Of a stretch of 64,000 nucleotides of DNA, positions 1 to 64,000 are shown one piece after another. Position 1 is the stretch's first letter. Every line of letters begins with the position of its first letter. Made by a program: the position numbers and the translations under genes. Under the pieces are notes generated by a model. That model was not told where the DNA came from. It made no database searches and saw only the letters and a program-made list of their open reading frames with translations. The stretch comes from Brassica napus (lineage: Eukaryota; Streptophyta; Magnoliopsida; Brassicales; Brassicaceae), in NCBI RefSeq assembly GCF_020379485.1, contig NC_063451.1, forward strand, positions 24,658,630 through 24,722,629, written 5' to 3'.

Positions 1-1321
1 TTGGACTATCGTGAGTCACAGTGATTGGTGATTTGGGTTTGTTCTTGGAGGCATATAGTCTACCTCTTTGCCTCTTAGTCATATCTCTTATGATGAAACC
101 GATTGTACCTCTTTGAGTATTGCTTTCATGTTGTTTTTATTTTTATTGCCTCTCTTTGCTGCTTCTTGGTTCCTCATTGGAAATGCTAACTTAGATTCTA
201 CAGAGGTTGTAGTTAGAGTTGTACCTACATTGATATCAAAATGTTAGAACTCAACTGAGATTTTGTGAGGAATTTATGGCTTTAAGTAAGAAGATTATGT
301 GAATTATTATACATAGAAACACTAAAAGAATGATTGTGAAGAGTAGGAGATGGTTGAGTTTTCATCAAAACTTTTTTTTTCTTTTTTCTTTTTGGTCGAA
401 AGTTTTCATCAAAACTGTAATTAATAATTAACAAATCATTTTGCCCAAAAAGGTATTTGGCAGCCTACTTCTTTTATGACAATTGTCTTCTTTTGTAAAG
501 ACATAGATTAATATTTAATAATAATGTTTTAAACATGAAATAACTGCCAAAATTGAACTGTACACAGTTTTATATGGGCATATAATATGACTATTTTGCA
601 GGCGTGTTACAAAGTGTGTTCTTACCCTGCAACGAGATTTCAGTTAATAATAGTAATATATATCTTCCAAGTGCATGTTAGTATTATATGCCCTGCAAAA
701 TTTGTCTTTTTACGATGAACGTATATGTACGGTTCAATTTTTTATAAAGAATACTGATTTTTAGGACTAATTAAATAATGCCACAACTTCTGGTTCCTCA
801 TTTGCATATGCAAATATATAGAAATTAAAGGAGAATATGCATAACAAAAAGATTTTGCAACTGCAATCTTTTTCAATATTGTGCCAGAAATTTAAAACCA
901 ATCAATATTGTGCACACATATCATTAATCTATTAATATAAAGAAAACCATTCCCTCATTCTCCTTCAACGACGTCACATAATAGTGTTACCAGAGGTCGA
1001 CACGTGTCCAAAACACAAATCGATGAGTTTCATAAAACTTTCAGTTACGTGGTTTTTAATTTGATCTGGGCCTTACATTTGTTCAATTCGGCGAGCCCAT
1101 CAATGAGTTTCTCCAGTTGTAAACGCAGCTTTGACCTTCGTTTTCGTATTAGGTTTAGCTTTCGTCTCAACACAGAACTAGAGTTCTTAGAGAGTTGATT
1201 CAGCTTCTTGCTAACGCTCTATACCAGTTACAAAATCCCCATCTTTAAAGTCATTCTTAAATAATCACCCACTATCTATTTTGAATGTGATTTTCTTCCT
1301 GTGAGTCGGTGGAACTTCAAT
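1..1321. other. intergenic A+T-rich DNA
   Basis: No gene is recognisable here. Open frames are short and lack family similarity that I can see. The stretch holds one copy of a 97-bp sequence (342-438) that recurs at 2490-2588. The last 120 bases look like the proximal promoter of the candidate exon at 1401. Confidence 0.6.
342..438 (+). repeat. direct repeat, left copy (97 bp)
   Basis: It begins AGTAGGAGATGGTTGAG, passes through a T-rich run and ends TTAATAATTAACAAAT. It is nearly identical to 2490-2588, which lies exactly at the left junction of the gag-only retroelement. Two copies 2.1 kb apart in direct orientation suggest a local template switch or a duplication linked to that insertion. 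Confidence 0.8.
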
Positions 1322-1329
1322 TATAAAAG
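1322..1329 (+). promoter_or_regulatory. candidate TATA box
   Basis: TATAAAAG lies 72 bp upstream of an ATG at 1401, with a pyrimidine-rich, CA-rich leader between them, which is ordinary plant promoter spacing. Nothing else supports promoter activity, and the downstream frame is very short. Confidence 0.4.
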
Positions 1330-1400
1330 GGTAAGCTTTCCTACTATCACAACCATCTTCTCATTTTCTCTAAACAAGACATTAAACTTATATCAAGAAA

Positions 1401-1493
1401 ATGGCTAACGCATCAATCTTCCTTTCTGTTCTGAAGACCGGACGATGCTCCTCCACCGTTCAAGTCCGGTCCTCCGCTTCTCGGAAGCAATGA
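1401..1493 (+). CDS. candidate first exon or gene remnant (30 aa)
   Basis: A 30-residue frame starts with the residues MANASIFLSVLKTG and stops at TGA 1491. It follows a plausible TATA box and leader. It is rich in Ser and Arg with few acidic residues, like an organelle-targeting N-terminus, but I do not recognise the protein. A good splice donor (GTGAGT, near 1519) lies just downstream in a different frame, so this may be the first exon of a gene broken by one indel. Nothing coding follows before the repeats. The call is weak. Confidence 0.25.
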   Translation: MANASIFLSVLKTGRCSSTVQVRSSASRKQ

Positions 1494-2094
1494 ACGTCCG
1501 ACGCGGCGGCGAACTCATGTGAGTCGACATGTTGCTGCTTGAGGTTTATTCTGTCCCTCTGCTGGAGTTCATAACTAGATTGGTTTTTTACATTACCGGT
1601 TCACGTTCTACAGCAGAAGACACCATTCCAAGAGATGTGTACTCTATCTATTATCTCTATCTATTATCTCCGTTTGGTGATTTTAATCTTATAAGTTCTG
1701 TTTCAGATTGATGATTGATATATTCAGTAAAAACTTTTGTTTTAGTTTGAGTAGTTTCTATTCAAGTTAATTAGTGCTTTCAACTATTGTTTACGGTTTA
1801 AGATCAAGGGAGTCTCTAAACTTTTTTATTCATATGCTTTCTGCAGCAAAAGTTCATGCGGCGTCGACCATCCAGATATGTATTTTATATTTTTCGGTCA
1901 TGGGCTTACTGCAAGTACTCCTTTACACAACAGCATCATGAATTGAGGGTTAGTCTCCTTCTTTAGGTGTGCCTGAGAAATTAGAGAACCGACCGGTTAG
2001 TGAAGAAGCTTAAAGTCTAACACAAAACAATAAATTTGATTTATGCAGTGGAATCTCTAGACGAGGTTTATGATTCTGAATTGATTTTTTTTCA
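1494..2094. other. intergenic, no gene seen
   Basis: Short frames only, with no recognisable domain. The G+C content falls back to background after about 1520. It could be intron or 3' sequence of the candidate gene at 1401, but I see no supporting exon. Confidence 0.5.
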
Positions 2095-2489
2095 TGAGTA
2101 TCTTATATTTCGCACACGGCATGAAAGTTTATGTTTTCATGAACATCTTACTTACTCAGCTTTATATAAGATGTTTAAAACTTGACCTGTAATTTGGTCC
2201 TTTATGATTCGTTGAACCAACCTATTGGTTTTCTTTCAACCTTTGCCTTTTCCTGAGCTAAAATCTTATTTTGGCATTTTTCAGATTTATACGAAATTCT
2301 GCCCGGAATATGGAAGACCTTGACAGTACACCGAGGCTGAAAGCTAGCTTTAATTTGTAGAAAGAACGCTGAGGTAGGCATATCTGCCTCCCATTGCACC
2401 AACTACACTCTGTGAGAATACTTTGTGAGAATACACTTTCCCCTGCAAAATTTTCCTTTTCCCTTTGTGAACTAAGCCCTCAAGAAAAA
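2095..2489 (+). repeat. 395-bp direct repeat, left copy
   Basis: It matches 6942-7336 almost base for base, from TGAGTATCTTATATT to CCCTCAAGAAAAAG. The two copies flank the gag-only retroelement in direct orientation. The right copy continues into the alpha-tubulin fragment of tract A; the left copy stops and is followed by the 97-bp repeat. The copies are far longer than a 5-bp target duplication, so a tandem or gene-conversion duplication is likelier than simple insertion. Confidence 0.85.
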
Positions 2490-2588
2490 GAGTAGGAGAT
2501 GGTTGAGTTTTTATCAAAACTTTTTTTTTTCTTTTTTCTTTTTGGTAGAAAGTTTTCATCAAAACTGTATTTAATAATTAACAAATAA
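2490..2588 (+). repeat. direct repeat, right copy (about 99 bp)
   Basis: Second copy of the sequence at 342-438, sitting between the 395-bp repeat and the first retroelement sequence at 2589. Its right end (AATTAACAAATAACC) marks the junction. Confidence 0.8.
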
Positions 2589-2722
2589 CCAGGTTAGATT
2601 GGATTAAAAGGAACAGCAAGTCAGCCATCTTCACCATCTTTCCATCCGGTCTACATCCTTACCGATAAGATCGCCCCATCGCCCATCCATCTCATCGACC
2701 CAGCTTCCCAGCCTGCAACATT

Positions 2723-2734
2723 TGGTATCAGAGC
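2723..2734 (+). promoter_or_regulatory. primer-binding site, initiator tRNA-Met
   Basis: TGGTATCAGAGC is the standard plant LTR-retrotransposon primer site complementary to the 3' end of initiator tRNA-Met. It lies two bases after the CA that would close the 5' LTR and shows that the element reads on the plus strand. Confidence 0.85.
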
Positions 2735-3822
2735 TTAAAGCTCCTATATCAGGTGATATCAATCCATATTTATCTCTGTTCTTGTTTCATTCCTTGCTAG
2801 TTTTCACTTGTAAAACCAAAAAGCCATAAAAATTAAGTTTGAATTTCTGCATTTTGTTTTCTTGAGAAAATAAAATGAAAAAGAGAAAGAGTTTAGTTAG
2901 TTTGATCCACGAAATTCCTTTGACATATTAGTCTAGTTGTTTGCATTCATTTCCCCCATCTCCCCTTTCCATATTGAATTTTGCATACCATAAAATCTGT
3001 TATTTTGAATTTTTCTCATTTATGTTGCATCCTTAAAATTAAAAAAAAAAAATGAGAACCTCATATTTGTTTCATACCCATTTCGTGCATGCCATATAGT
3101 AGTTATATTGTGCATTTAAATAAAAAAACCCATTTAGTCTTATTTGCATTAGTTTTATAGAATTTTTTCCCTTTTCGGTTTTTTTGCATTCCAAACCAAG
3201 AAACTTAAAAAAAAAATTTGCATTTGTCATTTTTTATTGCATATTTCATATCAGTCTGCCTTAGTTCATGCATATCATCTTTCATTCAAAATTTTTTTTT
3301 ATAAGAATCATATTTCAATTATTTTCGAATTTTACATACCATATTTGCATATTTTGTTTCTGCACCTTCCATTTTAAGAAAAGTCAAAAAAAAAAACATT
3401 TCATTGCATTTGCTTCTTATCATTATTGTTCATATTTGCTTGAATAATTTCATCTCATTATAGTGTATTTCGTGCATATCATTGTGCATTAAAAAAAAAT
3501 CCATTTAGGTTTTTGTTTGCATTCATTTCAAAGAGCTGTTTCCATTTTAGGTTGTTTGCATTTCCTACAAAAAAAAATCAGTGTTATTTCTTGCTTCCAT
3601 ATTTATCATGACTTTTGTTTTATTATTACTCCATATTTTATTTATCACGAGCCTGCATTCAAAAAAAAAAATATTCAACTTAGTTTAGTTCACTTGGTCC
3701 ATTATTTGCATATTTATTGGTTTTGCATAAGTTTCATTACTTATTTTGTTCATTTGCTCTATCAGCTATCTAAGCCACTAGTTTGATATATTTATCTTGC
3801 AAGGTACATCAATTCTAAGGCT

Positions 3823-5330
3823 ATGGAGTATGAAGAAGATGATCTAAGTGAGATCAATACCTCAGAAATAGATTGGGGAGAAGAACCAGATGACTTAAGT
3901 GATGATGGAGAAGACCAAGAACACCAGTCTTGTTATGAAACTGATTCTGAAATCAGTTATGGACGCCATCATGAGGAGGTTGGAGATGAACCAGAGTCTC
4001 TTGAGCAAAGTTTCTCCAGGTCCATTAGTAGATGGAATGAAGAATACACACCAATCAAATACTCTTGGTCAAGACCAAGCAGTCCATGGACAGATTATGG
4101 TGGGGAAAAGGAGGACGAGTTGTATGAGGATTACAACCTTAGAGAGCAGAGAAGGCAGTAGGCTATGGACGTGCCCCATATAGTGTATCAGCTCAACCTA
4201 AACCCACCAGCACAAAGAGAGCTCAACAAACACCAACCGGCCAAAAGAAGGGAGTAAGCAAAGATTCTGCTTATACATCCAACACTCTAGTGTTTTCAGG
4301 TTCCAGCAAGAACCCTGAGGTGTATTTGAGTTGGGAAATTAACATGGAGAAGTTTCTGCGGTCCAACAACATTCCCAAAGAAAAGAAGCTATCACAAGCT
4401 GTCCAAGCCTTCACGGGGAATGCTTACAAATGGTGGCTAAAGGAGAGCAGTCCTAGCATCTACAACCAGCCCGTGGTAGATTGGAGAGACCTTAAAGTCA
4501 GGATGTATAAAGAGTTTGCAGAGAAGTATCAAGACAAAGTAGATGCCACATCAAAGTTCCATTGTCAAGCAACGAGGAAAGTGATGTCTACACCAAAACC
4601 GCATACTGTTCCTAAACCAAAGAAGGCTCACGACCATGAACCCAAGGAGATATCATCTAGTGTACTTACACACCAAGCAGGGTTTAAGAGGTCGGCTCAA
4701 TTAAACAAGGTCCAGCCACAGCCAATCACTACACCCTTACCTGAACTGCAAAAGTTACAAGAGATGTGTCAAAGGCTCAAGGAGACTCTAGAACCCAAGG
4801 AGGAGAACACATCAAACCAAGGTAAGTCTTCTGACCTTATGAAACCCAAGAACCCAACTTGCTATAGATGCCATAAACGTGGGCACTTTGCTGCTGTTTG
4901 TCCATTTAAGAAAACCTTGAAAGAAACATCACTAGGAGAGCAAACTGAAATATCAAAAATAAGTGATAGTTTAATTCAATCTGATTTGTTGGTTTCCAAT
5001 GCTTGTATAATGCTCTTGTCTATGTCAAAAGGTTTTTATACAGGTACTAAGGGGCATGATGAGTCCATTAAAGAAGAACCAACCAAAGGAAGTGATATTC
5101 TTGTTCCTTTAGAGCTTTCAAATTCTGTAATTATGCACCTCTTGCCAAAAGATTTTGATCCAGGAATGAGAAAAGTTGATGGACGACCAGACAATGATGA
5201 GAAGTTTAAGGAGAACCAGGGACAGCACCTGACTTGTCCACAAAACGTTGAAGAAGTACAAGAAACAGCAAGAGTACACAAGCTGTCAAAGAGCAAATCA
5301 TACTTCAACTTGCTGAAACAATTTGGGTAA
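3823..5330 (+). pseudogene. gag polyprotein of the gag-only element, one frameshift
   Basis: Structural capsid/nucleocapsid protein, about 500 residues. The N-terminal part (3823-4161) is acidic and low in complexity (MEYEEDDLSEINTSE). A TAG at 4159 closes this frame, and the frame from about 4160 to 5330 continues with a retrotransposon gag domain (SWEINMEKFLRSNNIP, then a YKWWL motif) and a C-terminal CCHC zinc knuckle, CYRCHKRGHFAAVC, near 4860. A one-base shift near 4155-4162 separates the parts. No pol frame follows, so reverse transcriptase must come from another element. The name rests on the zinc knuckle and gag domain; the lineage within gypsy is uncertain. Confidence 0.75.
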
Positions 5331-5383
5331 ATCTAAACTTTACTTTTCCTATTTATAAATTTTCAAACCCTGATATAATTCAA

Positions 5384-6382
5384 TTGTTTCCTGCCAAAAG
5401 TGTTGAATTTGTTTCAGGAACAGAGACTAAAGATCATATGTATGATCCACCCAAGGAGAGCACAAGGTGTTTATATGCCAAGAGAAAACAAGAAATTGTC
5501 CACAGCCACACCTTGATTCCATACGACCCAGGAGATCAAGCACCACCCATCAGAGTGCCAGACCAAAACAGAGGAGTAGTGTTGTCGTTCCTACCCAAAG
5601 GAGAACCACCAGATGTGCCATCAAAGATCAAACCGATCAAATACAAAGGTAAGCTAAGGTCCTAGAATCTCAAAGGAAGATGAAACCTGACTTGCTCTAT
5701 CTTGGTGCAGATTATCCAGTTTCGAGGTCAAAACTTTTTCAAGGGAGAGGGTATGATGCGGCCATCAAATCAGTACCTGAACCAAGAGCCAACCAGTTGC
5801 ACCAATCAGCTAAACAAGAGACTAACCAGGATATGTGTTCAGTAAAAACGGAGTGTCTTACCAACCATGAAGAGTTTTGCCATGAAACCAATTTTCATGC
5901 ATTATACACTCAACAAGGAGTTAAGAAAAATTGGAAGTATCTTCAAATCTACTCGGACCAGGAAGATATGAATTTTACAAACAAGATGTTCTCCAGCCCG
6001 TCCATCTGCGAGAATCCGAGTTTAGAAGTTATTTCAAGTCCAACCAAGAAGCGTTAACCAAAGCATGGACTTAAATATGGATCTATTAGCTTTCCAACAA
6101 GCCAAGAATGAGGAGAACATTCCACCTAAATATGGAGTTATGGCCCAATTCCCTAAACCAGTCAAACCAGTTCTGCAATTGCCTAATTTGGAGTCTCACC
6201 GGTTCAATCTTAGTCAAACCAAAAAATGGCGACCAGGAGAGGTTTCTAAGCATCTGAGAAGTATATCCAGTGATTCAGGAGTAGTTGAAGAGTTCTTACC
6301 ATGCACCAGAGTCCACATGATCAGGAGGTCTTATTGTTTGGGAACTTTCCTAAATTGGATGCATCCCCACTTTAGAGAATAA
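5384..6382 (+). pseudogene. degraded downstream frames of the gag-only element
   Basis: Three short frames follow gag: 5384-5665, 5680-6057 and 6065-6382. They are rich in Lys, Pro and Gln and carry no protease, RT or integrase signature. Composition and codon pattern continue those of gag, so they probably derive from a longer gag-pol spacer or a second ORF broken by indels. They could not make a replication enzyme. I do not recognise a domain. Confidence 0.4.
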
Positions 6383-6941
6383 GTGACCAACGACCAAGCC
6401 ATCAAAGCTGCAGCGTTTTGGAAGCATTCCTTACTTGTCTAAGAGTCTTAAGATGCACCAGCACTCACCAGAACACACGGATTCAAGCAAGACCAGACTT
6501 GCCATCTTTGGAGCTATTTTTGGAATTATTGCCCATCAATTCCCAACAGCTCTTTTCAAGCCAAGACTACAAAGATTTCGGCCAGGTCTTCAGCATTCAA
6601 GATGTTCCCAAGAAGATTAACTACACCATCAAACCGTCCAGATACAAAACCAGAATCAAATCCCTTGAAGAAAGCTTTTGGATCCAAGATATCTTCCAAC
6701 GGCTAGTTTTATCGGTTTTCCTTATTTGTTTGCTTCTTTCTTTGTTTTAGTTTTCTAGCTAAGTTAAGGCAAGAACCTATATAAGCTCTGTCTAGTCTTC
6801 ATTGTAAGTCACCTTTCAATCCTTAAGAAATAATATTCAGTTTGTTTATTTTTATCAAAGAGAGTCTTTGAATAGAAATCTGTCTTTAGGATACTTGAGT
6901 GATTCTTGTGTTCTATTGATTCGTCTGGCATAGGTTGTTTG

Positions 6942-7336
6942 TGAGTATCTTATATTTTGCACACGGCATGAAAGTTTATGTTTTCATGAACATCTTACTT
7001 ACTCAGCTTTATATAAGATGTTTAAAACTTGACCTGTAATTTGGTCCTTTATGATTCGTTGAACCAACCTATTGGTTTTCTTTCAACCTTTGCTTTTTCC
7101 TGAGCTAAAATCTTATTTTGGCATTTTTCAGATTTATACGAAATTCTGCCCGGAATATGGAAGACCTTGACAGTACACCAAGGCTGAAAGCTAGCTTTAA
7201 TTTGTAGAAAGAACGCTGAGGTAGGCATATCTGCCTCCCAATGCACCAACTACACTCTGTGAGAATACTTTGTGAGAATACACTTTCCCCTGCAAAATTT
7301 TCCTTTTCCCTTTGTGAACTAAGCCCTCAAGAAAAA
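6942..7336 (+). repeat. 395-bp direct repeat, right copy
   Basis: Pair of 2095-2489; this copy is followed without a break by the tubulin-bearing tract A. Both copies can be read on the minus strand as the same 66-residue frame (7049-7249 and 2202-2402), but I see no family similarity and treat it as noncoding. Confidence 0.85.
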
Positions 7337-7451
7337 GAAAAAAAATACACAATGGAATCCATTGGTTTGATTCACTTTCGTACAGAATTTTTCTATTCCC
7401 TGTGGATTTGAAGGTTCTTTTTTTTTGGTTTAACGAGCACTTGATCGTATC

Positions 7452-7615
7452 TTTGTCTACGAAACTGGTGCCAGAAAACATGTTCCCAGTGCTCTATTTA
7501 TTGATCTCGAGCCCACTGTTATCAATGAAGTCCGTAGGGGAACTTACCGTCAGCTTTTCCATCCTGAGCAGCTAACCTCTGGGAACAACTTGGCCGAAGA
7601 CAATTATACTGGTGA
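7452..7615 (+). pseudogene. alpha-tubulin fragment, copy 1
   Basis: About 54 codons read [12 protein letters not shown], then [28 protein letters not shown] and DNYT. In alpha-tubulin this matches the N-terminal GTPase region around GAGKHVPRAVFVDLEPTV. The fragment ends at a splice-donor-like ACTG/GTGAGG (7616), so it may be one captured exon. Upstream and downstream tubulin parts are absent. The invariant-looking Gly of GAGKH is Arg here, while copy 2 keeps it. It cannot make tubulin. Such single-exon fragments are typical of gene capture by Helitrons or MULEs. Confidence 0.85.
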
Positions 7616-8718
7616 GGAAACTTTACATGGAGAATTTTTAGATTCATGTATTATAATTTTTACATGCACCATTTTCAGATTTAAAAATCCATGCGGACAT
7701 AATCACTAGGTGTTTCGTGCAGACATAATTATATTCAAATTATTTACTAATACATATATTTTAAATTTTAAATAGAACATCAAATTATTTATATATGTTA
7801 AATTTTCTAATAAAATAAATCATTGAAAACACTGAATATTCTATTTTATAATATGAAATCAAACCACATCTAGAATTCAAGTAACCTTTTAAAACCTCAT
7901 TTTAACATAAATACCAAAACCAACAACTGTTTATAATAGTAATTACTAAGATTGTCCAAAACAACTATAATAACTTTGCCAGAGAGTTTCTCTAAATTAA
8001 AACCTCATTATCTACTATTTATAAACACTCACAAAAAAATAGTATTAGAAAACTCGATATCATTTTCTTTTGATCGAATCCGATTGATTTATGCATTTTA
8101 TAGTGTTATAAAACTGAAAACACTATAAAAGCTTAAATTTAAGATTAAAACAGCAAAAATATTAAAAATTTGATTTCAATTGAAATTTGGTGTATACAAT
8201 GTAATAATACTTACACCCAACTTAACATAAAAGGAAATTGACACAAAATTATATATTTTATAAAATCCGAAAATTTGATTAAAATTGAAATTTGTTGTAT
8301 ACAACGTAATAATACTTACACCCAACTTAACATAAAAGGAAATTGACACAAAATTATATATTTTATAAAATCCGATCCATCAAATCCCGTCCGTAGGGCT
8401 GGCCTATCCTAGTTCTAAATGATGTTATGTCTTCTACGTTCTCCTGAACATACATTCTACCAAAAGACGAGTGTGCTGAGACGAAATAGATAACGATGTA
8501 ATGCTGGTTCACTGAGAAAAACTTTAGATGGGGCCCTTCTCCGCCCGGATAGTAATTAATGGCTTAAAATGTAACAAAGACCCATTTCATTTAAGCCTAC
8601 CGTAACATCTCTACAGGTGAACATTGTTTTGGTGCACCTTCAGGCAAAACATATCGAATGTGTAGACTCTTGAAACTTTACATAGTGTACCTTCTTTTGT
8701 TACACCCATCTCATGATT

Positions 8719-8719
<1 letters not shown>
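7616..8719. other. A+T-rich DNA with a 107-bp tandem duplication
   Basis: No gene is seen. Positions about 8164-8270 and 8271-8376 are two tandem copies of one unit (AATTTGATT ... TATAAAATCCG); tract B has a single copy near 42376-42483, so the duplication arose in A after A and B separated, or B lost one. Confidence 0.7.
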
Positions 8720-8752
<33 letters not shown>

Positions 8753-8758
8753 CCCCCC
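8720..8758 (+). repeat. poly-C tract (32 C, one G, then 6 C)
   Basis: An unbroken run of 32 C from 8720 to 8751, a G, then six more C. The same position in tract B holds 36 C. The opposite strand is a G run able to form G-quadruplex structure. Exact length in an assembly should be treated as approximate. Confidence 0.9.
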
Positions 8759-9134
8759 TTTTTTTTAAGGCAAATTGCTGATCCATTGGTCCAAAAATAT
8801 ACAAATATGCATTCGTTATAGCTTATAACCAGTACAGGGCCGGCTCAAATATAATGTATTGTAAGCCCTAGGGCGTGATTCATTGGTCCAAACTAAACCA
8901 CTCAATTTTCATTTATTTGACGAAAATTTTAAAACAGAACAATGATATTTATTTGTATTACCTAAGTATAAAACTATTAATATCTTAAAAAAATTAAACA
9001 GAACATTGATATCTATTTGTTTGACGAAAATAACAAATTATAGTTACAGTCTTTTGTTAATATTTAATTATATAGATAATTAAAATTGAATTAGCTAATT
9101 CGACGTTGCAAAAATTGATTTAAAAATAACAATA
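8759..9134. other. A+T-rich DNA, no gene
   Basis: It contains CAGGGCCGGCTCAAAT at 8846, which resembles the terminus of small hAT-like elements. About 210 bp (8856-9066) are missing from tract B, with short A+T-rich homology at the edges. Confidence 0.5.
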
Positions 9135-10634
9135 TCTATACTATTAAAACAGAAGGTCATTTTTTGAGGTGACATTCTTTTTTAAAAGTATTTACATGCT
9201 ACTGCCACTGGTTTATTTAAAACATATGCTTTTAATTAAATTATGTATTTTTCAAATTTTCTTTTAATTAAACAGCAGAAAATCATTTTATTTAAAAAAT
9301 CCTTCATAAAACGTTTAAACAAACTTCAATTGCTATAATTTAGTTATTGAAATGGATACATGATATACGCAGAAACCACGATACCCAAATTGTATGTTTA
9401 ATCAACAATATCTCTCAACTTCCATATTAAAAGGAATGTTGTTATTTTGCAAAATTAATAGCTTAATGTAGTTGACCACAATATATGCAAACTTCACATT
9501 TTAATTGACCACCATAGCTGACCATCATATCTGACCACCACGGTTAATATGCTTCACCATTTAGTTTTTAGCAAAAATTATTAGCTTAACGTAGTTGACC
9601 ACTATAATTGTATAGTTCTATAAAATACTAAAGAAATATTAATTATTGGTAATATTTATACACACGTAAGAAAATAATAATATAAAACTATTAATTTGTA
9701 ACAAAACAATTATTACGTTACTCTCTAAACATTTTAAAAACCAAACCAAGATCGACTCCGTGTATATATTGGTTGACTGGTCTGACCAGTTTAACTCGTT
9801 TAACTGGTTTTTAAAACTTTATTGTATATTATGTATGTATATATACCATATGCTTTTAGAAAAAAAGGAATTCTATATGAACTTAAATTATTGACATACA
9901 TAAGATTAACATTCAAATCACAATGTAATTTTTTTCTTACAACAAAATTTCAAATCTTATAGTAATGGAAAAATTTGAAACATATAATATTTAGATGAGA
10001 AGTGGGAATAAGACTTATAATTTTTTCATATATAGAAAAAACTGTGAAATAATATGTGAAAACTGAAAAGAAAATAACTAGTAATCACTAATAGCTTCAT
10101 AACAAAATTCTTAGAACATTTAAAAGACTATAAACTATGTTTTAGTTTTGCAGAATCCGAAATTTTTTTTATCCAGACTATCGTTTTACTGATTTTTCCA
10201 GTTTTTTTCAAATACAGTTTTTATTGTCCCAAGTCATCGGTTTTACTGAATTTTCCAGTTTTTCCCCAAATCCAGGTTGACTGGCCTGGCCCATTTAACG
10301 AGTTTTTAAAATTTTATTGTATATTATATATGTATATATACCATGTTTTAAGAAAAAAATTGAATTCTATGTGAACTTAAATTGTTGACATACATAAGAT
10401 TAACATTCAAATCACCATATATATTTTTTCTTACAACAAAATTTCAAGTCATCGGTTATACTGGATTTTCCAGTTTTTTTCCTAATCCCAAATTTTAAAC
10501 TGAATCGAACTCAACTTATTAGACAATACATGGTCAGACTGTTTTCGACTGGTTGGTACGGTCTGGTTTCCAAAACATTACAATATTTATAACATAAAAT
10601 ATCATGCGCTTTCAAAGCGCGGATCAAAATCTAG
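9135..10634 (+). mobile_element. Helitron H1, copy A (non-autonomous, 1.5 kb)
   Basis: The 5' end is TCTATACTATTAAAAC and the 3' end is a hairpin GCGCTTTCAAAGCGC (10606-10620) followed by CTAG (10631-10634) and then T, the signature of Brassicaceae Helitrons inserted between A and T. There is no Rep/helicase frame, so it depends on another element. An internal region of about 180 bp is present twice in direct orientation (about 9771-9955 and 10275-10450). Copies: 43030-53619 (split by the MULE), the 3' part at 23650-24718, and an internal piece at 58435-58835. Confidence 0.85.
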
Positions 10635-10851
10635 TATATAATATTAAAAGACAAGACTTTTTTTTGAGGTTCCCTTGATTTTCAAACTATATTACAGGAG
10701 ATGTGCCATTTGCTATTTAATTTTAATATATTGATATTATTTTTGAATTAAGAAAACAAATATTCTCAAAATCGTGTTTTTCAAGTGTCTAACAATACTA
10801 ACCAATGACATTCATATGTTGTTCTCTTAATTAATTATTATTGAATGTATA

Positions 10852-11591
10852 TCTTATCTTTTTTTTTTTGAAACACAATGTATATCTTATCTATTAAGAT
10901 AGAAGTCATGACTTAGTTCATGTGTGATTTTTAATTTGGACCACCCCTTAGAAAGTTGTTTAAATTATATTTTTTATAAATATATGAATTATTTTTAATT
11001 ATTATAAAACAAAAAAAATCAAATAGATATTCCTATATTTTCTCTGAAATTGTATATGAATAAAATCTTTTCATATCTTTTTTATTTACAATATAAATAT
11101 ATTATTCATTTTCATTAAAAGTAACCCTTTTAAATATTTAATTAATTTCGTATTTATTTATATAAATGTATATTTCAGTTTTCACCAAATACTTTTGTTA
11201 TAAAATATTTGTTAATTTCGTGTTTATTTAAAACTTAAATGTATATTTAAATTTATATATAAAAAATCTAAATATCTAATTAGTTTTGTAATTATAACTA
11301 AATTTGTGATATTAATTTAATATAATAATTTCAATTAAATTTTTTTATCCTTAACCATATATTTCAATTCAGAATTTTGTATCACATAATATAAAATATG
11401 CTATCACTGAAAATTAAAAAAAATTATTGTATGTGAACTATAAAATTGTTATATTTTAAAATATTATGTTAATCAATTAGTAATATTGTATTAGTAATAT
11501 TGTAAATATTACAATTAGTCACGTAAAGAAAATAATTATGTGTCAACAAATAAAAATAATCACCCGCACGGTTGTGCGGGTCAAGATCTAA
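10852..11591 (+). mobile_element. Helitron H2, copy A
   Basis: It starts TCTTATC and ends with hairpin CCCGCACGGTTGTGCGGG (about 11563-11580) followed by CTAA at 11588 (CTAG in copy B). The third copy of the surrounding sequence (24929-24939) lacks it and shows the uninterrupted site GTATATTTCAG, so insertion was precisely between A and T without target duplication. Copy A also has about 30 extra bases near its 5' end, a local duplication of ATGTATATCTTATC. No protein is encoded. Confidence 0.85.
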
Positions 11592-12128
11592 TTTCAATTA
11601 AAATAGTAATACCGTAACTACATTTAATTCATTTGACATAACTAATTCTTCGTAGTTTAGTGTTAAGCCACGACATATAACCAGCCAACAGTCTGATAAC
11701 ATTTAAGCAAGGACTCCTTTGGATTTAATATTAATAGTGTCGATGATGTAAGAAGTTCTAAAGGTACTTTGTATGTTTGTTCAATTCTTTACTAACACTA
11801 ATCTAAAGCTTGGTTTCTATAGTATGCACTTTACTTTCGAACCGATGGTGCTACAATCTGAGCACTCTCCTAGACAGGTGAAAGATAAAATCCTGAACTA
11901 TATGTTTTTTTTTTAATTTGTGAGCAAGATTGTATTTTTTTTTATAACTCATGTTGGATTTGGACCGGAGAGAAACAAACAAAGAAGATGGTGATTAAAA
12001 ATACATGTATCTCCACTATTTTGATTACCGCAAATATAAAGTGATTCTTTTATCTGCAAAATAAAATTTATAGATTTTCAAAATTTAACAATTTTGAGAA
12101 TGGATTTCCGCTTTCTCATTATTTACTT
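11592..12128. other. intergenic, no gene seen
   Basis: The segment 11622-11740 is shared with 25264-25380. Positions 11660-11955 are absent from tract B. No reading frame or RNA signature was found. Confidence 0.6.
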
Positions 12129-12142
12129 GACATTTATTTTAA

Positions 12143-12535
12143 GAATTTTTTTTTTGCCATCTATTTTTATTAAAAGGCCAAAGTCCATAACCGAAAAAGA
12201 TACAAAGTCCGAAGGCCCAACCAAACACCAACCCCTACAAACGGCCTAAAGCTCACCAAGCTTAAACCGGCCCAAAAAACCCGACTAAACACATGTTGGT
12301 TTATGTATAAAAGAGAAAGACACGTGTAATCCCTCAACAGCGAGGGTTCTACGCGTCACCTAACCTTCTACCTTCACCGAACCGAACTGATCACCGGAAA
12401 CTGACTGGCGCCAAAGTCGGAATCAAGAGCTGCTTTCCGTACCTCCACATCAGAGATTCTTCCCACGGAGAGCGTCCATCGGCCAAGCCGAGATCTACTC
12501 CGGATCACCACATCACCCACACCGGATTTAATCCC
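12143..12535 (-). mobile_element. small retroposon (393 bp) with 14-bp target duplication, copy A
   Basis: The body is bounded by identical GACATTTATTTTAA at 12129-12142 and 12536-12549. The left edge is T-rich, which is the poly(A) tail of a minus-strand insert. The interior is markedly G+C-richer than its surroundings and contains TATAAAAG and the G-box CACGTG near 12305-12325 on the plus strand. There is no LINE protein motif and no clear tRNA-type A and B box pair, so it is either a 5'-truncated LINE tail or an unclassified SINE. The same insertion at the same site occurs in tract B. Confidence 0.75.
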
Positions 12536-12549
12536 GACATTTATTTTAA

Positions 12550-13163
12550 TAACTTACAATGAATCACTATATATAAAATAAAATTTAACAAATGTTAGAA
12601 TATAGAAAATATGATTGATCATAAAAGAAGAGATAAGATGCTTTGTCGATCACATATCTGGACAAGATTGTAGTTGTCAGCCCAAAATGATTTGAAACTA
12701 CCTGATAATTTTATGGTTAACTATAGTAACTGAGTTACACAATTTTAACGTAGGCAGTCCAATTATTTAATTCAATTAAAATGGGTTATGATAATCTAAT
12801 CCACATATAGTTAAAATGATTTATTGTATAGTATAAAAACTCAAATAATAGTTTGCTATAAGTTGACAAAAAAAAAATAGTTGCTATAGATACAAGAAAG
12901 TACAGATTATCAAAAGTTATAATATTTACAGTAATAGATATTTATAAAAATAAATCAAATTAGGTTTCAAAACTGAAAAGTCCTACTCTTTCAAAGCAAA
13001 ATCTAATTATAGTGAGATTAGTCAAATATCAAGAACCTGTTAGCCCAAATTTAGTATAAGCAAACCCAAATAACAATAATCTATGTATATTTTATTATCA
13101 AAAACAATTCATCTATAATTTTCCCTGTTTGACATAGTGTTACATTTTACACACCGCTGTATC

Positions 13164-13204
<41 letters not shown>

Positions 13205-14656
13205 TATATATATATATATATAAATATTCTAAATTAACAAATTATTATATTTTCACTTCCGTGCGGATTTTATTCTTTCTATACTAAAATATTTTTATTT
13301 ATATAACATAATAATTATTATGTACCAATACTATTTTACTTAATTTTTTGTATTTTGTAAAAAAAAAAATTTTGTAAACATTATTATGTAACAATACTAT
13401 TTTACATAATTTTATGTTTCATTTCTAAAATTTAAAATTAATATGGAAATTAAATTAAATTAAACTGAACATATATAATAGAGAATAAATTTTTGGGGAT
13501 ACTATTAGAAACAACAAAATTTATCTTACAAATTAAACTATAATATTTTGCAATTGCAAAATAATTTTTTAGAAACGATCTTATTTGAGAAATTGCTTAA
13601 AATACACTAACTTGGATAGAATTAAAAAAAAACTCAATAAAAGATATCATAACATTTGAGCTTAGGTTTAACGATTATTGTTTAGGATTTATTACTTAGG
13701 TGGTGAAGTTGAGTTTATAAATTTCTGTAAATAAGTTTTATATATTTATAAATGTTTTGGGATACTTAATTTTGTCTTTTACTAATAAATTTAAGATATT
13801 TATGAAAAATGATAATAATTGTAAGGTAAATTTTAAAATAGTATCAAATATAATGTAAATTTAAAATTTGTTGAAATTGTGTTATATACTGTAACATTAA
13901 ACCAGTTTGAAAATTATGTGTTATTTTCATATAGAATAGTGTTGTAATATTAATCTTTTGACATATATAGGTCATTCATGTTATAACATTAGTATGTATA
14001 TGTTTATATAAGTCTAGTTTACAGTTTCCACTGGTGGAACTATTTAGAGACCAGACTCTTCTCTCTGTTAAGTTGGTTCGGAGACTATTGCAATATCATA
14101 TGGGACTTTCTTCCTTCAATAATTGTGAAATCATATGCTATACGTAAATACAATTGTTTTTGTAGTGGCCCCATACCACAGAGTAGTACTTAAGAAAGAG
14201 AGAAAATCTGAGTGAAAACTGAACTTGGATGATCATCACATTAAATTTAACCGCCTGACACTTTTTCTAGTCGACCCAATAAGACATCTTTCATAACGAA
14301 AACTTTTTCAGCAACGAACTATATATCTGTAATGATATAATAAGTTTGTATATTTCATTTTTTAAGTGGTGACGCTGCAGTAAACGTTTAAAAAACTTTA
14401 GAATATGAAATACGCGATTATGAATGGATTGCTCAATTTTAACTCTTCAAGCGTTGCATGAAAAAACTATACTTACTTTCTTTCAAAACTGTTTTAGCTT
14501 GCGACAAAACATCTCACTCAGCCAGGTAACTTTTATTTATTAAAATATATATGGCTGATGAGGGTTGACCAATATTCTTATTAGAATTTTTATTCCACTA
14601 AATAATAGTTTGTAATTTAAATCAAGAACGTTTATGTAACCCGTTTTTAAATGACA
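12550..14656. other. A+T-rich DNA including an (AT)n microsatellite
   Basis: No gene is seen. An (AT)n/(TAAA)n tract occupies about 13168-13222. The DNA is collinear with tract B 55133-56880. The point matching the minus-strand Helitron end at 55804 in B is degraded here (near 13250). Confidence 0.6.
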
Positions 14657-16180
14657 TCTATATTTTATTAAAACAGAAGTACAAATAAGAAATAATCCTA
14701 GTACAACTTAATTACAATACAATGCCAATGAAATAATTAATAAACTTAAATCTAAATTATTTTTTTCCTAAATATATTCCACAACAAATTCATGATATGC
14801 ACATTAATACTATAAACCTTAATATGTAAAGTAGAAAACCTCTTTCCATAAATTTGTGGGTATTATCCTCTATTAAATAATGTTTATTACATTTTTCAAA
14901 ATTTTATTTTTAATGAAATCAATTAACAATATTTAAAAAATTTAAAAGAAATGTCGTATTTGGGAATAAAAACTTAATAATGAGAACATATTTAAAAAGA
15001 TCCATTTACTTGATAATTCTAAATTTTGTACCTAATTAAAAATTTTAAATAACCAATTTGACTAATCTTGATGATATTGTTTTAGATATATATAACTAAA
15101 ATGCTATTAGAAAATTATTTTTAAATTATATATGATATTACATATGTTCAACTGAATTTTACCTTAAATTATTTTTCTTTAGTAAGGATTTGAAATATTA
15201 GCTTTGGTAATAACATGTACATTTAAGTATTAGTATTAAAAAAATTAAAAAGACCTAAGATTTTTCTTATGAGAAAATTGTAATAGGGAAAGTTTCAAAA
15301 GAATATTCTTCAAGTTTTGTATGTAAAGAAAAACATTTAGACAAGATAACAATGTTCTAAAAAAAGTTCATTTAAAATAAAAATCCTACATATAATAAAA
15401 TGTTAAAGTCAATAAGTTAAAATAAAATTAATTTGATAATATTAGAAATATAAGTAATGCAATTACTCATTCTAACAAATTACTCATTTTAATAAGTATA
15501 GTATAAATATTTTACTTAAAATACATGACGAATATTTATATATAAGTTGAGTAATTAAAAATTAAGACTACTTATATAACATGTTGGAAATTTAAATATA
15601 GTTATCATTTATGATCAAAAACCTATCAAAACATCTCAAATATTATTTTCGCATATATATTTTAGTTTATGGAAAACACACACATAAACTAAATATATAT
15701 ATATATATATATATATTAATTATTATGCCTACTGTCATAATAAAAAATACATAATGCATGAAAAATACATATATATATTCTTTATAGAAAACAAAAGTAT
15801 ATGTCTAAAAAATGAAAAAGTGGTTTCTCTTTTTTTACTAGGACCCAAATGTTGTAAATAATTATTTCCAACGCGTATCAAAACCGACCAATGAAAGGCT
15901 AATAGCATTTTCTTTACCACTAACCAACTCGATATCTAGTAAATAAAAATGATATCGATTAAATAAAAATAAATATTCGCGTGATATTTATATTTACAGT
16001 TATATAAATCATTTTACATTTACTATTAGTGGAATTATGTAAAAGCAATATATGTATTATGTGATGTATTTTTGTCACTATTTTATTATAATTTTTATAG
16101 ATTATATAATGATGTAAAAAATATTTAGTTACATTACGTACACAAAAAATACCCGCCCGGTCGGACGGGTCCAGCACTAG
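14657..16180 (+). mobile_element. Helitron H4 (non-autonomous, 1.5 kb)
   Basis: The 5' end is TCTATATTTTATTAAAACAG. The 3' end is hairpin CCCGCCCGGTCGGACGGG (16152-16169), a short spacer and CTAG (16177-16180) followed by T. The interior is A+T-rich without an open frame of note, and has an (AT)n run near 15697-15716. Tract B holds a shortened version in which the 5' terminus is deleted. Confidence 0.75.
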
Positions 16181-17946
16181 TTATACTTATGTGAACTCAA
16201 TAACTAGGATTGGCCCTGGAGTAAAGCACATGAAGCAATGGCTTTAGCGCCAAATAATATGATTTTTTTTTTTGGGGGGGGGGGGGGGGGGGGCATCAAT
16301 TACAATGAAATTTTGCTTTAGGGGTTCAGTTGTTCTGGACCAGCACTGTCAATAACATACTTTCTCAAAAAAATGACATGCTATCAGTTGACCCTCCAAA
16401 AAGGTAATTACAACATGTTATTACACGGCATGTGTTCGATTAACACGCTGTCTTTTGTTTAATAAATTATAGATCATATTATTCTCAACAAATGATTTGT
16501 AAATTTTGAACGAATTATAGGTATACATTATATGCTACATAATATTTTTTAGGAGACGTTCAAATTATACTAAACATAATTGAATGAAAACATCCTCTAT
16601 ATATTAATTGAAAATCATTTAAAAAATTGTTACCTTAAGTTTGTAATAATTAAAATGAGACCTGCTTAGATGTCCCTTAATTAGGATGACAATCTATATT
16701 ACGTGGCAGCTTAAAAATCAATTAGAAAAATGTTAATGCAAAATCAAAGTACTATAGAACATTATATTAACCCAAAATATAAGAAACATGTATTCTTTTT
16801 TCTTAAATAAAAACTACAGAGTTACCTAATATGATTAACATATATATGACAATTAATAATTATGAATAATAAATGTTTGATAACAATTTTTGCATCATTC
16901 CTCATTTTGTTTAATTTTATATTATTAAAAGAAATTAAACAATCACACTAACCATATAATAAAAAAATTATATATTTTTCTTATATATTCTATTTTGAAT
17001 TTTTTAAAACGACTTTAAATTACAAAAATGTTAAAAATTCTTTTGAAAATTTTGTGATCAATGGCTTAATTGTTTTGTCATAACAAGATACAAATGATCA
17101 TATAATCGTATTCATATGAATTTTTATTTAATAGATATTCATATTAGATTATATATATATATATACCATTTAAATTAAATTATGTACCATTTAAAATACA
17201 TAAATATGTTAATTTTGAAATTTGCATTGAAAGAGTATTGAGACTTTAATATTTTAATTTTTAAATTTTCATCGAAAAATATCACATCAAAAAATTTGGG
17301 ATTAATGGTTTAAATTTTTGTTACATCAAATCTACAAATGTTAATAAACCATATGAGTAGGAAGGCTCAATGATAAATATTTATATTAAAATATACTATA
17401 TATTTATGTCAATTTTTTGAAATATAATTATATACCATATAAATTAAATTGATTATATTGATTTATTTACCATAAATATATTATACATAAATAAGAGGTA
17501 TTGTTTTGATTTATGTGATTACTAAAATATCTTATATATTAATTGAGAAACAATTGATTACTCTAAGAAGTGTAAGATTTTATTAATTAATATTGTTCGA
17601 AAATCGTACAAGAGACCGATACAACTAAGATTTATTTAAAAGTTATTGAAATCACCTAGCGAGAACATGTAATTCACAATAAATTTGCTTTTCTAACCCT
17701 AACCCCTTTTCTATTCGTCACAACACAAACATAGAATATTTGAAAGTGTTGATTGACAATCTGAAACGGTAACATTTTTTTTAAATTCACCCCATTGTTT
17801 TCTTAAATGGACCTAGAACAGTTTTTAATGATTAACTAAATGAGCCACGTACATAGTAAAATGTGATTTGTTTAAAAATTGTTGCATACCCAAAATCAAT
17901 ATGAACCATCATTATTTTCGTTTAAAATTTTGTCACAATAAAAATA
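16181..17946. other. A+T-rich DNA with a poly-G run
   Basis: A run of 20 G lies at 16274-16293 after an 11-T run. The motifs near 16215 (TTGGCCCTGGAG) and 16330 look like eroded termini of a small hAT-like element. I found no gene, tRNA or structured RNA in the remainder. Confidence 0.5.
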
Positions 17947-18566
17947 TAGGGTTGGACAAAAAATCCGAATCCAAAAACTGAACAAAGGCCGATCCCAAAA
18001 ATAGTACTGAACTTTAACCAAAATTGGCCAGAAATCCAAATGGGTTCAAAATTGGTATCTAGAGAACCAGAACCGAACCCGATCCAAACCGTAATATTTT
18101 AGGTATCCAAATATATCCAAACAAGATTTATATACTTAAATATATTAATTATTTTTAAATTTAATAGCTAAAAGAATATAAAAAATATATAGGATGTTTT
18201 TAAGTTGTCCAAAATACTTAGAAATATATATATAAATAGGTATAAGTACATGTTTAAAATAGCTAAGCGATACTTATAATACCTAAAATACTTAAAATAC
18301 CTATTGATGTCCTATCTAAATATTTAAGCTAAACCAATTTTTATGTTAAGTTTAAGTATTTTGGCATACATTATTCAAATTTATATGTAATATGTTATTT
18401 TTATTTTTAGATTTTGAATAATTTAAAGTATATACGAACTTTAAACTTTGAAAAAAAAAATAGGTTATCCAAACCCAAACCCGAACGAAATCCGCAAAGA
18501 TACGAACCGAACCAAACCCTCAAGGATCTGGAATCGAACCAAATGGTATTCGAATGTCCACCTCTG
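17947..18566. mobile_element. hAT-like MITE with GGTTGGACA / TGTCCACC ends
   Basis: The outer ends are roughly inverted (GGGTTGGACAAAA on the left, TTCGAATGTCCACCTCTG on the right). Both subterminal regions are dense in CCGAAC/CCAAACC motifs, a hallmark of a small non-autonomous DNA transposon group common in Brassicaceae. I could not find a clean 8-bp target duplication, so the class is tentative. Confidence 0.45.
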
Positions 18567-19314
18567 TTCAAATGTAAAAAAAAAAATATTGTTTATAATA
18601 TTTTAGTACAATTTATTTTTAAAGAAAAATGAAAAACTAAATAAGGCAAACATAATATATCAATAACATATATTAGTTATTGGACAATGTAGTGTGCTAT
18701 TTTGTCTAAGAAAAAAAAGAAGAGCACATAACTTTTGGTAGATCAAGTTCGTTGTGGGCTCTCTCGCATTATCTATAATACAACCCCTAATAGAAAACGG
18801 CATTTATGTAGACTGATCTTTCCAGCCATCATGCCGTCTTTTGCTTAATAGACTCCACACTACACGCCGTTTTTGTGCTTTAAAGACTCCACTACACGCC
18901 GTTTCATAAGCAGACAAAATCCCGTGTAGGGAGAGAGTCCAATCGATCAAACTTGTCACTAATCTTTCTCCGACAAACCCTGCCTGAGACTCCGAGGAAT
19001 AAGACGACTTTGCCATCCACTGAAAGCATAACTCCTCTCGATAAAAGATCGATTCGGTTCACCGGTCTCGTCTCTCACCGAAAAGGTTCCTCCTTTCTTC
19101 CTCTGAATCAATCCCTTCCACTTTGAGATAGATAGGTCCGTTCGAATCTTACTCATTGATCAAAAGCCCATAGATCATGAGAAAGTAGTAAGATTTGGTC
19201 ATGATTACTTTCTTCTCTTGTGTTGATTTGGTAAACTAATCGACAGAATCCGCAGCTTCTGACAACCTTCCAACTTGAGGAAGACGAGTCGTCGCTGGAG
19301 AATATACTAGACGA
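18567..19314 (+). promoter_or_regulatory. upstream region and probable 5'UTR of the DUF626 gene
   Basis: G+C content rises from about 18730. The segment 18830-18915 has the short direct repeat CTACACGCCGTTT twice. The 150 bases before the ATG are typical plant leader. I see no certain TATA box, so the transcription start is not placed. Confidence 0.4.
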
Positions 19315-20664
19315 ATGGAGGAGCTGGATGTAAGTATTACTTCCTTCTTAATCAAAAAATTAGTTGTTGATGTTTTTCAAATTGTTATCTATGATTGTAA
19401 ATTTTTTTCTTTTCTGGAGATGATTTACGAAACTTAAAAGCCCTTTGTCACTGATTGATTGTTTTATGATGTGGCTATTGTTAGTTTTTCAAGTCCCCCG
19501 ACGAGTTTCCACCAAGACGTGGTGGCTATGGCCTGGTACATGTAGATTGTGTTGGAAAGCGTGGATACACTAACAGTGCCTTGGTGAATCTTTATGCCAA
19601 GCTCGGCCTTCATCGCTACAACTGGTTAGAGGTATAAACAAACAAACAAACTAAACTAGTATGTTGTTTTTTAATGTCAAGTTTCAAAGAGTTTCATTTG
19701 TTTCTATCTGTTGCAGGGGACAAACTTTGAGCTAGATAGCATAATGAAATTCAACATGCGTGGTGCTGCATCTCCTTACTACATAACCTTGGTTGCGTGC
19801 CTTCCATCCAGCGGTTTGCAGCAGATCTTTCAGGTTCTCGTAGAGGAAGAACGTCTTGGCATTTTAGATTTGACATGCCCCATCTCTAGACCTCAAGGTA
19901 AAAGTTGCTTTGTTGATACATTAATCAATTTCACTATTTTTGCTGACTATATTTGACATATCACATAGGGACCGAGAGTTCAAAGAAGGAGTCAACTCCT
20001 TTCTTACGTCCACATTCCGAGCCAGTGTCTGCTACCCACCAAGACAGATTGCTTGGCTGGACCAAGTCAGTAATTCCATGGCCCTCCTCCGAGATTGGTT
20101 TCAGTGACACAAAGCGTTTTTACATGGTAATATATTCTTGTTGTGGTCTCTTACATGCATCTGTTTTACTTTTGGCATAGTACTAAATTACTAATATATT
20201 TTTTTTTTTTGGCAGTTGAATGAATCTGAGTTGCAATGTGATTGGATTTCTTTGTATGTGGAACTTGCAATCTGTACTTCCCATAGGTGGTTTAAAGCTG
20301 TAAGTTTTATGTTCTCCCACTTTGCCTATCAATAACATACTTGTTGATGTATCAATAATCTATTTGGTGTTAATATAAAATCTTGTTGCTGCAGAGGGAT
20401 CTCTCTAACTTTGAGTTGGAGATTGTCCAAGTGGCCATAGAATCTCTTCATGATAAGGAGCCACCAAGTCTCAAGTCTAAAGCTGCGGTCATCTACATAG
20501 CATACAAGGATTTGGCCAAGGCTAGGACTGGTGAGCCTTATCACTACCAAGTTGTGGTGAGACGAGTCATCAACGAAGCTACAGGAACATTGAGCATCCA
20601 AGGTGATTGCTGGATTGCAGCAGCAGCAACGGCTTCGGGCCTCCGCTCTTCCCCCACGAGTTGA
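19315..20664 (+). CDS. UPF0725/DUF626 family protein, six exons, intact
   Basis: Six exons join in frame with GT-AG introns: 19315-19329, 19485-19631, 19717-19897, 19969-20126, 20216-20299 and 20395-20664, giving 855 nt and 284 residues. The protein carries the hallmarks of the plant UPF0725 (DUF626) family: a YAKLGLHRYNWLEGTNFEL block (residues about 40-58), YYITLVAC, a region DTKRFYMLNESELQCDW and a C-terminal KARTGEPYHYQVVVRR / EATGTLSIQGDCW block. The family is expanded in Brassicaceae and includes the embryo-lethal EMB2204 group; the biochemical role is unknown. There is no signal peptide or membrane segment. The start ATG is chosen because it directly precedes a good donor and the frame joins exon 2. 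A splice-altering change cannot be excluded by eye. Confidence 0.88.
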
Positions 20665-20990
20665 TTACCAAACTCTATTTAAGACATTTGAAGATGCCTA
20701 TCGGATAGTAGTAATTAGTGATGCTTATGTGTTGTGTGCTTTTGGTCTCTATTTAAGACATCGGATGACTATGTACTTTGTGCTTTTGGTCTCTCTGTTT
20801 TAAGACATTTGAAGGTAGGATCGGATGGTAGTATTGAACTAATATTAATTAGTGATGCTTATGTAGATTTGTTATATTGTGGCTGGCCTTTAATGTGTTT
20901 TCTTCATTTCATGCGCTACACACTGTCAAGATATTTGTCTTTTGGGGACAAAGATGATGTGAATGTGGGAGTATTATACCATTCTTACTA
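20665..20990 (+). other. probable 3' region of the DUF626 gene with an imperfect repeat
   Basis: Two related blocks, about 20683-20755 and 20802-20868, share TTTAAGACATTTGAAG and ATTAGTGATGCTTATGT, and the phrase GTGCTTTTGGTCTCT occurs twice. No further coding exon is recognisable. Confidence 0.5.
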
Positions 20991-22860
20991 GAGCCAGAGA
21001 CAGATTCGGAACCGCTTGCTCTTCTTGGAGTTGCGTTAACAATGCTAGATGAACTTTTACCAAGATCACTTGTTAAAAGACTGGAACCTCAAGATTGAAA
21101 ACGGTGGAGGATGGTGGTGATAGTAGTAATCACTAGCTCTGCATCGGAGCTGAAAGAGTGGAAACGCCACATGGTTCATTCACGGTTAGATGCACCAGAT
21201 GACTTGCATCTTCCCTTATTACCGCTTCAGGTCTCACCGTCCTCTGCTTCTTAAGCCTAGTTTTACAGTTCTTGGTTGAAAAACTTTGTCTCTCTTCATA
21301 TGCAGGCACTGTTTTCAAAGCTACAACAGTTGGCCACCATTGCTGGCTGACAGAGAGTGATAATCTGGCTGTCAAACGAGGAGGAGTTTTGGAGTGCGTT
21401 TGAGGACGAGTCAGCCATCTGGTTTGCAACCGGTAAACACACTCTCTTCTACTACCACTCTTATGTACATCATCAGCTCTGAAAGATGAAGTCATTGATA
21501 CTGGACATGAACTTCACAGTGGAGATAGCCAGGTTCGCGGGTATCCATTTAAAGTGGTACAGAACCATGCATCAGTGGTGATCAATAGAGCCATCAACAT
21601 ATTCTCCTCAAGAGGCATCAACCCACAAAGGTTATAATACAAGTAACCCTCTTTTGAAGATCTCTCCACGTGGAATTAACTAAAAGTATATGTGTTCTTT
21701 CAACCAGCTCGCTCCCGAAGGCGGAGTGGTTCACGGAAGCAGCCAAGTCAGCTATCAACTGTTGTGAATGAGCCTTCTTTACCTCCTCCTAATACAGACC
21801 CAAGTCCAGAAAGCCTTGGCGCTGCTGCTTCACGTCCTCTTCGGCAGGGTAACGGTTCTGGTGGTCCCTATTTATAACCAGCAGCAAAGGAGTAATGTTG
21901 CTGGTCCGCCTCCACCTAATCGACAAAACGGAAATAATGCTCCGGGGAATTTTGCATAACTGAAAGTATGTTCATGTTCTTCAAATGCTTTAGTGTCCTC
22001 ATTTGGAGAAGGCCATTCACTCACTTCACCTTACTTTAGAACTGAGTGAAGTTATTTGGCAGTGGTGGTGTTTAGAGTTGCGTGGGTTTTCAAGAGAGGG
22101 ACTGTACAAGAGAAGACTTTCTGGCTTGTTTGATAGTGGGTGTGCTGATTGGGTTGTGGTTAAGAGCAAGAGAACTGGATCTTCTTGATAAAGATGTTAG
22201 AAAAAAGAGGAGAAATGAATGACCGATTTTACATGAAGTTATGAATCTTCATTGGCTGAAGGAAAGAGACAATGTATTGGTACATATGAAGAGTCATCTG
22301 CTACTAGGTTGGGTACAACGAAAGCTTTGAAGACTTGGCTACAGTCAATGGAGTTGGACCATCGGTTTTGAAAGGATAACCTTGTGGGCAAGAGAAAAAT
22401 ACAATGGACAACTTGGGGTGGAAAGAGTTTAGTGGAAAGGATGGGGTTTTGACAAAAACACTCAAGGTACGTATGTATTTTCTCTTCTTTCTTTAAGTTT
22501 AGATGCCTATCAAATGTGAATGACTTTAAAATCCTGTAGTCTACGAGGTATCTTGGTGATGATGGATGTTGTTATGGTTTTATATAGGCACGCATTGGTA
22601 TGGAACATACACCAAGAGAGTTTCTGTGCAGCTCCTCACTTGCATTGAAGATGCATAGTAGTGTCGATGCTACCAACGAGGGAGATAGTGTTGTATATGA
22701 GGAAGAGAAAGTGCAGCCTGAGTCCAGGAGTAACTTCACTTTTAAAGAAAGATTTACAGCTGAAAGTAACGTCAAGAGAAGATCTAACTAGAGGGTTAGA
22801 AAAGACGAGTAGATTACTTCTTAAGGAGGAGCAGTTAACACTGCAACCAATTAATAGTTT
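20991..22860 (+). pseudogene. cluster of unrecognised gene fragments
   Basis: Coding-like stretches are separated by plausible intron borders: 20994-21065 ([15 protein letters not shown]), 21127-21228 (SASELKEWKRHMVHS), 21484-21638 (a frame with [15 protein letters not shown]), 21705-21770 (KAEWFTEAAKSAI), 22000-22190 and 22600-22790. They are more G+C-rich than the flanks and keep codon-like composition, but stops break any continuous model. I do not recognise the parent gene or genes. Position next to captured myosin exons suggests Helitron-type capture of several exons; an old local gene is the alternative. Confidence 0.4.
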
Positions 22861-22984
22861 GTAGTTTAAATCAAGAACGTTCATGTAACCCGTTTCAAAA
22901 TGGCATAAAATTTATAACTGCTATGAGTTGATCCTCCAAAAAATAATTACAACATATAAGTCAAACATAACATGTGTTCGCTTA

Positions 22985-23270
22985 ACACACCTCATTGGCT
23001 GCATTGAGTGAGAGTTACAGAAAGGGTCACATCACAAGGGAAAAACTACAATGAGTGAGTGCTCACAGGAAAATGAATCACAAGATGCAGATTATATCTC
23101 TGTCAAAGATGAGTACTGACTTGAGAAGCTTAACCATGATACGAGCCGCACCAAGAACAACTAGACGAAAATCCCTTTTCACTACAGCATACTTGTGCAA
23201 TACAGTGACTTGAATATAAGCAATGGCAGCAGCCAAAAATCAGAATTCAAGACCATGCATAGAGACTAAA
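22985..23270. repeat. conserved 270-bp fragment, copy 1 of 3
   Basis: It recurs at 57785-58068 and 59925-60175 with high identity (for example GAGTGAGTGCTC and CAAGATGCAGATTATATC). On the minus strand one frame reads like protein (VLHKYAVVKRDF), but I do not recognise it. In copies 1 and 2 it lies directly upstream of the myosin exons. Confidence 0.7.
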
Positions 23271-23352
23271 CTCAGTGAAACCACAAGATTATAATGTTAA
23301 ACAAACTACTACCCCCTAACTGAAAAGAGGCGAATCACATTATAATGTTCAG

Positions 23353-23570
23353 CACGTTTTCAAGATAGAGCAGGAAGAGTACACAAAAGAAGCAATAGAT
23401 TGGAGCTACATTGAATTTGTGGTCAACAAAGATGTTCTTGATCTTATAGAAAAGGTCTGCTTAACTGAGAAAGGACACTGTTATCAAATTCGATGTTTTA
23501 ACCTCACTTTCTCCTTTCTTTTCCATCTGCAGAAGCCTGGTGGAATCATTGCTCTCCTCGATGAAGCTTG
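23353..23570 (+). pseudogene. class XI myosin motor fragment, copy 1 (two exons)
   Basis: Exon 23353-23454 ([18 protein letters not shown], then DVLDLIEK) and exon 23533-23570 ([12 protein letters not shown]) are separated by a 78-bp GT-AG intron. This is a highly conserved stretch of the plant myosin XI motor domain. All other motor, IQ and tail exons are missing, so it makes no motor. Position 5' of Helitron H1 3' sequence suggests capture by that Helitron family. The second copy at 58133 keeps Asp where this copy has Val (FVVNKD against FVDNKD). Confidence 0.85.
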
Positions 23571-23649
23571 GTAATATTAAAGACTACTTCCAAAGATCTT
23601 TTATCCTGACTGTTATTTTGTAAACTAATGAGACTCAATTTTTCCAGAA

Positions 23650-24718
23650 TTTTGACCACAATATATGCAAACTTCACGTCTTAATTGACCACCATAGCTG
23701 ACCATCATATCTGACCACCACGGTTAATATGCTTCACCATTTAGTTTTTAGCAAAAAATATTAGCTTAACGTAGTTGACCACTATAATTATATAGTTCTA
23801 TAAAATATTAATGAAATATTAATTATTGGTAATATTTATACACACGTTAGAAAATAATAATATAAAACTATTAATTTGTAACAAAACAATTATTATGTTA
23901 CTCTCTAAACATTTTGAAAACCAAACCAAGATCGACTCAGTATATATATTGGTTGACTGGTCTGACCAGTTTAACCCGTTTAACGGGTTTTTAAAATTTT
24001 ATTGTATATTATATATGTATATATACCATATGCTTTAAGAAAAAAAAAAGGAATTCTATATGAACTTCAATTATTGACATACATAATATTAATATTCAAA
24101 TCACAATGTATATTCTTTCTTACAACAAAATTTCAAATCTTATAGTAATGGAAAAATTCAAAACATATAATATTTAGATGAGAAGTTGGAATAAGACTAA
24201 TAATTTTTTCGTATATAGAAAAAAACTATGAAATAATATGTGAAAACTGAAAAGAAAAAAACTATTAATCACTAATAGCTTCATAACAAAATTCTTAGAA
24301 CAGTTAAAAGACTATAAACTATGTTTTACTGGATTTTTCCAGTTTTTTCTCAAATCCAGGTTGATTGGCCTGACCTATTTAACGGGTTTTTAAAATTTTA
24401 TTGCATATTATATATGTATATATACCATGTTTTAAGGAAAAAATGAATTCTATGTGAACTTAAATTGTTGACATACATAAGATTAACATTCAAATCACCA
24501 TATATATGTTTTCTTACAACAAAATTTCAAGTCATCGGTTATACTGGATTTTCCAGTTTTTTTTTCAAATCCCAAATTTTAAACTGAATCGAACTCAACT
24601 TATTAGACGATTCATGGTCAGACTGTTTTCGACTGGTTGGTACGGTCTGGTTTCCAAAACATTGCAATATTTATAACATAAAATATCATGCGCTTTCAAA
24701 GAGCGGGTCAAAATCTAG
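23650..24718 (+). mobile_element. Helitron H1, copy C (3' portion, gene-carrying variant)
   Basis: It matches H1 from the point equivalent to 9471 in copy A through to the terminal hairpin (24690-24704, one base changed) and CTAG at 24715-24718. The 5' part of H1 is replaced by myosin exons and other fragments, consistent with a Helitron that acquired host exons. Its own 5' TC terminus is not located. Confidence 0.75.
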
Positions 24719-24957
24719 TATACTATTCAAACATAAGACTTTTTTTTGAGGTTCCCTTGATTTTCAAACTATATTACAGGAGGTGTGCCATTTGCTATTT
24801 AATTTTAATATATTGATATTATTTTTGAATTAAGAAAACAAATATTCTCAAAATCGTGTTTTTCAAGTGTCTAACAATACTAACCAATGACATTTATATG
24901 TTGTTCTCTTAATTAATTATTATTGAATGTATATTTCAGTTAAAATAATAATACCAT
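24719..24957. other. sequence flanking H1, empty site of Helitron H2
   Basis: Equivalent to 10635-10851 plus 11592 onward in tract A. The intact string GTATATTTCAG at 24929-24939 is the unoccupied H2 target. Confidence 0.8.
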
Positions 24958-24971
24958 AACTACATTTAATT

Positions 24972-25263
24972 TGTGGAAGCCCCTTTGGTCAAGTGATTTG
25001 ACCAATGGTTCATTAATGTTTCTACACCAGGAGGTATGAGTTTCAATTCCCAGAGAAAGCAGAATTATGCGAATTAAGGGAGGAAAAGGCTTACAAAAGA
25101 TCTACAGCATGGCGCAAGGAGTACCGTCAAGCGTGGAACCCATAGGACGGCTCAGGCGATTCAGTCAGGTGTGAATCCTCGTACGGCACGTAGAATTGTC
25201 GGCTATAGAGTCGTCTGTAATATTTCTAATAGTTGTAATAGCATAATTATCCACCGTTAAAAA
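24972..25263 (+). mobile_element. tRNA-derived SINE with 14-bp target duplication
   Basis: The body is bounded by AACTACATTTAATT at 24958-24971 and again at 25264-25277. It begins with an A-box-like TGGTCAAGTGATTTG and has a B-box-like GAGTTTCAATTCC at 25038-25050, placing a Pol III promoter at its 5' end. It ends in a short A run (GTTAAAAAA). It is absent from tracts A and B at the same site. Exact family not determined. Confidence 0.8.
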
Positions 25264-25277
25264 AACTACATTTAATT

Positions 25278-25739
25278 CATTTGACATAACTAATTCTTAG
25301 TAGTTTAGTGTTAAGCCACGACGTATAACCAGCCAACAGTCTGATAACATTTAAGCAAGGACTCCTTTGGATTTAATATTATTTGGGCTTTACAGAGAAA
25401 AAAAATGTACACGGCCCTCTTTGATTTAAGCCCAAATCAAAACTAAAAAGGGATTAAAATTTAACAAAGATTGGGAAATAACCGTGTCATTTTATATGAT
25501 TAAAGCTTAACGGACCCACATAATCTACGATCCTTTTGGAAATAAAAAGCCCAATTAGTTTGAGTTGCCGAATTAAGTTTAGCAATTATTTTTTTTCACT
25601 TTCACGGTTACCTACAATTACTTTTATATGATTATTCTTTTTTACTTGTAATCTGTTAGACCACATAAAATGTTAAGTGCATTCACTCCTATTTTAAAAA
25701 TGGACCAGAGAAACATAACTAAATCAATTATTTGAGTTC
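25278..25739. other. left part of block X, no gene
   Basis: 25278-25380 continues the A/B/C repeat; from about 25381 the sequence changes to block X. No open frame of interest. Confidence 0.5.
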
Positions 25740-27410
25740 AGTGCCGGTTCGGACTTATCAGGTGCCTAAAGCTGAAAAAGATATTATTAAATACTATTTA
25801 AATAGTTAATAAAAATATTATTAAATATTAATTTTATTTTTTAAAAAATCATTTATCAGCCTCGAATGTAGAAATTTTATAATAATTTATGTTTTTTAAA
25901 ATGTTACACATTAAAAGCTACAGAAACCTACAAAGAAAAAGAGAAAAAAAGTTTATATGACATATGCAGCTATTCATATGAATATCAATTAAAACAAACT
26001 TGGAATATGAAGAATTGATCATTTGAGTTTTTAATTGTTATAGTTTCTGTAGTTATTATAACAAATATCGGAAGAAATACACAAAAGGATGTAAACAAAA
26101 TCCATTTTCCAAAAGAAGGATGTAAAGAAAATAAATGTTTGTTAGTTGTTATTAATACAGCAAAATAAATAATTAGGTTTTGTTTAATTAAATTATTTAT
26201 TTATTCTCACACTACTTAATATAACGTATAAATAATGAAACTATAGTTGTTAGATTAAGTACTAACTGTTCCTATCTGTATTAATGAATAAATCAATTTT
26301 TTTGTATTATCTTAAAAAAGGACAAAAATATCTATTATTAAAAAGTGGAATAAGAAGTCATTTTCGAAATATATATAATATTTGGCGCCTAAAATCCTTG
26401 CTTTATGGGTTTTAGCTCAGGGTCGGGCCTGAAGAAAATTGTTCTATTATTAAACCTGATTTAACAATCTAGTTAAATATGTTTTTAATATATAAAATTT
26501 AATAGTTCTATTTACATGCATACTTAATGTATAAATAAATATCAGATTTAAAACATTGTAAATAAATTAGTTTTTAGATTTTTGATAGTTTAAATTGTTT
26601 TTATTGAGTTCAATAGCTTTGAGGCTCAATCTGAATACGTGATCGGTTTATGATTGAATCAGTTATTAGATCCAACCTGATCACATGATCGATTTATGGT
26701 CAAACCTAGTCCAACCATCGCGTCGTCTATCCGATTTTTAAAACATTGTTTTTTGTGTATACAATATTATACAATATTTGATTCCCAAATAATCTTAATT
26801 AGACATCTTGAGACGTGTTATGAAATTAACTTATGTTAGTCTAACTTTTCTTTTTATACATAATTAAAACCATATATATTTAACCCTTTTTCTGCACACT
26901 GGCGTTTAATTTACAGAACATATAATGAAATACGGCCATATCTTCTATTTTTTTTTTAAAGAGTTAGAGTTTAAAAAGACAAGTCTTAAATTTTCATAAC
27001 GCAAGCTTGAAATAAAAAGTTCCCCCTAAAATCTATAAAAATATTATTGAGAATTAACCGGGTGTACATTGTTTGATGCACCTTATATACAAATATACAG
27101 TGATTGCACCCTTCAGGCAAAACGTATCGAAGTACACATGACTTGAAATTTTACGTAGTGTATCTTTCGTCAAGGCAAATGACTTTAGTTTTCTCCACGA
27201 CACACCCATAAAGATTTGCCTTTAGCACACACTAGTATGATCCATATAGATTTTCTATAATAAATTGTATTATGGGTGTGTGGGCCATAGTCCTTAGATT
27301 TAAACACACATTAGTATCCAATCCTAATTTGCTAATATGGAACAAATTAATTAATTAGGTAATTATTTGTCCTAATTCACATTTTCAGTTATCTACCATT
27401 TTGGTCTATC
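25381..27410 (+). repeat. block X, plus-oriented copy
   Basis: It is repeated in inverted orientation at 60175-60221 plus 62744-64000 (the copy runs out of the window). Identity is high across 26093-27410. It includes the uninterrupted site TAATTATTT at 27360-27368 that is occupied by the foldback MULE in the other copy. Confidence 0.85.
25740..26433. mobile_element. candidate hAT-like non-autonomous element
   Basis: The left end CAGTGCCGGTTCGG and the right end GGGTCGGGCCTG are partly inverted (CAGGCCCGACCC on the other strand), and both are followed inward by CCTAAAGC / GCCTAAAATCC-type motifs. No 8-bp target duplication is evident. Its right end reappears inverted at 63671 in the second copy of block X. 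Confidence 0.4.
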
Positions 27411-28020
27411 TTACCCCATATTAGTTTTCAAAAAATAATAAAATAATAAAATACAAAAGTTATTATCTGTTTAGTTTGATTTTTTTTCGAAAAGTAGATA
27501 AATTTTCATATATTTTCTAATACATTTTCTACTTATTTTAGAAAAATACTTTTTACTTCTACGTTAGAGCAGAACAGAGCCATGCATACCCTTATGAAAA
27601 TAAGGCAACAGCCTCAGCCCATGTTTTTAAATCAAAATTAGAGCCCCGCATAGGTAGACAATGTTTATAAGCTGTTGCATATATATTTACATATAGAGTG
27701 ATTATTTATATATATACTTTACATTTTAGTTTAAACTCTCATTTTGAGATTGTTAATCATAAATATATTCACGATATCATGAAGTTTATTATTGTATGAC
27801 ATGTTGATAACTTGATATGTATGTTTTTATGTATTTTATGCGCTACAAATAACCGCACAGTTCATAGGTTCCTTTCTCTAGTATTAGCATCGGAGAGTCT
27901 GTGAGTTTTAATTGAATGGATGCACTTTAAAAGTTCCACTAGTACAACTACCAGTAGAACTCATTTAATAATTTGTGTATCAAGAGAACATGACGTAAGG
28001 TGCACAAAGTTGCCAATTTA
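27411..28020. other. A+T-rich intergenic DNA
   Basis: No gene recognised. The segment near 27600-27660 resembles remnants of the small element type seen at 16200 and 25740. Confidence 0.4.
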
Positions 28021-28116
28021 CCATTTCAGTTGTTTGTAAATAAAACCACACTAGCATAAATCCCTACACCATTTCAGTTGTTTGTAAATAAAACCACACT
28101 AGCATAAATCCCTACA
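28021..28116 (+). repeat. perfect 48-bp tandem duplication
   Basis: Two head-to-tail copies of a unit starting CCATTTCAGTTGTTTG and ending AATCCCTACA. Identity is complete, so the duplication is recent or an assembly artefact. Confidence 0.9.
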
Positions 28117-28407
28117 CGGTTCGCAGAGCAAAACATGTATTTTGATCTTTGATTTATTTCTACCGAAGATTGGAAATGAATTCTGGTAATTATTTGATGA
28201 TCTAACGTAGCTAAATTACATATCTTATAATACAAAGAAGAAGATTATTCTTTTCTCTTCTAGCCACCTCATCAAATAGGGCAAAGAGGTGGTGACATCT
28301 ATCCCATTATTTTGTTTTGTTGAGAAGACATTGATTCACATTTGAGCTTTTGGTTTCGTTGGAGAGTTTTGCTACCCTTAAGAATGTCCACGTCGACAAG
28401 TATTCAT
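28117..28407. other. intergenic, junction with Athila-type sequence
   Basis: No gene. The sequence changes to retroelement gag at about 28408 without a visible target duplication, so this is a truncation breakpoint, not an insertion end. Confidence 0.5.
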
Positions 28408-28967
28408 TTAGTGGGCCCCCTTTAGATAATAAATATTTCTTCTTTCGACGTTACTTTTGACCAATGTATTATTTGCGTATGCTTTGAACATAATGTTTGC
28501 CTTTTCAGATTCTAGATCTCCAATCGTTAGGTTATCGTCTCCATGTATTTTAATAGCGGACCTATTGGAATAGGTTCTACCAGGGTCTAGGTAGTCTTGC
28601 AAAGGCAATCTTATCTCTTCACCTTTTATCAAGGTAGGATTTATCTTAATAGGGATTTCAGTCCCCTGTTTAGTTTGGCTAGTCTCATTGCTCAATTGAC
28701 CTATTGGTTCAGTTTGGACTACTTCCTCATTAATAAGCTCGGTAAGAGAAGACTTACCTGCTTCCGGCTGGGCGGTGTCGATCGATGTCGGGAGCTCCGT
28801 GTCAGTCGATTCTTTGGTCTCCACGTCGCTCGATAACATTACATCTTCGTCGATCGATGCTCGGCTGAGTTCTGTGTTCTCCATTCTCAGTGTCTGCGTA
28901 GACAGGGAAAGAAAGAAAACTTACCAAGTTTTTCGTAAAAAGTCTATACTAAATTCTAAATTAAATT
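28408..28967 (-). pseudogene. truncated gag start of a tandem Athila-type copy
   Basis: Minus-strand frame from ATG 28884. Its first 120 or so residues (MENTELSRASIDEDVMLSS ... LQDYLDPGRTYSNRS) match the gag start of the neighbouring element at 39642. After about 28527 it diverges and ends at 28408. It lies on the far side of LTR1, where host flanking DNA would be expected. The simplest reading is a tandem element pair sharing one LTR, the second copy cut off here. Confidence 0.7.
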
Positions 28968-30296
28968 TGATATCACTCAAATTACCCTAAGGAGTGAATT
29001 ACTCTCTCAAATAAGAGGTTCAGATGCAGTACTTAGGGATCAAATCCACAAGGACTCTAGGATTACTCAACAGATCTAAGGGATTAGAAATAAAGATAGA
29101 CTAAGAGGTTTAATTGTTTAAAAGCAGTAAATGATAAGTCGAACAAGACAATTGTTCGGTGGTTTAAGTTGAAGTTGTTTTAAGGATGGGAAAACAGCTA
29201 GACTTAGGCAAATTCTCAGGTATGAAAAGCATGCAACTTAGTTCAGACTTAAAGGGTTTGATGGTTTTTGAACTCAAACAATGGCAAAACCAGATAGGTT
29301 TTCATTACTAGATCTCGGATCTCAACTGTCGTCTTTTGATTTCGAGAAAGAGTCGATCGATGTGACTTGATGCACATCGTTTGATACACGTTTCAAACAA
29401 TCGATCGACACAACGATAATCGCATCGATCGACGGTTCTTCTAGCAAGCTTTGCGAGCGGGTTTGAAGCTGTTATCTAACCTTCTAGACCAACTCTCGTT
29501 GTTATCTAGTCAGTTAGATCACGCTGGCTATTTCAGGTATTGAGGTTAACGGTTGGTTAGTTCAATTAATCCTAAGATCTAAAATGAGGGTGATCAATCC
29601 TAATTTTAGCATTAATTAAGCTCAACAAGCATGAAAGAACAGTCAAAACACCTTTTTAACAATCTTATTAGCAGCACATACTTTCAACCTTTATGAGAAA
29701 CCTAAATCTAACAATTGGGTTTAGTCAGACATATTCATGAGAGACAAAGTCATGATGGTTTGAATAAAACTCAAATGAAATTTTGAACACAGAAAGTAAG
29801 AGTAATAGAAATAAAGGAGTTCAAGATCTTCTCTATTATGCAGTCTCAGATCTATCTCTCCAATCCTAAGCTCTTCTAATGGTAGCCAATATGCTTCTTC
29901 TACATACTAGGTCTTTTGGCCAGTCCGCCTCTAAAATGATACAAAACCCTAGTACATATAGCCTCACATACGGCTAAGGGCTTAGGTTGCAATTAATAAT
30001 CTTTATGGGAATGAAGTCTTCTAATTTCGTGATTAATCCTCGAGTGATCCAATATCGATCGATGACGCTGAACGGCTGTCGATCAATTTTAATTGGTTCC
30101 CGTCGATCGATATTGCTCTTCAAGCATCAATCGATTCTCTACGCTTAAAAGTACTCCAAAGTGTCCCAAAAGCATCATTTCCTTCTATCAAGTAACTGAA
30201 CCTGTGATTGCTTTGAAAAGACTCTAAAACATGATAAATATATCTTAAAACACTTATATACCATGACTAAAAATGGGTGAAATACATGGTATATCA
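28968..30296 (-). repeat. 3' LTR (LTR1)
   Basis: 1,329 bp, bounded by TGATATCACTC and GGTATATCA on the plus strand. It includes several TCGATCGA octamers (29352, 29398, 29426, 30055, 30108). Direct repeat of 39726-41586. Confidence 0.9.
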
Positions 30297-30310
30297 ACTC
30301 CCCCAAACTT
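30297..30310 (-). promoter_or_regulatory. polypurine tract
   Basis: On the minus strand AAGTTTGGGGGAGT lies immediately before the TGATATACC start of the 3' LTR, as expected for second-strand priming. Confidence 0.8.
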
Positions 30311-31683
30311 ATCCTTTTGGTTGTCCTCAAGCAAAACAAACGGACAGTCTCTCTGAAAGAGGTTTGAAAATAGTAGGGGCTTACAGATTTAAAACATAGA
30401 AGTCATCACCTCTACAATATCGCATTGCACATCTAAAAGGTCCTAATCACAAAAGCACATTATGCAATATCCTAGCTTAGCAACCAAATTCATCTAGCCA
30501 ACAACTTTGCAAATCATTTCTGACATTCCCTTTGACTAACCTTGTTTCTTAGCATAAATAAAACTGCATGCTTTACCTTGGGAGTATCGATCACATGATT
30601 CAAAGATTTTCAAACAAGTATCTGGATCTGCAGGTAAGAGTTAGTTCCTATCTTTCCTCTCTACTAATTTCTCTCTTTAGTCAAAGTCTGCTTATATTGC
30701 AAGATCAATGACCAAGATTGGACAGGCTTCCATGAATCAAAACTTAATGGTGGTTGCCACCAAGTCTTGTTCACTTCTTTTGGCCTATATCCAAGAATTC
30801 ATATGAATCGAGCCTTGAAGATTGCAGCCACCAAATCCCGTTCGAATTCTTTTTGTTGGAATCCTTATGAAGCAAGCCTTAATGGTTGTAGCCACCAAGT
30901 CCTGTTCGGATTCCACCTAACTAACACCTATTATATATATATTTTTTTTTAAGAAAATAAAATAAATATCTCTACCTATAAATCTAGGGTCGAAATAGAG
31001 AGAGAAAGGTGATAAATCTACACAAGGATTTACCTTCCAGACTTGTTTGAAGAATCCGATCCCATGTATACCAAAGCCCCAAGACAAGCAGTTGTGTCAG
31101 GTTTAGTGTTGGAGGTTAGCCTTGGTTCTTTCAAACAAGCTAGGCAAGTGTGTATAGTTGGCAGGTTGATCCACTTTAGCATCTTTAGTACTATCTGCAA
31201 TCAGTAAATCTAGAATGGTGCTAAAAAGTGGTTAGACATTCAAGTAAAAATCATAAGTTCATAGTCCCTTTCTTGACTCAATAAAATTATTTTTGAAAAT
31301 ATTTTGACAAAACTCAAGAAGATGGTGTTAGTACTACCTCCCCCAGACTTAAATTACACCGTCTCGGTGTAAAGTGTCCAAAGGTCGTGATAAGCAAAGT
31401 TAGATGTTTGAGATGTTAGATCAAAGTGTCGTACCTCTCTGTCCCACACATCGATCGATACCATCCTTTCCTTGTCGATTGATGGCGAGAAACAGAAAAT
31501 TCTGCGTCATGTCTGAAATCAAACACATATAATCTGTCAGTATGGTTAGCTCTGTCTGACACTCCAAACATAAGAAATAAGTAAACAGTCTCAAACATAA
31601 AGCATAGATATGTCAAAAATATAAATCCCACAAGTTCGAAAAAAAAAACAAGTTCATAAGGGAAAGAGATAGAAATGAGAGGA
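30311..31683 (-). other. 3' untranslated internal region of the Athila-type element
   Basis: No coding frame. A second purine-rich block (minus strand CTGGGGGAGG, near 31338-31350) and short repeats of the phrase CCACCAA(G/A)TC near 30750-30900 are visible. Confidence 0.6.
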
Positions 31684-33094
31684 CTATTCGGTGTCCTCGC
31701 TGGTCTCGTCGTCGCTCCCGGACGAAGGATGCCTGCGCTGCCTAGAAGGTCCTCCTGCTGCTGGTGAGTGAGCTCTGATGGTCCTCCTGCTCGTGCAAGA
31801 TACTCGAGCCCAAATGGCACGAAGAGCATCCACAACTACCCTCTGAAAGTCTCCCTGATCGCGCATAAGGATGTCTGGTATGATCGGGAAATCAGGAAGA
31901 GGTGCCTCCGGTGGTCCCTGTGTAGCTCTGGCTCGATGCACTCTGGGAGGTCTGCGCGGGATAGCTGGAAGATTCGGAGGAGCTGGGAATCGGGCATGAA
32001 CCGGAGCCTATCGATCTTGTCATCGAAGTCTGTGATCATCATGTTCGGCATCGACAGTAGACGGTGCTGGTTCCTGATCCTATAACTCCAGAGAAGTTCC
32101 TCCTTGAGCCAACCTGAGTTCATCAGGTGTTGCTCATCCAAGAAGCGGTGGGAGCAGTCGGCGGTGCGCGGGTCTAGGCGGATGCCTAAATACTCAAAGA
32201 TTGGTGTCAGCAAACTCCCAACCGTCTCCTTCTTCCTGCTTTGCCCGTGAAGGGCTTCTTCTTCAGGTCCACCAAGTGTGCAGCAAAAATGGCTCCGCGG
32301 TTTGGAGTCACCACGTCGTCGTTCTCATCGAGATGAGTCAGGTTCACCAAGCCGTTTACTCCACAGAAGAGTAGTGTAAGCTCCTATATCCTGACCTTGT
32401 TGGGCTCCATCTTGCAAACCAACGTGTTTGCAAGAGCCCGTAGAAAGTACCGAAGGGTGCGGTGACAGATGTCTGTCTGTGTAGCGGAGTTGGAGTCCCA
32501 CGCCCACGTGCCGATTATCTCCCAGAATCCGCTGAGGCCTAGGAAGGGTGGAATCTTGCTCGCAGCTGCATCCTCCTGGAAACCGTAGATGCAGCAGAGC
32601 TCGGGGATGGAGATCCTGTATCAAATTCACCTGGCAAAGAAGGTCAGTGTACCATCTCCTGCTACCCTCTCCTTCGAGGTGCTGTAGGTGAGCTCGACTG
32701 TGGCCATAAACTGTCTGACCAAGTCGACGTGGAGATCGTATGCGCGAGTGGCCATGGTGCCAAGTCCGAGCTGCATGATCATCTCCCTGATGTCTGTCTT
32801 GATCTGGAGCTTCCGTAAGATGTATGGGTCGATGAACCGTGTGGGCTCGATAGAGACGCGAAGCCAAGCATTGTAGATCAAGCTGTCGTAGTCGTCCCAC
32901 TCGTCCTTGAGCACGCGGTTGATGCACTCCTTGCTGTTGACCACTTTCTTCGGGTCAGCGAACTCCTCGAATGTGTCGATGGGTGTTTTGTCGTCACGAG
33001 GCCAAGGGTCGCGGTGCTGTATGGAGGTGCTAGCTTTGTCGTATCTCCTCTTCGTCCTCCTCTCACGTCTTTCTGCATCTGCGTCTGAGCTCAT
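31684..33094 (-). pseudogene. Athila-type ORF downstream of integrase
   Basis: It starts at ATG 33094 with MSSDADAERRERRTKRRYD, an Arg-rich N-terminus, then TFEEFADPKKVVNSKECI and a region ending GDGTLTFFAR. Two in-frame TGA codons follow near 32625, after which the same frame continues (SIPELCCIYGFQEDAAAS) to a TAG near 32383. Further frames to 31684 complete it after indels; the C-terminus is Pro- and Ser-rich and acidic. The position after integrase is where Athila elements carry an extra, sometimes env-like, ORF. I see no signal peptide or membrane helix here, so an envelope role is not supported. Function unknown. Confidence 0.6.
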
Positions 33095-33860
33095 CTGAAA
33101 ACAAACAGAAAAGAGAGTAGAAGTGAGATAGTGTTGTCGATATATTATGAAATCGATCGATGAAGTATGTGAGATATCGATCGATATATGTCGGTAAGAA
33201 TTAGTCGACAATAAGGGTATCGATCGACACTATAGAGTTCGCGTCGATCGATGTCGAATCGCGAAACATGCAAAGATCACTCAATTCCAAATCGCACTTT
33301 CAAGGCATTAACAACATAAAATCCACAATCCTAAAACTAGATAATCGTTAGAAACTCCAAAACAGTCCCAAATTCGCGCCTAATCATAAGTTCTAGTTCA
33401 TCTCAAAACTCAACTCTAAAAATTCCTAACAAAAGAGAATTTCGAAGTCAAACCTTGTAGATCGGGTGAGTGAATGAACTAAACAGATAGAGAATGAGAA
33501 ATCGAGTGGATTAGGGTGAGAAACAGAGGAATTCCGTGAAGAATCGAGATAGAAAAGAGAGGTTTTCATTTCGTTAAGATTTTGAGAATGAGAGGAGAAA
33601 GAAGCGGATGTCGAGTTAAATGAGGTTAACCCTCGATATGTCCGCATTGATCGATGGCAAGACATCTACATCGATCGATATTTCTCCAAATAAACTACTC
33701 CTGATTTCTATTACTCCTAATATTTTACTAATAATAAGATATAAATATAAATATAGATATACATAAAAATATAATTAATTTTTTTTTTTGAAAAGAAAAT
33801 GTGTTGCCTCCCATTCAGCGCTTAAATTTTAAGTCTTTAGCTCAACTTCTTGAATAAACT

Positions 33861-36800
33861 AGTTATCAGGGGGTTCTAGAATAATGGGCTGATTTGCTGG
33901 CGGTTTGGCCCAATAATGTTTCACTCGTTGGCCGTTCACTGTAAACTCATCCCCTTTATCACTTTTTAGAGTTATGGCTCCGGAGGGTTTTACGTCTGTT
34001 ACTGTGAATGGTCCGGACCAACGAGATTTAAGCTTTCCAGGAAATAGCGTTAGCCGAGAATTATAGAGAAGGACTTGATCATCCGGTTCAAAGTGTCGGG
34101 ATAAGATCTTCTTATTGTGGTACGCTTTAGTCCTTTCTTTATATAGTTTCGAATTCTCATAGGCTAAATGTCTGATTTCATCAAGCTCGTTAAGTTGGAT
34201 GAGTCTCCTTTCAGCAGCAGTCTTTATATCAAAATTAAGAAGTTAAGTGGCCCAAGCTGCTTTATGCTCCAGTTCGACTGATAAATGACAGGATTTGCCA
34301 TAAAGGAGGTGGAATGGTGTTGTTCCCAACGATGTCTTATAGGCGGTCCTGTAGGCCCAAAGTGCATTATCTAGTTTCCTAGACCAATCCTTTCTGAAAA
34401 TTCCTACAGTTTTCTCTAGAATTTCTTTGATTTACCGATTAGAGACTTCTACCTGTCCACTAGTTTGTGGGTGGTAGGGCGTAGCTACTCTATGCTGAAC
34501 ACCGTTCTTTTTAAGCAATCCATCAAAGACCTTATTGATGAAATGGGTTCCACCGTCACTAATGACTATTCTAGGAATTCCAAACCACGGAAAGATTATG
34601 CTCTTGAAAAGCTTAATAACTACAGATGTATCATTGGTTGGGGAAGCTACTGCTTCAACCCATTTGGATACGTAGTCTACAGCGACTAGCATATACTTGT
34701 TTCCGTATGAGGATGGGAAAGGACCCATGAAATCTATCCCCCAGCAATCAAAGACTTATACTTCCAGAATGAACTTCTGTTCCATTTCGTGTCTTTTGCT
34801 GATTTTTCCTCGTCTTTGGCATCTGTCACATTGTGTTATAAATGCATGGAGATCGCGAAAAGTCGTCGGCCACCAGAATCCTGCTTGAAGGATTTTCGAA
34901 ACCGTTTTGTAGGTGGCAAAATGTCCTGCATAGTCAGATCCATGACATTGGTATATATGTCCGGAATTTCAGCTTCGGATATGCATTGTCTGTATATCCC
35001 ATCAGAGCAATGCTTGTAGAGGTATGGTTCATCCCAATGATATCTTCTAACTTCTAGAAGAATATCTTCCTCATATACCCCTTGATTTCTTCAGGCTCGG
35101 CTTCGGCTGCCAAATAGTTGACTATATCAGCATACCAGGGTCGATCTTTTGAGTTCTTACCAATTGCATGCACCTCTCGTTGCGATTCATCATCAGGTGT
35201 GAGATTTATCTTATCACCAGCAACATTAACCTTTATGTCAATATTTATTTTTATAGACGAGGTGCCGTGATTGTGGTTACTAGGGAATCGAGGCGTTGCG
35301 ATACTGTCGTTATCGATCGATGTATCACTTCTGGAATCTATCGATATGTGCTCTTTCGCATCGATCGATGTCTCATCAGAAGTGAGAGATATTTGACCTA
35401 CGAAAGATGTGTCTATTTGTGCAATGTTCTCTGTTGGGAAGAAATCGTCTATAGGGACGTTATCCTCTATTCTGATTTGAGAAAGATGGTCAGCGACTCC
35501 ATTATCTACTCCTTGTTTATCTTTAATTTCAATATCAAACTCTTTGAGTAGTAAAATCCAGTGTATGAGTCGAGGTTTTGCATCTTTCATTTGCATCAAA
35601 TATTTAATGGCAGCGTGGTCAGTGTGAACTATCACACGTGTGCCAATTAGATACTGACGGAATTTTTCAAATGCATAAACTACGGCGAGTAGTTCTTTTT
35701 ATGTTGTTGCATAATTCCGTTGCGCTTCATCAAGCGTACGATTGGCGTAGTAGATGGCATGCAGCTTTTTATTTTTTTCTTTGGCCCAAAACCGCTCCTA
35801 TCGCAAAATCACTCGCATTGTACATGATCTCGAAAGGGAGATTCCAGTCGGGGGCTTGAACGACGGGGGCAGTTATAAGGGATTTTTTTAAATCTTCGAA
35901 AGCTTTCATGCATTCTGGGGTAAAGTCGAACTTTACTTCCTCGCACAAGAGGTTATTTAAAGGTCTAGCAATTTTGCTAAAGTCTTGTATAAACCTCCTA
36001 TAAAATCCGGCGTGTCCGAGAAAACTTTGCAGGTCTTTTACATTTTTGGGTGCTGGTAGACCGGTCATCACTTCGATTTTAGCTCTATCTACCTCTATAC
36101 TAGTGGCGGAAACCTTATGTCCTAATACGATGCCATCGTTAACCATAAAATGGCATTTTTCCCAATTTAGGACAAGGTTCTTTTCTTCGCATCTTTCCAA
36201 GACCTTGCATAAATTATCGAGGCAACTCTTAAAATTTGATCCGTAGACTGAAAAGTCATCCATAAAGTCCTCGATCATGTCTGTAAAAATTGACATCAGG
36301 CAACGTTGGAAAGTGGCGGGAGCATTAGAAAAACCAAATGGCATTCTGCGATACGCAAATGTTCCATAGGGGCATGTAAAGGTTGTATTTTCTTCATCAT
36401 CCGGATGTATGGGAATTTGAAAAAATCTGGAATATCCATCGAGAAAACAGTAATACTGGTGATTGGCTAAACGCTCCAGCATTTGATCAATAAAGGGCAG
36501 GGGAAAGTGATCTTTCCTAGTAGCGGCATTTAATTTCCTATAGTCGATACACATCCGATGTCCAGTGACGGTACGAGTCAGGATGAGTTCATCGTTTTTG
36601 TTCTTCGCTACTGTAATACCTCCCTTTTTGGGTACAAGATGTACGGGGCTTACCCATTTACTATCCAAAATAGGATAGATAACTCCAGCATCTAGGAGTT
36701 TAATAATTTCCTTTTTGACTACTTCCTTTAGATTCGAATTGAATCTCCTTTTCTGTTCTATCGACGTTTTTTGCGTCGTCTTCCAAATGAATACGGTGCA

Positions 36801-37281
36801 TGGAAAAATCAGGAGAAATACCAGGAATATCATCGAGAGAATATCCGATTGCTTTCCTGTACTTGCGTAGTTTATTTAATAATAACACAAGTTCTCCGCC
36901 AGTGAGGTTGGCGTTGACAATAACAGGGTAGAATTGGTCATAAAGAAATGCATATTTAAGACCACTGGGGAGGGGTTTTAATTCAACCGTTGGTTCTTTG
37001 TTTTTAGACCAATTAGCTAGTGAAGATGGTTGTCGATCGACGGCCTCTCTGAGATATCCATCGACGATAATGTCTGAATCATCATCTTCTTCGACGTTCG
37101 CAACCTCGATACTTGCATCCATCAGTCGCACGTAATCGTCTGTCCTATTATCTATGCTGAAAATTTCCTTTTGCATATGGGTAAAAACATTTTCTAAGGG
37201 GTCTTCTGAGCACATGTCTATGAAAGATTCCTTATCTAGCTCAGAATCGTCTTCCACATAGAAGGCTTGGTCATCTATCAA
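33861..37281 (-). pseudogene. pol: RT, RNase H and integrase, frameshifted
   Basis: The frame from 37281 leads through a linker to a frameshift near 36770, then the RT frame (36833-35769) with CIDYRKLNAATRKDHFPLP, FLDG (residues 130-133) and FMDD (190-193), the catalytic box of Athila-type RTs. After another break, RNase H continues at 35635 ([11 protein letters not shown] ... [13 protein letters not shown]). The integrase core is open at 34728-34432 with D18, D58 and E94, a DD35E spacing. The C-terminal part runs with further stops to a TAA near 33861. At least four interruptions exclude function in cis. SID-type motifs in the RNase H-integrase linker encode part of the TCGATCGA repeats. Confidence 0.85.
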
Positions 37282-37433
37282 GGGTCACTTGATTAGGATT
37301 TCCATATCAAAGGTCATCGAGCTGTCCCCGATGTTCAAATTTATTCGTCCTTCTTTCAGATCAATGATCGCTCCAGCTGTAGCTAGGAATGGCTGACCCA
37401 GAATGAGGGGGTCTTTTGGTTCATGTCTGTATT

Positions 37434-39642
37434 TTAACACAACAAAATCCGTAGGCACGAAGCAATTATTAATTTTACGGGAACGTCTTCGAGAATCCCT
37501 TCAGGTACCCTGATAGACCGATCAGCTAGAACCAAGGTTATCAGAGTTGACATAAACTCGTTATATCCCAAGGTTACTGCGACGGAGTAAGGCATAAGAT
37601 TTACGCTAGAGCCAAGATCACATAGTGATCGAGGAAAATGCGTGTTCTGTATATTGCAATCTAGGACGAAACTACCAGGATCAGGCCTCTTAGTTGGAGT
37701 TTCTCCTTGAATCATGGCACTTACTTCCTCTGACACCATCATCACGCCTTGTTCCGCAGTTAGATAATTTGGAGACGTCATATCCTTCACATACTTCTTT
37801 ATCGAAGGTGCTATTTTCTTAGCATCACTAAGGGACATCTCCACAGGTAATTCTATCCAATGCTTTCTTGCAGATCACATTTTCTAATGATTTCTTAGTC
37901 TGCGTTTTATGAGGAAAAGGGGGTAGGGTTCTATAGACTCTTTCAATCGTTGGTTCGGGTTGAGTAGAACGTCGATCGATAGGGTTATCTGAATGTTGAT
38001 CGACGACAGGCTTCACCGGTCGATCGACGTGGTTACCATACTGTCGATCGATTTCGGCCTCAATTTCCGAATCGTCTTCTACTTCTAAGTCTATAGTCCT
38101 TTCCTCATTTTTTTCAGCGGTAGACTTCTTGTTTTCGCGAGAAGGTTTTGGGTCAGGGTCATCAAGAAGTATAGGCTGAGAATTGTTCTTGCCTGCTTCA
38201 TCAGCATTGGCAGAATTGCCAATTTCGGTGTTGTTCTTCGTGTTTGTCGCGAAATGTTTTCCGCTACGCAACATTACGGCACTGACTTGACGTCTCGGGT
38301 TTAAATCAGTTCTCCCGGGAAGATGTCATGTTTCTCTTTTAATGGCAGTCGCAATTTCAGCTACTTGACTTTCTAATTTTTGGATAAGTTCACTCAAAGA
38401 ATCTGCTTTCTCCATTAACTTTCCGTACACCATATTTATTTTTCTGTAAAAATCTGACTTTGTTTTACGGTTGCCAGTAACTGCTTGTCTGATATTGAAC
38501 TTTTCCTTTCCAGTGCGTGATTTCACAGCAATGTCATAGGCTTGGGTGAAACTATCAATATTAAACACGGGATAGGGGTCTGAATAGCTTGTCTCTTCTT
38601 CTAATTTATTTTTCATATCAGACAAGGCATCATTTCGATCTGGGCTATATCAGATCGGTGTTGATTATGAAGAAAAGAGTGGAGCGAATTGAGGGAATTC
38701 TTGATCTCACCAAATCTGAATTATCTTCTGAATCTAACGAATTTCCTACTTTTCATCCATCTTTTCATAGGATTTTCCCGTTGCTACATTTTCGATAAGG
38801 CGTCCTGCATCTCCAGGACTCCTAGTGATGAAATTTCCTTCACTCGCCGTGTCGAGTGTAGTTTTGTAGCTCAAGTTAACACCTCCATAGAAGATGTTAA
38901 GGAGTTGTGGTTCTGAATAACCATGGTGGGGACATTCAAGTTCATAGCTCCTGAATCTTCCCCATGCGTTTTTAAACGATTCACGTGGATCTTGGCGGAA
39001 TGTAAAGATTTGTCTCCTTACTTCCCAATAGCGATCATCATTGAAAAATTTCTTAAGGAAGGCGTTTTTAATCTCTTCCCAACAAGTAAGGGATCCGGTT
39101 GCTAAACAGTTTAGCCATCTGAGAGCTTCTCCCTCTAGGGAAAATGAGAATAGTTTTTAACGATTGTATTCGTCTGGGATTAATTCTTCCAAACCTTCGA
39201 TGTGATCTTGCGGGTGCTCAGAGAGAGATCCACAGAATGGGTTTCGACGAACCATACAGTAGTAATCTGCGTTGAACTTAGATATCTTGGTATCGTCTCC
39301 TGGTATTTTAATAGCGGACCTATTGGAATAGGTTCTACCAGGGTCTAAGTAGTCTTGCAAAGGCAATCATATCTCTTCACCATTTATCAAGGTGGGATTT
39401 ATCTTAACAAGGATTTCTGTCCCATGTTTAGTTTGGTTAATCTCATTGCTCAATTGACCTATTGGTTCAGTTTGGACTACTTCCTCATTAATAAGCTCGG
39501 TAAGAGAAGACTTACCTGCTTCCGGCTGGGCGGTGTCGATTGATGTCGGGAGCTCCGTGTCTGTCGATTCTTCGGTCCCCACGTCGCTAGATAACATTAC
39601 ATCTTCGTCGATCGATGCTCGGCCGAGTTCTATGTTCTCCAT
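37434..39642 (-). pseudogene. gag and protease of the Athila-type element
   Basis: From ATG 39642 the frame runs to a stop at 39367, resumes (LQDYLDPGRTYSNRS) to a TAA at 39157, and continues without its own ATG as a retrotransposon gag domain (FSLEGEALRWLNCL ... TFRQDPRESFKNAW) down to about 38780. Coiled-coil-like sequence follows (38625-38326), then an acidic linker (38274-37828). A retropepsin-like domain at 37844-37434 has CDLGSSVNLMP, the DLG variant usual in this lineage in place of DTG or DSG. Several stops and frame changes make it a pseudogene. Confidence 0.8.
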
Positions 39643-39725
39643 TCTTAGTGTCTGCGTAAACAGGGAAAGAAAGAAAACTTAGCTAGTTTTTCGTAACAAT
39701 TCTATACTAAATTCTAAATTAAATT

Positions 39726-41586
39726 TGATATCACTCAAATTACCCTAAGGAGTGAATTACTCTCTCAAATAATAGGTTCAAATGCAGTACTTAGGGATCG
39801 AATCCACAAGGACTCTAGGATTACTCAACAGATCTAAGGGATTAGAAATAAAGATAGACTAAGGGGTTTAATTGTTTAAAAGCAGTAAATGATAAGTCGA
39901 ACAAGACAGTTGTTCTTGTTCGGCGGTTTAAGTTGAAGTTGTTTTAAGGATGGGAAAACAGCTAGACTTAGGCAAATTCTCAGGTATGAAGAGCATGCAA
40001 CTTAGTTCAGACTTAAAGGGTTTGACGGTTTTTGAACTCAAACAATGGCAAAACCAGATAGGTTTTCATTACTAGATCTCGGATCTCAACTGTCGTCTTT
40101 TGATCTCGAGAAAGAGTCGATCGATGTGACTTGATGCACATCGTTCGATACACGTTTCAAACAATCGATCAACACAACGATAGTCGCGTCGATCGACGGT
40201 TCTTCTAGCAAGCTTTGCAAGCGGGTTTGAAGCTGTTCTATAACCTTCTAGACCAACTCTCGTTGTTATCTAGTCAGTTAGATCATGCTGGCTATTTCAG
40301 GTATTGAGGGTAACAGTTGGTTATCTCAACTAATCCTAAGATCTAAAATGAGGGTGATCAATCCTAATTTTAGCATTAAGCTCAACAAGCATGAAAGAAC
40401 AATCAAAACACCTTTTTAATAGTCTTATTAGCAGCACATACTTTCAACCTTTATGAGAAACCTAAATCTAACAATTGGGTTTACTCAGACATATTCATGA
40501 GAGACAAATTCATGATGGTTTGAATAAAACTCAAATGAAATATTGAACACAAAAAGTAAGAGTAATAGAAATAAAGGAGTTCAAGATCTTCCCTGTTATG
40601 TAGTCTCAGATCTATCTCTCCAATCCTAAGCTCTTCTAATGGTAGCCAAAATGCTTCCTCTCCACACTAGGTCTTTTGGCCAGTCTGCCTCTAAAATGAT
40701 ACAAAACTCTAGTACATATAGCCTCACAGACGGCTAAGGGCTTAGGTTGCAATTAATAAACTTTATGGGAATGAAATCTTCTAATTTCGTGATTAATCCT
40801 CGAGTGATCCAATATCGATCGATGACGCTGAACAGCTGCCGATCGATTTTAATTGGCTCTGGTCGATCGATATTGCTCTTCAAGCATCGATCGATTCTCT
40901 ACGCGTAAAAGTACTCCAAAGTGTCCCAAAAGCATCATTTCCTTCTATCAAGTATCTGAACCTGTAATTGCTTTGAAAAGACTCTAAAACATGATAAATG
41001 CAAAAGGGCTGCAGAGACTCGCAATCATCTCTTCTTTGAGTGCTCGTTTTCCACGCAGATTTGGGAATCACTCATGAAGGGGATTTTGCGCAACTCCTAC
41101 TCAGACAAGTGGGAGGAGCTGGTCAGTCTACTAGCCACATCGCCCATGGAAAAGAAGAAACAGTTTTGTTTCAGGTACACTCTTCAAGCTACTGTCTACA
41201 TGTTGTGGAGAGAGAGAAACAGAAGACGGCATGGTGAACAGTCTATGCCTGCTACTGTCTTGACAAAACACATCGACAAAGCCATCAGAAACAAACTCAG
41301 CTTGGTACAGTCGAAGGGAATAGGAGGGCTTGAAGTGAGTTTGCAATACTGGTTTGGTACTAGGATGTAAATACAGATTTCAGGTAGAATTTTTGGTTCT
41401 CTAGTAAAGGAAGTGTAAAGAAATAGGAGTAGTCTTCTTTTCATATAAAGTCTCACTTGATGTAAAAAGGTTTTTGATGAATAAAATTTAGCATTCATTC
41501 AAAAAAAAAAAAAAAAAAAAAAGATAAATATATCTTAAAACACTTATATACCATGACTAAAAATGAGTGAAATCCATGGTATATCA
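39726..41586 (-). repeat. 5' LTR (LTR2), interrupted by a LINE
   Basis: Pair of 28968-30296; about 1,331 bp once the LINE and one target copy (41000-41529) are subtracted. On the minus strand the bases after its CA end are A+T-rich with no TGG-type primer site. Confidence 0.88.
41000..41522 (+). mobile_element. 5'-truncated LINE with poly(A) tail
   Basis: The insert lies between GATAAAT at 40993-40999 and 41523-41529. Codons 41002-41370 encode the end of a LINE polyprotein: KRAAETRNHLFFECSFSTQ followed by IWESLMKG is the zinc-binding region found after plant non-LTR reverse transcriptases (zf-RVT), then MLWRERNRRRHG. A 3'UTR with AATAAA and a run of about 24 A completes it. Its reverse transcriptase and endonuclease are missing. 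Confidence 0.88.
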
Positions 41587-41664
41587 TTCACTTTCGTACA
41601 TAATTTTTCTATTCCCTGTGGATTTGAATGTTCTTTTTTTGGTTTAACGAGCACTTGATCGTAT

Positions 41665-41825
41665 CTTTGTCTACGAAACTGGTGCTGGAAAACATGTTCC
41701 CATAGCTCTATTTATTGATCTCGAGCCCACTGTTATCAATGAAGTCCGTAGGGGACCTTACCGTCAGCTTTTCCATCCTGAGCAGCTAACCTCTGGGAAC
41801 AAATTGGCCGAAGACAATTATACTG
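41665..41825 (+). pseudogene. alpha-tubulin fragment, copy 2
   Basis: It reads [12 protein letters not shown], then [27 protein letters not shown] and DNYT before the same donor-like GTGAGG. The GAGKHVP motif is intact here, closer to real alpha-tubulin than copy 1. As in copy 1, no other tubulin exon is present, so the fragment was captured before tracts A and B separated. Confidence 0.85.
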
Positions 41826-42828
41826 GTGAGGAAACTTTACATGGAGAATTTTTAGATTCATGTATTATAATTTTTACAGGCACCATTTTCAGATTTAAAA
41901 ATCCATGCGGACATAATCACTAGGTGTTTCGTGCAGACATAATTATCTTCTAATTATTTACTAATGCATATATTTTTAATTTTAAATAGAACATCAAATT
42001 ATTTATATATGACAAATTTTCTAATAAAATAAATCATTGAAAACACTGAATATTCTATTTTATAATATGAAGTCAAACCACATCTAGAATTCAAGTAACC
42101 TTTTAAAACCTCATTTTAACATAAATACCAAAACAAACAACTGTTTATAATAGTAATTACTAAGATTGTCCAAAACAACTATAATAACTTTGACAGAGAG
42201 TTTCTCTAAATTAAAACCTCATTCTCTACTATTTATAAACACTCACAAAAAAATAATATTAGAAAACTCGATCTCATTTTCTATTGATCGAATCCGATTG
42301 ATTTATGTATTTTATAGTATTATAAAACTGAAAACACTATAAAAGCTTACAATTCAAGATTAAAACATAAAAAATATTAAAATTTGATTATAATTGAAAT
42401 TTGGTGTATATAACGTAAAAATACTTACACCCAATTTAACATAAAAGGAAATTGACACAAAATTATATATTTTGTAAAATCCGATCCATCAAATCCCGTC
42501 CGTAGGGTTGGCCTATCCTAGTTCTAAATGATGTTATGTCTTCTACGTTCTCCTGAACATACATTCTACCAAAAGACGAGTGTGCTGAGACGAAATAGAT
42601 AACGATGTAATGCTGGTTCACTGAGAAAAACTTTAGATGGGGCCCTTTTCCGGCCCGGATAATAATTAGTGGCTTAAAATGTAACAAAGACCCATTTCAT
42701 TTAAGCCTACTGTAACATCTCTATAGGTGAACATTGTTTTGGTGCACCTTCAGGCAAAACATATCGAATGTGTAGACTCTTGAAACTTTACGTAGTGTAC
42801 CTTCTTTCGTTACACCCATCTCATGATT

Positions 42829-42829
<1 letters not shown>
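41826..42829. other. A+T-rich DNA collinear with 7616-8719
   Basis: No gene. Holds the single-copy form of the 107-bp unit at about 42376-42483. Confidence 0.7.

Positions 42830-42865
<36 letters not shown>
42830..42865 (+). repeat. poly-C tract (36 C)
   Basis: Uninterrupted run at the position of 8720-8758 in tract A. On the minus strand it generates a fortuitous Gly-rich frame that is not a gene. Confidence 0.9.
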
Positions 42866-42871
<6 letters not shown>

Positions 42872-43239
42872 TTTAAGGCAAATTGCTTATCCATTGGTCC
42901 AAAAATATACAACTATGCATTCGTTATAGCTTATAACCAGTACAGGGCCGGCTCAAATATAATTATATAGATAATTAAAATTGAATTAGCTAAATCGACT
43001 TCACAAAAATTGATTTAAAAATAACAATATCTATACTATTAAAACAAAATGCCCTTTTTTGAGGTGCTCTTCTTTTCTAAAAGTATTTACGTGCTATTGC
43101 CACTGGTTTATTTTAAAACATACGCTTTTAATTAAATTCTGTATTTCTCAAATTTTCTTTTAATTAAACAGCAGAAAATCCTTTTATTTAAAAAATCCTT
43201 CATAAAAGTTTAAACCAACTTCAATTGCTACAATTTAGT

Positions 43240-43290
43240 GAGCTTTTTGCAAGATTGACTCAAAACTCAAAGTCAAACCTAAAACTAACC
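43240..43290 (+). repeat. MULE left terminal inverted repeat
   Basis: Begins GAGCTTTTTGCAAG and pairs imperfectly with the reverse complement of 52257-52307. I estimate roughly 60-65% identity over 50 bp by eye, which is low for a MULE with long inverted ends and close to the weakly inverted class. Confidence 0.7.
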
Positions 43291-43758
43291 CATGCTTTTC
43301 TTGGATTTTTTTTTTGCCTTATTCACCCCCACAAGTTTATGATATTCACGAAAATACCATCATATTTTTTTATTTTTTTTTCCCGAAAATGACATTTTTA
43401 CTCTCTCACCCTCATCATCTTCAAGTAATTACAAGATTGCCATTGTGATCAATACCCCAACCACCATGAACAACCAATTTGACGCTCTTAATGCACCTAA
43501 AATTGATCTACACTCTCTCTTTCTCACTTGTTATGAACTAAAAACAACATCTCTTTCACTTTGCCTCCATATTCATCCAAAAAACTCAAGCTTTTGATTC
43601 AAAATTTTTTATGGTTTATAGAGTCATTCAAGCATACTATTCTTGGTGGGTTACTTTCGTTTGAGATTGTGGGTGGTTGGAGAAGACTCTGTGTGCTAAG
43701 GAAGTCATCTCACTAGTTTAAGGTATGAAACTGAAATTTTTTCCAGATCTGTTTGTGT
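43291..43758. other. MULE left subterminal region
   Basis: A+T-rich with CT-rich stretches (43390-43580) and no coding frame. It precedes the first palindrome array and could hold the transposase promoter or an upstream leader. Confidence 0.5.
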
Positions 43759-44634
43759 AGAAGACTTACCCGTAAGTAGTCTGGCTGTAGAAGACTTACG
43801 GGTAAGTCTTCTGGTCAAACGGACGACTTACTTTTAAGTCGTCATCTTTGTTTGTTAAAAAAGAACTAGAGAATACCCTAGACGACTTACTGATAAGTCG
43901 TCTAGGATAAATGGGTTAGTTTTGCATTTGACCGAATTGTGTCAGATATTTGACTATTCCTGGACGACTTACCAGTAAGTCTTCTCCGGGAAAACAAAAA
44001 TTTCAATATTTTATTAAATCTGGACGACTTATCTGTAAGTCGTCTCAGGTTACTTTTGCAATTGGAAAATAAAACTTAAATTTAACTTTTCCCAGACGAC
44101 TTACGCGGAAGTCGTCCAGTAAGACGACTTACTTGAAAGTCGTCCAGGATAAGCAAAGTCGTCCAGATTTAATTCCTAGATTATGGTCAAACCTTGCTTA
44201 TCTCGGACGACTTTCTTGTATGTCGTCTGCCTGGACGACTTTCAAGTAAGTCGTCTGGGTAAAGTTAAATATATAAGTTTCTTTTTCGAATTGCAAACTA
44301 ACCTGAGAAGACTTAAAAATAAGTCGTCTAGCTTTAATAAAATATTGAAATTTTTGTTTTCCCTGAGATGACTTACTAGTAAGTCGTCCAGGAAAAGGCA
44401 AATATCTGATACAATTCGGTCAAATGCAAAACTAACCCATTTATCCTAGACGACTTACTGGTAAGTCGTCTAGGTTTTTTTTTTTAACAAACAAAGCTGG
44501 ACGACTTACAAGTAAGTCGTCCTATTTAAAATTCAATTGCAAAAATGACCTGTTTGGACGACTTACTGGTAAGTCTTCCAGACGACTTACTGGTAAGTCT
44601 TCCAGACGACTTACTGGTATGTCATCTCCGTCAA
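43759..44634 (+). repeat. palindrome array 1 (upstream of transposase)
   Basis: About fifteen hyphenated palindromes of the form GACGACTTAC, two or three bases, GTAAGTCGTC occur in 0.88 kb, with variants (AAGTCTTC, GACTTTC). The last three (44555-44630) are in tight tandem at about 25-bp spacing. Spacers are otherwise unlike each other. The middle of the array is itself one long inverted repeat (43821-44522). Confidence 0.92.
43821..44522. repeat. long inverted repeat (arms about 335 bp, loop about 30 bp)
   Basis: Left arm 43821-44158 matches the reverse complement of right arm 44189-44522 along almost its whole length, including non-palindromic spacers: GATAAATGGGTTAGTTTTGC (43908) pairs with GCAAAACTAACCCATTTATC (44426), and AAAATTTCAATATTTTATT is matched likewise. 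The spacers show that this is a true foldback and not a by-product of the short palindromes. A transcript through it would fold into one long hairpin about 170 bp before the transposase ATG. Confidence 0.9.
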
Positions 44635-44695
44635 TGTTTAGTAAACTTTCATTTTCTCTATGTTTACTAATGTGTTTTATTTTGAATTTTTGTAG

Positions 44696-47000
44696 ATGAT
44701 GCGTCAGTTACATGCAGTGTATGGAGAATGGTTGTTGAATGATTGCCGTTTGGATTTTGTGGTTGATAATGTCAAAGGAGCGAGAATCATTTTTTTGGGG
44801 GAAGGTTCGACACATGCTGAACTTCTTGCAATGGCTCAAGAAGATTATAACCTGGACATGAGCACAGAATCTGTGGAGATAACCTACTCATTACCAGCAG
44901 AAATGATGCAGGCTCCAGACACCCCTCCTATTCATGTTACAAGTGATAGACAAGTTCGAAACTTGCTCGAGATAACCAAAACGCATGGAGTACGGCTTTG
45001 TGTATCAAGCCGTAGCAAGGTGGAAACGGTTTCAGAGTTCAGGGAAGATGATGAAGCTGATGAATGTTTTGAAGATGATGATGATGATTTGGTTGAAGAT
45101 GAAAATCATGACGGGAGGAGGACGATGGGGATGAGGACGATGGGGAGGAGGATGCTGGTATCTCTATTGTTGCTGAAGCGGACGAGAATGGTGAGGATTA
45201 CAGTGTTTATGGAAAGGTTGAAGATGAGGATGAGGAAGATGATGATATGTGTTTTGAAGATATCGAAAAGATTGAAGAAGTAAGATCGAATGGTAACAGT
45301 ATCTATGTCAACCAGAGTTTTGTTAGCAAGGATGCACTGCTTTCAGAGCTGCGGTTGACAGCAGTGAGGTTTAAGTTCTCCTTCAGAATATACAAGTCAA
45401 CGAAAACTCTCCTTGTGACAACATGTCCGGTTAGTGGTTGTCAATGGAAGGTCAGAGCGAGTGTGAAACATGGGACAAACACGTTTTGGGTAACAAAGTA
45501 TGTGGAAAACATACATGCTCAGCGGGAGACCGACTCGCTCAGCGGAGACACTATACTCCGAAGTATGTTGGTAGGCTTTTCATTGATCGTGTTGGAATCA
45601 TTGATGGGTTGAATCCGAAGCATATCACTGATGCAATGAAGAACATGTTTGGCATGACGCTTGATTACACCACTTCATACAGAGCACTTTTATATGCACA
45701 AACATTGGTGAGAGGATCAGCAGAAGATGGGTATTCGCGTCTGCCATCATATCTCGAGCAAATCTCCTTAGCAAATCCCGATTCTATCACGGCTATAGAA
45801 CTTGATTCTATCAATAGATTTAAGTATCTATTTCTCTCTTTTGGAGCTTCTATCAAAGGTTTTAAGTATCAGAGAAGGGTCATTGTGGTGGATGGGACTC
45901 ACCTAAGTGGGAAATATGGAGGTGTTATGTTAGTTGCAGCCGCACAAGATGGGAATTTTCAGATATTTCCATTGGCTTTTGGGATCGTAGATGCTGAAGA
46001 TGAACCTTCTTGGGAATGGTTTTTCACAAAATTGGCTAGTTGTGTATCTGATGAGCAGCCTCTGGTGATAGTCTCTGACCGGCACGCGGCCATTAAAAGT
46101 GCGTGTGATAAGGTGTTTCCTTGGGCAACCCGAGGAATATGTTATTATCACCTTCAAGATAACATTGTCAAAAAGTATAAAGGGAAACATCTCTTGTACT
46201 TGGTGAAAGGTGCTGCTTATGCTCATACGGTTTCAGATTTTGACCGGTACATGGCTGAGATACGGAGTGCAAACCCGGACCTTGCAACGTATTTGGAGAA
46301 TGCCGACGTCAGCCTATGGTCAAGGGTTTATTGTCAGGGGGACAGGTACAACATAAAGACAAGCAACATCGCTGAATCTATTAATTCCGCTCTGAAGCGA
46401 GCTAGAGGATTTCCGGTTCAGTTCCTGTTGGAGTTCATAAGGGAGAAGCTAGGAAAGTGGTTTTGGAAAAGGAGAGAAGATGCTTTGAGTCTCCCAACTC
46501 AACATAGTCGAGGTGTTGAATACTTGCTTGCTGTTCGATCGGAGATAGCGGATACGATGACGGTACAACCAATTGATGGATGGCGATTCTTTGTGAAAGG
46601 TGGGAAAATGGACTGTGTGGTTGATTTGGAACATGGAAAGTGTGATTGTGGTGTCTATGCAGTGGAGAAAATACCTTGCTCTCATGCTATAGCTGCTGGA
46701 GCATCTGTTGGTTTGCATATCTCCACACTTGTATGTCCAGTGTACTCAAAGGATTTTCTGTTTGTAGGATACTCAGAGAATATATATCCTTGTGTTGGAC
46801 AACAAGTTGAGGAACGCACATGCTTTCCTCCGGAAGTAAAACGTGGTCCGGGAAGACAAAAGAAATCAAGATGGCAATCTTGGTTGGAGCTATCCAGGAT
46901 GAGAGGACGCAAACCCCGGAAGCAACACAAGGCTTATAGATGCTCAAAATGCAAGGAAACTGGCCATACGAAACCACAATGTAAGTCGTCCAGTGATTAG
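44696..47000 (+). CDS. MuDR-type transposase (mudrA-like), two frame breaks
   Basis: Cut-and-paste transposase. Part 1 (44696-45110): an N-terminal PB1-like region (RLDFVVDNVKGARIIFLGEG) and an acidic stretch. After a one-base shift near 45110 the frame continues acidic, then a MuDR DNA-binding region (FVSKDALLSELRLTAVRFKF ... TTCPVSGCQWKVRAS). A second one-base shift near 45515 joins the long frame to 47000. It holds the MULE catalytic domain with D in VVDGTH (45891-45893), D in VSDRHAA (46077-46079) and E in SNIAESINSAL (46374-46376), a SWIM zinc finger (CDCGVYAVEKIPCSH, about 46636-46685) and a CCHC knuckle (CSKCKETGHTKPQC) near the end. No nonsense codon is seen apart from the shifts. The last codons (KSSSD, stop) lie within the first unit of palindrome array 2. 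Confidence 0.87.
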
Positions 47001-47690
47001 TCTTCCAGAAGACTTTCCATTAAGTCGTCCAGTTAGTCGTCCAGGGTTTTTTCTTCCAGAAGACCTTCAAGTTAGTCGTCTAGTGTTTAGTCTTTCAGAA
47101 GACCTTCAATTAAGTCTTCCAGAAGACTTTCCATTAAGTCGTCCAGTTAGTCGTCCAGGGTTTTTTCTTCCAGAAGACCTTCAAGTTAGTCGTCCAGTGT
47201 TTAGTCTTCCAGAAGACCTTCAATTAAGTCATCCAGAAGGTCGTCCAGTTAGTCGTCCAGGGTTTTTTCTTCCAGAAGACCTTCAAGTTAGTCGTCCAGT
47301 GTTTAGTCTTCCAGAAGACCTTCAATTAAATCGTCCAGAAGGTCGTCCAGTTAGTCGTACAGTGTTTAGTCTTCCAGAAGACCTTCAATTAAGTCGTCCA
47401 GAAAGTCGTCCAGTTAGTCGTCCAGTGTTTAGTCTTCCAGAAGACCTTCAATTAGGTCGTCCAGAAGGTCGTCCAGTTAGTCGTCCAGTGTTCAGTCTAT
47501 GTACTAAAAATTTGTGTTATGAACTTATCTGTGTCAACTTCTTTGTCAAATTGCACTACCAAACAAATTTGAGATGGTCTTGCCCTTTATATTATCCGAA
47601 ATATAGTTACAAAAGGTCACTGCTCAGAAGACTTTCCAGACTACTTACAGTTAAGTCGTCCAGACCACTTAACTGTAAGTCTTCTGCGCA
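46984..47690 (+). repeat. array 2: tandem repeats between transposase and Ulp1 genes
   Basis: Half-palindrome units AAGTCGTCCAG alternate with TCTTCCAGAAGAC and TTAGTCGTCCAG in higher-order tandem units. Toward the right the unit settles at 63 bp (47335-47490). Because the unit is a multiple of three, a repeat-encoded frame (SLPEDLQLSRPEGRPVSRPV) stays open for over 160 codons. A further inverted pair lies at 47625-47690. The array is in the convergent 3' region of both genes. Confidence 0.9.
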
Positions 47691-47799
47691 TAATATAGTT
47701 ACAAAATAGGGATCAAGTTCAAATACGAAATAGGGATCAAGTTCAAATACACACATCAGCCTAATCTATCATACAAAATCATCTAAAGTGGCCTGTTTA

Positions 47800-50700
47800 T
47801 CACCCGTCATACGTACCCAGGATGTCATCCATGTCCTTGTTTTCGAACTCATGCGCGTCAGGAAGCTCTTGAAATATATCCACCGCCATCTTATCCCTCA
47901 TACTCTTCCCGTTGGCCTTAGCAAAGTCTTTTTTACTAAACTCTATCCCAAGAGCATGACATTCAATGTACTTTAGAGTGTACACGCCACAATCACCAGC
48001 TCGGGCCGGAGGTATATTGGTCGGTCTCTCATATGTGAATGGCTCCAGGCTGTATTGGGCACGTAGTTCGTCTGAGGAAGCGCACTCAACAAGCAGATAA
48101 GGGACCATGTAGAGAAAAGGCTCCATTACCACATCGAGTTCTTCTGGGGAGATACTGGAACAAATGCTGTCAAAGACGACTATGTGCCTCTTAGGGATCG
48201 ATATCCAAATAGCAATCCAATGACTGTCGGCGAAGTTTACTGGCGCATAGATATCATCAATATCCGTCCCCCAAACTTGCTCGATTGGCAAAATGATGGT
48301 ATAGTGCATGCATAATAATTCCACGCCCCACCAGGGAGTCTTCTTCCTAAACCGTTTTGATCGGGCTTCGAGTCCTTAAAATCCTTGAAGTTGAATCTCC
48401 ATTGCTGAGCAAAGAGATGATCAAGGATGCACATTCTCTCGCTCCTGAAATGTTGTGGGTTAGCGTTGTACCTCTTCCTCAGCACATTAATCCAAGCATC
48501 AATATGCTGCATATAAAATAAAGTACAAGTCAGAAGATGTCAGATGACTTAGTGGTAAGTCTTCTACGTAGATGACTTACCAGACGACTTACAAGTTAGT
48601 TGTCTACGTCATAGCAGAAGACCTACACAGTCCTCCAGCCACTCTAGGGAGGGTTCGGAGGATTTGATACCACCAAGTTCTACTTTTACGTGGTTTTTTA
48701 TCGAGAGCTGTTCTATAATAACTGCAAACACAAAATGTTGAAAAGCAATCAGGTTTTATTGGAAAAGCAAGCTATTATGTGAAAAGCAAGCTATTATGGG
48801 AAAAGCAAACACTTACGGACAAGATTTCAACCACTCAGCGAGCTCCTTCAACTTATTCTTGTCAATTGGTGCATAAGGATTATAGCCTGGATAAAGCTTT
48901 CTGTTTGAAATGATCACTCTGGCCGTCCTGTTTGCCGTATAAGGAGATTTCTGTGATCGGGCAAGTTTCCTTGTTCGATCACTCTTTGCACGGCAAAGTG
49001 CCAAAGCAGCATCCTTCTTTTCTAGATATCTAGCATCCTCCTTCTGTAAATCTGAAACAGTGGATTGATTTTTGTCCAATAGAATAAGGCTCGGTTCTGG
49101 AGCTTTATCTTCCAAGGAACTAGCATCTGCGGGCACAGCTGCGGGCACATCTGCGGGCACATCTGGACCTTTATCCTCCGCCAAGCTCTTCCTTCCCGCG
49201 TTCGTCCCATTGACACTTTCACTCTGCAATATACAAGATGGGTTTATACAATAATAACCAATGAGTGTCTTCAAACATGAAACAAAATACATATATAAAA
49301 TCCAAGGATTTGTTACTGACCCCGAGTTCGAGCGTCGGTTTAGGTGGAGAGGTAGTGTTTTGAGATGATGTCCCTTTCCGTTTTGTGGTGATACCAACCT
49401 TCTTCTCCACAGCTTCCACCCTTTCCGACAGATACTTGATCTCCTTAAGGCACGTCCCAAACCCTTCCCTCATGGCATCAGCTATGTCCTTGAACATGGT
49501 TTTAATATCCTCTTTGGTCAAACCACCAACAGTCGTAGTCACCTCTTCACTAGCCTCTGCAGCTGCCTCTTCACTAGCCTCTGCAGCTGCCTCTTCACTA
49601 GCTTCAGTAGGTGCCTCTTTACGAGCTTTCTTCCGAGGTCTTGGACTGTCTTCCTTCACTACCTTTTTCTTCGCTGGACTCACAACTGCCGACTTTGTAT
49701 TGACCCAAGTACCGGTGACTTCCCAGCAATCCATGGTCCACTTCCACGGTTTCTTCACAAACATGAGTTTAATTATGTTCTCCGCGAGCGGGTCCTCAAC
49801 ATCAAACTCCCATTTTGGAAACATTTCACCAGTGTCCTTTTGAACAAAGTTGATCACCCTAGTCTGCAGTAAATAGAAGATATGAACTTAGATATTTGAC
49901 GGATTAAGAAAGATGGAAAGAAAAGACTTCACAGACGACTTATAATTAAGTCGTCTGGAAAGTCTTCCAGCTGGACGACTTAGTAGACGACTTATAATTA
50001 AGTCGTCTGTAAAGTCTTCCAGCTGGAAGACTTAGTAGAAGACTTATAATTAAGTAGTCTGGATAGTCTTCCCAGACGACTTAATTATAAGTATAAGTCT
50101 TCTACTAAGTCATCTAATTGGAAGACTTATCAGACGACTTAATTATAAGTTTTCTGCGAAGTCGTCCAGATTGAAGTAAATACCTGACTGAGGATAGCCT
50201 CTTTAAACTGTCTGCGTTCTTTGCGACCCTTGTAAGCCAGTATCGGGGGAGACAGATTGTTTGGGAGAGGATTACAAAAAGTAGCACCCAATTCCGGAAG
50301 AGCTGTGTACACCCAGACCTGGAGAGCTTGCGCAAACCCATTAATAGTGTAACAACCCGAAATATTCTGCCCTTCACAGAGTCCATCAGCACCTTAAACG
50401 CGACTCTCCCCCATGGATAATTCTCAAACCGTTCTAGCTCCATCACTAGCCTTGCCAGACTAACCCGTGTAGGGGTTGAATACTTTCTCCCTTCAATGTA
50501 TCCAGTGAAGATGGCAAGGTACGCGAGCCGCTTGCGATCATCCCGAGACCACCCTTCGCATCTCTCAAGTGCTGCTATTATCTCCTGAGTAGATGGCCCA
50601 GCTTCGACATGAACTCCCAGCATATCCCAAAAAGAAGTCAACTCCTTTGTAACAACAGAGTGAGGTCTCTCAAGGTCCTCGATGTACTCGCAGTTTAGAC

Positions 50701-51019
50701 CAGTGAGGTGTTCAAACTCTAACAGTGAAAACCTCACAGGTTCTGGACCAACAAGACTCCACAGCTCATACTTCTTCTTTATGTCCAGCTGGAAACCGAG
50801 CATGTAGTGAACCAGCCTTGAAGCCCAATCAAATCCCAGCTCTTGGAACTTGATGAAAACTCCCAAATTCGACTCCTTCAGCTCTTCATATTCGTCATCA
50901 TGAAGAGCTTTCTTTAAAGCAGCATGCAACGTCCAACAAGTATGATACGAAATGCTATGCACTGCGGGGGGCTCTTTCCCTAATGTATATATCCTACGGG
51001 GGAGTTCTGGCATCTCCAT
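47800..51019 (-). CDS. DUF1985-Ulp1 (C48 peptidase) protein, five coding exons, three single-base indels
   Basis: Exons on the minus strand: 51019-50184, 49863-49321, 49223-48817, 48721-48627 and 48506-47800, all with GT-AG introns. Exon 1 encodes DUF1985 (SRLVHYMLGFQLDIKKKYEL ... FEHLTGLNCEYIE). Exons 2-3 are a low-complexity linker with Ala/Glu repeats and Lys/Arg-rich parts. Exon 5 is the Ulp1-type cysteine peptidase: His in FADSHWIAIWI (48220-48222), Asp in VVFDSICSS (48169-48171) and Cys in AGDCGVYTLKY (47989-47991); the oxyanion-hole Gln is not evident. Exon lengths are out of phase by -1, +1 and -1 at about 50373, 48650 and 48280, exactly where the reading frame slips. With these allowed for, about 860 codons result and no nonsense codon is seen. 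Ulp1 enzymes remove SUMO; KI-MULE copies are thought to have element-related or co-opted roles. Confidence 0.82.
48531..48620 (-). repeat. array 3: palindromes in intron 4 of the Ulp1 gene
   Basis: AGATGACTTAGTGGTAAGTC and GACGACTTACAAGTTAGTTG are two units within the 118-bp intron 48507-48626. Confidence 0.85.
49925..50168 (-). repeat. array 4: palindromes in intron 1 of the Ulp1 gene
   Basis: Five to six units of GACGACTTATAATTAAGTCG type fill most of the 320-bp intron (49864-50183). The centre is TATAATTA in place of the TGG or TAG seen in array 1, so arrays carry their own sub-variants. Confidence 0.88.
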
Positions 51020-51072
51020 TTTTTTTTGCCTGCCTGCAAAACAATCAAAGACAACCATCTCAAACAATCAAA

Positions 51073-51192
51073 GACTTATAATTAAGTCGTCTGGCAAGTT
51101 TTCCAGCTGAAAGACTTATAATTAAGTGGTCTGGAAAGTCTTGGAAGACTTTCCAGACCACTTAATTATAAGTCTTCCAAGACTTCCAGTTT
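51073..51192 (-). repeat. array 5: palindromes in the 5'UTR intron of the Ulp1 gene
   Basis: An inverted pair around GGAAAGTCTTGG / CCAAGACTTTCC and further AAGTCGTC half-sites lie between a donor at 51246 (GTAAGTTATATC on the minus strand) and an acceptor at 51034-51035. Confidence 0.8.
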
Positions 51193-51246
51193 TATGTTCA
51201 TCTTTTCCTCAATCAATCACTCGACAGTAAGAGATATAACTTACCG

Positions 51247-51500
51247 GCGGCAGAGTTCAACGAAACACCTCTGAGAGAATGCGCGCTAGGGTTTCCTCTC
51301 GGATCTTAAATAGAGGAAGCGGCTGTGAGAACGGTGATGAGAACGACGGTGATAACGGCGGAGAGATAACCGGCGGTGAGAACGATGAGAACGATGGATT
51401 AGAGAGAATCGACGGAAATCGCCTTCGAAATCGCCTTTGAGAGAAACGGCTTCTGATTTTCGATAAATAGTGAAAAAAAACATCTTATATATGGCCAGTA
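51247..51500 (-). promoter_or_regulatory. promoter and 5'UTR exon of the Ulp1 gene
   Basis: On the minus strand CATATATAAG near 51490 is a likely TATA box. The region down to the 51246 donor is G+C-rich with repeated GGCGATTTC and CGTTCTCATC motifs, as in a 5'UTR exon. Confidence 0.5.
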
Positions 51501-51554
51501 AATAATCCGGTTAGGTTTAAAAGTACATTGTAAAATTAAAGGTTTGGTCCGGTT

Positions 51555-51620
51555 TGGACGACTTACTAGTAAGTCGTCTGTTGAATACTGTACATCAGAC
51601 GACTTACTAGTAAGTCGTCC
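51555..51620. repeat. array 6: palindromes upstream of the Ulp1 promoter
   Basis: Two full units, each a near-perfect palindrome with the centre TAG (GACGACTTAC and GTAAGTCGTC arms), separated by about 18 bp. Confidence 0.9.
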
Positions 51621-51999
51621 CAGACCCTAAATTTAACCCCTAAATTAAATTGACTAAATTAATTGACTAACCACGTTATAAACCCGTAGTTATACTTAAA
51701 TAGTGTTTTCTATACACAGAATTAAAACACTTAGGTAAATTTTAAAGTTTTCAAAAAAACATTTATGCATTCCAAAATCTAACCCTAAGAACACATACAA
51801 TACTACAACATATGTTGGCAAAACCTAAACCAAAGAATATCATGACTCACTACTTTCACTCATCTATGTTGAAAACAATTAACTTTTGTTATATCTTAAT
51901 TTATATCTCTTAAAACATATGTTAATTACATGATTTCAATTTTTCGCTTATCAAAATATTTTTTAAAAAATTTTTAAATTATTTCTAAGTAAAACTAGT
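51621..51999. other. MULE A+T-rich spacer
   Basis: No gene or motif; contains none of the palindromes. Confidence 0.6.
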
Positions 52000-52150
52000 C
52001 CAGATAAGTCGTCTGGACGACTTTCTGGTAAGTCGTCTGGACGACTTTCTGGTAAGTCGTCTGGACGACTTACTGGAAAATCGTCTGGACGACTTCCTGG
52101 AAAGTCGTCTAGACGACTTACTGGAAAGTCGTCTGGGCAGACGACTTACG
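52000..52150. repeat. array 7: 24-bp tandem palindromes near the MULE right end
   Basis: Six units with 24-bp period (AAGTCGTCTGGACGACTT core, centre TCTGGT or variants). The frame on the minus strand (SSRRLTRKSSRRL) is a by-product of the period being divisible by three. Confidence 0.9.
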
Positions 52151-52256
52151 GGGGTTAGAAACGTAAAATAATTTCGGTTTTTTTGTTTGTTCACAAGGGG
52201 TTGGTTGTAATTTCAATAGCCTTTTAGGTTACTTTTGCATTTGATTCAAGTTTGGG

Positions 52257-52307
52257 TTAACCTTTGTGTTTGAAATCAAGTTGTGAGTCATATTTGGCAA
52301 TTTTCCC
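52257..52307 (-). repeat. MULE right terminal inverted repeat
   Basis: Read on the minus strand it begins GGGAAAATTGCCAAATATG. Pairs with 43240-43290. Confidence 0.75.
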
Positions 52308-53836
52308 TAATTTAGTTATTGAAATGGATACAGGATATATGGAGAAATCACGATACCCATTTTGTATGTTTAATCAACAATATCTCTCAACTTCCATATT
52401 AAAAGGAATGTTGTTATTTTGCAAAATTAATAGCTTAATGTAGTTGACCACAATATATGCAAACTTCACGTTTTAATTGACCACCATAGCTGAACATCAT
52501 ATCTGACCACCACGGTTAATATGCTTCACCATTTAGTTTTTAGCAAAAAATATTAGCTTAACGTAGTTGACCACTATAATTGTATAGTTCTATAAAATAT
52601 TGATGAAAATATTAATGAAATATTAATTATTGGTAATATTTATACACACGTAAGAAAATAATAATATAAAACTATTAATTTGTAACAAAACAATTATTAC
52701 GTTACTCTCTAAACATTTTAAAAACCAAACCAAGATCGACTCCGTGTATATATTGGTTGACTGGTCTGACCAGTTTAACTCGTTTAACTGGTTTTTAAAA
52801 CTTTATTGTATATTATGTATGTATATATACCATATGCTTTTAGAAAAAAAGGAATTCTATATGAACTTAAATTATTGACATACATAAGATTAACATTCAA
52901 ATCACAATGTAATTTTTTTCTTACAACAAAATTTCAAATCTTATAGTAATGGAAAAATTTGAAACATATAATATTTAGATGAGAAGTGGGAATAAGACTT
53001 ATAATTTTTTCATATATAGAAAAAACTGTGAAATAATATGTGAAAACTGAAAAGAAAATAACTAGTAATCACTAATAGCTTCATAACAAAATTCTTAGAA
53101 CATTTAAAAGACTATAAACTATGTTTTAGTTTTGCAGAATCCGAAATTTTTTTTTATCCAGACTATCGTTTTACTGATTTTTCCAGTTTTTTTCAAATAC
53201 AGTTTTTATTGTCCCAAGTCATCGGTTTTACTGAATTTTCCAGTTTTTCCCCAAATCCAGGTTGACTGGCCTGGCCCATTTAACGAGTTTTTAAAATTTT
53301 ATTGTATATTATATATGTATATATACCATGTTTTAAGAAAAAAATTGAATTCTATGTGAACTTAAATTGTTGACATACATAAGATTAACATTCAAATCAC
53401 CATATATATTTTTTCTTACAACAAAATTTCAAGTCATCGGTTATACTGGATTTTCCAGTTTTTTTCCTAATCCCAAATTTTAAACTGAATCGAACTCAAC
53501 TTATTAGACAATACATGGTCAGACTGTTTTCGACTGGTTGGTACGGTCTGGTTTCCAAAACATTACAATATTTATAACATAAAATATCATGCGCTTTCAA
53601 AGCGCGGGTCAAAATCTAGTATATAATATTAAAAGACAAGACTTTTTTTTGAGGTTCCCTTGATTTTCAAACTATATTACAGGAGATGTGCCATTTGCTA
53701 TTTAATTTTAATATATTGATATTATTTTTGAATTAAGAAAACAAATATTCTCAAAATCGTGTTTTTCAAGTGTCTAACAATACTAACCAATGACATTCAT
53801 ATGTTGTTCTCTTAATTAATTATTATTGAATGTATA

Positions 53837-54524
53837 TCTTATCTATTAAAATAGAAGTCATAACTTAGTTCATGTGTGAGTTTTAATTTGGACCACCCCT
53901 TAGAAAGTTGTTTAAATTATATTTTTTTTATAAATATATGAATTATTCTAAAACAAAAAAATCAAATAGATATTCCTATATTTTCTCTGAAATTGTATAT
54001 GAATAAAATCTTTTCATATCTTTTTTATTTAAAATATAAATATATTATTAATTTTCATTAAAATTAACCTTTTAAATATTTAATTAATTTTGTATTTATT
54101 TAGATAAATGTATATTTCAGTCTTCACCTAATATTTTTTTTATAAAATATTTTTTAATTTCGTGTTTATTTAAAACTTAAATGTATATTTCATTTTAAGT
54201 AAAAAAAATTTTAAATATCTAATTAGTTTTGTAATTATAACTAAATTTGTGATATTAATTTAATATAATAATTTCAATTAAAATTTTGATCCTTAACCAA
54301 TAATATATTTCAATTCAGAATTTTGTATCACATAATATAAAATATGCTATCACTGAAAATTAAAAACAAAATATTGTATGTGAACTATAAAATTGTTGTA
54401 TTTTAAAATATTATGTTAAACAATTAGTAATATTGCAAATATTACAATTAGTCACGTAAAGAAAATAATTATGTATCTACAAATAAAAATAATCACCCGC
54501 ACGGTTGTGCGGGTGAAGATCTAG
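53837..54524 (+). mobile_element. Helitron H2, copy B
   Basis: 5' end TCTTATCTATTAAAATAG; 3' hairpin CCCGCACGGTTGTGCGGG (54496-54513) followed by CTAG at 54521-54524 and T. Flanks GTATA and TTTCAG join to give the empty site seen at 24929. Confidence 0.9.
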
Positions 54525-54713
54525 TTTCAGTTAAAATAGTAATACCGTAACTACATTTAATTCATTTGATATAACTAATTCTTAGTAGTTTAGTGTTATT
54601 TGGACCGGAGAGAAACAAACAAAGAAGATGGTGATTAAAAATACATGTATCTCCACTATTTTGATTACCGCAAACAATTTTGAGAATGGATTTCCGCTTT
54701 CTCATTATTACTT
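54525..54713. other. tract B sequence with a 300-bp deletion relative to A
   Basis: The junction near 54598 joins points equivalent to about 11660 and 11955 of tract A. Confidence 0.6.
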
Positions 54714-54727
54714 GACATTTATTTTAA

Positions 54728-55118
54728 GAACTTTTTTTTTGCCATCTATTTTTATTAAAAGGCCAAAGTCCATAACCGAAAAAGATAGAAAATCCGAAGG
54801 CCCAACCGAACACCAACCCCTACAAACGGCATAAAGCCCACCAAGCTTAAACCGGCCCAAAAACCCGACTAAACACATGGTTGTTTATGTATAAAAGAGA
54901 AAGACACGTGTACCCCTCAACAGCGAGGATTCTACGCGTCACCTAACCTTCTACGTTCACCGACCCGAACTGATCGCCGGAAACTGACCGGCGCCAAAGT
55001 CGGAATCAAGCGCTGCTTTCCGTACCTCCACATCAGAGATTCTTCTCACGGAAAGCGCCCATCGGCCAAGCCGAGATCTACTCCGGATCACCACATCACC
55101 CACACGGGATTTAATCCC
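54728..55118 (-). mobile_element. small retroposon, copy B (391 bp)
   Basis: Same insertion as 12143-12535 with the same 14-bp duplications (54714-54727, 55119-55132). Insertion therefore predates the A/B duplication. The G-box CACGTG near 54905 and TATAAAAG are kept. Confidence 0.75.
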
Positions 55119-55132
55119 GACATTTATTTTAA

Positions 55133-57740
55133 TAACTTACAATCAATCACTATATATAAAATAAAATTTAACAAATGTTAGAATATAGAAAATATGATTG
55201 ATCATATAAGACGAGATAAGATGCTTTGTCGATCACATATCTGGACAAGATTGTAGTTGTCAGCCCAAAATGATTTGAAACTACCTGATAATTCTATGGT
55301 TAACTATAGTAACTGGGTTACACTATTTTAACGTAGGCAGACCAATTATTTAATTCAATTAAAATGGGTTATGATAATCTAATCTACATATAATTAAAAT
55401 GATTTATTGTATAGTAAAAAAACTCAAATAATAGTTTGCTATAAGTTGACAAAAAAAATAGTTGCTATAGATACAAGAAAGTACAGATTATCAAAAGTTA
55501 TAATATTTACAGTAATAGATATTTATAAAAATAAATCAAATGAGGTTTCAAAACTGAAAAATCCTACTCTTTCAAAGCAAAATCTAATTATAGTTAGATT
55601 ATTCAAATATCAAAAACCTGTTAGCCCAAATTTAGTATAAGCAAACCCAAATAACAATAATCTATGTATATTTTATTATCAAAAACAATCCATCTATAAT
55701 TAAATATCTATAAAGTTTTCAATTTTCCCTGTTTGACATAGTGTTACATTTTACAAACCGCTTTATCAATTATATATATATATATATATAAATTAACAAA
55801 TTACTAGATTTTGACTCGCACTTTAGTGCGGGTTTTATTCTTTCTATACTAAAATATTTTTATTTATATAACATAATAATTATTATGTACCAATACTATT
55901 TTACATAATTTTTTGTATTTTGTAAAAAAAAATATTTTGTAAACATTATTATGTAACAATACTATTTTACATAATTTTATGTTTCATTTCTAAAATTTAA
56001 AATTTATATGGAAATTAAATTAAATTGAACCTATATAATAGAGAATAAATTTTTGGGGATACTATTAGAAACATCAAAATTTATATTACAAAAGAAACTA
56101 TAATATTTTTTTAATTGCAAAATAATGTTTTAGTAACGATCTTATTTGAGAAATTGCTTAAAATACATTAACTTGGATAGCATTTTAACAAAAACTCAAT
56201 AAAAGATATCATAACATTTGAGCTTAGGTTTAACGATTATTGTTTAGGATTTATTACTTAGGTTGAGTTTATAAATTTCTGTAAATAATTTTTATATATT
56301 TATAAATGTTTTGGGAGAGTTAATTTTGTCTTTTACTAATAAATTTAAGATATTTATGAAAAATGATAATAATTGTAAAGTAAATTTTAAAATAGTATCA
56401 AATATAATGTAAGTTTAAAATTTGTTGGAATTGTATTATATACTGTAACATTAAACCCGTTTGATAAATGTGTGTTCTTTTCACATATAATAGTGTTGTA
56501 ATATTAATCTTTTGACACATGTAGGTCATTCATGTTATAACATTGGTATGTATATGATTATATAAGTCTAGTTTACAGTTACCGCTGGTGGAACTATTTA
56601 GAAATCATATGCTATACGTAAATACAATTGTTTTTGTAGTGGCCCCATACCACAGAGTAGTAGTTAAGAAAGAGAGAAAATCTGAGTGGAAACTGAACTT
56701 GGATCATCATCAAATTAAATTTAACCGCCTGACACTTTTTCTAATCGACCCAATAAGACATCTTTCATAACGAAAACTTTTCCAGCAACGAACTATATAT
56801 CTGTAATGATATAATAAGTTTGTATATTTCATTTTTTAAGTGGCGACGCTGCAGTAAACGTTTATAAAACTTTAGAATATGAAATACGCCGTATTTGACA
56901 GTATTTAAAAAATTTAAAAAATTTAAAAAATTTAGAAAATTTAAAAGATATGCCGTATTTGAGAATAAAAACTTAATAATGAGAACATATTTAAAAAGAT
57001 CCATTTTACTTGATAATTCTAAATTTTGTACCTAATCAAAATTTTCAAATAACCAATTTGACTAATCTTGACGATGTTATTTTAGATATATATAACTAAA
57101 ATGCTATTAGAAAATTATTTTTAAATTATGTATGATATTACATATTTTCAACTGAATTTTACCTTAAAGTATTTTTCTTTAGTAAGGATTTGAATTATTA
57201 GATTTGGTAATAACATGTAAATTTAAGTATTAGTATTAAAAAAATTAAAAACACCTTAGATTTTTCTTATGAGAAAATTGTAATAGGGAAAGTTTCAAAA
57301 GAATATTCTTCAAGTTTTGTATGTAAAGAAAAACATTTAGACAAGATAACAATGTTCTAAAAAAAAAGTTCATACAAAATAAAAATCCTACATATAATAA
57401 AATGTTAAAGTCAATAAGTTAAAATAAAATTAACTTGATAATATTAGAAATACAAGAAATGCAACTACTCATTCTAACAAATTACTCACTTTAATAAGTA
57501 TAGTATAAATATTTTACTAAAAATGCATGATGAATATTTATATATCGGTTGAGAAATTAAAAATCAAGACTACTTATATAACGGGTTGGAAATTTAAATA
57601 TAGTTATCATTTATGACCAAAAACCTATCAAAACATCTCAAATATTATTTTCGCAAATATATTTTAGTGATGGAAAATTTGATTATATACTTTAGTATCA
57701 AACCCGACCAATGAAAGGCTACTAGCATTTCCTTTACCAC
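55133..57740. other. A+T-rich DNA, right part of tract B
   Basis: At 55804-55830, CTAG followed by a hairpin CGCACTTTAGTGCG and the run GGTTTTATTC is the 3' end of a minus-strand Helitron whose 5' end I could not find. Short tandem (AAATTT)n-like repeats lie at 56907-56945. No gene. Confidence 0.55.
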
Positions 57741-57784
57741 TCGGTGAGTCACACTTTTGATTATAAGCAACTCATTATCTGCAG

Positions 57785-58068
57785 TAAATCACAGTTACAG
57801 AAAGGGTCACATCACAAGGGCAAAGCTACAATGAGTGAGTGCTCCCAGGAAAATGAATCACAAGATGCAGATTATATCTCTGTCAAAGATGAGTACTGAC
57901 TTGAGAAGCTTAACCATGATACGAGCTGCACCAAGAACAACTAGACGGAAATCCCTTTTCACTACAGCATACTTGTGCAATACAGTGACTTGAATATAAG
58001 CAATGTCAGCAGCCAAAAATCAGAATTCAAGACCATGCATAGAGACTAAACTCAGTGAAACCACAAGA
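57785..58068. repeat. conserved 270-bp fragment, copy 2 of 3
   Basis: Matches 22985-23270 and 59925-60175. Here too it is followed by the myosin exons. Confidence 0.7.
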
Positions 58069-58132
58069 TTATAATGTTAAACAAACTACTACACCCTAAC
58101 TGAAAAGAGGCGGATCACATTATAATGTTCAG

Positions 58133-59050
58133 CATGTTTTCAAGATGAAGCAGGAAGAGTACACAAAAGAAGCAATAGATTGGAGCTACATTGAATTTGT
58201 GGACAACAAAGATGTTCTTGATCTTATAGAAAAGGTCTGCTTAACTGAGAAAGGACAGTGTTATCAAATTGGATGTTTTAACCTCACTTTCTCCTTTCTT
58301 TTCCATCTGCAGAAGCCTGGTGGAATCATTGCTCTCCTCGATGAAGCTTGGTAATATTGAAGACTACTTCCATAGATTTTTTATCCTGACTGTTATTTTG
58401 TAAACTAATGAGACTCAATTTTCCAGTATTTTGACCACAATATATGCAAACTTCACGTTTTAATTGACCACCATAGCTGACCATCATATCTGACCACCAC
58501 AGTTAATATGCTTCACCATTTAGTTTTTAGCAAAAATTATTAGCTTAACGTAGTTGACCACTATAATTGTATAGTTCTATAAAATATTAATAAAATATTA
58601 ATTATTGGTAATATTTATACACACGTTAGAAAATAATAATATAAAACTATTAATTTGTAACAAAACAATTATTATGTTACTCTCTAAACATTTTGAAAAC
58701 CAAACCAAGATCGACTCAGTATATATATTGGTTGACTGGTCTGACCAGTTTAACCCGTTTAACGGATTTTTAAAATTTTGCTGTATATTATATATGTATA
58801 TATACCATATGCTTTAAGAAAAAAAAAATTGAAAGAAATCAAATGCAAACTCGTATCTTTTGTTAATGCAGATTGGTAAACACAAAGATCTTCTTGAGGG
58901 CTGGTCAGATGGCTGAACTCGACCCTAGGAGGACAGAAGTGCTTAGTGGTGCTGCAAAAAAAAATCAGAGACAAACAAGAACTCATCAAGCTCAGAAACG
59001 GTTTACTGTTCTGAGAAAGGCCACAATATCTCTACAAGCTCTATGTAGAG
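58133..59050 (+). pseudogene. class XI myosin fragment, copy 2 (motor and IQ parts)
   Basis: Exons 58133-58234 ([20 protein letters not shown]) and 58313-58350 ([12 protein letters not shown]) are the same motor segment as copy 1. A third exon starts after an acceptor at 58871 and reads KIFLRAGQMAELDPRRTEVL followed by an IQ-like region (HQAQKRFTVLRKATISLQAL), the end of the motor and first IQ motifs. Between them, where the parent gene should have many motor exons, lies about 400 bp of Helitron H1 sequence (58435-58835). The central motor is therefore deleted. It cannot work as a motor. Confidence 0.85.
58435..58835 (+). mobile_element. Helitron H1 internal piece, copy D
   Basis: Equivalent to about 9470-9870 in copy A; both Helitron ends are missing. 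It is spliced between the myosin motor and IQ fragments. Confidence 0.75.
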
Positions 59051-59084
59051 TTGAGCCATCTGATTTCAATCGCGCTCTTTGGGA

Positions 59085-59452
59085 AAGGCTGAAGCATCGG
59101 AGTGCCATGTGGGCGCTGCTGGTAAGTCGCACTATTAAGGTTCAGAGGAGGAGCAGAAGGCATAGATGAACCAGAAATGAGGTGTGGTTGTGCCATCATC
59201 CGTGGGGGCCCAGAGAAAGAGGAAGGGGTCACCAGATCTGTATAAACATTGGAGTTGCTACTGATACGATCAGGATTGTTGTCAAAAAGAGGCATTAGAG
59301 GAGAGGAGGATGGTATAGGCGGTGGTGATAATATTTGTGGAGGTGCAGCTTCCGTAGGGGCAGTGGTGGGTTGATGAGGTTGTAGATGATTTGCTGATGA
59401 CATGTATGGTGGTCCAGTTGCCGATCCAGCCGAAGTGTTCCCAAGAGACATT
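59085..59452 (-). pseudogene. DCP1 (mRNA-decapping activator) fragment
   Basis: The frame from ATG 59451 reads MSLGNTSAGSATGPPY, PPQILSPPPIPSSSPLMPLF, then MMAQPHLISGSSMPSAPPL and GTPMLQPFP. This resembles the Pro-rich region between the EVH1-type domain and the C-terminal trimerisation domain of plant DCP1, as I know that family. Similarity ends near 59090, where it meets the myosin fragment in the opposite direction. Neither functional domain is present. The match is from memory of the family, not a search. Confidence 0.7.
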
Positions 59453-59924
59453 GCCTACGTAAACCAACCTCTGCTTCCTACTGAGGATCTAAACCAATTT
59501 GAAGGCCATTGTTAGTTGTTACAGATCACTACTTACAGATAAAACTATGTACTAAACTACTTATATAACTCAAAATTCAAACGCTAAGAAGAGAATCCTA
59601 ACCTGTATTCCGATGATTCATCACAATAAACTGAAACCGAGGCTGCTGCCTATTTCTGAAACAACAAGAAACTGGATTCCATCAACGATTCAAGAAAACA
59701 ATCACATATAAGTTAAAAACTTACCTCTTGACGACGAACAAAGTTAACTCTGCAACCAATTAATAGTTTGTAGTTTAAATCAAGAACGTTCATGTAACCC
59801 GTTTCAAAATGGCATAAAATTTATAAACTTCTATGAGATGATCCTCCAAAAAATAATTACAACATATAAGTCAAACATGACATGTGTTCGCTTAACACAC
59901 CTCATTGGCTGCAGTAAGTAAGAG
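59453..59924. other. spacer of the chimeric capture region
   Basis: 59750-59850 is shared with 22840-22925 (AACGTTCATGTAACCCGTTT) and weakly with 14590-14650, so it belongs to a dispersed repeat. No gene. Confidence 0.5.
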
Positions 59925-60175
59925 TTACAGAGAGGGTCACATCACAAGGGCAAAGCTACAATGAGTGAGTGCTCACAGGAAAATGAATCACAAGATGCAG
60001 ATTATATCGCTGTCAAAGATGAGTACTGACTTGAGAAACTTAACCATGATACGAGCCGCACCAAGAACAACTAGACGGAAATCCCTTTTCACTACAGCAT
60101 ACTTGTGCAAGTGTGACTTGAATATAAGCAATGCCAGCAGCCAAAAAATCAGAATTAAAGACCATGCATATAGAG
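59925..60175. repeat. conserved 270-bp fragment, copy 3 of 3
   Basis: Third copy, here without adjacent myosin exons. It ends where inverted block X begins. Confidence 0.7.
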
Positions 60176-60334
60176 ACTAAAATGGTAGATAACTGAAAAT
60201 GTTAATTAGGACAAATAATTAGAGAATTCGGCCAAAAAAAACCTCAACTTTGCATGAATTGCCAAAAGAAACATGAACTTTTGGGCTGACCAAAAAAACA
60301 CCAAACTTTCATTGACTTTAGAATTAATTAACAA

Positions 60335-61485
60335 CTAGATCTTGACCCGTGCTTTGCAAGCGTGGAATATTTTATGATGAATTTTTTTACTAATAATTTA
60401 ACAAATATTTTGTTAATTTATAAGAATATTGTGTATTTAAATCAGTGTTTTTTAGTTTTTAAAAATATCCATATTTATAATCCGGTGATCCGATAATTCG
60501 ATTTAATTTTTAAAAATATCCATATTTTTTTTAAATATTTTTAAAAAAAATACTAAGAACCGAGACTAACCGATGGAACCAATGGATGACAGATATGTAA
60601 TCCAATCTGATTTGAATTTATATTTTCATAATTTGTCACCTTTTAATCCAAATTTTAAAGTTCATTGTTTTGCAATTTTATGAAATTATGATATTTTTAC
60701 AAAATTTTGATAGAGAAAATGATAGATATAAAATAATTAAGCACTATAAATATTTCTCGATCATATTACTCCTTTTATATAGCTTAGCTAATTTTATTAT
60801 AATTGTTTTTGTAATTTATCTTGTTAATAATTTGGTTTATATTATAATCGATTTAATTTTTTTGTTAACAATCAGTGTTAAGTTTTTCAAAAAAAACAAT
60901 CAGTGTTAAGTATTTTTTAGATAACATATATTTTGAAAAAAAAATATAATAATTTTTGTTATTATATTTATTGTACAATGTATAACGTTATATATATATA
61001 TATTTATGTAATGGCTATTATTGAATTATTGTGGTACTTAAATAAATTATATAACCATTATTTAGGAAATATAAATAAAATAATCCATTAATTTAATTGA
61101 TGTATTATTGATTAAAATGTTTTTGTAGTATTTAAACGTGTAAAAATAAGTTCTACTTATTTTTTTGTTGTTTATAAATGATTTGAATTTTTCAATTATT
61201 TAATTTATCTAAATAATTTTAAGAAAATTGTTAGAAATTATTAAAAAGATGTGATCTAATATTTTATATTGTTTGGACATAAAATTAATTATAGTGTTGT
61301 TTGGAAACATGAATAATAGTATAAAGAAATGAGTACATTGTTTGGAAACATAAATAGTACTATAAAAAAAAGAATATTAGTGATTTAAGGTATGTTTAAC
61401 TATAAAGTAAAAAGATGTATTTAATTTAAAAACTTACAAAAGAAATGTTAGGTCCAACGTAATGTTTCTGTTTTAATAAGATAGA
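60335..61485 (-). mobile_element. Helitron H3 (1,151 bp)
   Basis: Minus orientation. Its 3' end on the plus strand is CTAG at 60335 followed by the hairpin region GACCCGTGCTTTGCAAGCG; its 5' end on the minus strand is TCTATCTTATTAAAACAG at 61485. Inserted in the left arm of the foldback element; the right arm keeps the uninterrupted counterpart near 62625 (GTTAATTAATTC). No protein coded. Confidence 0.85.
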
Positions 61486-61641
61486 TGTTTTCGCTGACTT
61501 GCCAATTTAGCACGTCGTCAACAAATTTAACAGAAATATTTGACGTCGTTTATTGTTGGCGTTAAGTGAAACGACGTCGTTTTCAAATGAGATGAAACGA
61601 CGTCGTTTTACATGATTTGAAATTAAAAATATGTAGACCCC

Positions 61642-61696
61642 TTGATTCGAACCCAGGTTGGTTGGTCAAATGGCAAGGAATTTTACCACTGGACTA
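61642..61696 (-). promoter_or_regulatory. tRNA-like A and B boxes, left arm
   Basis: On the minus strand TAGTCCAGTGGTAAAA (61696-61681) and GGGTTCGAATC (61654-61644) lie 42 bp apart, close to tRNA spacing. The intervening bases do not fold as a clean tRNA. Reads toward the left end of the element. Confidence 0.6.
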
Positions 61697-62491
61697 CTGA
61701 CACTTTCAATGTACTTACTAACATGTTTACTTTTATTTGGTACATATTAAATATAAAAAATTCTCTAAAAACTTAATAAGATCTTTAAAATTGCAAAAAA
61801 AAAAATTAAAAAAATAAAAAAGATTTTTATAAAATTAATTTAGAAATTAAAAATTAAAAATAAAATTTTATTTTTCTTTTTAAAAAATAAAAACTCTTCC
61901 AAAATTTTCTAAAAACTTAAAAAGATCTTTAAAATTCCAAAAAATTGAAAAAATAAAGAAATTTTTTATAAAATTAATTTTGAAACTAAAATAGAAAATA
62001 AAATTTTATTTTTCTTTTTAAAAAATAAAAACTCTTCCAAAATTTTCTAAAAACTTAAAAAGATCTTTAAAATTCCAAAAAATTGAAAAAATAAAGAAAT
62101 TTTTTATAAAATTAATTTTGAAATTAAAATAGAAAATAAAATTTTATTTTTTCTTTTCAATTCGTGAAAAGTTCGTGTTTTTTTGAAAAGAAAAATTCTA
62201 TTTTAATTTCAAAATTAATTTTATAAAAAATTTCTTTATTTTTTCAATTTTTTGGAATTTTAAAGATCTTTTTAAGTTTTTAGAAAATTTTGGAAGAGTT
62301 TTTATTTTTTAAAAAGAAAAATAAAATTTTATTTTTAATTTTAATTTCTAAATTAAGTTTATAAAAATCTTCTTTATTTTTTTAATTTTTTTTGGAATTT
62401 TAAAGATCTTATTAAGTTTTTAGAGAATTTTTTATATTTAATATGTACCAAATAAAAGTAAACATGTTAGTAAGTACATTGAAATTGCCAG

Positions 62492-62544
62492 TAGCCCATT
62501 GGTAAAATACCTTGCCATTTGACCAACTAACCTAGGTTCGAATC
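62492..62544 (+). promoter_or_regulatory. tRNA-like A and B boxes, right arm
   Basis: TAGCCCATTGGTAAAA (62492-62507) and AGGTTCGAATCC (62533-62544), 42 bp start to start. Mirror image of the left-arm pair, reading toward the right end. The B box is a perfect GGTTCGAATCC. Confidence 0.6.
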
Positions 62545-64000
62545 CAGGAGTCTAAATATTTTTAATTTCAAATCATGTAAAAGGACGTCGTTTCATCTCA
62601 TTTGAAAGTCAACGAAAACATTGTTAATTAATTCTAAAGTCAATGAAAGTTTGGTGTTTTTTTGGTCAGCCCAAAAGTTCATGTTTATTTTGGCAATTCG
62701 TGCAAAGTTGAGGTTTTTTTTGGCCGAATTCTCCAAATAATTACCTAATTAATTAATTTGTTCCATATTAGCAAATTAGGATTGGATACTAATGTGTGTT
62801 TAAATCTACGGGCTATGGCCCACACACCCGTAATACAATTTATTATAGAAAATCTATATGGATCATACTAGTGTGTGCTAAAGGCAAATCATTATGGGTG
62901 TGTCGTAGAGAAAACTAAAGTCATTTGCCTTGACGAAAGATACACTACGTAAAATTTCAAGTCATGTGTACTTCGATACGTTTTGCCTGAACGGTGCAAT
63001 CACTGTATATTTGTATATAAGGTGCATCAAACAATGTACACCCGGTTAATTCTCAATAATATTTTTATAGATTTTAGGGGAAACTTTTTATTTCAAGCTT
63101 GCGTTATGAAAATTTAAGACTTTTCTTTTTAAACTCTAACTCTTTAAAAAAAAAAATAGAAGATATGGCCGTATTTCATTATATGTTCTGTAAATTAAAC
63201 GCCAATGTGCAGAAAAAGGGTTAAATATATATGGTTTTAATTATATATAAATAAAAAAGTTAGAACAACATAAGTTAATTTCATAACACGTCTAAAGATG
63301 TCTAATTAAGATTATTTTGGAATCAAATATTGTATAATATTGTATACACAAAAAAAATGTTTTAAAAATCGGATAGACGACGCGATGGTTGGACTAGGTT
63401 TGACCATAAACCGATCATGTGATCAAGTTGGATCTAATCACTGATTCAGTCATAAACCGATCACGTATTCAGATTGAGCCTCAAAGCTATTGAACTCAAT
63501 AAAAACAATTTAAACTATCAAAAATCTAAAAACTAATTTACTTACAATGTTTTAAATCTGATATTTATTTATACATTAAGTATGCATGTAAATAGAACTA
63601 TTAAATTTTATATTAAAAACATATTTAACTAGATTGTTAAATCAGGTTTAATAATAGAACAAATATATTCAGGCCCGACCCTGAACTAAAGCCCATAAAG
63701 CAAGGATTTTAGGCGCCAAATATTATATATATTTCGAAACTGACTTCTTATACCACTATTTAATAATAAATATTTTTGTCCTTTTTGAAGATAATACAAA
63801 ATTTTGATTTATTCATTAATACAGATAGGAACAGTTAGTACTTAATCTAACAACTATAGTTTCATTATTTATACGTTATATTAAGTAGTGTGAGAATAAA
63901 TAAATAATTTAATTAAACAAAACCTAATTATTTATTTTGCTGTATTAATAACAACTAACAAACATATATTTTCTTTACGTCCTTTTTTCTGGAAAACAAA

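Follow-up and report, generated by a model that had tools for sequence, protein, structure and literature searches.

What makes use of the short repeated sites that crowd the noncoding DNA of a MULE in Brassica napus? The element lies in a 64,000-nt stretch of DNA, here called the window, and the original prediction was that its repeat arrays are binding platforms for one of its own proteins, either the transposase or a DUF1985-Ulp1 product. We consider it probable that this is a VANDAL-like MULE of the KI/KIU branch in Brassica, that its second gene encodes a VANC-type DUF1985-Ulp1 protein, and that the arrays are the putative operators through which that protein would counter silencing.

Limits and genes of the element

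The element spans 43240-52307 (9,068 bp), limits that were set from ends in common with its relatives, from 9-bp TSDs in those relatives and from an empty insertion site. Its left TSD, caatttagt (43231-43239), agrees at 8 of 9 bases with the right, taatttagt (52308-52316), and the 9-bp TSD is perfect in 10 of the 11 nonautonomous copies with both ends when one-base offsets of the ends are allowed. When both flanks were joined with one TSD removed, 884 bp aligned at 94.8%, across the junction, to the plus strand of a paralogous, duplicated segment of the window (9062-9932). Read by eye and unscored, the two ends show only a short imperfect inverted match.

The description of the element as KI-like held, with MULE, SWIM, DUF1985 and Peptidase_C48 domains all detected. 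The transposase gene (44696-46999, plus strand) carries a MULE transposase domain (PF10551, E=5.6e-23), SWIM and a weak CCHC, and its last codons are made of the repeated motif. The DUF1985-Ulp1 gene (47803-51019, minus strand) has exons at 50184-51019, 49321-49863, 48817-49223, 48626-48721 and 47803-48506, with junctions inferred from splice signals and the family consensus. It encodes a DUF1985 domain (50399-50809, minus strand; PF09331, E=2.5e-25) and the catalytic part of a Ulp1 (C48) protease (47803-48275, minus strand; Peptidase_C48, PF02902, E=4.3e-30) with the motifs DSHW, VFDS and GDCG, which we take to be the His-Asp-Cys triad. Both genes of the window copy are broken by frame changes, near 45110 and 45525 in the transposase and near 50395, 48645 and 48265 in the DUF1985-Ulp1 gene. 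Comparison of the window copy with three others, L049, L050 and L051, gave dN/dS values of 0.85-1.04 for DUF1985 (dS 0.007-0.071) and 1.07-2.04 for Ulp1, so no purifying selection on either domain was seen between these four copies and there is no sign of recent constraint; longer MULE comparisons gave 0.57-0.63. Domain searches of the element and family proteins found no match to DUF287, a domain of some VANCs that is drawn in the VANC figure of PMC5735166 and not called obligatory there.

Half-site arrays in noncoding DNA

At up to 1 mismatch, the half-site GTAAGTCGTC matches the window 77 times, against 1.83 expected from 100 shuffles, and at up to 2 mismatches 108 matches fall within 43240-52307 and 29 across the remaining 55 kb. 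At the latter threshold, the noncoding DNA of the element holds 106 half-sites in 4,099 bases and its coding DNA 2 in 4,890. The noncoding sites are distributed over the left side (37 in 1456 bp), the intergenic region (27 in 803 bp), the 5′UTR intron (5 in 212 bp), intron 1 (15 in 320 bp) and intron 4 (6 in 119 bp) of the Ulp1 gene, and the right side (16 in 997 bp); introns 2 and 3 of the Ulp1 gene (97 and 95 bp) have none. It had been claimed that exons are free of the motif apart from the last transposase codons, and that exception, at 46981, is indeed the single half-site in the 2304 bp of transposase coding sequence, to which the 2586 bp of Ulp1-gene exons add one 2-mismatch match at 48063.

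The original prediction also counted seven arrays of one palindrome family; their noncoding location stood, but at up to 1 mismatch the element has eight clusters, and one of these is poorly described as palindromic. The left array of palindromic half-site pairs (43760-44626) begins about 520 bp from the left end, perhaps within a 5′UTR intron of the transposase gene (43723-44695, from splice signals read by eye). It is mostly a single large fold-back of 608 nt (43872-44479, plus strand), the RNA of which folds at -401 kcal/mol against a mean of -131 in 20 shuffles (z -33). The term palindrome does not fit the intergenic cluster at 46981-47485, because its half-sites are mostly in direct orientation and gave no hairpin on folding. 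A second intergenic cluster (47627-47684) is followed by the arrays of intron 4 (48543-48626), intron 1 (49934-50166, a fold-back) and the DUF1985-Ulp1 5′UTR intron (51082-51177), by two perfect 22-nt palindromes upstream of that gene (51557-51619), and by the right-end array (52004-52149), which has 11 half-sites at up to 1 mismatch and stops about 160 bp from the right end. The unit common to all clusters is the half-site core AGTC(G/T)TC. Directly 3′ of it, C is the base in 52% of the units of the window and in 22% of those in L035-L048. Strict helical phasing was considered and rejected: same-strand core spacings of 12, 24, 39, 48 and 51 in the window and of 20, 40, 60, 11 and 27 in deletion copies are a mixture with no single period.

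Across the genome, the palindrome (spacer 0-8 nt) occurs 4,170 times and a reversed-pattern control 0 times; viral contigs contained no stretch with the pattern. The contrast between exons and noncoding DNA recurred in the three other copies with coding sequence, where noncoding and coding half-sites numbered 68 in 3415 bp versus 1 in 3646 (L049), 89 in 4272 versus 0 in 4817 (L050) and 91 in 3971 versus 2 in 4820 (L051). L049 has lost much of its transposase together with the first intergenic cluster. Outside these losses, the clusters stand at the same places in all four copies with varying numbers of units, the left cluster having 32, 13, 25 and 26 and the right end 11, 1, 1 and 4 in the window, L049, L050 and L051, respectively. 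We also looked for arrays on unrelated elements, and all 14 array stretches drawn from one contig carried ends or other parts of the same element family. Both this result and the exon contrast in other copies had been named beforehand as possible refutations, and both favoured the original prediction. The 11 nonautonomous copies with both ends have kept their arrays, with no coding matches detected in them.

The arrays might instead be neutral tandem or fold-back repeats, spread by slippage and gene conversion and purged from coding exons. Exclusion from exons is also expected of neutral arrays that would break proteins, unit numbers differ between copies, and the units are locally homogenised, being more alike within clusters than between them (2.94 mismatches within, 3.45 between; 0 of 2000 permutations). 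Conservation of motif-site columns showed no difference under the window’s mask (0.920 vs 0.915), a result in keeping with neutrality, and a modest difference under four other masks (0.92-0.94 vs 0.885-0.894). However, one core recurs at eight separate places, as palindromes and as direct repeats, so local slippage alone is insufficient, and one form of it differs at one base from a VANC motif in the literature; we therefore regard neutral repeats as an unlikely explanation. The changing unit numbers and local likeness also recall the repeat turnover reported for VANC targets in the text of PMC5735166.

Kinship with VANC proteins and their motifs

VANC proteins, as described in PMC5735166, contain DUF1985 and bind the noncoding DNA of VANDAL elements. 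When the window’s DUF1985 was compared with PDB sequences, the sole match at E<=10 was VANC21 (E=0.0069; 0.07 for the best stretch alone), and VANC21 also came first for the intact relative P0123 (E=0.0015). A profile built from the window and 17 of 30 DUF1985 loci (A2) matched VANC21 at E=8.5e-17, with the next best at 0.21, and a profile of 28 close relatives (A1) placed it fifth (E=0.16), after SENP1/SENP5 and an eIF2B subunit. An AlphaFold2 model of P0123 made with A1 had a pLDDT of 38 and was unusable. The genome has at least 151 DUF1985 matches, with 150 of 2,540 candidates scored. The idea that DUF1985 loci at large carry the motif was rejected, as the 30 best-scoring loci have 0-2 AAGTCGTC each in 3.4 kb, which ties the motif to one family and not to DUF1985 genes generally. 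As for a possible TATCCGGATA motif at other DUF1985 loci, TATCCGG sites occur at 15 of 30, some of them at positions that related loci have in common.

The motif had been predicted to be new, a prediction that found no full support. Hosaka et al. 2017 (PMC5735166) describe noncoding regions with tandem repeats of the VANC6 motif, AGTTGTCC/AGTTGTAC, and the C-form half-site AGTCGTCC is one base from AGTTGTCC, a closeness to a VANC6 motif that random 12-mers equal in 0.7-0.8% of draws. This one-base kinship is limited to the C-form, the T-form being two bases off; the VANC6-like palindrome itself occurs 3 times in the genome, against 4,170 for the element’s own at the same spacers. The element thus resembles VANDAL6 in having a DUF1985 protein and tandem motif repeats in noncoding DNA, but has C where VANC6 has T at motif position 4, which places a CpG within the Brassica core. 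This single base makes the pair a concrete case for how anti-silencing specificity might change. VANDAL21 (Hiun) likewise has repeats of a motif upstream of genes and within introns, and its VANC21 is the solved protein to which our DUF1985 is kin; its motif, in contrast, is YAGTATTAY, and Ulp1 is unmentioned in the main text of PMC5735166.

A VANC with a Ulp1 domain in KI/KIU VANDAL MULEs is attributed to Sasaki et al. 2022 by a 2026 review (PMC13317346), in which VANC elements with Ulp1 are said to recognise motifs of their own, and KIU-carrying VANDALs to recognise motifs in one another. The Brassica element shares with these a MULE structure, a VANC-type Ulp1 gene and a noncoding motif of its own, so the novelty implied for a self-recognition system is not supported: the type of system is already published. 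Beside the KI/KIU VANDALs as the review describes them, the Brassica element has an AGTCGTC core, 22-nt dyads and the 608-nt fold-back; its dyad geometry and fold-back are notable, as are its array-keeping deletion derivatives and the likeness of its arrays to published small RNAs. Among the literature matches listed, no title concerned this Brassica family.

Candidate binders and a possible RNA role

The presence of DUF1985 in VANCs, the kinship to VANC21 and the one-base difference from the VANC6 motif lend indirect support to the predicted anti-silencing role, with the DUF1985-Ulp1 product as the likely binder. We propose that the second gene would yield a VANC-type protein with a DUF1985 DNA-recognition part, a charged middle and a Ulp1 (SUMO-protease-like) domain, for which the half-site arrays in the longer noncoding stretches would serve as operators. 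By coating the arrays of its own and of sister copies, this protein would remove silencing marks close to both promoters and both ends, and the transposase could then move autonomous copies as well as those deletion derivatives that bear arrays. On such a reading, an oilseed crop would harbour an anti-silencing family of high copy number, and naming its likely operator makes VANC-Ulp1 function directly testable beyond Arabidopsis.

Spm, which belongs to a different superfamily from the MULEs, encodes TnpA, a protein with a 12-bp subterminal motif. For maize Spm TnpA and MuDR MURA, as for the protein proposed here, the action of an element-encoded protein accompanies demethylation of element DNA, although in MuDR it is the transposase itself that acts (PMC10398659). 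By these precedents, the transposase and not the DUF1985 protein could bind the arrays as subterminal and internal sites, with hypomethylation as a by-product. The distances of the outer clusters from the ends, the retention of ends together with arrays in nonautonomous copies, and the MuDR DNA-binding domain (P0001) that accompanies SWIM and the weak CCHC in the transposase family would all suit such binding. Yet dense arrays also lie in introns and between the genes, remote from the ends, and in a comparison with VANC motifs the half-site proved close to one of them; we find binding by the transposase improbable.

The arrays also resemble published Brassica small RNAs. Bro-m018 matches L042 and L045 exactly, Bro-m022 matches at 49972 with one mismatch, bol-miR9410 at 49931 with two and bol-miR9411 with three at best, and three control small RNAs had no match within 3 mismatches, an indication that certain Brassica ‘miRNAs’ on record are siRNAs of transposon origin. 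Work on hybrids and on the pod canopy of B. napus has reported miR9410, and one of these studies states that no clear function is known. Long-range fold-backs formed in 7 of the 8 left arrays folded, the exception being the contracted L049. That the arrays act mainly as RNA, with the left fold-back transcribed and its long hairpin diced into family-silencing small RNAs, is nevertheless very improbable, as the intergenic array, with its direct repeats, forms no hairpin and silencing brings the element no obvious benefit.

An RNA role may be compatible with a VANC-type protein acting on the arrays, and they might be operator and silencing trigger at once, a combination that we consider rather doubtful. 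The VANC-Ulp1 protein would bind the arrays, transcribed fold-backs would give rise to hairpin small RNAs (bol-miR9410, the broccoli ‘miRNAs’ and perhaps bol-miR9411) that silence the family, and the CpG in the half-site core would expose the operators to mutation by host methylation towards a VANC6-like TpG form. If true, this would let one anti-silencing specificity drift into another. No excess of CpG decay was seen in the aligned left arrays of 12 copies, where transitions stood at 0.041 for CpG, 0.041 for CHG, 0.038 for CHH and 0.016 for A/T. Genome-wide, CpG-type altered half-sites were in excess: at a 2-nt spacer, palindromes in which one of the two half-sites was altered numbered 501 for AGTCATC, 167 for AGTTGTC and 119 for non-CpG C-to-T changes, beside the intact palindromes counted at spacers of 0-8 nt.

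Motif arrays in the noncoding DNA of the element

The original prediction held that a single palindrome family fills the noncoding space of a KI-like MULE at 43240-52307, and proposed that one of the element's own proteins binds these arrays. The first point was borne out: the arrays are real and restricted to noncoding DNA. They consist of half-sites with the core AGTC(G/T)TC, found 77 times in the window at up to one mismatch against 1.83 expected. Allowing two mismatches, the element's noncoding DNA holds 106 half-sites in 4,099 bp versus 2 in 4,890 bp of coding sequence, with 29 in the 54,932 bp beyond the element. Successive half-sites lie 12 nt apart in 62 of 107 spacings, and the commonest pair is convergent with core centres 15 nt apart, forming a 22-nt dyad counted 16 times in the window and 204 times in array-bearing stretches of relatives (L035-L048). 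The core is common to all clusters and flanking bases differ cluster by cluster; the window consensus about the core is GTAAGTCGTC(C/T)(A/G)G. Genome-wide, the palindrome pattern with a 0-8 nt spacer occurred 4,170 times and its reversed-pattern control 0 times, and the spacer was 2 nt in every palindrome among the matches listed.

Among 2-nt-spacer palindromes with one changed half-site, the counts of AGTCATC (501) and AGTTGTC (167) against non-CpG C-to-T changes (119) indicate that CpG loss is raised, but lopsided, since both variants are products of one symmetric CpG and yet differ in number. The imbalance could reflect either constraint on the C or common ancestry of the variants. The commonest variant in the window element, AAGTCTTC (21), is not a deamination product, so position 5 of AGTC(G/T)TC is loose.

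The coding/noncoding density contrast recurs in three copies with coding sequence (L049, L050 and L051), of which one was selected as a 99% relative and two as 89% relatives. Cluster positions agree between copies, apart from losses in L049, in which the first intergenic cluster and a large part of the transposase are gone. Parts of the element were matched in all 14 stretches fetched round palindromes on contig C1, a non-random sample comprising the first-listed places on that single contig. Both ends were present in 11 of the 14, at 2.3-4.7 kb from each other, and tblastn found an element protein in L047 only. The arrays belong to this element family in the loci examined. In L046, a second left end and array (7621-8744), more diverged, adjoin the first element.

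Genes and limits of the element

The first gene, on the + strand, encodes a transposase with a MULE domain (E=5.6e-23), Transposase_mut and SWIM matches, and a CCHC match below cut-off; the second, on the - strand, encodes DUF1985 (E=2.5e-25) and Peptidase_C48 (E=4.3e-30). Introns of this DUF1985-Ulp1 gene were positioned from splice signals, and a consensus of 28 relatives continues across the junction assigned to exons 4 and 5. In the window copy the reading frame changes twice within the transposase and three times within the DUF1985-Ulp1 gene; assembly error or, in the transposase, introns may be an alternative cause. Intact relatives exist for both proteins: P0123 from B. oleracea (87% identity, 100% query coverage, both domains present) and the transposase P0001 (97% identity across 96% of the query). 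One predicted protein of Microthlaspi erraticum, P0028, joins a partial, below-cut-off DUF1985 match to a MULE transposase and may be a fused gene model. P0213 and P0221 show weak Plant mobile domain (PF10536) matches, below the curated cut-off, overlapping or after DUF1985.

Both ends of the element are common to relatives. Allowing one-base offsets, the 9-bp TSDs are perfect in 10 of the 11 nonautonomous copies that have both ends; in the window element 8 of 9 bases match. With flanks judged by reading, the TSD of L049 is perfect, that of L050 matches at 8 of 9 bases, and that of L051 is perfect provided its start is moved one base earlier. The joined flanks minus one TSD gave an 884-bp, 94.8% alignment to 9062-9932 that spans the junction, so the element is absent from this paralogous segment. 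The rest of the window (1-43239 and 52308-64000) contains many duplicated segments, mostly at 90-98% identity (for example 2088/6935, 7420/41634, 29152/39916 and 52444/58431), and a run of 36 C bases at 42830-42865 that is either a true homopolymer or an assembly artefact.

The window lies on contig C475 of the 997-Mb assembly. Searching with the DUF1985 exon returned at least 151 matches (150 of 2,540 candidates scored); among the matches listed, all except seven fall on nine large contigs, which we infer to be the C subgenome.

Relation to VANC proteins

According to Hosaka et al. 2017 (PMC5735166), VANC proteins, the anti-silencing proteins of Arabidopsis VANDAL MULEs, contain DUF1985, and their motifs (YAGTATTAY for VANC21, AGTTGTCC/AGTTGTAC for VANC6) form tandem-repeat arrays in noncoding DNA with fast repeat turnover. 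VANDAL noncoding regions are described as targets of both RdDM and VANCs (Sasaki et al. 2023, PMC10398659), and VANDALs carrying KIU, the VANC type with Ulp1, as recognising motifs of other such elements (2026 review, PMC13317346). The CC-type motif of VANC6 is one base from the C-form here, AGTCGTCC, and two bases from the T-form.

VANC21 (9lnj and 9lnk in the PDB copy searched) was the sole PDB match to the window DUF1985 at E<=10 (0.0069; best stretch 0.07) and the top match to P0123 (E=0.0015). A DUF1985-region profile built from one window row and 17 of 30 DUF1985 loci (A2) matched it at E=8.5e-17; counting against the link, a profile of 28 close relatives (A1) placed VANC21 fifth (E=0.16). 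The gene beside the arrays is a VANC relative with Ulp1, the arrays are of the kind used by VANC proteins, and the element is a further case of an already known kind of system. We consider it probable that the arrays act as anti-silencing operators. The abstract of a 2022 study by Sasaki et al., which the 2026 review cites for KIU-carrying VANDALs, reportedly treats gains and losses of DUF1985, DUF287 and Ulp1 together with motif sequence, density and helical periodicity. Three features of this element are notable: its dyad geometry, its giant fold-back and its resemblance to small RNAs that have been named.

TATCCGG sites recur in several other DUF1985 loci (L014, L015, L021, L022 and L029), some in the form TATCCGGATA; in L029 three are spaced 30 bp apart. 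The sites are possibly the operator of a different DUF1985 family.

Fold-back and small RNAs

The stretch at 43872-44479 folds into a single hairpin of -401 kcal/mol, against -131 in 20 shuffles. The left arrays of L036, L039, L042, L046, L050 and L051 fold similarly, the contracted left array of L049 folds far more weakly, and three control stretches showed no such folding.

Published lists include bol-miR9410 (1,681 reads) and bol-miR9411 (420 reads) with northern signals (PMC3840582), and Bro-m018 and Bro-m022 as small RNAs (PMC4167151). Across the window and the examined loci, the lowest mismatch counts were 2 for bol-miR9410, 3 for bol-miR9411 (for that reason a weak match), 0 for Bro-m018 and 1 for Bro-m022; bol-miR9408, bol-miR9409 and miR157 had no match there within 3 mismatches. 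This likeness suggests that the element family may contribute to the small-RNA pool. Studies of B. napus (PMC10113308, PMC6722711) also treat miR9410 as a miRNA, although bol-miR9410 looks like the arrays of this transposon.
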